Assembly: GCA_030428385.1 (NCBI GenBank)
Contig: JAUIDY010000049.1
Location: 1-42,215, forward strand
Length of the DNA: 42,215 nt
Reading direction: 5' to 3'
Origin: Rhodothermia bacterium
GTDB lineage: Bacteria > Bacteroidota > Rhodothermia > Rhodothermales > JAAAOL01
Shown here: positions 1-42,215 of the stretch, piece by piece
Layout of the letters: the number at the start of each line of letters is the position of its first letter
Numbering within the stretch: position 1 is the stretch's first letter
Translations under genes and position numbers: made by a program
The notes under the pieces: generated by a model
Seen by the model: only the letters and a program-made list of their open reading frames with translations
Told to the model about the DNA's origin: nothing
The model's database searches: none

Positions 1-267
1 CGTTCGGGCAAATTCCGTGTGGTGCTTGGCCCCTTATCCTTCCGAATGTACCGTTCTTTTTTGCCGGGTCATCCACGTGCTCGGCTTTTACACTACCTGA
101 TCCGGCTTTATGCCCCCGATTACCTCGATTTTGATGTTGAGCTTCAACTGGATACCTCCCAGATACCGCCCGTTCGCTTGGGAAATAGCGATGTGCAACT
201 CGGCTTAACGACCTGGCTAGGGCGGCCAGAACATGCCATCACAAAGCAACAGGTTCAGTACGAGTGA
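1..267 (+). CDS. tssG: TssG (T6SS baseplate subunit), C-terminal fragment
   Basis: This is the last 88 codons of a gene that begins before the window; the frame is open from base 1 and stops with TGA at 265-267. The visible sequence fits the conserved end of TssG/VasB/ImpH: a beta segment reading VVLGPLS, then FLPGH, then RLYAPDYLDFDV, and a terminal LTTWLGRP motif like the LGWTSWLG ending of the family. TssG is a wedge component of the T6SS baseplate and works with TssF, TssE and TssK at the inner membrane. The clpV gene starts 102 bases downstream on the same strand, which supports the call. A GTG at 19 is internal to the conserved region and is not a start. Upstream tss genes are expected outside the window. 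Confidence 0.88.
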   Translation, partial: RSGKFRVVLGPLSFRMYRSFLPGHPRARLLHYLIRLYAPDYLDFDVELQLDTSQIPPVRLGNSDVQLGLTTWLGRPEHAITKQQVQYE

Positions 268-369
268 GCCCCCTGTAAGAAAGCTGGTCGATGTGATTAA
301 AAAATACTTGCACCCTGCCTTTTTTCACGATACGTTCCAAGATCCCATTCTCGCTAACAGCACCGCGCC

Positions 370-3120
370 ATGATAACAAAAGACCTCAAAAAACTACTCC
401 AGAAACTCAACGACCACACCACCCGCGCGTTGGAGGCATCAGCAGGATTTAGCATCACCCGTAGCCATTATGAGGTGACGACCGAGCATCTGCTACTGAA
501 ACTGATGGAAGATGGATCGGGAGACCTGACACGGATCCTACGCCATTTTGAAGTAAATACGGGCGACTTGTGGGAAGCCCTGTTGCAATATTTGGAAAGC
601 TTCAAAACGGGCAACACGGGGAGGCCGTCGTTCTCTCCGCTCATGTTACAACTCGTGGAGTCTGCCTGGGTGGTGTCTTCGGTGCACCATGGCGCTTTTG
701 AGATTCGATCGGGTGCTTTGCTGGAAGCGCTCCTGGAAAGCGAGGCGTTTCAGGCCGCGCCTTACATGACCCACTTCGAACCGATCAGCCGCGACGAATT
801 GCGCGGCAGCTTTTACCAGATCGTATCGGGCTCCTCCGAAGACAGTGTGTCGCGCCGTCCCGGTGCTGCACCGCCTTCTCTGGACGGGCAGCCCCGCGAA
901 GGACAGACGGCCCTGGATCTCTATACCACTGATGTGACGGGCAACGCCCGGGAAGGTAAAATTGACCCCGTATCGGGGCGTGATGAAGAGATCCGCCAGA
1001 TTATTGACATCTTGAGCCGCCGTCGGAAAAACAACCCGATCCTCGTTGGTGAGCCTGGGGTAGGGAAGACCGCCGTGGTAGAAGGGATGGCGCTGCGGAT
1101 CGCAGAAGGTGATGTACCGGACAGCCTTAAGGAAGTCGAAATTCGCGGGCTTGACCTGGGGTTGTTGCAGGCCGGGGCCGGGATGAAAGGTCAGTTTGAG
1201 CAGCGCCTCAAGTCGGTGATCCAGGAAGTGCGCGAAGCTGCCAAGCCGATCATCATGTTTATCGATGAGGCACATACGCTAATTGGTGCTGGCGGAGCTG
1301 CGGGAACCAGCGATGCTGCCAACTTGCTGAAGCCGGCCCTCGCGCGCGGTGAGCTACGCACCATTGCTGCCACCACCTGGTCGGAATACAAAAAGTATAT
1401 CGAAAAAGACCCCGCTCTGGAACGCCGATTCCAACTGGTGAAGATCGACCAGCCGTCGGTGGACAATGCCATCACCATGCTGCGTGGGATCAAAAAGAAA
1501 TACGAAGAGCACCACAAGCTGCCCATTTCGGATGCCGCTGTTGAAGCTGCCGTCAAACTCTCCGCCCGTTTTGTGGCAGGGCGTCAGCTTCCTGATAAAG
1601 CCGTTGACCTTCTCGACACGGCCACGGCGCGGGTAAAAATGGCCCGGAGCGCCAAGCCTGCCGCCATTGATGATACCGAGCGCAGCCTGTATTACCTTGG
1701 CGTCGAAATGCGGGCCATCGAAAAAGACCTGAAGTCGGGCATCCGGCACGACGTGGAAACCCTGGAAGAATTGCAGGCCGAAAAGGAAGTCTTAGAGGCG
1801 GCGCTTGAAGGCTTGCAGGAGCGATGGAAAGTAGAGCAAGAATTGGTGCACCAAATCGCAGGTTTGCGCGATGAGTTAGCCTTCGCAGATGGAGACACCA
1901 GCAGCACCATTGCGGAGATTCGGGAGTTGCAAAAGGAACTGGAAGCGTTGCAAGTGGAGGATGCTCTGGTCCACGCCGAGGTAAATGCCGAAGTGATTGC
2001 TGAAGTGGTGGCCGATTGGACGGGCATCCCGGCAGGGAGCATGGAGAAAGATGAAGCCACACGTCTGTTGGAGCTTGAAGGTCGACTAAGAGAGGGCATC
2101 ATCGGGCAGGACGAGGCGATTGAACTCGCTTCCGAGACGATCCGCACCGCCAAGGCTGGGATGAAAAACCCGGAGGCTCCCATCGCTGTCTTCTTGTTCG
2201 TCGGGCCTAGCGGGGTAGGTAAAACCGAATTGTCGCGCATCTTGGCAGATGAGGTCTTCGGCGGGGAGAAATTCCTGACAACGATCAACATGAGCGAGTA
2301 TCAGGAGTCGCACACCGTCTCGCAACTCAAAGGCTCGCCTCCGGGATACGTGGGGTATGGCGAAGGGGGGATTCTGACGGAAGCTGTGCGCCGTATGCCG
2401 TATTCGGTGGTGCTTCTGGATGAGGTGGAAAAAGCGCATCGCGATGTGATGAACCTGTTCTATCAGGTGTTTGACAAAGGGTTTATGCGTGATGGGGAAG
2501 GGCGGGAGATCGACTTTAAAAACACCGTCATCATCATGACGAGCAACCTCGCGTCGGACATCATCTCCTATGTCGTGACGGAGGATGACCGCCCGCATCC
2601 GGATCAGATTCGAGATTCTATCCACAAAACCTTGGCCGAGCATTTCCAGCCCGCGCTGCTGGGTCGGATGAAGGTGGTGCCTTTCTATCCTTTGATGAAA
2701 GATCCCATGAAAGGGATCGTCAAGCTGAAGCTGAACAAAATAGGAAAGCGGCTGCACGATTCGCACAAGATGAAATTTGCGTACGACCCCGAGGTCGTCG
2801 AGCGCATTGCTGAGCGGTGCACCCAGGTGGACACCGGCGCACGCAACATCGATTTTATCATGGACAAAAACGTGCTTCCGGAGGCCTCCAAGGCGTTGAT
2901 TGCGCGTATGACCGGAGATGAAATGCCGGAGAAGCTAACCCTCGGCATTGACGCGTTGGGCAACTTCACCTACACCTTTGATGACGAGGCACCCATCGCA
3001 CCTGCCAGCGGTGACGGCGTGGTAGCAAGTGCTCCCGAATCGGAGCTCCTGCCTGAGCCTGAGCCTGCGCCTGAAGAACCACCTTCCATGGCCGAAGACC
3101 GCCCAGAAGACGAAAGCTAA
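370..3120 (+). CDS. clpV: ClpV/TssH, AAA+ ATPase recycling the T6SS sheath
   Basis: A 916-residue Clp/Hsp100 ATPase. An N-terminal Clp repeat domain (about 1-160) is followed by AAA+ module 1 with Walker A GEPGVGKT at 227-234 and Walker B FIDEAH ending near 302. A middle coiled-coil domain lies at about 410-530. AAA+ module 2 has Walker A GPSGVGKT at 612-619 and Walker [10 protein letters not shown] with D684/E685. In the family, ClpV extracts TssB/TssC from contracted sheaths in the cytoplasm. The tssG neighbour and downstream vgrG favour ClpV over ClpB; it was not separated from ClpB by alignment. The last 45 or so residues form an acidic, proline-rich tail with [11 protein letters not shown] that is unusual for ClpV. 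The ATG at 370 begins at the expected Clp N-domain and has no Shine-Dalgarno sequence. Confidence 0.93.
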
Positions 3121-3159
3121 ACGCACGAGCAAGCACCTTCTGGAGGTCCGAACAGGATA

Positions 3160-3167
3160 GGGGCCCC
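3160..3167. repeat. 8-bp perfect palindrome GGGGCCCC
   Basis: A short self-complementary GC block 40 bases after the clpV stop codon. It is the first of three palindromic elements in the 251-base clpV-vgrG gap. On its own it could be chance; it is listed because of its neighbours. Confidence 0.4.
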
Positions 3168-3182
3168 ATACCATCAGCGTTT

Positions 3183-3214
3183 CATCGACAGGACGCTTCG
3201 GCGTGCTGTCGATG
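3183..3214 (+). promoter_or_regulatory. Strong hairpin with UUCG tetraloop between clpV and vgrG
   Basis: CATCGACAG (3183-3191) pairs perfectly with CTGTCGATG (3206-3214). After a single G-G mismatch, ACGC (3193-3196) pairs with GCGT (3201-3204) around a TTCG loop (3197-3200). C-UUCG-G is an exceptionally stable RNA tetraloop. No T-run follows (the next bases are GGGTGG), so it is not a standard intrinsic terminator. Possible roles are transcript-end stabilisation, attenuation, or separating clpV from vgrG expression. Confidence 0.75.
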
Positions 3215-3224
3215 GGGTGGAGAG

Positions 3225-3266
3225 GACAAAAGAGGGGTGCAGCCCAAATGTGCCCCGTCTTTTGTC
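3225..3266 (+). promoter_or_regulatory. Second long hairpin upstream of vgrG
   Basis: GACAAAAGAGGGGTGCA (3225-3241) pairs with TGTGCCCCGTCTTTTGTC (3249-3266), with one bulged G at 3257 and two G-T wobbles. The loop is GCCCAAA. It follows the UUCG hairpin after ten bases and ends about 105 bases before the vgrG start. No U-tract follows. The two stems make the clpV-vgrG gap highly structured in RNA. Confidence 0.72.
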
Positions 3267-3371
3267 GCAGTTGAAACTAACGGAAGGGGCAGGCCATGTG
3301 CCAAGAAACGATCATCTGCCGCATACAGAGATAGCCTGTTCGCAGCGCCTTCGAAACGAATCAAGAAACTG

Positions 3372-6071
3372 ATGATAAAGCCCGATCCATCGCTTGCCCG
3401 CTATCTCTTTGAGGCATCCAATCTGGACCCAGAAGCCTTCCATGTGGTCAACTTCAAAGGTGAAGAGGAGATTTCTCGCCTCTATTTCTTTGAAATCGAC
3501 CTGATCTCCGAAGACCCGGGGCTCGACTTTAGTTCCATCATCAACCATCCAGCCACCCTGAAGATGAATCGGGACGGGGAGTTTCTTCCCACCGGCGGGA
3601 TAATTATTGATTTTGAACAAGCCGGGCGCAACCTCGACTACGAATACACCCAGTACCGGGCCGTCCTGGCTCCACGTCTCTGGCGGCTCACCCTTAATTA
3701 CCAGAGCCGCATCTTCCAGAACAAGTCGGTCACCGATATTATCAAGGATGTGCTGGACCTGTCTGGTTTCTCAGGGTCTGACTACAAGTTCGATCTCGAA
3801 GGGACCTATGACCCCAGCGAATACATCGCCCAGTACCAGGAGACCGACTTGAACTTCATCTGCCGGTTGATGGAGCACGAAGGCATCTCGTTTTTCTTCG
3901 AACACAGCGAAACAAAAGAGACGCTGGTGATGACGGACAAACAGGATGCATTTACGCTCATGGGGGGCAAGACGGAGGTGCCGTATATGTACCGGCACCG
4001 AAAGGTGACGGGGGAAATCATCAACCAGTTGGTGTGTCGCGAAAAGCTCGTCCCCGGTACGTTTGTCCTCAATGACTACAACTACCGCACGCCCAACACC
4101 GACCTGAAGGTGGAGTCGCAGATCAACAGCGATATGCCGGGCTTCACGTACCTCTACGGCCAGCATTACAAAGACCCAGGTGCGGGGCAGCGGTTGGTGC
4201 GGGTACGGAACGAGGAAGCGGAGAGCACGCGGAAAGTGTTACACGGGGAGGGCGACTGTTCCGCGTTTCGGGCTGGTTCGCGCTTCGGGTTGGTGGAGCA
4301 TTATCGCAGCGACCTGAATGAAGAATATCTGCTCACCCGCATCGAGCACCATGGCATCCACAAACATGTCATGGATGCGGCGGGAATGAAGGAAGAGGAT
4401 GAGGACATTAAGCCGTACACCAACTCCTTCGTGTGTATTCCAGCGGGGACACGCTACCGACCTCCCCGTATCACCCCCGTTCCTAAGATCCATGGGATCA
4501 TGACAGGAACGGTGGTGGGCGACAGCGACTACGCCGCGCTGGATGAATTCGGGCGGTACCGGGCCAACATTCACTTTGACCTCGACAAAACCGGTTCGCG
4601 GCAGATTCGGACCTCCCAGCCTTATACTGGGAAGGACGATGCGGGCTTTCACCTGCCTACCCACCCCGGCACAGAGATGGTTTGGTCAGCCATAGACGGT
4701 GACCCTGACCGCCCGTTTGCCATTGCCAGTGGACCCAATCCAAACAATCCGACCACCGTTGCGGAAGAGAATAATTCCCAGCACATCTACCGCACCACCT
4801 CCAAAAACCTCTATTTCATTGAGGACCGGCAGGGGATTGAACGCATCACGTTCCACACCCCGAAACACAATTCGTTGATCTCCCTCGGGGCCAAGTTTGC
4901 CAGCAACGAAGGCATCACGGCCACGACAGAGGAAAAGGTGATTGTTCATGGCGGAAAAGGCATCGGGATGCACGCGCCTGCCGATGGATTTGTGCTCTCG
5001 GCGTGGCCGGAGTATGGCGCGGGGGGTATTGCCAAGCAACTCGCAGGCGTCATGCCCTTGTTGACCATGATTGTCAGCACGGCCACAGGAAAGTTTATTG
5101 ATGCGGCGGAGAGCCCTTTTGGGAAGATCCTTGAGTTCGTTAAGAAAGTGAACGACATCTATAGCAAGGTGGGCGTGGCGGTAAAGACAGACAAGTGGCT
5201 GCGCGAAAACCTTGCCGACAACGAAGCGGAGAAGGCGGATGCGATTACCAAGTTTTTTGATAAGCTCAGCACGCCGGGGATGTTTATCACTGCGCAGGGC
5301 GGCATCGACTTTGTGAACGTCGAGGGGTACACCATCACCACGGGCGGTGGCTACAGCCTGATGACACCGGGTGAGGTGAAAATCACCGCAGCGGACGAAA
5401 TAGGCATCTCAACGGGGGCAAACCTTTCGATGTTTGCCCGCCACGGCCATGTGCAAATGGTTTCCGACAGTAAGGACATTTTGGCGAAGGCGGTTGACGG
5501 GAACGTAGTGCATCGCGCCAAAAAAGGCATCGTGTCTTCGGCAGGTGGTCCCATTTTCCTCAAAGCAGGCGATGTCACCGACGATCTGAAACGCAAGACG
5601 TTGGGGAGTCTCGGGAAAGACATCCTTGGAAAGTTTAAAAAGAAAGACACCGACGAGGAGAAGGAATACATTCTGCCACCGACCGATCAAGATGCCCGGA
5701 TCCAGCTCAACGCCAAGGATGGGGTGTTTATCAATGGTGAACAAGGCCCGGTGATTATTCAGTCGGATGACAAAGAAGTGGCCATCGCAGGGCTTAAAAC
5801 CGCCATTGCTGGGGAGAACGGCGTCGAGATCTACGATGACAAGAAGCAGATTGAATTGAAGGTCGGGCAGGCGAGTATTTTGATGAAGAAGGACGGCACC
5901 ATTGAAATCAAAGGCACCAAAATTCTCATCGATGCAAAGATGAAGGTAGATATTAAAGGCAAGATGATTACGTCGGAAGCCGACATCAGCAATACGGTGA
6001 AAGGCGGTCTAGTCACTTTAGAAGCCAGCGGTTTGAATACCATCAAAGGGAGCCTCGTAAAAATTAACTAG
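3372..6071 (+). CDS. vgrG: VgrG/TssI spike protein with extended shaft and helical insert
   Basis: An 899-residue VgrG that trimerises as the T6SS puncturing spike. The N-terminal part (about 10-360) is the gp27-like base, with Rhs/VgrG-family features such as YQETDLNFICRLME and EHEGISFFFE. A gp5-type OB domain begins near residue 371 (GIMTGTVVG, DEFGRYRANIHFD, HPGTEMVW). The C-terminal half is a long series of short beta-repeats typical of the needle shaft. An atypical helical, partly hydrophobic stretch at about 548-636 interrupts the shaft. The frame is open further upstream, but that part crosses the intergenic hairpins and has no family similarity, so the ATG at 3372 (MIKPDPSL) was chosen. 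The PAAR gene begins 4 bases after its stop. Confidence 0.93.
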   Translation: MIKPDPSLARYLFEASNLDPEAFHVVNFKGEEEISRLYFFEIDLISEDPGLDFSSIINHPATLKMNRDGEFLPTGGIIIDFEQAGRNLDYEYTQYRAVLAPRLWRLTLNYQSRIFQNKSVTDIIKDVLDLSGFSGSDYKFDLEGTYDPSEYIAQYQETDLNFICRLMEHEGISFFFEHSETKETLVMTDKQDAFTLMGGKTEVPYMYRHRKVTGEIINQLVCREKLVPGTFVLNDYNYRTPNTDLKVESQINSDMPGFTYLYGQHYKDPGAGQRLVRVRNEEAESTRKVLHGEGDCSAFRAGSRFGLVEHYRSDLNEEYLLTRIEHHGIHKHVMDAAGMKEEDEDIKPYTNSFVCIPAGTRYRPPRITPVPKIHGIMTGTVVGDSDYAALDEFGRYRANIHFDLDKTGSRQIRTSQPYTGKDDAGFHLPTHPGTEMVWSAIDGDPDRPFAIASGPNPNNPTTVAEENNSQHIYRTTSKNLYFIEDRQGIERITFHTPKHNSLISLGAKFASNEGITATTEEKVIVHGGKGIGMHAPADGFVLSAWPEYGAGGIAKQLAGVMPLLTMIVSTATGKFIDAAESPFGKILEFVKKVNDIYSKVGVAVKTDKWLRENLADNEAEKADAITKFFDKLSTPGMFITAQGGIDFVNVEGYTITTGGGYSLMTPGEVKITAADEIGISTGANLSMFARHGHVQMVSDSKDILAKAVDGNVVHRAKKGIVSSAGGPIFLKAGDVTDDLKRKTLGSLGKDILGKFKKKDTDEEKEYILPPTDQDARIQLNAKDGVFINGEQGPVIIQSDDKEVAIAGLKTAIAGENGVEIYDDKKQIELKVGQASILMKKDGTIEIKGTKILIDAKMKVDIKGKMITSEADISNTVKGGLVTLEASGLNTIKGSLVKIN

Positions 6072-6075
6072 CGCT

Positions 6076-6405
6076 ATGCCATTTCCTTCAACGACCATCA
6101 CCTCTGCCGCCATGCACGGACCTCCCACGATGGGGGTCGGGTGCCCTACGGTCTTAATCGGCAACAAACCGGCTTGGCGTGTTACCGATACCCATACCTG
6201 TTCTATTCCAAATGCACCCCCACCAGCTGGCCCAGGAACGCCGCATGGTCCCGGCATCACGTCCCCTCCGGGATGTATCACCGTCATGGTGGGAGGTCCT
6301 CCGCTTACGAGTAATTTTGATCAGATAATGGAGCCGGGGGCCGTCGTGCCGCCATTAACGGTGGATATGATCATGATGGGATTCCCCACGGTCCTCTCCC
6401 CATAG
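6076..6405 (+). CDS. PAAR-domain spike-tip protein
   Basis: A 109-residue protein with the PAAR layout: a TMGVGCPTVLIG segment, then PAWRVTDTHTC (the PAAR-type motif, with histidine and cysteine expected to bind a metal ion), a Pro/Gly-rich middle, and a second strand set with GCITVMVGGPP. PAAR proteins cap the VgrG trimer as a sharp cone and often carry effectors. This one has no C-terminal extension, so it is a tip rather than a toxin fusion. It lies 4 bases after vgrG and 32 before the Rhs gene, which strongly suggests co-expression and joint loading. No Shine-Dalgarno is visible. Confidence 0.88.
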   Translation: MPFPSTTITSAAMHGPPTMGVGCPTVLIGNKPAWRVTDTHTCSIPNAPPPAGPGTPHGPGITSPPGCITVMVGGPPLTSNFDQIMEPGAVVPPLTVDMIMMGFPTVLSP

Positions 6406-6437
6406 CCGCTCTCTGAATCGAGTAATTAGCAACCTGT

Positions 6438-9203
6438 ATGTCCCTACGCATTGATGTAGCTACTGGCGAAGCCGTCCTGCGCGAAGTAGACCTTCGGTTG
6501 CCTGGCTATATCCCGCTTGAACTGGCCCGGGTGTATCGAAGCGGTTATCCACCGGGCGGGATGTTGGGACATGGTTGGCGGTTTAACCTCGACATTGCGC
6601 TACACCTCGACAGGGAGGTCTGGAGTCTGCAGTACGGGTCAGGGAAAGTCGTACGGTTTAAGCCTGTGCAGGTGGGCGTTCAGGTTACACAAGCCGAACT
6701 GGGCATGGTGTTGCAGCATCACCCCAATGAATACGTGGTGTACGCCTCCCCGTTGGTGCAGATGGTGTTCCCCAAACGCTACGCTCAACGAGGAATCGTT
6801 CCGTTGGGACAGCTCGAAGACCTCGGGGGCAACAAGATCCAGTTTTTCTACCAGGGCAACCGCTTGATGCATCTTGTTGATACGGTAGGTCGGGAGATCA
6901 AGTTGTTATATACCGGGGCCAACATTGGTGGTATTCAGCTTCGAGGTCCAGACCGGAGCCAGCCCCCACTTACCCAGCGGGCTTTTCGGTATGATGGACG
7001 TGGGGATTTGATTGAAGTGCAGGATGCAGTCGGAAGGCGCAAGCAATACCAGTATCGCGACCATCTGTTGGTAGCGGCTGTGAACCCTATGGGGGGGACC
7101 GAGTGCGTTCAGTATGGGGAAGACAAACGTTGTCACACCCGGTGGGACACGAATGGCGGAAAGGTGCGCCAATTTGCATATGATGATGGCAGGCAGGCCG
7201 TCCATGTGATGGACTCGGAAGGTAGGCGGACGGTCTATATCTGTATGATGAATGGTCAGGTGCTTTCTCGCACCACGCCAAACGGGTTCACCCAGCATTT
7301 TTATTATAACGAGGCGCAGCAACCTCTTGGGTATACAGATTTGGTGGGCAACATCGCCATGTTCGTTCACGCAGACGAAAAAGGTAGCTTCACACGGATT
7401 CAGAGCGACACGTTTACCAAAGCCGAGCTTGATGAACGGGGGCTGGCAACCACATGGATGGATGCGCGCGGGATCGTTTATCACCTCACCTATGATGCCC
7501 AGGGACGGTTGTTCACGCAGGCTGTCACGGACGAAACCACGTGGCGCTATGAGCGGGATAGCCGAGGACGCATAACGGCACTGCATACGCCCGAAGAGCG
7601 GCGCATCCGGTTCCGCAGTGAGGAAGGGGCATTGGTGATCGAAGATGAACTGGGATTATGTTTGCGCGAGCGGTACGATCTGATGGGGCGCACGGTAGAG
7701 CGTCATGATGCCCTGGGACGCCAGCAACAATGGCAATATGACGGCGAGGGGCGATTGCTACGGTATGGTGTTGTAGGAGGCTTTCATCTAATCTGCAACT
7801 ACAACCCGGGAGGGCAGCTTACCTCCGTCCAAGATGCCGAAGGGAGAAAGGCCACGCTTCAATATGATGCCCACGGTAGGCTACAGGCATCCAAGGACGA
7901 GGAGGGGCACAGTTGGCGGTATGGGTATGATCGCGAAGGGAAGGTGACCCAGATCCAGGATCAACGGGGAGGCATGGCTTCACTCACCTACGATGCCGAA
8001 GGCCACCTGCTACACGTGGAGGGTTGGAATGGACAGGGGGCCCGATTTGCTCGTTCAGGTGAAGAAACGGTCGTCACCGTGGATGACCAGGGTTTAAAAC
8101 AGGAATGGCATTACGGAGGGTTAGGTGCGCCTCTCACGCAGCAGACTGGCGAGCAAGAAGGGCCGCACTTCATTTTTGATAACCAGGGCAGCTTGGCAGA
8201 AGCCAGTCTCCCAGGAGCAACCTGGACCTGGGCCTATGATGAGCAGGGCAACCTGGCATCCTTGCAACGAAACGATGTGATGCTGTCTTTTTCCTTCACC
8301 CGCGACGGACAGCTTGCGGCCGTAATGGATGAGGCAGGAAATGGAGTTCAACTATTATACGACCCCCGTGGAAGGGTGCAGGAAGTCCTAGAAGAAAACA
8401 ATGGCACCAGCACGGCACGCCATCGTCTTCGATACGACGAAGGAAATCGGTTGAAGGTGTTGACCCTTGACAGTTCTGCGTTTCTTACCATTCGGTATGA
8501 TATGCTGGACCGCGTGACCGAACGGAGCCTTTTTTCCCCGGAACGGACACGGCAAGATCACAAACGTGGGACGAGTCGCGAACTGGAAACCCCCTGGCGA
8601 GATCAACTGACCGTCTCAGAAGGTGAAAGTCGGCTTGTCTTGTTGCAAAATGTCTATGGGTTGGTGTTAGTAATTGAATTAGCGGGCATCCGGATCCCTG
8701 TGTGGAGTCAGTATTGGCTGCTTGCCCCACCCCCGTTGGCATGGGAACGTGAAGTTGAAATCAGTTGTCTGCGCGGAGAAGACGGATTGTTAAAATGGGG
8801 AGGACAGCCTGCCTTGTTAGAGATGCCGGCTCGGTGTCATGCGTTCGCTGGGGCAGCGTGGCCTGCTTTTGCCGGAGATCTGCCGTCCGTCGACGTATTA
8901 TCTCGCTACCTCCCCGTGCTGCCCAATCCGATGTTGTCTCGGGCCGATTATGACCCACAATTTCCCGGCCTGGTACCTGGAATTGAGGAAGGAGAACAAG
9001 TGACCCTCCCCTCCATGTCAGATGATTGCATAACGGGAACGCACGAAGCAGGTCGACCTTCCAGCGTATCGAGAAAAGGTTTTTCGGGGATCGATTGGTT
9101 ATGCCCTTCCCTTGCGGTACCGAATGAGGCGGCGCGTAATGGCTCCGGCTTACTCCGGTTGTTGAAAAATCTCAATGCGATGTCGATGAGCCATGCAGGT
9201 TGA
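6438..9203 (+). CDS. Rhs/YD-repeat protein, candidate T6SS cargo with atypical C-terminus
   Basis: A 921-residue protein. The N-terminus (SLRIDVATGEAVLREVD, LARVYRSG, LGHGWRFN) matches the opening domain of Rhs proteins. Residues about 180-700 are YD repeats of the form YDxxGRL, which build the hollow beta-cocoon that holds toxins in known T6SS Rhs effectors. The usual PxxxxDPxGL core-closing motif is not present. From about residue 702 the sequence departs from the repeat: it includes a hydrophobic stretch (about 733-768) and an unfamiliar 220-residue tail that I cannot assign to any toxin family. No signal peptide. Its stop overlaps the next gene by 11 bases, so translation is probably coupled. 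Position between PAAR and DUF2169 genes supports T6SS delivery. It could be a cargo, a carrier or a decayed effector. Confidence 0.8.
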   Translation: MSLRIDVATGEAVLREVDLRLPGYIPLELARVYRSGYPPGGMLGHGWRFNLDIALHLDREVWSLQYGSGKVVRFKPVQVGVQVTQAELGMVLQHHPNEYVVYASPLVQMVFPKRYAQRGIVPLGQLEDLGGNKIQFFYQGNRLMHLVDTVGREIKLLYTGANIGGIQLRGPDRSQPPLTQRAFRYDGRGDLIEVQDAVGRRKQYQYRDHLLVAAVNPMGGTECVQYGEDKRCHTRWDTNGGKVRQFAYDDGRQAVHVMDSEGRRTVYICMMNGQVLSRTTPNGFTQHFYYNEAQQPLGYTDLVGNIAMFVHADEKGSFTRIQSDTFTKAELDERGLATTWMDARGIVYHLTYDAQGRLFTQAVTDETTWRYERDSRGRITALHTPEERRIRFRSEEGALVIEDELGLCLRERYDLMGRTVERHDALGRQQQWQYDGEGRLLRYGVVGGFHLICNYNPGGQLTSVQDAEGRKATLQYDAHGRLQASKDEEGHSWRYGYDREGKVTQIQDQRGGMASLTYDAEGHLLHVEGWNGQGARFARSGEETVVTVDDQGLKQEWHYGGLGAPLTQQTGEQEGPHFIFDNQGSLAEASLPGATWTWAYDEQGNLASLQRNDVMLSFSFTRDGQLAAVMDEAGNGVQLLYDPRGRVQEVLEENNGTSTARHRLRYDEGNRLKVLTLDSSAFLTIRYDMLDRVTERSLFSPERTRQDHKRGTSRELETPWRDQLTVSEGESRLVLLQNVYGLVLVIELAGIRIPVWSQYWLLAPPPLAWEREVEISCLRGEDGLLKWGGQPALLEMPARCHAFAGAAWPAFAGDLPSVDVLSRYLPVLPNPMLSRADYDPQFPGLVPGIEEGEQVTLPSMSDDCITGTHEAGRPSSVSRKGFSGIDWLCPSLAVPNEAARNGSGLLRLLKNLNAMSMSHAG

Positions 9204-10269
9204 AGGCAGTCACATATCAAATCTGTGGATGCCGGGTGTACGGCTGAAAGGGAAAGACCTGCGGTTCCAAACCTACGTGGACATCGAAGGCGAACGGGCC
9301 GATCTCAGTGATGCCCAGTTGGACGAAACCATCTTTGAGGGCGCCCAGCTTTCCAACGCCATCTTCCGAGGCGCTCGGCTAAACGACGGACGTTTCAAAA
9401 CGTCCATTCTCACCGGGGCTGATTTTTCCCGGGCGCATTTACAGGGGGTTGTCTTTGAACAGTGCCTCCTGGATCAGGTGACGTTTCAGCAAGCGCAACT
9501 CCAGAATGCCCAATTAATTGAATGTGTGGTCACGAAGGCCGATTTCAGGAACAGTCAACTAGATAACATCCAGCTAAAGAAATCGCTGTTGGACGAAACC
9601 AACTTCTCAGGATGCACCCTGAAAGAGGCAGATTGCACAGAAAGTGTCTTTCAACGCGCCACACTTGTCCGCACACGCTTCGAAGGGACCAAGCTTTTGC
9701 GAGCTTCTCTGTATCAGGCACAGCTTATTGAAGCTCACTTCACCAAAAGTGTACTTTCCGGGGCAATCCTCGAAGAGGCTCTCCTTTCAGGGGCCGTATT
9801 CAATGATTCCATCTGCGTCACAACGTATGCGCGTCGCGCTGACCTTTCAAATTGTAAAATGGCGGGAGTGAAAGCGTCCGGCTCTTCCTTCGAACGCGCA
9901 ACCCTAAAAGGAGGGCGTTTTATTGATGTTGTGGCTGACTATGCTGTTTTTGAATATGCCGATCTGAGAGAGGTGCAAATTACCAGTTCAGTCTTTGACA
10001 TGGCAAATTTTGTCGGGGCCGACCTTTCAAACTCACAACTGGTTAAGAGCAGCCTTTATGGGGCCGACTTTTTCCTGTCAGAAGTGAACACGCTGCACCG
10101 GGCGGGATGTGATATGGAACATGCCCGGATGCCTCAGAAGGCCCACCCCAAATATGGTCCCAGCGTGCACCCTCCTCAGATTCAACCACAAGCGGTGTAC
10201 CGAGAAGCGCTGGAACGGACGGAGCGGCATGCCTTGATCCAGAAGGCAATAGGAGGGGAGGGGAACTAG
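9193..10269 (+). CDS. Pentapeptide-repeat protein of the T6SS cargo module
   Basis: A 358-residue protein, nearly all of it pentapeptide repeats of the A(D/N)LxX kind (ADLSDAQLDE, GADFSRAHLQG, KADFRNSQLDN, GADLSNSQLVK). These fold as a right-handed quadrilateral beta-helix. The last 60 residues leave the repeat and end in a charged helical tail (YREALERTERHALIQKA). The start ATG lies inside the end of the Rhs gene (11-base overlap, +1 frame), so coupled translation is likely. The DUF2169 gene follows after 4 bases. From general knowledge, pentapeptide repeats and DUF2169 often occur together near vgrG/PAAR genes, in one protein or adjacent ones. I infer a spike-adaptor or stabilising role. 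A DNA-mimic role, as in Qnr proteins, is less likely in this context. Confidence 0.82.
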   Translation: MQVEGSHISNLWMPGVRLKGKDLRFQTYVDIEGERADLSDAQLDETIFEGAQLSNAIFRGARLNDGRFKTSILTGADFSRAHLQGVVFEQCLLDQVTFQQAQLQNAQLIECVVTKADFRNSQLDNIQLKKSLLDETNFSGCTLKEADCTESVFQRATLVRTRFEGTKLLRASLYQAQLIEAHFTKSVLSGAILEEALLSGAVFNDSICVTTYARRADLSNCKMAGVKASGSSFERATLKGGRFIDVVADYAVFEYADLREVQITSSVFDMANFVGADLSNSQLVKSSLYGADFFLSEVNTLHRAGCDMEHARMPQKAHPKYGPSVHPPQIQPQAVYREALERTERHALIQKAIGGEGN

Positions 10270-10273
10270 GCGT

Positions 10274-11359
10274 ATGGATATTCAAAACAACACCCCCTTC
10301 GAAACAAGCCTTGCTATCGGGTTAGGTCCCAATCGCCAACCATGCGTGTCATTGGTTGTCAAGGCCACCTACACCATTCCGGCGGAGCAAGGAATGGCTC
10401 CCAAAGTCGCCGAGTCCCAGATCGAATTTTTTAAGGGCGATGAATATCACGATGGCGATGTTACGGGAAGTCTGCTTTACGAAACAGACGATATCGCCTT
10501 TAAGCCCAACGCAGATATTGTTGTTGTAGGTCACGCCAATACGCCGGGTCTTCGGCCTATGCATCAACTTGATGTGATGCTTCGTGTGGGGCGGTTGCAA
10601 AAGGTGGTTCGCGTCTTCGGGGACCGGCACTGGCTATTTCCAAGCAAAATGGTGATGGTTCCAATTATCACCGATCCAAAGCCCTTTCAAACGCTTCCCC
10701 TGCGGTATGAATATGCGTTTGGGGGGACGGACCGAAAAGCGGCCAAGTGGTTTTCAAAAAATGCCATCGGAAAAGGGTTTATTGGGAATAAAAAACCGGA
10801 ATCTGTAGACGGAAAGCCGCTTCCCAATATTGAAGATCCATATCGGCTGATTTCGTCGTGGGACGATGAACCCGATCCGGCAGGTTTTGGGTTTTACAGC
10901 CGGACCTGGCAGCCCCGAATCGGGCTTGGTGGCACTGTGCAAGGAGGGGCAGAGGCTCATCCGCTATTCGGGCTAGGTTCCGATTTCAGCGTTGCGTATT
11001 TCAATGGAGCTCCCCCCGATTTACAGGTCCCAGGTTACCTAGTCGGGAATGAAGCGGTTGAAATGATGAATTTCACGCCCGATGGACCCCGCCGTTTTCC
11101 ACTCCCTGGCGTGCGTCCGAGTTTGGTGCTCCGTACCTTGCAACATCCCGAAGATGAAGTTCCAGCCGAGATGCAGGAACCGCCACAGGCTCATCAACTG
11201 AAGCCGAACCTGGATACCCTGGTGCTTTTGCCAGACGAAGGTGTTTTTTATATGGTATGGCGAGGCATTCATCCGATAGGAGAAATCCCCGATGAAGACG
11301 CGCTAATCCATGTGTTCAAAAAAATTGTCGCAGCCGAGATATCCCTCGAAAACGTATAA
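10274..11359 (+). CDS. DUF2169 family T6SS adaptor-like protein
   Basis: A 361-residue protein matching DUF2169: an early LVVKATYTI segment, then FKGDEYHDGD, a DIVVVGHA strand, VFGDRHW, and LRYEYAFGGTD, with a late NFTPDGP motif. DUF2169 proteins are found near vgrG and PAAR genes and are thought to help load spike-associated effectors; the mechanism is not firmly established. Here it follows the pentapeptide gene by 4 bases and precedes the fused sheath gene by 17. The purine-rich GGAGGGGAGGGG before its ATG lies within the end of the pentapeptide gene and is one of the few Shine-Dalgarno-like sequences in the cluster. No signal peptide or membrane segment, so a cytoplasmic role is expected. 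Confidence 0.87.
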   Translation: MDIQNNTPFETSLAIGLGPNRQPCVSLVVKATYTIPAEQGMAPKVAESQIEFFKGDEYHDGDVTGSLLYETDDIAFKPNADIVVVGHANTPGLRPMHQLDVMLRVGRLQKVVRVFGDRHWLFPSKMVMVPIITDPKPFQTLPLRYEYAFGGTDRKAAKWFSKNAIGKGFIGNKKPESVDGKPLPNIEDPYRLISSWDDEPDPAGFGFYSRTWQPRIGLGGTVQGGAEAHPLFGLGSDFSVAYFNGAPPDLQVPGYLVGNEAVEMMNFTPDGPRRFPLPGVRPSLVLRTLQHPEDEVPAEMQEPPQAHQLKPNLDTLVLLPDEGVFYMVWRGIHPIGEIPDEDALIHVFKKIVAAEISLENV

Positions 11360-11379
11360 CGTGAGGCTTGTGCCTCATG
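11360..11379 (+). promoter_or_regulatory. Hairpin burying the first ATG of the sheath-fusion gene
   Basis: CGTGAGGC (11360-11367) pairs with GCCTCATG (11372-11379) around TTGT, with one G-T wobble. The left arm starts directly after the DUF2169 stop codon and contains the only GAGG. The right arm contains the ATG at 11377. If that ATG is used, translation should depend on opening this stem. If the ATG at 11419 is the true start, the hairpin sits in the leader. Confidence 0.65.
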
Positions 11380-13299
11380 CTCAATGTCCTTTATCACCCT
11401 GCTAAAAAATTCAAGGTCATGGAAAATAATCCCGAACGCCGGGTAGGCATGTTCGTAAGCTCCGATCCCGACGAAACCCTGATGCATACCCAGCCTGAAG
11501 GATCCACGGCACAGGAGCAGCAGGGGCAACTACCCCTTCGTTTTCTGTTTGTTGGCGACCTCGATCCGGCGGCGGCGGGTCACGAGCCTGCCACGCCCAA
11601 AGTGTGGTCGGTGGATAAAAACAGTTTTGCTGGGGTAATGGCCAATATCAACCCTCGGATAGTGCTGGACGTCCCCAATCATGTAGCGGAGTCCCCCAAG
11701 ATGCTGGAGTTGAACCTCCAGTTTGACAGCCTGCGTGATTTTGAGCCCGCTGCCGTAGCGCGACAGGTACCTGCGCTCAATCAACTAATCGAGATTCGTA
11801 CGTTGGTGAATCGGGTAAGCAAAGGCGACGTGGCTCTTGATCATTTCGAAAATGAGCTTCAAGCAATTGGGGTGGATGCGGCATGGGCTGCAGACTTAGC
11901 CAAAACCCTCAGTCGTCCATCGGCATCCACTCCGCCACCGGCTGCAGGTTCCAGTGGAAGTCCAACACTCGACCGCTTGCTTGGAATGATGGGTGAGGGG
12001 CCTGCCCCAAAGGAGAGAGCCCCAAAAGAGGAGGGCGGAGGGCTGTTAGATTCCTTGTTCGATGCGGTGGCAGGGGATACGCAGTCCGGTGCGCAGGTAG
12101 AAAAAACCGCCGCGAGCGGGCTGATGGGCAACCTGGACGGCGTCATCAGTACGCAGTTAAACGCCATCTTTTCTGCCCCTGCTTTTCAGCAATTAGAAGC
12201 GGCATGGCGCAGTGTCAAGATTCTTGTAGACCGCCTCGACTTCCGGGAAGCCATCTTGCTGGAAGTGGTCCCGGCAGGACGCCAAAACCTTGCCGAGGTC
12301 CTGTATTATCAGGTTTTGCTTCCCGAGCATAGCGAGGACAATCCCAAAATGCCACTTTCAGCCGTACTGATTGGGGAGACGTTCGGTAATACGGCCGAGG
12401 ATTTCGAACTGCTCAATGAGTTGGCGGAGACAGGAGCCAGTTTGCAGACGCCCGTTATTGCAGGGGTCAATCCTTCCTTTTTTGGATCCGCAACGGCAAA
12501 AAAATTCAGCAGGCTGCCGGTGTTGTGGCAACTGCTGGAAGGTCCGGAATACATTGAATGGCACAAGCTGCGGGATCGAGAAGAAGCCAGTTTCCTTACC
12601 CTTGCGGTTCCACCCTTTTTGTTACGTCCATCGTACGGCGAATCACATCCTGCCAAAGGCGTCGGGTTTGAAGAGGATGGACAGTCGTGGGGAAGTGGTG
12701 CCCTTGCCGTGGCAATCTTAATGGCTGATAGCTTTGTCAGCACCGGCTGGCCTACGCACCTGACGGGGGGCGGCCCTCGCACCATCACCAATCTCCCCAT
12801 CTGGAAGGCAGGGCATGGGCACACGCCCTTGACGGCATTGCTCTCCAGCGATGCGCAGCGCGATCTGTCGAAGGCTGGATTTACAGTGTTGGGTGGATCC
12901 ATGAACCGAGACACCATCCATATTGAACGGGCGCAGACCGTCCGCAAGCCGGAATCCCACGACGATTTGATGGCTGCAACCGAGGCCAAGCTGCATATCG
13001 GCTTGCCAAGTCAACTCTTTGTGGCCCGGTCGGCTCACTTCTTACTCATGCTCCAGCGGCTCATGGATCCCGTGGAGGACGTTGAATCTACGCGCCTCAC
13101 GCTGGAGGCTGTCCTTAACAAATTCATCGCCGGATCCAACCAAACGGCATCGCTTGATGCGGTATCTGTGGAGTATGTAGACGAGGCGGGATTACCCGAG
13201 CACGAATTGTTTGCTGTCCGTCTCCGTGCACCAAAGCACATCCTGAGTCGGCCAGTGAGCCTTGTTCTGGGCATCCAATTACCAAAAGCCAGCGCCTAG
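11377..13299 (+). CDS. TssB-TssC-like fused T6SS sheath protein
   Basis: A 640-residue protein combining two sheath families. Residues about 50-150 resemble TssB/VipA (LRFLFVGDL, VDKNSFAGVMANINPRI, VARQVPALNQLIEIR). Residues about 253-640 resemble TssC/VipB (ISTQLNAIF, FQQLEAAWRSVKILVD, a WGSGALAVAILMADSF segment, then the FVARSAHFLL region). The linker between them is Pro/Ala/Gly-rich and holds two short amphipathic helices: LDRLLGMM (198-205) and LLDSLFDAV (223-231). The second resembles the N-terminal TssC helix that ClpV recognises in other systems. Length is close to TssB plus TssC. The ATG at 11419 (MENNPERR) is a serious alternative start; a TTG at 11368 is less likely. Ordinary tssB/tssC genes, if present, lie outside the window. 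Confidence 0.75.
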   Translation: MLNVLYHPAKKFKVMENNPERRVGMFVSSDPDETLMHTQPEGSTAQEQQGQLPLRFLFVGDLDPAAAGHEPATPKVWSVDKNSFAGVMANINPRIVLDVPNHVAESPKMLELNLQFDSLRDFEPAAVARQVPALNQLIEIRTLVNRVSKGDVALDHFENELQAIGVDAAWAADLAKTLSRPSASTPPPAAGSSGSPTLDRLLGMMGEGPAPKERAPKEEGGGLLDSLFDAVAGDTQSGAQVEKTAASGLMGNLDGVISTQLNAIFSAPAFQQLEAAWRSVKILVDRLDFREAILLEVVPAGRQNLAEVLYYQVLLPEHSEDNPKMPLSAVLIGETFGNTAEDFELLNELAETGASLQTPVIAGVNPSFFGSATAKKFSRLPVLWQLLEGPEYIEWHKLRDREEASFLTLAVPPFLLRPSYGESHPAKGVGFEEDGQSWGSGALAVAILMADSFVSTGWPTHLTGGGPRTITNLPIWKAGHGHTPLTALLSSDAQRDLSKAGFTVLGGSMNRDTIHIERAQTVRKPESHDDLMAATEAKLHIGLPSQLFVARSAHFLLMLQRLMDPVEDVESTRLTLEAVLNKFIAGSNQTASLDAVSVEYVDEAGLPEHELFAVRLRAPKHILSRPVSLVLGIQLPKASA

Positions 13300-13330
13300 G
13301 TCCGATGTACGGCCTGTCGGTAGTTAAAGT

Positions 13331-13368
13331 CCTCAGCGCGGGTTATACTATATTGATTCGCGCTGAGG
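13331..13368 (+). promoter_or_regulatory. Perfect 10-bp inverted repeat upstream of the FHA-transglycosylase gene
   Basis: CCTCAGCGCG (13331-13340) and CGCGCTGAGG (13359-13368) are exact reverse complements with an 18-base AT-rich centre containing TATACT, which resembles a -10 box. It lies 25 bases before the ATG at 13394. It could be an operator over a promoter or an RNA stem. No T-run follows, so it is not a standard terminator. Confidence 0.7.
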
Positions 13369-13393
13369 CTGTCGAGGCAGACCCATTCAACCG

Positions 13394-15199
13394 ATGCAAC
13401 CAACCACCATCCGCGTCCGTGTCGAGATCCCAGATGGTCCGACGATTGAACGCTCCTTTAATACTTCGTTCACGCTGGGGCGTGTGCCTGAATGTGATGT
13501 TCAGGTGCAATCGGGGCTGGTGAGTCGTGTCCATGCCGAGGTGGTCTATGAACAGGGACAATGGTGGTTACACGACCGGAATAGCACAAACGGGGTTTTT
13601 CAGGAAGGGGTGCGCATCAGCCAGGCCGCCGTGGGAGAACGTGCCCTCTTTCAACTAGGCAACAACGGCCCCCTGGTACATCTTCAAGCCGAGCGTACCA
13701 CGGCCCCTCCCGTGACCAGGGTGGATCCGGTTCCTGAGCCGCTGGCCGACCCTATGCAAGACCTGAGCCTGCCCCCTTTGCAAGATCTAAGTTTGCCCCC
13801 GCTCCAAGATCTGAGCCTGCCGCCGGAGGATACACCACTTGCGGCACAAGAATCTGATGGGCCGAAGCTTTCCCCTAAAGAGGCTTTTGAAGCGCGTAGA
13901 CGGCAAGAGTCGTTTCACAGGCAAGGGCCGCTGCCTGAAGCAGGGTCCTTTGTTAACGCGGTAAATGCGCCCACTTCGGTTGAGTCTGATCCTACATCTT
14001 CTCCTCCTCAAAAGGATGAACGGGAGATGTCGGATGTGATCGCACATTATTTTGACCCCGAAGACGACACCCCGGCAGGAGAGCGGACGATGATGATCCG
14101 CCATGCCTACAAAACCGTTAAGAAGAAAGAGAAACGGAAATACACGGGAATTATCATCGCAGTTGGGGTTTTGTTTGTGCTTGCGGCGGCATTTGCCATC
14201 TTCAAACAGGTGCAGAGCAGCAGGCAGCAGCAATTAGCTGAAGAGATTTTTACCCAGATGAAACAACAAGACCTTCGCACTGCGCAGGTGCTGCAGGTCA
14301 TCTTGGGTCGTGAGGATGCAGGCGACGCAGAACTGCAGGCCCTGGTGGAAGGGGTGCGCGAGGACAGACAGCGGCTGGCGTCTCAGTACAACGGATATGT
14401 AAAAGAACTAGGGCTCTACCGGAGACTGAGCGAAGAAGAGGAACTGATCTATCGGGTGGCGCGCATCTTTAACGAGAGTGAATTTGGGATGCCCGCTGGT
14501 TTTATCCGAGAAGTACGTCGCACCATTCGGGAGCATTGGCAGGGACCGGGTCGCGGAACGTTTATCACCGCTGTGGAACGGGCAAACGAAAATGGGTATA
14601 CCCCCGTAATCGTGAAGACGATGCAAGACTATGGCTTGCCCCCCGAGTTCTTTTACCTTTCGATGCAGGAAAGTGTCTTCAACGTAGAGGCAGTAGGTCC
14701 GGCCACGCGATGGGGGATTGCAAAAGGGATGTGGCAGTTTATCCCCTCAACGGCCCAGCGATATGGTCTCCGCACCGGCCCGCGCGACAACTTGCGGGTG
14801 GTGGACGACCAGGACGACCGCCACGATTTCCGGAAAGCAACCGACGCAGCAGCACGTTATCTTCTTGATATCTACAGCACCCCGGCCCAGGCCTCAGGGC
14901 TGCTGGTGATTGCTTCCTACAACTGGGGTGAGCATCGGGTGGTGAACAAGCTGGAACGGCTGCCCGGTCCACAAACCATTCCAGAAGAAGCATTTGAAGG
15001 CATCCCCTTGGATCCCTCAGAACGAACTTACTGGCGCTTCCTAACGGAATACAGCGATCGTATGCCAGAAGAAACCAAGGACTATGTACTGAAGATTTTT
15101 GCGGCTGCTGTTATCGGGCAGAACCCTCGGTTGTTCGGCTTTGATTTTGATAATCCTTTACAACCCTATATGGAAATTCCCAGCGATTTAGTAGAATAG
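13394..15199 (+). CDS. FHA domain - transmembrane - lytic transglycosylase fusion
   Basis: A 601-residue protein in three parts. Residues 1-100 are a forkhead-associated domain with the phosphothreonine-reading set G29-R30, S44-R45-x-H47 and N66-G67. A linker carries three 8-residue repeats (122-145). A single membrane helix lies at about 252-271, preceded by KKKEKRK, which predicts FHA inside and the C-terminus in the periplasm. The C-terminal domain is SLT/MltD-like: PPEFFYLSMQES with E426 as probable catalytic acid, then GMWQFIPSTAQRYGL and IASYNWGE. Lytic transglycosylases cut peptidoglycan, and some T6SSs need one to cross the wall. The PP2C and kinase genes follow directly, so FHA likely reads their phosphorylation. 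In Pseudomonas the reader (Fha1) is separate, so this fusion is notable. Confidence 0.88.
   Translation: MQPTTIRVRVEIPDGPTIERSFNTSFTLGRVPECDVQVQSGLVSRVHAEVVYEQGQWWLHDRNSTNGVFQEGVRISQAAVGERALFQLGNNGPLVHLQAERTTAPPVTRVDPVPEPLADPMQDLSLPPLQDLSLPPLQDLSLPPEDTPLAAQESDGPKLSPKEAFEARRRQESFHRQGPLPEAGSFVNAVNAPTSVESDPTSSPPQKDEREMSDVIAHYFDPEDDTPAGERTMMIRHAYKTVKKKEKRKYTGIIIAVGVLFVLAAAFAIFKQVQSSRQQQLAEEIFTQMKQQDLRTAQVLQVILGREDAGDAELQALVEGVREDRQRLASQYNGYVKELGLYRRLSEEEELIYRVARIFNESEFGMPAGFIREVRRTIREHWQGPGRGTFITAVERANENGYTPVIVKTMQDYGLPPEFFYLSMQESVFNVEAVGPATRWGIAKGMWQFIPSTAQRYGLRTGPRDNLRVVDDQDDRHDFRKATDAAARYLLDIYSTPAQASGLLVIASYNWGEHRVVNKLERLPGPQTIPEEAFEGIPLDPSERTYWRFLTEYSDRMPEETKDYVLKIFAAAVIGQNPRLFGFDFDNPLQPYMEIPSDLVE
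13757..13828 (+). repeat. Three tandem 24-bp repeats (QDLSLPPL) in the FHA-transglycosylase linker
   Basis: Codons 122-145 encode QDLSLPPL, QDLSLPPL and QDLSLPPE. The DNA copies differ mainly at third positions, so the peptide repeat looks conserved rather than a fresh slippage product. It lies between the FHA domain and the membrane helix, on the predicted cytoplasmic side. Confidence 0.9.
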
Positions 15200-15229
15200 A
15201 CTATTAAGGCCTGGATAACCCCTGTAGCT

Positions 15230-15988
15230 ATGCTCTGGAAAACAAAAAGAAAGCGTGCCCTCCGTGTTGGTGTCGTGTCGGATGTGGGTCAGGTACGCTC
15301 CGAAAACCAAGATTCATGGGGGATTTATCCCGAGTCGCGCAATGGCGAAGAAGTGCCGAATGAGCAACTTTTCCTCGTCGCGGATGGAATGGGTGGCCAT
15401 GAACATGGTCAGGAAGCCAGCCGCATGGCAGCCCGGTTCATCAGCGAATATTACTTTGCCCATGCAAACTGGGAGATTGTAGATCGACTCGATCATGCCT
15501 TTCAGGTTGCCAACAAACGCATCTGGGCACGCTCCAACGAGGGCGAAGAAAAGATGGGCACGACCTGTACGGCGCTGGCTCTTTTGGGCCGAGAATTTTA
15601 CCTCGCTCATGTTGGTGATAGCCGGTGTTATCGTATCAACGAAGAGGGTATTGAGCAGGTGACGACAGATCACACCCTGGTGGAAGAGATGCGCCGAGAG
15701 GGCGTCTTAACCGAGGAAGAAGCCCTTCACCATCCCAGGCGGCACGCCCTTATGCGCGCTCTTGGAATCCGCGAGGAAACCGACATTGATATTCTTGGGC
15801 CTTTCCCCGTAAAAATGGGTGACCGCTATCTGCTCTGTTCGGATGGGCTCGCACCGGTTCAAAATGACGAACTGCATCGCCTGGTGATGGCAACCAATGT
15901 CCCGCAAGAAGCATGTGAGACGTTGGTTGCGTTGGCAAATGAGCGAGGTGGCCCCGACAACGTCACTGTCCTGGTGGTATCGTTTTGA
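15230..15988 (+). CDS. PP2C-family Ser/Thr phosphatase (PppA-like)
   Basis: A 252-residue stand-alone PPM/PP2C phosphatase. Metal-binding residues are all present: R23-SENQ-D28, D52-GMGG, D205-G206 and GGP-D243-N244. The HVGDSR motif is at 127-132 and GTT precedes it. The domain fills the protein; there is no signal peptide or membrane helix, so it is cytoplasmic. In Pseudomonas-type T6SS, PppA removes phosphate from Fha1 and opposes the kinase PpkA. Here the same pair lies in order after the FHA fusion, so a matching role is inferred. The intergenic gap from the FHA gene is 30 bases. Confidence 0.92.
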   Translation: MLWKTKRKRALRVGVVSDVGQVRSENQDSWGIYPESRNGEEVPNEQLFLVADGMGGHEHGQEASRMAARFISEYYFAHANWEIVDRLDHAFQVANKRIWARSNEGEEKMGTTCTALALLGREFYLAHVGDSRCYRINEEGIEQVTTDHTLVEEMRREGVLTEEEALHHPRRHALMRALGIREETDIDILGPFPVKMGDRYLLCSDGLAPVQNDELHRLVMATNVPQEACETLVALANERGGPDNVTVLVVSF

Positions 15989-15994
15989 GGGGAA

Positions 15995-16067
15995 GGGATC
16001 CTCGAATTGCTGATCCCGTACTGCAGGCACTGTTTCTGAGGATCCCGGTGCCGTGGCATGAGGCACC
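15995..16067 (+). promoter_or_regulatory. Two abutting stems between phosphatase and kinase genes
   Basis: GGGATCCTC (15995-16003) pairs perfectly with GAGGATCCC (16038-16046) across a 34-base loop. Immediately after it, with no spacer, GGTGCC (16047-16052) pairs with GGCACC (16062-16067). The second stem ends 18 bases before the kinase ATG, and those bases are A-rich. No U-tract follows. The layout would allow stacked helices in the RNA and could control kinase synthesis relative to phosphatase. Confidence 0.7.
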
Positions 16068-16085
16068 AAAACCAAAAAAGAGCCG

Positions 16086-18020
16086 ATGATTGGTCAGGTT
16101 CTAGATGGGTATAAAATCGTAGACATCCTGGGCCGAGGAGGCATGGGCATTGTCTACAAGGCCGAAGATCAGGAACTGCGTCGCCACGTGGCACTCAAGA
16201 TGATCGATCCGGCACTGGCCAAGGATGATACCTTTGTGCTACGCTTCCGACGAGAGGCACAGGCCTTGGCCCGGATCGACAGCCGCCACATCGTGGGCGT
16301 CCACGCCTTGCGTCGCACAGAGCAAGGGCTCTTTATCGTAATGGAATACGTGGATGGGGGAACGGTCGGCGATTTGATCAAGGAAGACCCGCTTTCGATG
16401 GATTCGGCCATCCCCATCATCGACCAGATGTTGCTGGCATTTGAGGCTGCGCATAGCGTTGGGATTGTTCACCGGGATATCAAGCCGGGCAATGTCATGC
16501 TAACCAGCAGCGGCACCGTGAAAGTAACCGACTTTGGACTGGCGAAGCGGTATCGCGAAGGGGAAGTCACCCAGGCTACGGTGACGCAGGGCATTGCTGG
16601 TACCTTGTATTACATGTCTCCAGAGCAGGTGCAGGGAAGCAAAGATCTTGATCATCGGAGTGACATCTTTTCGATTGGGGTAACCCTGTACCGCATGCTG
16701 GCTGGTCGGTTGCCCATCGAAAAAGGCAGTGGCGAATTCTCGGTCATGCGGGACATCGTAGAAACGGAGTGGCCGCCCCCGTCTACCTATAATCCCCGGC
16801 TTTCAAAGGCCGTTGATGCGTTTGTGATGCGCGCGTTGGTGAAAGACCCGGAGGGACGGTACCAGAGCGCCCGGGAGATGCGGGAGGCCTTAAAGCAAAT
16901 ACAATCAGGTGGCGAAGTGCCACACTGGGACGCCAAGTCTGATGATGACCATCCAACACCGCGTCCCAAATGGTTAGTAGCAACCCTTAGCCTGGTCGGT
17001 ATTGCTCTGATCGCTACCGCGGTCGCATTGTTTGTTATCCGGGACGGAGGCGGGACGAACGGTGGAACGGACATAATAGAAACCACAGGCACCATCCGGT
17101 TAGCTGATCTGCCAGCGGACGCCGTGGTGCTTATCAACGGGCAAGCCATGCAACCGGGTGAGGCGTGGGAGACAGAGGCGGGGCCGGCCACCGTTTTGGT
17201 AGAAAAAGAAGGCTTTTTGCCCTGGACGCAGCGCGTCCAAGTGGAAGCCGGGGAAACCATTTCCTTCCTTGTAAGCCTTGAGCCCGTTGCCCAACAACTT
17301 CCCGATGATCCTGACGAAAATCCCATCGAAACCGTTACGACCACCAATCCCACACCTACCACTGGAACAATTCGCTTGCAAGGGGTGCCTGCCGGTGCCA
17401 ATGTCCGCATTAATGATCAACCGGTGAATGCCGGTGCAGACATCACATGGCGAACCGGCGGTGCCACCGTAGTCGTAGAACTGGCAGGTTTTGAGCGATG
17501 GAGCCAGACCATCCAGGTTCCAGGGGGGCAACTGTACCCACTTCAAGTGAACCTGATACCCGAAGAAACAGAAAACGTCGAAGCACAAACGGTGGCTGTT
17601 ACGCTCTCCCCGACATCGGGTGGCAGTGCAGTGATTGCTGGGGGTACCCCGGTTCGTAGCCGCTCGACCGTGCAGGTACCGCCGGGTCGGCATCAGGTGA
17701 CGTTTCGTGATCCAACGTATGGCGAATGGACCACATCTGTGGATGTAAGCAGTGCACGCACCCTGACGGCCTATTTTGAGCGAGAAGTGCAGGTTGGGCT
17801 GGACTCGCCCGATGGTGGCTCCATGTTCGCGGCCTTGTGGATTGATGGGGAAAGTGCCGGGACGGCACCCGCAGTTCTTACCCTAGGGCGCGGCATCCAT
17901 ACAATCAATATCACCAAGGCGGATTACGAAGTGTTGGACCCTCAGCAACAGATCCAGATTGATCCGTCGCTCCAAAAACCGGAGCCCTTGCGTGTTGTGT
18001 TCCGAATGCAGCGCCAGTAA
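16086..18020 (+). CDS. Transmembrane Ser/Thr protein kinase with PEGA-like repeats (PpkA-like)
   Basis: A 644-residue protein. The N-terminal kinase domain (about 9-275) has the glycine loop G16-RGGMG, K38 for ATP binding, HRDIKPGN with catalytic D131, DFG at 149-151, and SPE in place of the usual APE. A single membrane helix lies at about 297-317. The outside part holds at least two PEGA-like repeats (TGTIRLADLPADAVVLING, then TGTIRLQGVPAGANVRIN), followed by two more divergent copies. It fits the PpkA position in the threonine-phosphorylation pathway, but PpkA of Pseudomonas has a different periplasmic sensor. PEGA repeats are often found on envelope proteins; envelope sensing is inferred. 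Targets are probably the neighbouring FHA protein or T6SS parts. Confidence 0.92.
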   Translation: MIGQVLDGYKIVDILGRGGMGIVYKAEDQELRRHVALKMIDPALAKDDTFVLRFRREAQALARIDSRHIVGVHALRRTEQGLFIVMEYVDGGTVGDLIKEDPLSMDSAIPIIDQMLLAFEAAHSVGIVHRDIKPGNVMLTSSGTVKVTDFGLAKRYREGEVTQATVTQGIAGTLYYMSPEQVQGSKDLDHRSDIFSIGVTLYRMLAGRLPIEKGSGEFSVMRDIVETEWPPPSTYNPRLSKAVDAFVMRALVKDPEGRYQSAREMREALKQIQSGGEVPHWDAKSDDDHPTPRPKWLVATLSLVGIALIATAVALFVIRDGGGTNGGTDIIETTGTIRLADLPADAVVLINGQAMQPGEAWETEAGPATVLVEKEGFLPWTQRVQVEAGETISFLVSLEPVAQQLPDDPDENPIETVTTTNPTPTTGTIRLQGVPAGANVRINDQPVNAGADITWRTGGATVVVELAGFERWSQTIQVPGGQLYPLQVNLIPEETENVEAQTVAVTLSPTSGGSAVIAGGTPVRSRSTVQVPPGRHQVTFRDPTYGEWTTSVDVSSARTLTAYFEREVQVGLDSPDGGSMFAALWIDGESAGTAPAVLTLGRGIHTINITKADYEVLDPQQQIQIDPSLQKPEPLRVVFRMQRQ

Positions 18021-18041
18021 CGCATTACTCAGTAGTGAAGC

Positions 18042-18112
18042 GCGTTGGAACGATTCTCGCTCTTTGCTGCTTGTACGAATTCACCTCCACCAACGCCAGA
18101 GGGCTACCTCTG
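18042..18112 (+). promoter_or_regulatory. Two abutting stems upstream of the first CsgG-like gene
   Basis: GCGTTGG (18042-18048) pairs with CCAACGC (18090-18096), 41-base loop. Directly after it CAGAGG (18097-18102) pairs with CCTCTG (18107-18112) around GCTA. The second hairpin ends 8 bases before the ATG at 18121 and so may occlude ribosome entry. The layout, long-loop stem then short hairpin with no spacer, matches the element before the kinase gene although the sequences differ. Confidence 0.65.
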
Positions 18113-18120
18113 CTAGGACG

Positions 18121-19149
18121 ATGAAAATAAACGCTGGTACCCGCCACCTGACCCTCACCCTTTCGCTGGTGTTTTGCCTCGTTTGGAATGCCGCTGCCCA
18201 GGATGCCCGTTTTCAGCAAGGGCAACAAGCCTATAGCAGCGCGGACTTCGAAGGAGCCATTCAGCATTTTATCGCTGTTTCTGCCGATACGTCTGCGCCG
18301 CTCGAATTACGCGAGGAGGCGCTTAAATATCTCGGACGTGTCTACATTGCAAAAAACGCCCTTGAAGAAGCGCGCAACGTCGTGACACAACTCCTCGATC
18401 TGGAGCCGCCCCTCGTAGAACTTGACCCTGAAGTGGAGCCGCCGCCACTCATGAAGATCTACTACGAGGTCCGCAAGGAGTATGAAGGAAACTACAACGT
18501 GCAGCAAGCCGACCCGGGTATCCAGACGCTTGCTGTGATGGACTTCACGAACAACTCCATTGACGATCATGAGCGGTTCGACCCAATGCGTCAAGGCTTT
18601 GCCTCGATGATGATCAATACCCTGGGTGGAGCAACCGACCTGAAAGTGGTAGAGCGCGAACGTTTGCAGTGGTTGCTAGGTGAACTTGATTTGCAGCGCA
18701 GCGACTATGTAGATCAGGCATCTGCTGTGAGGGCCGGTAATCTTCTGGGGGCCCATGTTGTGCTCTTTGGGGCCTATACCGTTCATCGGAAACAGATCCA
18801 ACTAAGTGCCCGGCTGGTGAAAGTAGAAACAGGGGAAATCCTGTTGGCTGAGCAGGTGCTGGGAGACCGGGATGATTTCTTCGAACATGTAGAAAAGCTA
18901 AGCCTCGAGGTGGCCCGTTCCATCAACAGTTCGTTAGAAGAGACAACCGTGGGCGCACGTACCGAGACCCGTTCCCTAGACGCACAAATCTCTTACTCGG
19001 AAGGGCTGGGTGAACTCGATAAAGGAAACTATCACGCGGCCTACGAGAAATTCCAGGAAGCGTTGGATTATGATCCAAATTTCGAACGGGCTCGAACAAA
19101 AGCTGACAGCCTCCAGCCAATGCTTGCGCAAGCAGTTATCGATGGCTGA
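18121..19149 (+). CDS. Periplasmic TPR + CsgG/FlgO-like protein
   Basis: A 342-residue exported protein. A signal peptide (LTLTLSLVFCLVW, cut after NAAA) is followed by TPR-like helices with GQQAYSSADFEGAIQHF and EALKYLGRVYI. The middle is a CsgG/FlgO-like domain: TLAVMDFTNN, FASMMINTLGG, VVERERLQWLLGELDL, YVDQASAVRAGNLLGA, VLFGAYTV. A last TPR unit follows (GNYHAAYEKFQEALDYDP). The cysteine in the signal is not a lipobox, so it is probably soluble in the periplasm. The frame is open upstream to 17959, but that part overlaps the kinase gene; the ATG at 18121 starts the signal peptide. It is a clear paralogue of the lipoprotein at 23309, with the large ASH-repeat gene between them. Confidence 0.82.
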   Translation: MKINAGTRHLTLTLSLVFCLVWNAAAQDARFQQGQQAYSSADFEGAIQHFIAVSADTSAPLELREEALKYLGRVYIAKNALEEARNVVTQLLDLEPPLVELDPEVEPPPLMKIYYEVRKEYEGNYNVQQADPGIQTLAVMDFTNNSIDDHERFDPMRQGFASMMINTLGGATDLKVVERERLQWLLGELDLQRSDYVDQASAVRAGNLLGAHVVLFGAYTVHRKQIQLSARLVKVETGEILLAEQVLGDRDDFFEHVEKLSLEVARSINSSLEETTVGARTETRSLDAQISYSEGLGELDKGNYHAAYEKFQEALDYDPNFERARTKADSLQPMLAQAVIDG

Positions 19150-19168
19150 TTGACACATCAATTCCTTG

Positions 19169-19202
19169 GGGGCGCACCACATCATTGCTTTTGGTGCGCC
19201 CC
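19169..19202 (+). terminator. Probable terminator after the first CsgG-like gene
   Basis: GGGGCGCACCA (19169-19179) and TGGTGCGCCCC (19192-19202) form a perfect 11-bp GC-rich stem with a 12-base loop, 20 bases after the stop codon. Only a short TTT follows, so termination may be partial. It may separate the T6SS/kinase transcript from the ASH-protein gene. Confidence 0.6.
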
Positions 19203-19297
19203 TTTGCGAAGTAGCATCTCCCTCTAAAAAGACGTACCATACACAAGGTGTGTGGGCGTGTAGCAAACGGGTCCTTCTTCATCTCACCTCGCCGATC

Positions 19298-22200
19298 ATG
19301 CATTTGGATCGATACCAAGGTTTATTGAGATGGTTAGCGTTGTTAATGGTCTTGCTCGTATTGGGAGGACCGCTCCAACGTGTTTACGGGCAAAATTCGG
19401 GTAGTCCTTCGGCCGACGCGTTGAATAAATCGTTCGGGGTGACCGCGCAAGGGTGTACCTTTGGTGAGTTTGCAGCCGATTGTGACTTTGGCAACGTAGC
19501 TCAAGGGTCTTTCTCAGGGCAAGGCATTCGATGGACAGCAGACGAAGGTAATCTAGAGCCCATCAATGTGTCCTTAATTGATGTCGTGGAGGGAGGGGCA
19601 GATTTTCGGGTCGACCATCCAGGAGGCGTCATTCTCGATCCAGGGGAATTTTTCGATTTCTCGGTGACGTTTGGTCCAACCATGGCAGGATTTCAGGATG
19701 GGCGGGTAGAAATAGTCACGCGGGATATTGATACCGATGACGTCATTCAGGTTTATGATGTGAATCTGATGGGAGTAGGCATCGGGGAGCAGCCTGTTTA
19801 CGACTTCGGGGATGTTTCGGTGGGTGGAGAGGCTTCGCTAGAAGGGGTCTTTATCGTACCTCCTGGCTTCCCATTTGGATACGGATCCATCACAGATATC
19901 TCAATCCTGGGAGGAGGGAGCGTCTTCACGGAGGATTTCATCGGTCCGGAGTTGCTGCAGCCTGGGATAGATGTTCTTTATGATGTCATTTTCTCTCCCT
20001 TGACGCTCGGGTTGGCGCAAGCTGAATTACTGGTAGAACTCAGGCGGAATGATACCAATGCGATCGCATTTGTCCAACGCATTGCCCTCGTCGGAAACGG
20101 TATTCCTCCTGCTCCCAACATTGTCGTTGATCCTCTGTCTCTCGACTTTGATGAACAAGCGGTTGGGGAACTTGTCACGCTCCCACTGACCATCACCAAC
20201 ACGGGGACCTTAGATTTAATCTTGACCTCGTTTGATGTGACAGGGACGTACGCGGGCGATTACACGGCACCGACCGGCCTGAATGGAACCGTGCTACTTC
20301 CAGGCGGATCGGTGGTGGCCGACATTGGATTTCAACCAAACGGGATCGGATTACGCGATGCGCAGCTATTAATTAGCAGCAATGATCCAGATACACCCGC
20401 CCTTCCGGTTCCGCTTATGGGACAGGGGGTACAATCGATGCCTTTGCTTGAGGTGTCGCCGTCAAGTATCAACTTTGGCAATGTTCGGATTGGCAACACC
20501 TTACAGCAAGATATTATGGTTGCCAATGAAGGGAACGGTATCTTGAATGTGAGTTCGATTCAGGTGCAAGGATCGGCCAGTACCGATTTTGAAGTAAGCA
20601 GTTCGATGCTCGCACTGGCTCCAGGTGAAAACGAAATCATTCAGGTTACGTTTGATCCTCAGGCTCGGGGTATGCGTGAGGCGCAGGTTGCCTTTACGAG
20701 TAATGGCGGAAATGCAACCGTTGATGTGACGGGGCAAGGCGTAGCGCCTCAGCTCGTCGCTCCCACGTCGGTAACCCTCCCCTCTACGCCCGTTGGTGAG
20801 TCTTCCATGGCTTCCTTTGACCTTTCTAACACGGGCAATGCCTCGCTGCGCGTGACAAGTCTTACCCTTGGCCAGCCGAATGGACCATTCCAAATTACAC
20901 GTGGTGGGACGGTGCCTTTGCTCACGGTGGGTAGTTTGCATTCCATTGAAATCACCTTCTCACCCACCTCAAGCGGTCAGCAAAACGATATCCTCACGAT
21001 ATTGTCTGATGACCCGCTCCAGCCTGAGGTCATGGTGGCGTTGAGCGGACAATCGGGTAATTCCTTCGTTGTTGATCCATCAACCATCGATTTTCAAGAC
21101 GTAGAAGTAGGCTCTTCATTGAACGATGCCATAGGATTTCAAAACATTGGCACGTCTCCGATCACCATAACCCAACTGCAAACCTCCGGGGCAACATCAT
21201 TCAATACAACAGCTACTTTCCCCGTTTTGGTAGACGGAGGAACAACGGCAGTTATTCCGGTCACTTTTGCTCCCACAACGCGGGGGGCAGTGGCGGCTAC
21301 ATGGACCCTCATTACGGATGCGGATGGGGCCACGGCTATGGTGTCACTAATGGGTACGGGCATCGCGGCTGTGGCGCAGGTCGACCAACAACAACTCGAT
21401 TTTGGACTTACCACGTTGGGCACGTCAACGGAGCGTATGTTGACCATATCCAACCAAGGAGATGCGCAGCTGTTGGTTTCTTCGACGCAGATTAATGGGG
21501 CCGAAGCTGCAGCCTTTACTGTTCAAGGGGGAGATTCTTTTACCCTCGACCCCTCCCAGAGTCGGATCCTCACCCTTTCCTTCGCTCCGCTACAAGGAGA
21601 CTCCTATTCCGCGACGCTCGTGATGGAAACGAACGATCCTGCGCAGCCCAATGTCAACGTCCCGTTGAGCGGGCAGGGGGCCCCCATCATAAACACGACG
21701 GCTCAGTTGGGAACGTTGGGGCAAGTTGCCTCTGTTGGGTTCACGGTCCCAAACAACTTGGTGGGTGCTGCCGGGACGCTCTTTTACCGTTTATCTGGAC
21801 AAGCTGCTTTTCAGAGCATGGGGTTAAGCGCCAACGGATCGGTTTATACAGGGACCATACCGGGGAATATGGTTCAGACGCGTGGGGTGCAGTATTACGC
21901 GCAGTTTCAGACGGACGATCTTCTGGTGACTTATCCGGCCGCAGATGCCGCAACAATGCCGGCAGAAATTCGGGTACAGATACCGCAAGCCGATTCCCCG
22001 CTTTCACTGAGTCCGACGCAATACGAAATGGTCTCCGTCCCCTTTGGGATTCTTGCAGAATCAGTAGAAACGGTCCTCGGCGATGATTTTGGTCCATATG
22101 ATCCGAATGTATGGCGCTTGCTCCGCTGGGACCCGATCGACGGGGCGTACACCGAGTTTCCGATGATTCGTGAGGGGAGTGAACTGGTGGATTTTCTTCC

Positions 22201-23305
22201 AGGACGTGGTGCTTGGCTCATCACTGCCGAAGGATTACCGTATGATATTGAAAATGGAATTTCGACCAGTGCCAGCGAACCCTATGAAATGGTGTTGCAA
22301 CCTGGCTTTAACCAAATTGGCACCCCGTTCGCGTTTCCAGTTGCATGGTCGGATGTCATTTTTACTGGAGATGTCAGCCCTCCGGTTGCCTACGACGGTG
22401 CGCAGTACATCCCTGGTCAAACCATTTTACAGCCGTGGCAAGGCTATTTCGTCGAAAACGAAGAGACCATTCCTGTCACTATTGCTTTTCAGCCCATTGA
22501 GACCGTAACAAACACCTCGCTTAGCCTGGCCCAACGTTATGTGGATACCGGGGCCTTTGTCATACAGGCTCAGGCCATCACCGGTCGGGGGCGTGATACG
22601 GAGAACTTCTTGGTGCTGGAACATGAGGCAAGCAAATATGCCATCCCTCAGATGTGGCACGCGCTGCGTGAACCTCCTGCCATTGATGAGACAGTCCGAT
22701 TGCACATCGTTGAAGACAATGAGGAGTTCGCTGCCTTGGTGAAGCGTTCGGAAAACGAGGGGCAGACTTGGGATCTGGAAATTACGGGAGCATTTGATCT
22801 CACACAGCGCTTTCAAAAACGTGATGTAGCCGTCTTGCTCCAAGAATTCGGAGCGCGTCCGGAAGGGTATGACCTCTGGGTGGTGGATTTGGATGAAGGG
22901 CGGATGCTGGAATCAACAGGTGGACGTTTTACCGTGACATTAGAGGAGCGACGTCCTACGCGACGCTTACGGGTCGTGCTGGGGACCGAATCGTTCGCCG
23001 GGTCCGCTACGGATGGGATCCCTATCGGCCCGACAGAATTACTGGCAAATTATCCCAATCCTTTTGAGGAGCAGACGGAAATCGCGTTTCGACTTGGTGT
23101 TGCCAATACAGTTCGTGTTGAGGTGTTCGACGTCTTAGGGCGACGGGTACGGACACTCCTGGAAGCTGATCGAGGAATTGGGCGCCACACCGTGGTCTGG
23201 GATGGAAAAGACGATGCGGGACGTACGATGGCAAGCGGTCTCTATGTTTGCCGCCTTCAGGCCGGTACCTTTACCTCCACCCGCCAACTGGTGTTGCTTC
23301 GTTAA
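19298..23305 (+). CDS. Large ASH-repeat (choice-of-anchor D) protein with T9SS sorting tail
   Basis: A 1335-residue secreted protein. A signal peptide (LLRWLALLMVLLVLGG, ending near VYGQ) precedes two divergent and five clear Ig-like ASH repeats of about 100 residues. Each has a start like VDPLSLDFDEQAVG, an ITNTG motif and an end like LSGQG; the clear ones span about 20100-21680. A beta-rich region without assigned family follows. The C-terminus is a type-A T9SS sorting domain: NYPNPFEEQTEI, VEVFDVLGRRVRTL, then the final RQLVLLR. T9SS tails direct outer-membrane translocation and anchoring or release. The frame runs upstream to 19166 but crosses the terminator, so the ATG at 19298 was chosen. 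The next gene begins 3 bases after the stop. A surface adhesin or binding scaffold is likely; the ligand is unknown. Confidence 0.88.
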   Translation: MHLDRYQGLLRWLALLMVLLVLGGPLQRVYGQNSGSPSADALNKSFGVTAQGCTFGEFAADCDFGNVAQGSFSGQGIRWTADEGNLEPINVSLIDVVEGGADFRVDHPGGVILDPGEFFDFSVTFGPTMAGFQDGRVEIVTRDIDTDDVIQVYDVNLMGVGIGEQPVYDFGDVSVGGEASLEGVFIVPPGFPFGYGSITDISILGGGSVFTEDFIGPELLQPGIDVLYDVIFSPLTLGLAQAELLVELRRNDTNAIAFVQRIALVGNGIPPAPNIVVDPLSLDFDEQAVGELVTLPLTITNTGTLDLILTSFDVTGTYAGDYTAPTGLNGTVLLPGGSVVADIGFQPNGIGLRDAQLLISSNDPDTPALPVPLMGQGVQSMPLLEVSPSSINFGNVRIGNTLQQDIMVANEGNGILNVSSIQVQGSASTDFEVSSSMLALAPGENEIIQVTFDPQARGMREAQVAFTSNGGNATVDVTGQGVAPQLVAPTSVTLPSTPVGESSMASFDLSNTGNASLRVTSLTLGQPNGPFQITRGGTVPLLTVGSLHSIEITFSPTSSGQQNDILTILSDDPLQPEVMVALSGQSGNSFVVDPSTIDFQDVEVGSSLNDAIGFQNIGTSPITITQLQTSGATSFNTTATFPVLVDGGTTAVIPVTFAPTTRGAVAATWTLITDADGATAMVSLMGTGIAAVAQVDQQQLDFGLTTLGTSTERMLTISNQGDAQLLVSSTQINGAEAAAFTVQGGDSFTLDPSQSRILTLSFAPLQGDSYSATLVMETNDPAQPNVNVPLSGQGAPIINTTAQLGTLGQVASVGFTVPNNLVGAAGTLFYRLSGQAAFQSMGLSANGSVYTGTIPGNMVQTRGVQYYAQFQTDDLLVTYPAADAATMPAEIRVQIPQADSPLSLSPTQYEMVSVPFGILAESVETVLGDDFGPYDPNVWRLLRWDPIDGAYTEFPMIREGSELVDFLPGRGAWLITAEGLPYDIENGISTSASEPYEMVLQPGFNQIGTPFAFPVAWSDVIFTGDVSPPVAYDGAQYIPGQTILQPWQGYFVENEETIPVTIAFQPIETVTNTSLSLAQRYVDTGAFVIQAQAITGRGRDTENFLVLEHEASKYAIPQMWHALREPPAIDETVRLHIVEDNEEFAALVKRSENEGQTWDLEITGAFDLTQRFQKRDVAVLLQEFGARPEGYDLWVVDLDEGRMLESTGGRFTVTLEERRPTRRLRVVLGTESFAGSATDGIPIGPTELLANYPNPFEEQTEIAFRLGVANTVRVEVFDVLGRRVRTLLEADRGIGRHTVVWDGKDDAGRTMASGLYVCRLQAGTFTSTRQLVLLR

Positions 23306-23308
23306 GGT

Positions 23309-24688
23309 ATGACCACATTCCTACATAACGTGCTTCGAAATCAGCCGAAGGCCTACCGTGCTTTCATCTCGTTGGCAATGGCAGTGCTGGTTGTGCTTTT
23401 CCTCCCCGGCTGTGCATCGATGGGGGGGGCGTCCTTTGAGGATGAGATTGATCGGTGGCGGGCCGAGTCGGTCCAGCGCCCCAACGCTGCGGAGCCATAC
23501 CGAGAAATCGGCATCTTGTACCTCGGGCAAAACGACCTGATACGGGCGAACCAGAACATGGAGCAAGCCTATGCTCGGGACACCAATGATCCGAAGACCC
23601 TGTACTACCTCGGATTGATCAATGAAAAGCTGGGCAGAAAGCAAACCGCTGTCCGGCTGTTTGAGCAGTATTCCAACGCCCCCTCCAACTCCATGTATCG
23701 ATCAATGATGGAAGGGCGTTATCAGTGGCTCGTACGAGAAATTGCCACCGACGAAATACGGGAGATGCTGGCTCAGGAAGAAAACCTGGGGCCAGGAAAT
23801 GCTTCGCCCAATGTGGTGGCGGTGTTTCCCTTCACCTATCAGGGAGGCAATGAGCAATATGCTCCTATTGGCCGAGGTCTTGCAGAAATGACCATGGTAG
23901 ACCTCTCTAAGGTACGTGGACTTATCGTCGTCGAGCGGGTGCGCTTACAAGCCTTGCTCGGAGAGTTACGGCTCGGACAAAGTGAGTATGTAGATCCAGC
24001 CACGGCTCCTCGGGTGGGGCGCTTGTTGGAAGCGGGGCGACTCATTGGGGGGGCGTACGCCGTCTCGAATGATGAACAGATCAGGGTGGATGCGACTTTG
24101 TGGGAAACACAAGCTACTGCTGCTCCCGAATTTGAAGCCCAGACAGGGGCACTACGCAATTTCTTCCAGTTCCAAAAGGTGTTGGTGTTCCAGTTGATCG
24201 ACGAGATGGGCATCCAGCTTTCGCCAGAAGACCGGCAAGAAATTGAGCGAGTGCCCACCCAGAACCTGCAAGCCTTTTTGGCTTACAGCAGAGGCTTAGA
24301 ACGACAGGACGCCGGGGCGTATGCCGAGGCCGCACAATTATTCCGGCAGGCCGCACAGGCGGATCCGTCCTTTGAAGAGGCCACTACTGAGGCGGAGCAA
24401 ACGGAGCGCACGGCCGATGTTGCTGGTGATACCGATCTGGCTATCAATACCGGGATCCAGCGGGAATCGGCAACGGAAGTGACGGAAAACCCGGATGCTG
24501 CAGGCGGGGGCACCAACATGGATCTGCTCGGAAACAGAATTCGGACGCTGAATGGGAGTCTTGGGACAGCCATCGTTCCTAATGTTGAATCGAGGAACCC
24601 GGACAGTGAAATCGGCGCTGATCCAGAAGTTATTCCGCCGATCATGGAAGGCCTCCCTGATCCTCCTCCGCCACCGCCTTCCAACTAA
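23309..24688 (+). CDS. TPR + CsgG/FlgO-like lipoprotein, paralogue of the 18121 protein
   Basis: A 459-residue predicted lipoprotein. The hydrophobic signal ends FLPGC with C35 as the lipidated residue (proline at -2 is less common). TPR-like units come next (AAEPYREIGILYLGQNDL, then DPKTLYYLGLINEKLG). The CsgG/FlgO-like domain has NVVAVFPFTYQGG, VVERVRLQALLGELRLG, YVDPATAPRVGRLLEA and LIGGAYAV. Another TPR (GAYAEAAQLFRQAAQADP) leads into a low-complexity, proline-ending tail. Domain order and motifs match the 18121 protein closely, so they are paralogues. It starts 3 bases after the ASH gene and is followed 17 bases later by an outer-membrane barrel, so the three are probably one operon. CsgG proper is a secretion channel; whether this protein forms a pore is not known. 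Confidence 0.82.
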   Translation: MTTFLHNVLRNQPKAYRAFISLAMAVLVVLFLPGCASMGGASFEDEIDRWRAESVQRPNAAEPYREIGILYLGQNDLIRANQNMEQAYARDTNDPKTLYYLGLINEKLGRKQTAVRLFEQYSNAPSNSMYRSMMEGRYQWLVREIATDEIREMLAQEENLGPGNASPNVVAVFPFTYQGGNEQYAPIGRGLAEMTMVDLSKVRGLIVVERVRLQALLGELRLGQSEYVDPATAPRVGRLLEAGRLIGGAYAVSNDEQIRVDATLWETQATAAPEFEAQTGALRNFFQFQKVLVFQLIDEMGIQLSPEDRQEIERVPTQNLQAFLAYSRGLERQDAGAYAEAAQLFRQAAQADPSFEEATTEAEQTERTADVAGDTDLAINTGIQRESATEVTENPDAAGGGTNMDLLGNRIRTLNGSLGTAIVPNVESRNPDSEIGADPEVIPPIMEGLPDPPPPPPSN

Positions 24689-24705
24689 CCCTGACTGGCT
24701 CTTCG

Positions 24706-25842
24706 GTGCGTTTTTCTACGATCATAGCAGTGTCCCTGATTACCCTTCAGTATGGGTTTGGGGTGGGGTCTTCAACCGCGTACGCCCAGGAAAACAGCTT
24801 GGGTGACCGCTCAAATATTTTTCTATCTAGTCAACGGGCGCCCATCGATATTGTGTTTGGTGCGGTCTACCAAACCTATGCCGATGAAAATGGTCGGGAA
24901 CTCACGCAGGGAAGTGCGCCCGTGGCTTTGTTCGTGCCGCTGGGTCAGCGGCTCGGATTCAGCACCGTGGCAAATTATGCCATAAACGTGGGTGATGACG
25001 TTGAAACCGTGCAGGGGCTCACCGATGCTCAAGTTGGACTCAGCTACTATCAACGAATTGGTGCAGGGAGCCTGGTGTTGAGCGTCGGCGTGAATGTGCC
25101 CGTAGGGGCGCGGGAGTTTACACTCGAAGAATATCAAACCGCTGTCCTTTTCGGACAGCATTTCTTCAACTTCCGGACGCCCGGGTTCGGGCAAGGATTA
25201 AACGTGTCTCCGGGCCTGACTCTTGCTTTTCCTGTTTCCGACAACGTGGTGTTTGGCCTCGGGGCGGTGTATCAAAACAGGGGAGGATATCGTCCGGTGG
25301 ATGGCATGCAAGTTGACCTCGATCCGGGCGAAGAGCTTTTACTAACAGGCGGCATTGATATCGGGCTCGGGCCTGTTACCAGCCTTTCAGGGGATGTCAC
25401 CTTTACCATGTTCGAACGCGACCTAATCGGCGAGCAAGAATTTTTTGAGTCGGGCGACCGCATCACCGTCACCGGGCAATTGTTAAGCCGCCCCCGACAA
25501 AATGAACTACGGCTCTTAGGACGATTCCGGAGCCAGTCGAAAAGTACCTATTTGGCGCTATCTGAAGGTACCTCTGATATCGATGCCAACATCATTCCCA
25601 CGCAGATCTTACTCCGTGCCAGTTATCGACAGCGGGTTGGCCGTGTTTTTTCGATAGGGCTACTTGGACAGGCTCGGATGTATGACGAATCGGATGTGTT
25701 TGAAGCGATGACCTTGTTGGATGGAGGAGTGTTGCCCACGCTCCATTTAAGCAACGGGCTTGCCTTGGAACTGCGTTTTATTTACACCACAGGAGATATC
25801 GAAGGGTTTGAGGCTGGAGGTGGACTAGCCGTGCGGCTGTAA
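24706..25842 (+). CDS. Outer-membrane beta-barrel protein
   Basis: A 378-residue exported protein. A signal peptide (MRFSTIIAVSLITLQYGF, cleavage near AYAQ) is followed by alternating amphipathic beta strands separated by short turns, typical of an outer-membrane barrel (for example VALFVPLGQRLGFSTVANYA, LVLSVGVNVPVGA, LALELRFIYTTG). The last residue is leucine after a hydrophobic strand rather than the more common aromatic. No ATG is available upstream in frame, so the GTG at 24706 is the start. It may belong to the transporter-like barrels, but I do not recognise a specific family. Its place right after the CsgG-like lipoprotein suggests a joint role in the outer membrane. Confidence 0.75.
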   Translation: MRFSTIIAVSLITLQYGFGVGSSTAYAQENSLGDRSNIFLSSQRAPIDIVFGAVYQTYADENGRELTQGSAPVALFVPLGQRLGFSTVANYAINVGDDVETVQGLTDAQVGLSYYQRIGAGSLVLSVGVNVPVGAREFTLEEYQTAVLFGQHFFNFRTPGFGQGLNVSPGLTLAFPVSDNVVFGLGAVYQNRGGYRPVDGMQVDLDPGEELLLTGGIDIGLGPVTSLSGDVTFTMFERDLIGEQEFFESGDRITVTGQLLSRPRQNELRLLGRFRSQSKSTYLALSEGTSDIDANIIPTQILLRASYRQRVGRVFSIGLLGQARMYDESDVFEAMTLLDGGVLPTLHLSNGLALELRFIYTTGDIEGFEAGGGLAVRL

Positions 25843-25851
25843 GAACCTGAA

Positions 25852-25875
25852 GCTACTCATTATCGAACGAGTAGC
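25852..25875. terminator. Hairpin between convergent genes
   Basis: GCTACTC (25852-25858) and GAGTAGC (25869-25875) form a 7-bp stem with a 10-base loop between the barrel gene (+) and the DUF1501 gene (-). The right arm lies in the last codons of the DUF1501 gene. No clear T-run on either side, so any terminator function is weak. Confidence 0.4.
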
Positions 25876-27485
25876 ATGGGGCGCGTTTGGGAAGAGGCCC
25901 CCGTTTGCAATCGGTAGAAATAGGGGCCACTGGGCAGGGTGCCTGCATCGAAGACGACTTCGTGAGTGCCTGACGACCTATGAGCGTTGAGGAGGCGCTG
26001 AACAAGCCGACCCCGCACATCAATGACGTCGAGTTGAATGGGAGAAGGTTGATGCAGGGTAAACCGGATGGTGGTGGCCGTATGGAATGGATTGGGGTGG
26101 TTTTGCTCTAACGAGAACGTGATTGGTACATCGCTAGAATTTGTGGCCACGGACGAGGCCCCAGGGAGCAACCCCTCGATTGGAGCAAACGTGCCACCTA
26201 ACAATGCCGTTGCTGTAGCTGCATCGAGTCCAAACCAATCGCGCAAGACCGAGGCGTAGACCTGTCTGAACTCCGATTCAAAATGCATATTGCCTTCTGC
26301 ATCGAGGTCAGTCAACGAAGGTGAGGTGCCCCAGAGCCCTCCCTGTACGCCCTTGCCGAATATAAACAACGGGGCAGACGTTCCATGATCTGTGCCTGCT
26401 GAGCCATTTTCTTCTACCCGGCGTCCGAATTCAGAGAAGGTCATAACCGCGAGGTTATCTTTGATGCTTCCCTCTGGCAAGTCGTTAAAAAAAGCGTCGA
26501 CGCCTTCAGCCATTTCTCGCAATAACTGCTCATGTTCGTCGAGTTGGTTGGCATGGGTGTCAAAACCAGGAAGGCTCACCATATAGATGCGGGACCCCAA
26601 TCCGCCTTTAATGAGTCGAGCGACTACGCGCAAGCTCTCAGCAAGAAAGGAGTCGGGGTAATCTGCCGTATTCTCTGCATCCTGGGCGGCATCCTGGATA
26701 GCCTCTGCATAACGAAAAGCGGAGTTGGCAATGTCTCGCAGATACATCATCTCATCGCCAAAAGCCGTAGCTGGTACCCCATCCAGCCGATAAAACCGGC
26801 CTTCTTCAACCAACCGTTCAAACCGATCAAGGTCGCGGATCGACATGCCCATGTTGGTAATCGATGATTGAAACATTAGGCTCGGACCCCCAATTTGGAC
26901 CGCCAGGGGCTGTTCAGGTGGGTTTTCCATAAAATTGGGCACGGCATTTTGTAAATACCGACCGACCCACCCCGTCTGAATAATTTCTTCCGAGTCACTG
27001 GCCGAAGTCCAAATATCAGTGGACCGGAAATGGGAGAGTACGGGCTGGTCATACCCAACATTTTGAACAATTGCCATCTCCCCATCTTGATACCGCCGTT
27101 CGAGCGATGCCAGGGCAGGATGTAGACCAATCTCGTCTGAGATAGGAAGGACCACGTTGGAGGAAATAGACACGTTTGGACGGGCATTGTAATACACGTC
27201 GTTCCGGTAAGGGACCAGGGTGTTGAGGCCGTCGTTGCCCCCATCCAATTGAATCAGCACCAGTATCCGGTCAGACTCTAAGGCTTCTGGATAATGGGCC
27301 AACGCGCCAAAGGCTTGTACTGACCGGCTCCCTAACCCAATAGACCCGCTGAAGGCCGCCATACCCAGCGTTGATAGAAAATCACGACGCGACCAACGGA
27401 TGTGATCACAGGTATGCGCATGGCCATCTTCCAAACGGATTCCATGCCTGACAGGAGGTGAGGAAGGGGTATTATGATCGCACAT
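25860..27485 (-). CDS. DUF1501 protein with twin-arginine signal and T9SS tail
   Basis: A 541-residue secreted protein of the DUF1501 family (sulfatase/alkaline-phosphatase-like fold), recognised by QLDGGNDGLNTLVPY near the N-terminus and the SEFGRRVEENGSAGTDHGT region. It has an N-terminal twin-arginine motif (SRRDFL, R33-R34) before a hydrophobic stretch. The C-terminus is a T9SS type-A tail with NHPNPFHTATTI, IDVRGRLVQRLL and a final PMLLVR. A Tat signal together with a T9SS tail is an unusual pairing. A longer frame to 27632 would overlap the DUF1800 gene; the ATG at 27485 (MCDHN) was chosen. It lies 59 bases after the DUF1800 gene, a common partner. Substrate unknown. Confidence 0.87.
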   Translation of the reverse strand: MCDHNTPSSPPVRHGIRLEDGHAHTCDHIRWSRRDFLSTLGMAAFSGSIGLGSRSVQAFGALAHYPEALESDRILVLIQLDGGNDGLNTLVPYRNDVYYNARPNVSISSNVVLPISDEIGLHPALASLERRYQDGEMAIVQNVGYDQPVLSHFRSTDIWTSASDSEEIIQTGWVGRYLQNAVPNFMENPPEQPLAVQIGGPSLMFQSSITNMGMSIRDLDRFERLVEEGRFYRLDGVPATAFGDEMMYLRDIANSAFRYAEAIQDAAQDAENTADYPDSFLAESLRVVARLIKGGLGSRIYMVSLPGFDTHANQLDEHEQLLREMAEGVDAFFNDLPEGSIKDNLAVMTFSEFGRRVEENGSAGTDHGTSAPLFIFGKGVQGGLWGTSPSLTDLDAEGNMHFESEFRQVYASVLRDWFGLDAATATALLGGTFAPIEGLLPGASSVATNSSDVPITFSLEQNHPNPFHTATTIRFTLHQPSPIQLDVIDVRGRLVQRLLNAHRSSGTHEVVFDAGTLPSGPYFYRLQTGASSQTRPMLLVR

Positions 27486-27544
27486 GGCGGTGTGTGAGAA
27501 ATGGACAAAAAAGAACGCTGGTTTCAGGAGGCCCTCCGACAGCC

Positions 27545-29230
27545 TCAAGTAAGCTGGAATTCTGGCAGTTGAGAGATATTCTGCAAGAAGAGAAGGGGCA
27601 TCCAGTTCATATCGGGATTGTACAGGTTCCACTCGTACCAGGGAACGCCGAAGAGGAACAACTTGGCGAGGTTGCGTACGTGTGGAGGACCGTAGAGGAC
27701 AAAACTTGGAATCGGGTTATTGACAAGATCCCCGGAGAAATTGCCACTTATTTCTTCGAGGTCAAGTGATTCTGGTGGAATGGAAAACAGATGCTCCACG
27801 AGCCGGGTTGGCAGGCGGAAAGCGGCATGTGGATCCGCAGGATCGTGCAATTTTTCAGCAAGGGACACGAAGGGGAGCGCTTCTGCGTACTCCTCTGCTC
27901 CCCATGTCATCCACCCGACGGTATCAAAGCGGTCGGGTAGGGTTTTAGTAGTCACCCAATTGCGGTGCTGCTGCCAACCATTCACATTCGGTGGATTGAG
28001 GATATATTGGTCAAGCAAAAAACTGCTGTACAACGTAATGATTCGCCGCCCCTGTGTAGGAGGACCCTCCATCTCTATTAAATAGCCCAGCATCAATTCG
28101 GTCGGGCTTTTGATTCGGGCACCAAGAATAGCCTCGTCGAAAAAGTGGGCGCTTTTTAGGAGGGTGCGAAGGACCGGCGCAATCTCAAAATCATGGTCGA
28201 TGAAAACCTGGGCAAGTGCATCAATGAGGTCGGAGGGCGGGGTTACGTACACAAATTCGCGGTACAATTTTTCGCAGATAAACGATGCAATCTCCTGGGC
28301 GCGTGATTCAAAAATGATGTCAATCACATCGTCGTATCCGAAGGTGCCCCGATGGCCGAGGAATTCTTTAAAACCGGTATCATGGCGGTGGGGGAGGAAC
28401 ATGCTTTCCCACGTATCCGCTCGGACGACCCACCCCGTTAGGGCACGGGCCATTTCCTGAATGTCTTGTTCCGTGTAATTGGGTTGCCCATTGTTGTTGT
28501 GGATGCCTGTAGTAAATAGTTCAAGCAATTCGCGGGCATAGTTTTCATTGGGCGCTCCCACCTCGTTCAGGTGTCCATCCAGGTAAATGAGCATGGCACC
28601 ATCAAGTCCAATGTCGTAAACAAACTGCTTGAAGTTGCCCAATGCATGTTGACGTAACAGGGTCACATACCGGTAGGCAATGGGCGCATGAAAATAGGTC
28701 TCGGCGTTGGTTACAAAATGGTTGTGCCAGAATAGCGCCAAGCGTTCCCGCAGTCCATGTTGATACATCAACTGGAGCCATTCAAGGCGGTACTCCAATT
28801 TGCGGAGGTCATTCGCTTCGTTATATGCGTCCCATTCTTCCTGCGTGGCGTTCGGGCCAGGAAGGGACGCATTGGCCCAGGCCGGAGCCTCAGGTAAAGG
28901 GAGTGATAAAGCGGCATCAATAAGAGCGTCAATGACCTCGTCTGCGGGTTGTCCAACCAGAGGGGCGATGACATCAACAGGCGCCCCAAAATTTAACCGA
29001 CGCAGAATGTGCCGAGCCGTTCGTTCTGTGAGTGGTTCGGAAAAGGTTTCAAGCCCCTCAGAATGGGTAAGCGGAGGGATGCCTTCATTTAAATCAATAC
29101 GAAGAGGAGGACGCAGGGTCGAGGCATCCGATTCAAATGAAAAAGGACATCCGAAGATTTGAGCAGGTCGTTCACGCGGAAAGTCTGCTTGTTGAATGAG
29201 GCGTCCGCGAGGAGGTAGATCAATCGGCAT
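27545..29230 (-). CDS. DUF1800 family protein
   Basis: A 561-residue protein of the DUF1800 family: ILRRLNFGAP near the start, LFWHNHFVTNAETY, the GAPNENYARELLELFTTG motif, ARALTGW, the HDTGFKEFLG region, LCEKLYREFVY-like sequence, and NPPNVNGWQ. DUF1800 and DUF1501 genes are regularly adjacent, as here, but the biochemical role of both is unknown. No signal peptide is visible from the ATG at 29230; it may travel with its Tat-exported partner, or the true start may differ. It is the first gene of the minus-strand pair, in a 271-base divergent gap with thrB. Confidence 0.85.
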   Translation of the reverse strand: MPIDLPPRGRLIQQADFPRERPAQIFGCPFSFESDASTLRPPLRIDLNEGIPPLTHSEGLETFSEPLTERTARHILRRLNFGAPVDVIAPLVGQPADEVIDALIDAALSLPLPEAPAWANASLPGPNATQEEWDAYNEANDLRKLEYRLEWLQLMYQHGLRERLALFWHNHFVTNAETYFHAPIAYRYVTLLRQHALGNFKQFVYDIGLDGAMLIYLDGHLNEVGAPNENYARELLELFTTGIHNNNGQPNYTEQDIQEMARALTGWVVRADTWESMFLPHRHDTGFKEFLGHRGTFGYDDVIDIIFESRAQEIASFICEKLYREFVYVTPPSDLIDALAQVFIDHDFEIAPVLRTLLKSAHFFDEAILGARIKSPTELMLGYLIEMEGPPTQGRRIITLYSSFLLDQYILNPPNVNGWQQHRNWVTTKTLPDRFDTVGWMTWGAEEYAEALPFVSLAEKLHDPADPHAAFRLPTRLVEHLFSIPPESLDLEEISGNFSGDLVNNPIPSFVLYGPPHVRNLAKLFLFGVPWYEWNLYNPDMNWMPLLFLQNISQLPEFQLT

Positions 29231-29501
29231 ATGCCCGCAAAAAGGATGAAGCGTAGGCTTTTGTATAAATATCGCGGTTACAAAGCCGGTTTTAAAAGGG
29301 AAAAGGTCACGGTTTTACCAAAAAAGGGGCAATGATGAAAAACAGCGGGATACGTGCAAGGCAAAGGAGCGGATCATTTGTGGACGATGCAAGCGGAGAA
29401 GGATTCAACTATCTTAAGGCGCCCACAAAAAAGGTCCGGCTTGTCTCCACCCCATCGCAAGCTGTGAAGCGGAGACAGCAACGCCCCCAATTATTTCTTC
29501 C
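29231..29501. other. Divergent intergenic region between DUF1800 and thrB genes
   Basis: This 271-base gap separates the minus-strand DUF1800 gene from thrB on the plus strand and must hold promoters for both. AT-rich patches (around 29260-29275, with TATAAAT) are compatible with -10 elements, but I cannot assign a -35/-33 partner with confidence. A 63-codon frame at 29332 overlaps thrB and has no recognisable features. Confidence 0.5.
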
Positions 29502-30485
29502 ATGTCTTATTCGTTATCAGTAGAAGAAGCGTCCGTTTTGGCTTCCGACGTCAACAACCAAGTTACGGCCTATGGGCCTGCATCACTCTCAAACCTTGGT
29601 CCCGGATTTGATGCCTTGGGACTTTGCATTTCGGGTCTGGCAGATGCAGTATCGGCTTGGCGGACCGATCGCCCGGGAGTAAGTCTGGAAATCGATCCGA
29701 AGAGCCCTTTTCAAGACATTCCGGTCGACGCATCGAAAAATACAGCTGCGATTGCTGCACAAGCAGTATTGGATCAGGCTGGCGTTTCGTGGGGCGTTTC
29801 CATGCGGATCAACAAAGGGATCGTGCCTGGTTCTGGCGTTGGGAGTTCTGCGGCGAGTGCTGTTGCAGGAGCATGGGCGGTAAATCAATTGCTGGATGCA
29901 CCTTTTGAAAAGCGTGATTTGGTTGAGGCCGTACTCACGGGAGAAGCTGCTGCTTCTGGAAGCCGTCACGGCGACAACGTGTTACCGGCATTGTTGGGTG
30001 GGTTGGTGTTGGTTTCGCCGACGGACCCTACATCTTTTCGATGCCTGTCCCTTCCCCGTACGCTACCCATTGCCCTCATTCAGCCGCAGGTTGAGGTGCT
30101 CACCAAGGAGGCCCGGGCCATCTTACCGAAATTGGTTTCACTCCGCGACGCCGTATGTAACGCCGCAGATCTGGCCTTTCTGCTTGATGCGTTCCAGAGC
30201 GGGGACTGGGAAACCGTTGGAAAAGTAATGATGCAAGATCGGTTGGTTGAGCCTGTTCGTGCTACGTTGGTTCCCTGTTACGAGGGGGTCAAACAGGCAG
30301 CCCTGGAATCAGGTGCTTTTGGATGTGCATTAAGCGGATCGGGGCCTGCGTTTTTTGCGGTGGCAGGTACGGAAGCCGATGCTGCTCGGGTGCTGGATGC
30401 CATGTTAGAAGCAAGTAAAAACGCAGGCGTTGAAGCGACAGGGACTGTTACCTACGCTCACGAATCGGGGGTATGGCATCACTAG
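29502..30485 (+). CDS. thrB: Homoserine kinase ThrB
   Basis: A 327-residue GHMP kinase that phosphorylates homoserine to O-phosphohomoserine in threonine synthesis, in the cytoplasm. Diagnostic segments: ASLSNLGPGFDALGLCI near the N-terminus, the ATP loop PGSGVGSSAAS at 109-119, an HGDN segment (GSRHGDNVLPALLGG), and GCALSGSGPAFFAV near the C-terminus. Length fits the family. It stands alone here: no thrA or thrC is adjacent, unlike the usual thrABC grouping. No Shine-Dalgarno precedes the ATG. A second ATG is not close enough to compete. Confidence 0.95.
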   Translation: MSYSLSVEEASVLASDVNNQVTAYGPASLSNLGPGFDALGLCISGLADAVSAWRTDRPGVSLEIDPKSPFQDIPVDASKNTAAIAAQAVLDQAGVSWGVSMRINKGIVPGSGVGSSAASAVAGAWAVNQLLDAPFEKRDLVEAVLTGEAAASGSRHGDNVLPALLGGLVLVSPTDPTSFRCLSLPRTLPIALIQPQVEVLTKEARAILPKLVSLRDAVCNAADLAFLLDAFQSGDWETVGKVMMQDRLVEPVRATLVPCYEGVKQAALESGAFGCALSGSGPAFFAVAGTEADAARVLDAMLEASKNAGVEATGTVTYAHESGVWHH

Positions 30486-30498
30486 GAGCTATTTTCAC

Positions 30499-30532
30499 AA
30501 AAAAGCCCCGACCAGCAAAAGCAGATCGGGGC
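30499..30532 (-). terminator. Intrinsic terminator of the tRNA gene
   Basis: On the minus strand GCCCCGA (from 30532 down) pairs with TCGGGGC (ending at 30505), 14-base loop, and is followed by six U (A-run at 30499-30504 on +). This is a classic Rho-independent terminator, placed 12 bases beyond the tRNA 3' end. On the + strand it has no T-run, so it is not a good thrB terminator. Confidence 0.88.
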
Positions 30533-30543
30533 ACGGTTTGAAG

Positions 30544-30617
30544 TGGCGTGGGTGAGACTTGAACTCACGACCTTGCGATTATGAGTCGCACGCTCTAACC
30601 AGCTGAGCTACCACGCC
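30544..30617 (-). tRNA. tRNA with CAU anticodon (Met elongator or Ile2)
   Basis: A complete 74-base cloverleaf on the minus strand. Acceptor stem GGCGTGG/CCACGCC, D-stem GCTC/GAGC, anticodon stem TGCGA/TCGCA with loop CTCATAA (anticodon CAT at 30583-30581), variable AGGTC, T-stem GTGAG/CTCAC with loop TTCAAGT, discriminator A. CCA is not encoded. CAU is shared by elongator Met, initiator Met and lysidine-modified Ile2. The A-T/G-C start of the acceptor excludes a classic initiator. The anticodon-stem sequence GCGAcuCAUaaUCGC resembles Ile2, so the identity stays open. Confidence 0.93.
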
Positions 30618-30743
30618 AAGCGACGCGCAAAATAGCGACCCCCTTGCTGGGAGTCAATGCGCCGCTTGAACGGCTGAACCTGAGGTTCATGTTTCTCGTT
30701 GGAGCATGAAGATCCGGTTGACTTCCTAACAAAGTGGTTTTCG

Positions 30744-31919
30744 ATGTCTTGGGGATTAGTGCTCGATCAAGAACGGGTGGTTGATTCGCTCCAGCGTGCT
30801 TTGGCAAATCAGCGGGTAGCACACGCCTACCTTTTTTACGGGCCCGATGGAGTCGGTAAACGGGCCGTAGGGCTTTCATTTGCTCAAGCCCTTCAATGTT
30901 CCAGTTCCTCAGCACCTCCCTGTGGAACATGCGGGGCCTGTCAGAAGGTACAGCGACTTCTTCATCCTGACGTTCATGTGCTGATGCCGCAGCCAAGTGA
31001 TGCGGATGAAAACGATGTCGGAGCCCGTCTTCAACGTCTCGCAGAACAGCCCTATGCAGCTGTGGACTTCATTCGTCGGCCTTCGCTCACTGACGCCACC
31101 AAATCTTCCAACAAACAAGCGTTCTACTCGGTAGGCCGGATCCATGAGGATCTGCGGAAGCCTATGAGTTTTCGTCCGTTGGAGGGGCGCTACAAAGTCG
31201 TGATTTTGACCGATGCAGAACTGATGCGCACTGAAGCCGCCAATGCGTTTCTTAAGCTGCTCGAAGAACCCGGACCTCAAACCGTATTTGTTCTTACGAC
31301 GAGCCGCCCAGATCGACTCTTGCCCACGATTGTATCACGTTGCCAGCGTTTGCGGTTTACGTCGATTTCAGTACAAGCGATTGAACAAGCGTTGGTAGAA
31401 AGAGATGGCCTTGCAAAGGATACCGCATCAGCTCTTGCTCGCATGGCGGATGGTTCGTATATGCGGGCACTCGAACTTTCTGAGAGTGCCGATCTCGTTG
31501 AAAATCGATCGTTGGTAATTGATTTTATGCGGTTTGCTTTCCAGCTTGGGCGTGGGAAAAACCCCGAGCTGATCGATGAATTGAGCAAGTATGGTCGTGA
31601 ACGGGTGAAAGGAATTCTCCGGCTTATGCTCGGGTGGATACGCGACTTGCTGTTGTACCGTACGTTGGGTGCTGAGGCTTCACTGGTCAACGTCGATCAG
31701 CAAGAAGCCATTCATGGTTTTTGTAAACACGTTCCACACGCTGATCTGGGTGCCCTCACTGATCTGGTGACAGAGGCCCTGGAACTGGTAGAACGAAACG
31801 TGCATCTAGTGTTGGTGCTAACCACGTTGGCGCAAACCATGGGGTATGCCATGAAAGGACCACACGATGGTCGGCTCTACATCCCACTTTCCGATTCCAC
31901 TGAACTTGCTTTTTCCTAA
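30744..31919 (+). CDS. holB: DNA polymerase III subunit delta-prime (HolB)
   Basis: A 391-residue clamp-loader subunit that helps place the sliding clamp on DNA. The P-loop reads GPDGVGKR (33-40), with arginine where ATP-binding forms have Ser/Thr, consistent with delta-prime being a poor or non-ATPase. A zinc module with C52, C60, C63 and C66 follows. Further family motifs are EAANAFLKLLEEPG and the TIVSRCQRLRF sensor-like SRC motif. The frame is open to 30699, but the ATG at 30744 (MSWGLVLDQ) begins at the conserved N-terminus. ricT lies 100 bases downstream, an order often seen in several phyla. Confidence 0.92.
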   Translation: MSWGLVLDQERVVDSLQRALANQRVAHAYLFYGPDGVGKRAVGLSFAQALQCSSSSAPPCGTCGACQKVQRLLHPDVHVLMPQPSDADENDVGARLQRLAEQPYAAVDFIRRPSLTDATKSSNKQAFYSVGRIHEDLRKPMSFRPLEGRYKVVILTDAELMRTEAANAFLKLLEEPGPQTVFVLTTSRPDRLLPTIVSRCQRLRFTSISVQAIEQALVERDGLAKDTASALARMADGSYMRALELSESADLVENRSLVIDFMRFAFQLGRGKNPELIDELSKYGRERVKGILRLMLGWIRDLLLYRTLGAEASLVNVDQQEAIHGFCKHVPHADLGALTDLVTEALELVERNVHLVLVLTTLAQTMGYAMKGPHDGRLYIPLSDSTELAFS

Positions 31920-32019
31920 TACGGCTTGCACTCAAAAACAGGCGCCCCTAACTTGGATCACAGGACGCCTATGGGGAAAGTTGTTCTTCTAAATCAAGAA
32001 ATTAACCATCAAAATAGAT

Positions 32020-33087
32020 ATGAGCTGTGGATCGGGAGGGTGCGGAAGCGGTGGCGGTTGTTCTGGAAGTTGTGGGTCAGGGGGGTGTGGTACGGAAGCA
32101 TGTCCTGCAATGCATGTTTATGACTGGTTAGGAGACCTCGGTGTCGGACGCCGCTCGGCAACGTATGACCTCGTAGAGGTGCTATTTAAGGCAGGCAGAA
32201 AGGGCGTATTTCGGAATACCCAGTCTCTGGATGTGCAAACGGGCGATTTTGTTGTTGTCGAAGCGGACCGGGGGACAGACTTTGGAACGGTCCATATGAC
32301 TGGAGAACTGGTTCGGTTGCGGGTAAAGTCAACGGAACGAAATGATGACAACCATTACCCCAATGTGATTCGTCTCGCTTCGCTTAATGACATCGAGCGT
32401 TGGGAGAACAACCAGGAACAGGAGCACGAGGCGTTTTATATAGCCCGGGAAGCCATTGGTCGGTTGCAACTGCCGATGAAGCTCGTGGATGCAGAATGGC
32501 AGTTCGACCATAAAAAGATCACGTTTTATTTCACCGCCGATCATCGCGTTGATTTTCGGGAATTGGTGCGTGATCTGGCACGGCGTTTCCGAACCCGCGT
32601 CGACCTACGTCAGATTGGTGCCCGCGATGAGGCGGCGCGCCTAGGTGGGATCGGGACGTGTGGACGCGAATTGTGTTGTTCCACGTGGCTTCAGTCCTTC
32701 AAGCCCGTATCAACACAGGCCGCCAAGATGCAGAATCTTCCCCTGAATCCGGTGCGGCTTAGCGGACAATGTGGTCGGCTTAAATGTTGCCTCAACTACG
32801 AACTAGAGCAATACATGACCGCTCTAAGTGTTTTTCCACGCGTTGATACTCCGATCAAAACGAAATACGGAACTGGTACGGTTCAGAAGCTCGATATCTT
32901 TAAAAACCGTGTCTGGATTCAATACCGCGACAACACCTGGGAAGACAAGTCGCTGGATGAAGTACGCGCTATTCTGGGTTCGTTTACAAATGATCCCACT
33001 GTGGAGGCAGGGAAGAGGAAACGTGGTAGAGGACGCCGGGGCAAGCGACCGGGTGGAAACCAAAAAGGAAACTCATCCGACGAATAA
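32020..33087 (+). CDS. ricT: RicT/YaaT-like PSP1-domain protein
   Basis: A 355-residue cytoplasmic protein. The first 28 residues are Cys/Gly/Ser-rich with six cysteines (3, 8, 14, 18, 23, 28), then the PSP1 domain with FRNTQSLDVQTGDFVVVEAD, the GTCGRELCCSTWL and SGQCGRLKCCLNYE motifs. In Bacillus, RicT works with RicA and RicF in a complex holding [4Fe-4S] clusters that influences RNA processing by RNase Y; function here is inferred by family only. The C-terminus is a basic RKRGRGRRGKR tail that may bind nucleic acid. Adjacent to holB. The ATG at 32020 has an AT-rich upstream without Shine-Dalgarno. Confidence 0.9.
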   Translation: MSCGSGGCGSGGGCSGSCGSGGCGTEACPAMHVYDWLGDLGVGRRSATYDLVEVLFKAGRKGVFRNTQSLDVQTGDFVVVEADRGTDFGTVHMTGELVRLRVKSTERNDDNHYPNVIRLASLNDIERWENNQEQEHEAFYIAREAIGRLQLPMKLVDAEWQFDHKKITFYFTADHRVDFRELVRDLARRFRTRVDLRQIGARDEAARLGGIGTCGRELCCSTWLQSFKPVSTQAAKMQNLPLNPVRLSGQCGRLKCCLNYELEQYMTALSVFPRVDTPIKTKYGTGTVQKLDIFKNRVWIQYRDNTWEDKSLDEVRAILGSFTNDPTVEAGKRKRGRGRRGKRPGGNQKGNSSDE

Positions 33088-33099
33088 TATTTGCCCCTC

Positions 33100-33131
33100 G
33101 TAGGTTTCCGTGTACGATGGGAGGAACCTAC
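33100..33131 (+). promoter_or_regulatory. Hairpin in the ricT - 33182 gene gap
   Basis: GTAGGTT (33100-33106) pairs with AACCTAC (33125-33131), and TCC/GGA can extend the stem with a bulge. It lies 12 bases after the ricT stop and 50 before the next start. No T-run follows, so its role as a terminator is doubtful. Confidence 0.5.
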
Positions 33132-33181
33132 ATGCCCGTGATGTTTTTCTGAGCCGTCCCCGTTCACCGAGTCACGTAATC

Positions 33182-33733
33182 ATGTATCGCTGGATTTTTG
33201 TTGTCGTCTTGGTCTTCTTTCCTTCGCTTGCTTTTGCACAAGAAGCACCCTCGTGCGAGTCTGTCCCCGATTACGAGAAAGTCCGTTTTATTATTGGAGA
33301 TTGGCAGGCCTACTATGGAGGCGACCCTTATTTCGAAGGAAAACGGTATCGGGTAGGGACCAATAAAATCCGCGCGACCGAAACGGGGTGTGCCATCTCT
33401 GAAAGCTGGGCGAGTATTGGCGGGGTCCGCGGGTCTAGCCTCTTCTATTATTCAGAGGCAGATGAAACGTGGAAACAGGTAGGCATCGGTCCAGGCAGCG
33501 AGATCGAGTCTGGGGAGGTATATGAGAAGCTTCTGACTGAGACTGACGAGGAGGGGATGATACGGTTTCAGGGGGAGATAACCACCTCCAGTGGATCCTC
33601 TTATTTAGAGCGCTCTACATACAAGCCGCTGCCTGATGGTTCCGTTCATTTTCATTACGAATCATCAAGAGATGGAGGGGAGACGTGGGAGCCTGTGGTT
33701 GTGGTCGTTTATGGCGTCCGTGAGGATACCTGA
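33182..33733 (+). CDS. Small exported protein of unknown function
   Basis: A 183-residue protein. A signal peptide (WIFVVVLVFFPSLAFA, cleavage before QEAP) is followed by a mature domain that is mainly beta: IIGDWQAYYGG, ISESWASIGGVRGSSLFYY, TWKQVGIGPGS and VHFHYESSRDGGETWEP. The overall pattern recalls the small-ligand beta-barrel class whose members begin with a GDW motif (DUF1579-like), but I do not claim the family. Two cysteines (in PSCESV and TGCAIS) may form a disulfide. The frame is open to 33110; the ATG at 33182 starts the signal peptide. Periplasmic or secreted. No operon partner is certain. Confidence 0.7.
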   Translation: MYRWIFVVVLVFFPSLAFAQEAPSCESVPDYEKVRFIIGDWQAYYGGDPYFEGKRYRVGTNKIRATETGCAISESWASIGGVRGSSLFYYSEADETWKQVGIGPGSEIESGEVYEKLLTETDEEGMIRFQGEITTSSGSSYLERSTYKPLPDGSVHFHYESSRDGGETWEPVVVVVYGVREDT

Positions 33734-33837
33734 GAACAGGGAGTACGAAGGAGTGGGGGTTATTTTGCCCTGTTACCTCCAGAAGGGAGATGGCGGCTTG
33801 GATCTCAAGTCCCTCACCACCCTTTTCTTTCTGTCCT

Positions 33838-34293
33838 ATGCGTTCCGTTCGATTTTCGCGAGATGGGCTAATTGCCATGTTGGTTGTTGCCCTGTTTTCT
33901 CTCCCGGCCTGCATCATTGTAGTAGATGCTGACGACGACGATGACTTGTTTCGATTTGATGATCTTGAAGATACTACCTGGGTACTCGAAGCCATTGTAA
34001 TTGATGATCGCTCGTATCCCGTTCGGGACGGCATCTATTCGTTAGAATTTGAGCGTCGAGGATTTGGCGGCACCGCCGATTGTAATGTGTATGGCGGTGA
34101 TTATCACACCTCGCGAGACGGGGGGCTGTCTATCGACGGCTTATACAGCACTGAAGTAGCTTGCGAACCGCCTTCGTTTGAGAACGAATATTTCCGTAAT
34201 CTGGAAAACGTCGCTTTCTACCGAATCCGAAGTGGTGATCTGTACCTCTATGACCGGCGGGATGATCTGTTGCTGCGGTTTGAAGAAGACTAA
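33838..34293 (+). CDS. META/HslJ-like lipoprotein
   Basis: A 151-residue predicted lipoprotein. The signal MRSVRFSRDGLIAMLVV ends in LPAC with C25 as lipidation site. An acidic DADDDDD stretch follows, then a META-type domain: DTTWVLEAIV, YSLEFERRGFGGTADCNVYGG (shortened here in meaning to the GxADCNxYxG motif), a CEPP segment with second cysteine, and the final DLLLRFEED. HslJ-like META proteins are envelope proteins linked to stress and novobiocin resistance in E. coli; here the function is unknown. The frame is open upstream to 33790, but the lipobox fixes the ATG at 33838. Confidence 0.78.
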   Translation: MRSVRFSRDGLIAMLVVALFSLPACIIVVDADDDDDLFRFDDLEDTTWVLEAIVIDDRSYPVRDGIYSLEFERRGFGGTADCNVYGGDYHTSRDGGLSIDGLYSTEVACEPPSFENEYFRNLENVAFYRIRSGDLYLYDRRDDLLLRFEED

Positions 34294-34317
34294 TCAGCTG
34301 TTTGGATTAGTTTTTTT
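34289..34317 (+). terminator. Intrinsic terminator of the META lipoprotein gene
   Basis: ACTAATC (34289-34295) and GATTAGT (34305-34311) form a 7-bp stem with a 9-base loop, followed by seven T (34311-34317). The left arm contains the TAA stop codon. The stem is AT-rich, but the geometry is that of a Rho-independent terminator. Confidence 0.78.
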
Positions 34318-34477
34318 ACTACGAAAACGTTATTCCCCCCTCATCGTCGGTCAATAGCGCAGTTTTTACCATCCAGAGTGGTGCCCCAATCCATCCACGA
34401 GTCTTTCTTACTCGCGTCAGTCAGAAGAAAAACACGGCCGCTGATAATTATTCGTCTTCATCAAAACACAAAGTTTC

Positions 34478-34508
34478 GAAACCCTCGGCGCAAGAAGTCG
34501 AGGGTTTC
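34478..34508 (+). terminator. 10-bp inverted repeat upstream of the TPM pair
   Basis: GAAACCCTCG (34478-34487) and CGAGGGTTTC (34499-34508) form a perfect 10-bp stem with an 11-base loop, followed by CTTATTATG. This could be a backup terminator or a stem in the leader of the TPM gene. The left arm overlaps a second palindrome GTTTCGAAAC (34473-34482), which would compete with it. Confidence 0.5.
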
Positions 34509-34533
34509 CTTATTATGGGGCATAGAGTCTGTT

Positions 34534-34545
34534 AATTGATCAATT
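34534..34545. promoter_or_regulatory. 12-bp perfect palindrome before the first TPM gene
   Basis: AATTGATCAATT is its own reverse complement and lies 8 bases before the ATG at 34554. Its size and symmetry suit a dimeric regulator, but it is AT-rich and could be chance. Confidence 0.35.
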
Positions 34546-34553
34546 CATGCGCT

Positions 34554-35213
34554 ATGACCCTTTTCACCGAGGCCGAGCAACAACGGATTCAAAATGCGGT
34601 CGCCCAGGCCGAAGGCCGGACGGCAGGAGAAATTGTGCCGTATATCGTCACCCAAAGTAGTGGATATGAAGTGGCGGTCTGGCGAGGGGGCTCCCTGGTG
34701 GCACTTCTTACCCTCGGATTGTCGTTACTCCTAACTTCTGTGTACTCTGGGTGGGGGTTGGGCTGGTTGTATACCAACTGGGGTATCGCCTTGGCAACCT
34801 TGGGCGGCGCTACGGTCGGGGCATTGCTTACGACGTTTGTCTCTCCCTTAAAGCGGTGGTTGACTGGAGATGCGTTACTTGCCGAAACGGTTCACCGACG
34901 GGCGATGCAGGCCTTTGTTGAGGAAGAGATATTTAAAACCCGTGACCGCACCGGCATCCTGTTATTTCTCTCCCTGTTTGAACATCGGATTGAGGTGCTT
35001 GGTGATGAAGGGATCAACCAGAAGGTGACGCCCGATGAGTGGGTGGATGTAGTGATGCGAATACGAAAAGGCATCAAGGAAGACCATTTGGCTGATGGTC
35101 TGGTAGAGGCCATTGAGCAATGTGGGCATTTGCTCGAAAAACGGGGGGTAGCGATCCAGCCCGATGACACGGATGAGTTGTCGAACAAAGTGCGCATTCG
35201 CGACGAAGGATAG
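34554..35213 (+). CDS. TPM-domain membrane protein (first of pair)
   Basis: A 219-residue protein with a TPM domain: FTEAEQQRIQNAVAQAE at the N-terminus, then GEIVPYIVTQSSGYE, two membrane helices (about 45-65 and 70-95) and the RTGILLFLSLFEHRIEVLGD motif, closing with IKEDHLADGLVEAIEQCG. TPM domains have been reported with phosphatase activity in plants; in bacteria they are usually uncharacterised and lie next to LemA genes. The ORF could start upstream at a TTG, but the ATG at 34554 gives the usual MTLFTEAEQ start. The partner TPM gene follows 11 bases downstream. Confidence 0.82.
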   Translation: MTLFTEAEQQRIQNAVAQAEGRTAGEIVPYIVTQSSGYEVAVWRGGSLVALLTLGLSLLLTSVYSGWGLGWLYTNWGIALATLGGATVGALLTTFVSPLKRWLTGDALLAETVHRRAMQAFVEEEIFKTRDRTGILLFLSLFEHRIEVLGDEGINQKVTPDEWVDVVMRIRKGIKEDHLADGLVEAIEQCGHLLEKRGVAIQPDDTDELSNKVRIRDEG

Positions 35214-35224
35214 GTCTTGAAACC

Positions 35225-36205
35225 ATGTCGAATCACCATTCCATGCCCCCTCATATCAAAAGCAGGTGGATCATCTTTCTGCTGGTCGGCTGTTTTTATG
35301 TGCTACCAGTACAGGCGCAGCGCAGTGTCCCGTCCCTTTCCGGGCGTGTGGTTGATCAGGCAGACATCCTTTCTACCACCACGGAACGTACCCTGTCTTC
35401 CTTGTTGGTTGCCCATGAAGACGCGACAAGCAATCAGGTAGTGGTGCTGACGATTCCCTCGCTCGAGGGTGAAGTGCTTGAAGAATATTCCCTTCGGGTT
35501 GCTGAGACGTGGCGGTTAGGTACGGCTGAAAACGACAACGGGGTGCTGTTACTCATTGCCCACACCGATCGGAAAATAAGGATTGAAGTGGGATATGGAC
35601 TTGAAGGAGACCTCCCCGATGTGGCGGCAAGCCGGATTATCAACAATGTCATCGTCCCCGAATTCCGGAGCGGTGACTTCGATGGAGGGGTGCTGGCGGG
35701 GACGCAAGCCATTCTCGGGACCATCGAAGGGACGTATTACCCATCAGACATAGCGGTAGCAGAAGGATTCGACGACATTCCTTGGGGATTCCGGCTCATC
35801 TTCGGCGGCATGTTTATGGGCATCCCGGGCATTTTTCTTACCCTTGCCGTCTTCACCATTACAGGTGCTATGCGATGGGTCATGTACTTTTTCCTCCTTC
35901 CGTTTTTTGCCATCGGAAGTTTTGTCCTGACCGCCAGCGGGATGGGTGTGCTGATTGTTCTTATGCTCTATACGCTCATCTTCTGGGGCGTCCCCATGAT
36001 CCCACGGGTCCGTAAAGTACGAGAGCGGGCAGACAAAGCCTTTAAATCAGGGAAGTCGGCCAAGATTGGGCCGTTTACGGTGAGCAGCAGCAGTTCAAGT
36101 GGCGGTTGGTCTTCTTCCTCCGGGAGTAGCTGGTCAAGTAGCGGAAGCAGCTTCAGCGGTGGAGGCGGCTCTTTCGGAGGGGGCGGGGCATCCGGGGGAT
36201 GGTAA
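35225..36205 (+). CDS. YgcG-like TPM-domain protein with Gly/Ser-rich tail
   Basis: A 326-residue exported membrane protein. A signal segment (WIIFLLVGCFYVLPVQAQ) is followed by a TPM domain: GRVVDQADILS, NQVVVLTIPSLEGE, VAETWRLGTAENDNGVLLLIA, RIEVGYGLEGDLPD and the FDGGVLAGTQAI end. Two or three membrane helices (about 195-265) lead to a long low-complexity tail rich in Ser, Gly and Trp (SFSGGGGSFGGGGASGGW), a hallmark of YgcG-type TPM proteins. Usually these pair with LemA and a second TPM protein; the second is directly upstream here, LemA is not in the window. It ends one base from the end of the convergent DUF59 gene. Confidence 0.85.
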   Translation: MSNHHSMPPHIKSRWIIFLLVGCFYVLPVQAQRSVPSLSGRVVDQADILSTTTERTLSSLLVAHEDATSNQVVVLTIPSLEGEVLEEYSLRVAETWRLGTAENDNGVLLLIAHTDRKIRIEVGYGLEGDLPDVAASRIINNVIVPEFRSGDFDGGVLAGTQAILGTIEGTYYPSDIAVAEGFDDIPWGFRLIFGGMFMGIPGIFLTLAVFTITGAMRWVMYFFLLPFFAIGSFVLTASGMGVLIVLMLYTLIFWGVPMIPRVRKVRERADKAFKSGKSAKIGPFTVSSSSSSGGWSSSSGSSWSSSGSSFSGGGGSFGGGGASGGW

Positions 36206-36206
36206 G

Positions 36207-36554
36207 CTACATAAACCCAAGCGTCAGTCGGGCTTCGTCTGACATCATCTCAAAGCCAAAAGGTGGGTCAAACGTTAGCACCACCTCGGCATTTTCCACA
36301 CCATCCGTATAGCCGGCGGCCATTTCTACTTGTCCGGGCAAGATGTTGGCAGCTGGGCAGTTTGGCGCTGTCAAGGTCATCTTGATAAAGACGTTGTAGT
36401 CTTCCTCGATGTTGATCTCATAGATCAATCCCAAGTCGAAGACATTGACTGGGATCTCGGGGTCGTACACCTGTCGGATGGAATCGATGATTCGGGTGGC
36501 GAGGTGTTCATCCTCAGAGGCGTTATTGATTACCGTATGTGTAGGTATTTCCAT
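36207..36554 (-). CDS. DUF59/MIP18-family Fe-S assembly protein (SufT-like)
   Basis: A 115-residue protein of the DUF59 family, which helps mature Fe-S proteins. Signatures: YDPEIPVNVFDLGLIYEI, TLTAPNCPAA with conserved C66, and FDPPFGFEMMSDEARLTLG at the end. It is the last gene of the suf operon, 11 bases after sufE, the typical SufT position. No membrane segment. SufT of Staphylococcus works as an auxiliary factor when demand for Fe-S proteins is high; the same is inferred here. Confidence 0.9.
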   Translation of the reverse strand: MEIPTHTVINNASEDEHLATRIIDSIRQVYDPEIPVNVFDLGLIYEINIEEDYNVFIKMTLTAPNCPAANILPGQVEMAAGYTDGVENAEVVLTFDPPFGFEMMSDEARLTLGFM

Positions 36555-36565
36555 GATGTGTGCAG

Positions 36566-37000
36566 TCAGTTGCGGACAGTGGCACTAAAAAGCAAGGCAT
36601 ACTGTTTCATGCGTTTGACCATCGCGGCAAGTCCGTTCTTTCGCGTGGCAGAAAGATGATCCTGAAGCCCGATTTTATCGAGGAACTCAAGCTGGGCAGT
36701 CGCGATGTCGGAGGCGGGCTGACCGGTAAATACACGCACAAGCAGCGAGATTAACCCTTTGGTGATCAAGGCGTCACTGTCGGCGAAAAAGTAGACGCGT
36801 CCGTCTTGTTCCTCAGCCCGTAGCCACACCTGGCTCTGGCATCCATGAATGCGATAGTCAGGCGTCTTGAAGGAATCATCGATGGCCGGAACGTCTTTGC
36901 CCAGGTCGATCAGGTATTCATACTTCCCCATCCAGTCGTCAAAGAGAGCAAATTCTTCGACTACATCTTGCGCACGTTCAGCGATGCTCGGGGTAGCCAT
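36566..37000 (-). CDS. sufE: SufE, sulfur acceptor for SufS
   Basis: A 144-residue SufE. The active cysteine is C54 in RIHGCQSQVW, which takes persulfide sulfur from SufS and passes it to the SufBCD scaffold. Further family motifs: LGKDVPAID, ALITKGLISLLVRVFTGQ, and a C-terminal RKNGLAAMVKRMK helix. Start ATG at 37000 is 15 bases after the sufS stop. A sufU-type alternative is excluded by sequence. Confidence 0.95.
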   Translation of the reverse strand: MATPSIAERAQDVVEEFALFDDWMGKYEYLIDLGKDVPAIDDSFKTPDYRIHGCQSQVWLRAEEQDGRVYFFADSDALITKGLISLLVRVFTGQPASDIATAQLEFLDKIGLQDHLSATRKNGLAAMVKRMKQYALLFSATVRN

Positions 37001-37015
37001 AAGTAGGGTTGGGTG

Positions 37016-38260
37016 CTAGGCAAAAAGTTGTTTTACTTTCAAGATGCCATCGGCCAGGGCATCCACATCGTTGCGGGTGTTGTACAGCGCAAACGATGCA
37101 CGTACAGTACCGGGAATACCTAGGCGGTCCATCAGCGGTTGGGCACAGTGGTGCCCTGTCCGAACAGCAATCCCGAGCCGGTCGAGGATGGTTCCAGCGT
37201 CGTAAGGATGAATATCTCCCACCAGGAATGAAACGACGCTTGCTTTTTGGGGAGCCGTCCCGATCAGCCGCACCCCTTCGATGTTTCCAATGCGTTCGGT
37301 GGCATAAGCGAGCACCTCTCGCTCATGTGCTTCAATGGCGTCGTGCCCAAGCGATTCCATAAAGTCGATAGCGGCTGCCAACCCGAGCCCACCTGCGATA
37401 TGGGGTGTGCCCGCTTCAAATTTGTGTGGCAGGCTATCGTACGTAGAGCGCTCAAAGGAAACCTGTTCTATCATATCGCCCCCTCCTTGGTAGGGGGGAA
37501 GCGCGTTGAGCCAGGCTTCCTTGCCGTATAAGACCCCAATCCCTGTAGGGCCGAACATTTTGTGGCTGGAAAAACAGTAAAAGTCGGCATCAAGCGCCCG
37601 CACGTCGATCTTGGCATGCGGTGCTGCTTGAGCACCATCAATCAACACCGGGATTTCGAGTGCGTGGGCATCAGCGATGATCTGGGCGATGGGGTTGATC
37701 GTCCCAAGCGCATTGGAAATATGGTTGACGGCAACCAGTTTCGTTCGTTCACTCAACAAGGAACGGTACGCGTCAAGGTCTAACGACCCGTCATCGTGGA
37801 TGGGGATAATGCGCAGGGTTGCCCCAACCTCTTCACAAAGCATTTGCCACGGCACGAGGTTGGAATGGTGTTCGAGGGCAGAGACCACCAACTCGTCACC
37901 AGCGCTCACCTGCGTTTTGCCGTAACTGGAAGCGATAAGGTTGATCGCCTCAGTGGTGCCGCGCGTAAAGATAACCTCGTGCGTATGCGCGGCGTTGATA
38001 AACCGTGCGACGGTTTGCCGTGCCTGTTCATACGCGTCGGTGGCCTGCTGGCTCAGAAAATGCACGCCACGGTGGATGTTGCTATTCTCCACGGCATAAT
38101 AGTGGGCCATCCGGTCCAATACCACGCGCGGTTTCTGTGCCGTCGCAGCATTGTCTAAATAGATCAACGGGAGTTCGTCATACACCGTCTGCTGGAGGGC
38201 CGGGAAAGCCGCACGGACCGCATCAACATCAAACGCAACCGAAGTACGAGGGGTGGGCAT
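37016..38260 (-). CDS. sufS: SufS cysteine desulfurase
   Basis: A 414-residue PLP-dependent enzyme that removes sulfur from cysteine, leaving alanine and enzyme-bound persulfide. PLP lysine is K234 in SSHKMFGPTG; the persulfide cysteine is C372 in RTGHHCAQPLMD. Other marks: YLDNAATAQKP at the N-terminus, ALEHHSNLVPW and VLIDGAQAAPH. The RxGHHCAQP form places it in the group II SufS type, which uses SufE. Located between sufD and sufE. Length is normal. Confidence 0.97.
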   Translation of the reverse strand: MPTPRTSVAFDVDAVRAAFPALQQTVYDELPLIYLDNAATAQKPRVVLDRMAHYYAVENSNIHRGVHFLSQQATDAYEQARQTVARFINAAHTHEVIFTRGTTEAINLIASSYGKTQVSAGDELVVSALEHHSNLVPWQMLCEEVGATLRIIPIHDDGSLDLDAYRSLLSERTKLVAVNHISNALGTINPIAQIIADAHALEIPVLIDGAQAAPHAKIDVRALDADFYCFSSHKMFGPTGIGVLYGKEAWLNALPPYQGGGDMIEQVSFERSTYDSLPHKFEAGTPHIAGGLGLAAAIDFMESLGHDAIEAHEREVLAYATERIGNIEGVRLIGTAPQKASVVSFLVGDIHPYDAGTILDRLGIAVRTGHHCAQPLMDRLGIPGTVRASFALYNTRNDVDALADGILKVKQLFA

Positions 38261-38277
38261 AACATTGGCCCATTTGG

Positions 38278-39618
38278 TTAGAGGCGTCGAAAATAATCCA
38301 AAAGCCGCTGGTCCAGCCAGACTTGCAGCGACTCAATCTGCACCGTCTCCACCACATCCCGAGCGAAGGCCGTAAGCATAAGTCCCCGGGCCTGCTGTTC
38401 CGTGAGACCCCGTGAGCGGAGGTAAAAGATGCCTTCTTGGTCTAACTGCCCACTCGTTGCACCATGGCTGCACCGTACATCGTCGGCGTAAATCTCCAGT
38501 TCGGGCTTGGCGTACATCTGCGCACTGTCGGAAACCACCACGCTCTTGTTCGACTGGTAAGCGTTAATTCGTTGGGCATCCTGGCGGACCATAATTTTTC
38601 CGTTGAAGACCCCCGTAGATTGGTCGCTCAGCACACCCTTGAACAACTCGTTCGAGAAGCAGTCGGGTTGTGCATGATCCATGTACGTATGGTTATCGAT
38701 ATGGCTCTTACCATGGCCCAAAAACAACCCGTACATATGTGATTCGTCGTTGCGCCCATCTGCCACAATGGTGACGTTGTTGCGCACCATTTCACCGCCG
38801 AACGTAAAGAAGCTGGTGCGAAAGTGGCTGTCGTCTTCCTGATGGGTGTGTACCCCGTTGACCTGCACGACGTTTGGTTCGTCGTCTTGCACTTCATACA
38901 GATCTACGTGGGCATTGCGCCCAACAGCAACTTCCGTCACGGTGTTAACAAAGGTTTTGGTACCACCGAGCGCCCGGGCCGACTGTGCTAGCTTTACGCG
39001 GCTGCCTTCGTCAGCAATGATCAAGTGACGGGGTTGTACCAACAGGTCCTCATTTGCGGCAATCAGGCTGACAAGGTGTACAGGTTTCTCAACGACGGTG
39101 TTTTTGGGTACATGGATAAACAACCCGTCCTGTACAAACGCTGTGTTCAGTGCTACAAGGGCATCATTTTCAAAGGACGCATACTGGCTAAAATGGGCGT
39201 TAAACAAGGCCGCATTCGCTTCGGCCGCTTTAGCCAAATTGGTGACGATGACCCCTTTAGGTAATGCACCAATGTCGGAGAGGGAAGCATCAAAACGTCC
39301 GTTGACAAGCACCACAACATGGGCATCTAGATCTGGGACCAGCAGTTCTTGAACATCCCGAGCCGAAACGCTTGTTTCAGGCTGTCCAAGGAAAAGGTTA
39401 TATCCACGGTTCAGGTAGCGGGCGATGGGCGTGTATTTCCAGGCTTCTGCTTTCGGTGTAGGCAGACCCAGCGTTTCAAATCGCTCGATGGCGGCACGGC
39501 GGGTGCCTTGCACCTGCGCGTTTGAACCATTCAGGACTTGGCCCTCATGCATCTTAAATGCTTCGACGTACCGGCTCACCGTGTCCGTGGCAGTATTAAC
39601 AAGGGTGGGTAGACTCAT
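38278..39618 (-). CDS. sufD: SufD, Fe-S scaffold subunit
   Basis: A 446-residue beta-helical partner of SufB in the SufBC2D scaffold. Diagnostic parts: GLPTPKAEAWKYTP near the N-terminus, FNGKIMVRQDAQRINAYQSN, DDVRCSHGATSGQLDQEGIFYLRSRG with a conserved histidine, and the terminal WLDQRLLDYF. The frame is open to a TTG at 39648, but the ATG at 39618 (MSLPTLVN) is preferred. It lies 34 bases after sufC and 17 before sufS. Confidence 0.95.
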   Translation of the reverse strand: MSLPTLVNTATDTVSRYVEAFKMHEGQVLNGSNAQVQGTRRAAIERFETLGLPTPKAEAWKYTPIARYLNRGYNLFLGQPETSVSARDVQELLVPDLDAHVVVLVNGRFDASLSDIGALPKGVIVTNLAKAAEANAALFNAHFSQYASFENDALVALNTAFVQDGLFIHVPKNTVVEKPVHLVSLIAANEDLLVQPRHLIIADEGSRVKLAQSARALGGTKTFVNTVTEVAVGRNAHVDLYEVQDDEPNVVQVNGVHTHQEDDSHFRTSFFTFGGEMVRNNVTIVADGRNDESHMYGLFLGHGKSHIDNHTYMDHAQPDCFSNELFKGVLSDQSTGVFNGKIMVRQDAQRINAYQSNKSVVVSDSAQMYAKPELEIYADDVRCSHGATSGQLDQEGIFYLRSRGLTEQQARGLMLTAFARDVVETVQIESLQVWLDQRLLDYFRRL

Positions 39619-39652
39619 TTTTGTATCAATCGTATTTCGCTCGGACAAAAGA

Positions 39653-40423
39653 TTAAACCGCGGCTACGCTTTCTTCGCGGATCCAGTCGTACCCCTGATC
39701 TTCGAGTTTCAGGGCGAGATCTTTGTCGCCACTCATCACAATGCGTCCATCAACCATCACGTGCACCTTATCCGGCACGATATAGTCGAGGAGGCGCTGG
39801 TAGTGTGTGATGACGACAAACGCACGGTCCGCAGCGCGCAGCTTATTCACGCCATCGGCGACGATTCGCAATGCGTCGATGTCGAGGCCGGAGTCTGTTT
39901 CATCAAGAATGGCAAGGCGTGGTTCGAGGAGGGCAAGCTGAAAAATTTCGTTGCGCTTCTTTTCACCTCCAGAAAACCCTTCGTTCACCGAGCGACGCAA
40001 AAACGCGGGGTCGAGGTTTACCAAGGCTGCTTTTTCACGCATGAGCTTAAGGAAAACACCCGCGCTGATTTCTTCTTCCCCACGGTGTTCACGCTGGGCG
40101 TTGATCGCTTCCTTAAGGAAGTTCATCTGGCTGACGCCGGGCAACTCCACGGGGTATTGAAACGCGAGGAACACGCCGTCGCGGGCCCGTTCATCGGGCT
40201 CCATTTCCAACAAGTCTTCGCCGTGGTAGGCGACGCTACCTTCGGTCACTTCATAATCTTCGCGTCCGGCCAGCACCGAGGCGAGCGTGCTTTTGCCAGA
40301 GCCATTTGGCCCCATAATCGCATGCACTTCGCCGGGATTGACGGTCAGGTCGACGCCTTTCAGAATCTCCAGCCCGGATTCTTCGAGCGAGGCGCGTAGG
40401 TTTTTGATGTCTAGGAGAGCCAT
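39653..40423 (-). CDS. sufC: SufC, ABC-type ATPase of the Fe-S scaffold
   Basis: A 256-residue cytoplasmic ATPase that drives conformational change in SufB-SufD. Walker A GPNGSGKST is at 38-46, the ABC signature reads FSGGEKKRNE, Walker B LAILDETDSGLDIDALR, and the switch histidine lies in VVITHYQRLLDYI. No membrane domain. Preceded by a 175-base gap after sufB, longer than the other gaps in the operon, and with no clear terminator. Confidence 0.97.
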   Translation of the reverse strand: MALLDIKNLRASLEESGLEILKGVDLTVNPGEVHAIMGPNGSGKSTLASVLAGREDYEVTEGSVAYHGEDLLEMEPDERARDGVFLAFQYPVELPGVSQMNFLKEAINAQREHRGEEEISAGVFLKLMREKAALVNLDPAFLRRSVNEGFSGGEKKRNEIFQLALLEPRLAILDETDSGLDIDALRIVADGVNKLRAADRAFVVITHYQRLLDYIVPDKVHVMVDGRIVMSGDKDLALKLEDQGYDWIREESVAAV

Positions 40424-40598
40424 GGGGTGGTGGTTTATAATCGTGGTGGTTTTTCGGGAATGGGGAAAATGGGGATGAAACGTGATGCGTGAAATAAATC
40501 TCGGCGAGACTGCTTGGTATATTCCACAACGAAGTTCGAAGTGGTGTTGACGCAGCGTACTCCAGCGTTAGCAAGAGCACCCTCACATTTATTTTTCA
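40424..40598 (-). other. sufB-sufC intergenic gap
   Basis: This 175-base gap is the only long one in the suf operon. It holds no supported gene. On the minus strand it is AT-rich near 40465-40500 and has a CCACCAC direct repeat before sufC. I see no convincing terminator, so an internal promoter or processing site is possible but not shown. Confidence 0.5.
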
Positions 40599-42059
40599 CT
40601 ACCCCACGCTGCCTTCGAGTTCAATCGATAGCAGCTTGCGAGCTTCAACGGCAAATTCCATCGGCAACTTGGCAAGGATTTCTTGGGCAAAGCCGCTCAC
40701 GATAAGCTTCACTGCTTCGGTCTCGCCGATGCCACGGGAGGCACAGTAAAACAACTGATCCTCGCCTACCTTGGTGGTGGTGGCTTCGTGTTCGACCTGT
40801 GCCGTGGGGTTTTTAATCTCGATATACGGGAACGTGTGCGCGCCGCAGCGGTCGCCCAGCAACATCGAGTCGCACTGCGAAAAGTTGCGGGCATTTGCGG
40901 CCTTCTTGTTAATCCTGACGAGGCCTCGGTAGCTGTTCTGTGAGTTGCCGCCCGAAATCCCCTTGGAGATGATGGTCGACTTGGTGTTTTTGCCGAGGTG
41001 GATCATCTTCGTGCCGGTGTCAGCCTGTTGTTTGCCCTTGGTGAACGCCACCGAATAAAACTCGCCAATGGAGTGGTCGCCTTTGAGAATGACGCTCGGG
41101 TATTTCCACGTGATCGCGGAGCCTGTTTCAAGCTGCGTCCACGAGATTTTGCTGCCGTCACCGTCACAGATGCCACGCTTGGTGACAAAGTTATACACGC
41201 CACCCTTGCCTTCCTTGTCGCCAGGATACCAGTTCTGGATGGTTGAGTATTTAACCTCGGCGTCTTTGTGGGCCACAATCTCCACCACAGCGGCGTGCAA
41301 CTGATTCTCGTCGCGCTGAGGAGCCGTGCAGCCTTCGAGGTAGCTAACATAACTACCTTCGTCGGCTATGAGGAGCGTCCGTTCAAACTGACCCGTTCCG
41401 GCCTGGTTGATGCGAAAATACGTCGAAAGCTCCATCGGGCAGCGGACGCCCGGTGGGATGTAGCAGAACGAGCCGTCGGAAAACACCGCTGAGTTGAGCG
41501 CAGCGTAAAAGTTATCCGTGTACGGCACGACGGAGCCGAGGTACTGTTTTACCAAATCCGGGTGGTTATCAATCGCCTCGCCCATCGAGCAGAAGATGAT
41601 GCCTTGCTTGGCAAGTTCTTCCTTAAAGGTGGTGCCTACGGAAACACTGTCAATCACAGCGTCTACAGCCACACCGGCAAGCTTCTTCTGCTCCAAGAGG
41701 GGGATGCCGAGGCGCTCGAAGGTGTTTAGCAATTCGGGGTCCACCTCGTCGAGGCTTTCGTATTTCGCCTTGTTGTTCGGAGCGGAGTAATACGAGATAT
41801 CCTGAAAGTCAGGCTCGTTGTAGTTCAGGGGCGGCCAGCGGGGGTATTTCTCGTTCGGGTTTTCGAGCAAGGTCATGAAATGGCGGAACGCCTTGAGCCG
41901 CCATTCGAGCATCCACTCTGGCTCTTCCTTTTTGGCCGAAATAAATCGGACGATGTCTTCATTGAGCCCCTTTGGAGCAGTATCGGCCTCCACATCGGTG
42001 GTCCAGCCCCAGGGGTAGTCACTGGCTTCTATTTCCTGAAGGTATTTGGTGTCGCTCAT
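40599..42059 (-). CDS. sufB: SufB, Fe-S scaffold subunit
   Basis: A 486-residue scaffold protein on which Fe-S clusters are assembled. Typical segments: [26 protein letters not shown]-like sequence ([18 protein letters not shown]), [53 protein letters not shown] and the catalytic-region [10 protein letters not shown]. It is the first gene of the suf operon, followed by sufC, D, S, E and the DUF59 gene. Start ATG at 42059 has no Shine-Dalgarno. Confidence 0.97.
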
Positions 42060-42094
42060 GCGCTTGGCTTGGGTGGTGCTCAGTGGGTGGCGGG

Positions 42095-42140
42095 GTTGTC
42101 CCTATCTGGACTCAATAAAAATACGCTTGAGCGGGACAAC
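42095..42140. promoter_or_regulatory. Nested inverted repeats upstream of sufB
   Basis: GTTGTCCC (42095-42102) and GGGACAAC (42133-42140) are perfect 8-bp arms, with CTCAA (42111-42115) and TTGAG (42127-42131) nested inside around an AT-rich centre. It lies 36-81 bases before the sufB ATG, where promoter, operator or leader elements are expected. No SufR or IscR gene is in the window. Confidence 0.55.
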
Positions 42141-42215
42141 AATGCGTGAAAACGTTGAAACAAGCGAGCGAATACAACATCGGGGCGAAGGGGTCGTTCC
42201 ATGTGACAAGCATGT

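Follow-up and report, generated by a model that had tools for sequence, protein, structure and literature searches.

A TssB-TssC fusion of the Rhodothermales, encoded alongside a separate TssB/TssC pair, as a candidate auxiliary protomer of the T6SS sheath

T6SS sheaths are regarded as polymers of one repeating TssB/TssC unit, in which the N-domain of ClpV binds the N-terminal helix of TssC, and in sheaths the gp25-like hub joins rings and tube. TssB (VipA) and TssC (VipB) are two chains, while the sheaths of phages, R-pyocin and eCIS (Pvc, Afp, Alg2) have a single chain per protomer. According to excerpts of PMC8894135, PVC and AFP use multiple sheath proteins, and the end layers of AlgoCIS differ in shape. 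An extra TssC-type protein within one T6SS is described in the excerpted account of Agrobacterium (PMC3702570), where TssC40 (Atu4340, ImpD) is required for Hcp secretion and is not redundant with TssC41. We also observed in Rhizobium anhuiense (L089:10441-11829) a second tssC directly after tssC, with the gp25-like domain intact, i.e., one T6SS with two TssC-type proteins. Finally, the excerpted Vibrio cholerae work (PMC5797969) reports that at least two extra residues in the VipA linker stop contraction but not assembly, that elongated-linker VipA co-assembles with the wild type and blocks firing dominantly, and that VipB K223A impairs assembly and D333A contraction.

Here we describe a single-chain TssB-TssC protein encoded in a 42,215-nt stretch of DNA from a Rhodothermia bacterium (hereafter the window; all coordinates are positions in it, on the forward strand). 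This protein resembles TssB/TssC in carrying both Pfam profiles in order, in having TssC chains as its top structural matches and in keeping a ClpV-helix-like motif, but it differs in being one chain instead of two, in a longer N-terminal linker, in a hub that Pfam does not recognise and in coexisting with a separate pair. Its parts are T6SS sheath parts. No published natural TssB-TssC fusion was found in the one open-access library searched, where one of two incidental phrase matches was, as far as the excerpt goes, to a GFP-tagged TssB.

The gene occupies one uninterrupted frame at 11377-13299, which opens at a TTG at 11368. An earlier note on this DNA had started it at the ATG at 11377 (640 aa); this is probably 14 codons too early, and the likely start is M15 (11419-13299, 626 aa), because M15 is invariant in a six-row alignment—whose five relatives, as cut by the analyst, begin at M15—and AAGG lies just upstream of 11419. 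In the numbering of the 640-aa reading, the TssB-like (VipA) half spans residues 46-177 (11512-11907), with a match to Pfam T6SS_VipA (PF05591, E 4.2e-23, 82.3 bits against a gathering score of 24), and the TssC-like (VipB) domain spans residues 252-522 (12130-12942; PF05943, E 4.5e-42, 144.6 bits against 27), so that the reading of two halves in one chain holds, both families and not just one being matched above their gathering scores. Solved PDB chains of TssB and TssC likewise match their respective halves by sequence. Equivalog models score the fusion under their cut-offs, with 77 bits for TIGR03358 (TssB, cut-off 97.25) and 168.7 bits for TIGR03355 (TssC, cut-off 271.5), compared with 160.6 and 642.9 bits for the genome's own TssB and TssC. 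An annotation or assembly artefact can be rejected, 16 complete one-chain genes being present in other genomes, and the gene is confirmed as encoding a natural TssB-TssC fusion.

Structure prediction indicates that one chain holds a complete contractile-sheath protomer fold, TssB part included. An AF2 model from 53 alignment rows reached a pLDDT of 87.8 and a pTM of 0.85, with residues 1-26 and about 200-221 uncertain, as compared with a poor earlier model from six fusion rows alone (pLDDT 57.8); the 53 rows included canonical TssB/TssC rows, so that likeness to TssC is partly built in. With this qualification, TssC chains are the top structural matches of the model in VIA-align (Z 31-35), and single-chain sheaths of phages, pyocin, PVC, AFP and Streptomyces CIS match with Z of about 17-25, mostly over model residues ~51-625. 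Since the phage and eCIS sheaths align across both halves, the TssB half of the model completes the protomer just as, in a phage sheath, the N-terminal portion of the chain does. Identity of these sheath chains to the fusion is about 6-15%, and the fusion sequence is of the T6SS TssB/TssC type. The sheath fold anticipated in the earlier note is therefore present in the full-chain model. In this monomer model the C-terminal strands are formed, and no strand is formed at the N-terminal VGMFVSS-type motif (11443-11463), a strand-like segment putatively equivalent to the TssB handshake strand.

The two halves are joined by a linker (residues 181-242; 11917-12102) of low pLDDT between two confident domains. 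It had been proposed to carry internal ClpV-type helices, and of the two motifs named one is conserved and the other is not. LDRLLGMM (residues 198-205; 11968-11991) aligns with the N-terminal TssC helix in a MAFFT alignment, and the pattern [LVI][DGE]x[LIV][LMF]xx[VM] occurs in the linkers of all 17 complete fusions against a shuffle expectation of 0.03 of 17, although these rows are related and do not count as 17 independent events; a shortened copy in genome G328 has VDRLMRMT at this motif. LLDSLFDAV (residues 223-231; 12043-12069), by contrast, occurs as such only in the window protein among the 17 and aligns with a different TssC helix, and it is rejected as a second ClpV helix. On this alignment, the fusion keeps one internal ClpV-helix-like motif.

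The genome to which the window belongs has exactly two TssC and two TssB matches, corresponding to the fusion and to a separate pair on contig C170. This tssB/tssC pair is accompanied by one gene each for TssK, Hcp and TssF, which makes the fusion an extra subunit: it can be rejected as the organism's sole sheath, and the earlier suggestion of a fused chain that forms the sheath and fixes a 1:1 stoichiometry is not supported. Among the 114 genomes of the order searched, 24 have any match and 20 have the fusion, which is complete in 17, cut by a contig end in G327, split over two contig ends in G306 and shortened in G328. A separate TssC is present in 18 of these 20 genomes, the two without it being incomplete (G327, 81%; G366, 74%), while TssC is found without a fusion in four of the 24 (G329, G332, G340 and G348); the G332 contig stops 0.4 kb short of the expected place of the fusion, and in G329 other genes fill that site and no fusion is found there. 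The shortened G328 homologue (L106:12969-14375) is a strongly diverged protein of 468 aa encoded directly before the FHA-SLT gene described below; it was missed by the genome-wide search, came to light solely through this position and is recognised by hhalign (probability 98.9), its VipA half not being seen by Pfam.

The remaining components point to a single apparatus. TssK is present once in 18 of the 20 fusion genomes (G351 has two contig-edge pieces and G366 lacks it), Hcp once in 17 (G310 has a tandem pair, and both G327 and G366 lack it) and TssF once in all six tested. Because of the single TssK and Hcp, this looks like one T6SS machine that uses two types of sheath subunit. The same counts bear on the idea that the fusion forms the sheath of another T6SS, distinct from the first, within one cell. 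Such a system would account for a TssC-like half lying apart from the canonical TssC clade (100/100), and the two contig-end TssK pieces of G351 have overlapping profile ranges, making a second copy possible in that genome; but with single TssK and Hcp genes in most carriers, and the fusion located within the T6SS locus itself in 13 genomes, we disfavour this explanation as barely plausible.

Of 296 genomes drawn from the phylum, six have the fusion, all of this order, and among 244 genomes of the class the sole match beyond the order, in G396, is to a separate pair. A pattern-based scan of genome contigs, in which other phyla are poorly covered, returned only two relatives, both again of this order. 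Named carriers are Roseithermus sacchariphilus and MAG UBA2364. Apparent fusions in G396, G267 and Gemmatirosa were rejected as adjacent separate genes. The plasmid-record matches listed (annotated rows and Gemmatirosa) include no single gene covering both halves and correspond to separate tssB/tssC genes or other products, the phage collection holds four records with T6SS-like matches, each spanning less than 80% of the query, and the viral contigs gave no matches. Phage_sheath_1 has no match in the window's genome; 4 of 22 genomes have one, at other sites.

In a phylogeny with long branches, whose midpoint root serves for drawing only, the 17 fusions form one clade (100/100), and their TssC-like half is distinct from the canonical TssC clade. 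The tree test does not reject (p-AU 0.17) a grouping of the fusion with TssC of this order, or with it a recent duplication of the order's tssBC. Orthology with ImpD/TssC40, i.e., a clade with the rhizobial second TssC, is rejected (p-AU 0.00035), in a comparison with one rhizobial row and long branches. TssC40/ImpD nevertheless offers, on the excerpts of PMC3702570, the nearest functional precedent, being like the fusion an extra TssC-type protein in one T6SS; unlike the fusion, the rhizobial second TssC is not joined to TssB and has an intact gp25-like domain. Across 13 genomes, fusion distances correlate with those of the separate TssC (Spearman 0.52, 14 of 9999 permutations) and of TssB (0.51, 32 of 9999), as expected for a long-standing member of the same system that was inherited with TssB/TssC. 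Mean pairwise identity is 0.40 for the fusion vs 0.71 for TssC, indicating that the fusion evolves faster. This fast evolution, the shortened version in G328 and the lack of a fusion at the expected place in G329 would suit a diverging or decaying tssBC duplicate with no present role. We consider such a fate very improbable, since 17 frames from several families of the order are complete, a neighbouring gene and the N-terminal motif are conserved, and the linker motif is invariant.

The fusion gene lies within or beside a full T6SS locus, as seen in G030, where a single contig carries on one strand TagH-TssJ-TssK-TssL-TssM-TagF-TssA-TssB-TssC-Hcp-TssE-TssF-TssG-ClpV-VgrG-...-DUF2169-fusion-FHA-SLT. 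In the window's genome (G000), contigs C202 (TagH-TssM), C170 (TssM-TssF) and C5, which is the window and picks up at ClpV, match the G030 order and are presumably neighbours. The window itself begins with a ClpV-type AAA+ ATPase (TssH, 370-3120, 78-79% identical to ClpV of the G030 T6SS locus), followed by VgrG (3237-6071, profile match), a PAAR-like protein (6076-6405, a weak match under the cut-off), an RHS-repeat protein (6438-9203) that is part of a VgrG-PAAR-DUF2169 module and whose C-terminal end is assigned no Pfam domain, a pentapeptide-repeat protein (9193-10269, profile match) and a T6SS-associated DUF2169 protein (10274-11359, profile match). Directly downstream of the fusion lies a gene (13394-15199) for a protein that combines an FHA domain with a single predicted membrane segment and an SLT transglycosylase domain (FHA-SLT), and then, by profile match, a PP2C-type Ser/Thr phosphatase (15230-15988) and a Ser/Thr protein kinase with PEGA domains (16086-18020). 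Further along, two CsgG-domain/TPR proteins (17959-19149 and 23309-24688) travel with the T6SS regulators in most relatives. T9SS-type C-terminal sorting domains also occur next to the T6SS locus in two proteins (19166-23305 and 25860-27632; choice-of-anchor D repeats, DUF1501), and a DUF1800 protein lies at 27545-29230.

FHA-SLT is a conserved neighbour. Of 19 genomes with a visible flank (G327 left out), 17 have its gene immediately after the fusion; the gene is cut by a contig end in G310 and G352, and it was not found in G342 or G346, where the fusion lies, respectively, far from the T6SS core locus (contig C4) and on another contig (C185). It is present in 19 of the 24 T6SS genomes examined, including three without a full-length fusion (G328, G329 and G332), and has one hydrophobic segment in all four cases examined. 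FHA is a phosphothreonine-binding domain and SLT a lytic transglycosylase, and because these are joined with a hydrophobic segment in one protein, FHA-SLT suggests a partner in the membrane complex.

Relative to TssB/TssC, the fusion has changed mainly where rings, tube and baseplate would be contacted. The stretch separating the N-terminal strand-like motif from the next strand's LP is 23-31 residues in 17/17 fusions (15 by pattern and two by eye; G327, G306 and G328 left out), vs 18-19 residues in 34/34 TssB (31 at 19, three at 18); this reading depends on motif anchors, the MAFFT alignment not having paired the fusion motif with the TssB strand. Taken so, the fusion resembles the engineered V. 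cholerae VipA-N2 to N7, which have a longer strand-to-LPL link (excerpts of PMC5797969), although those carry one engineered change in a two-chain sheath, whereas the fusion is natural and has many other changes. The likeness raises the possibility of a brake, in which contraction-incompetent fusion molecules scattered through the sheath would hold it extended until removed or phosphorylated. The dominant block by co-assembled long-linker VipA in V. cholerae, a fusion linker exceeding 19 residues by 4-12 in every complete copy and the adjoining regulator genes speak for it; the anchor-dependence of the linker reading and a D333 equivalent that is still acidic in 9/17 fusions (vs 18/20 TssC) speak against it, and we judge it distinctly unlikely. 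The K223 equivalent is K in 1/17 fusions vs 16/20 TssC; both positions were mapped through 3j9g, assuming that its chain begins at residue 61, which the structural-match range supports. With D333 acidic in about half of the fusions, contraction determinants are not uniformly lost.

The C-terminal gpW/gp25-like hub (residues 530-640; 12964-13296) is the most changed part. PF18945 gave no match in any of the 10 fusions searched with it (E limit 0.01, 0.1 or 1 depending on the scan), while it is clear in 2/2 TssC controls and in the rhizobial second TssC; the region is unrecognised by sequence, yet its predicted fold is sheath-like. Identity of the fusion to TssC falls from 0.293 in the VipB part to 0.194 in the hub, as against 0.423 and 0.405 for the order's TssC compared with other TssC, and a W that is conserved in the hub helix of TssC (LNRWL in the separate TssC of this genome) is retained by 0/17 fusions. 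More generally, of 71 columns conserved in at least 19/20 TssC, 14 are kept in at least 15/17 fusions and 28 in three or fewer. These changes weigh on the notion of an alternative full sheath, according to which the fusion would polymerise alone on the same baseplate and Hcp tube and conditionally replace TssB/TssC. The predicted complete protomer would permit this, the single TssK and Hcp could be shared and the neighbouring kinase, phosphatase and FHA genes could switch the fusion on; but a rewritten ring-and-tube hub without its W, and a homologue reduced to 468 aa in G328, are hard to square with a bulk polymer, and we think such a sheath unlikely.

Beyond the computed fold and the computed co-occurrence with a normal sheath, we infer, at a little short of an even chance, that the fusion is an auxiliary single-chain protomer of the cell's only T6SS, present in the TssBC sheath as a specialised minor ring. 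This ring would most likely sit at the baseplate end: a complete protomer changed mainly at ring, baseplate and tube contacts, with a long tether and an FHA-SLT neighbour, fits a baseplate-end adaptor better than bulk sheath. The extended N-terminal linker and the rewritten gp25-like hub would couple ordinary sheath rings to a different neighbour, either the baseplate or, via the FHA-transglycosylase partner, the membrane complex; the fusion ring would contract poorly or not at all, and ClpV would pull the fusion out after firing. A function as cap or brake is also possible. Several observations go against a ring, namely the acidic D333 equivalent in 9/17, an N-terminal strand left unaligned by MAFFT and absent from the monomer model, and the fusions of G342 and G346, which stand apart from the T6SS locus and without FHA-SLT. 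A fuller picture, possible but rather doubtful, is a sheath of two protomer kinds, with TssB/TssC forming the contractile body and the single chain a dedicated ring that resists contraction, as base adaptor, cap or brake. In such a sheath the long linker would act like the engineered VipA extensions, and ClpV and the phosphorylation genes would regulate release.

If the ring reading is true, a conserved extra protomer in a one-T6SS cell would mean a sheath with specialised rings, as in PVC and AFP, and would provide a natural handle on sheath start, stop, loaded state and recycling. The single-chain protomer also bears on the interconversion of two-chain T6SS sheaths and one-chain phage sheaths, and it is a ready one-gene reagent for structural work.
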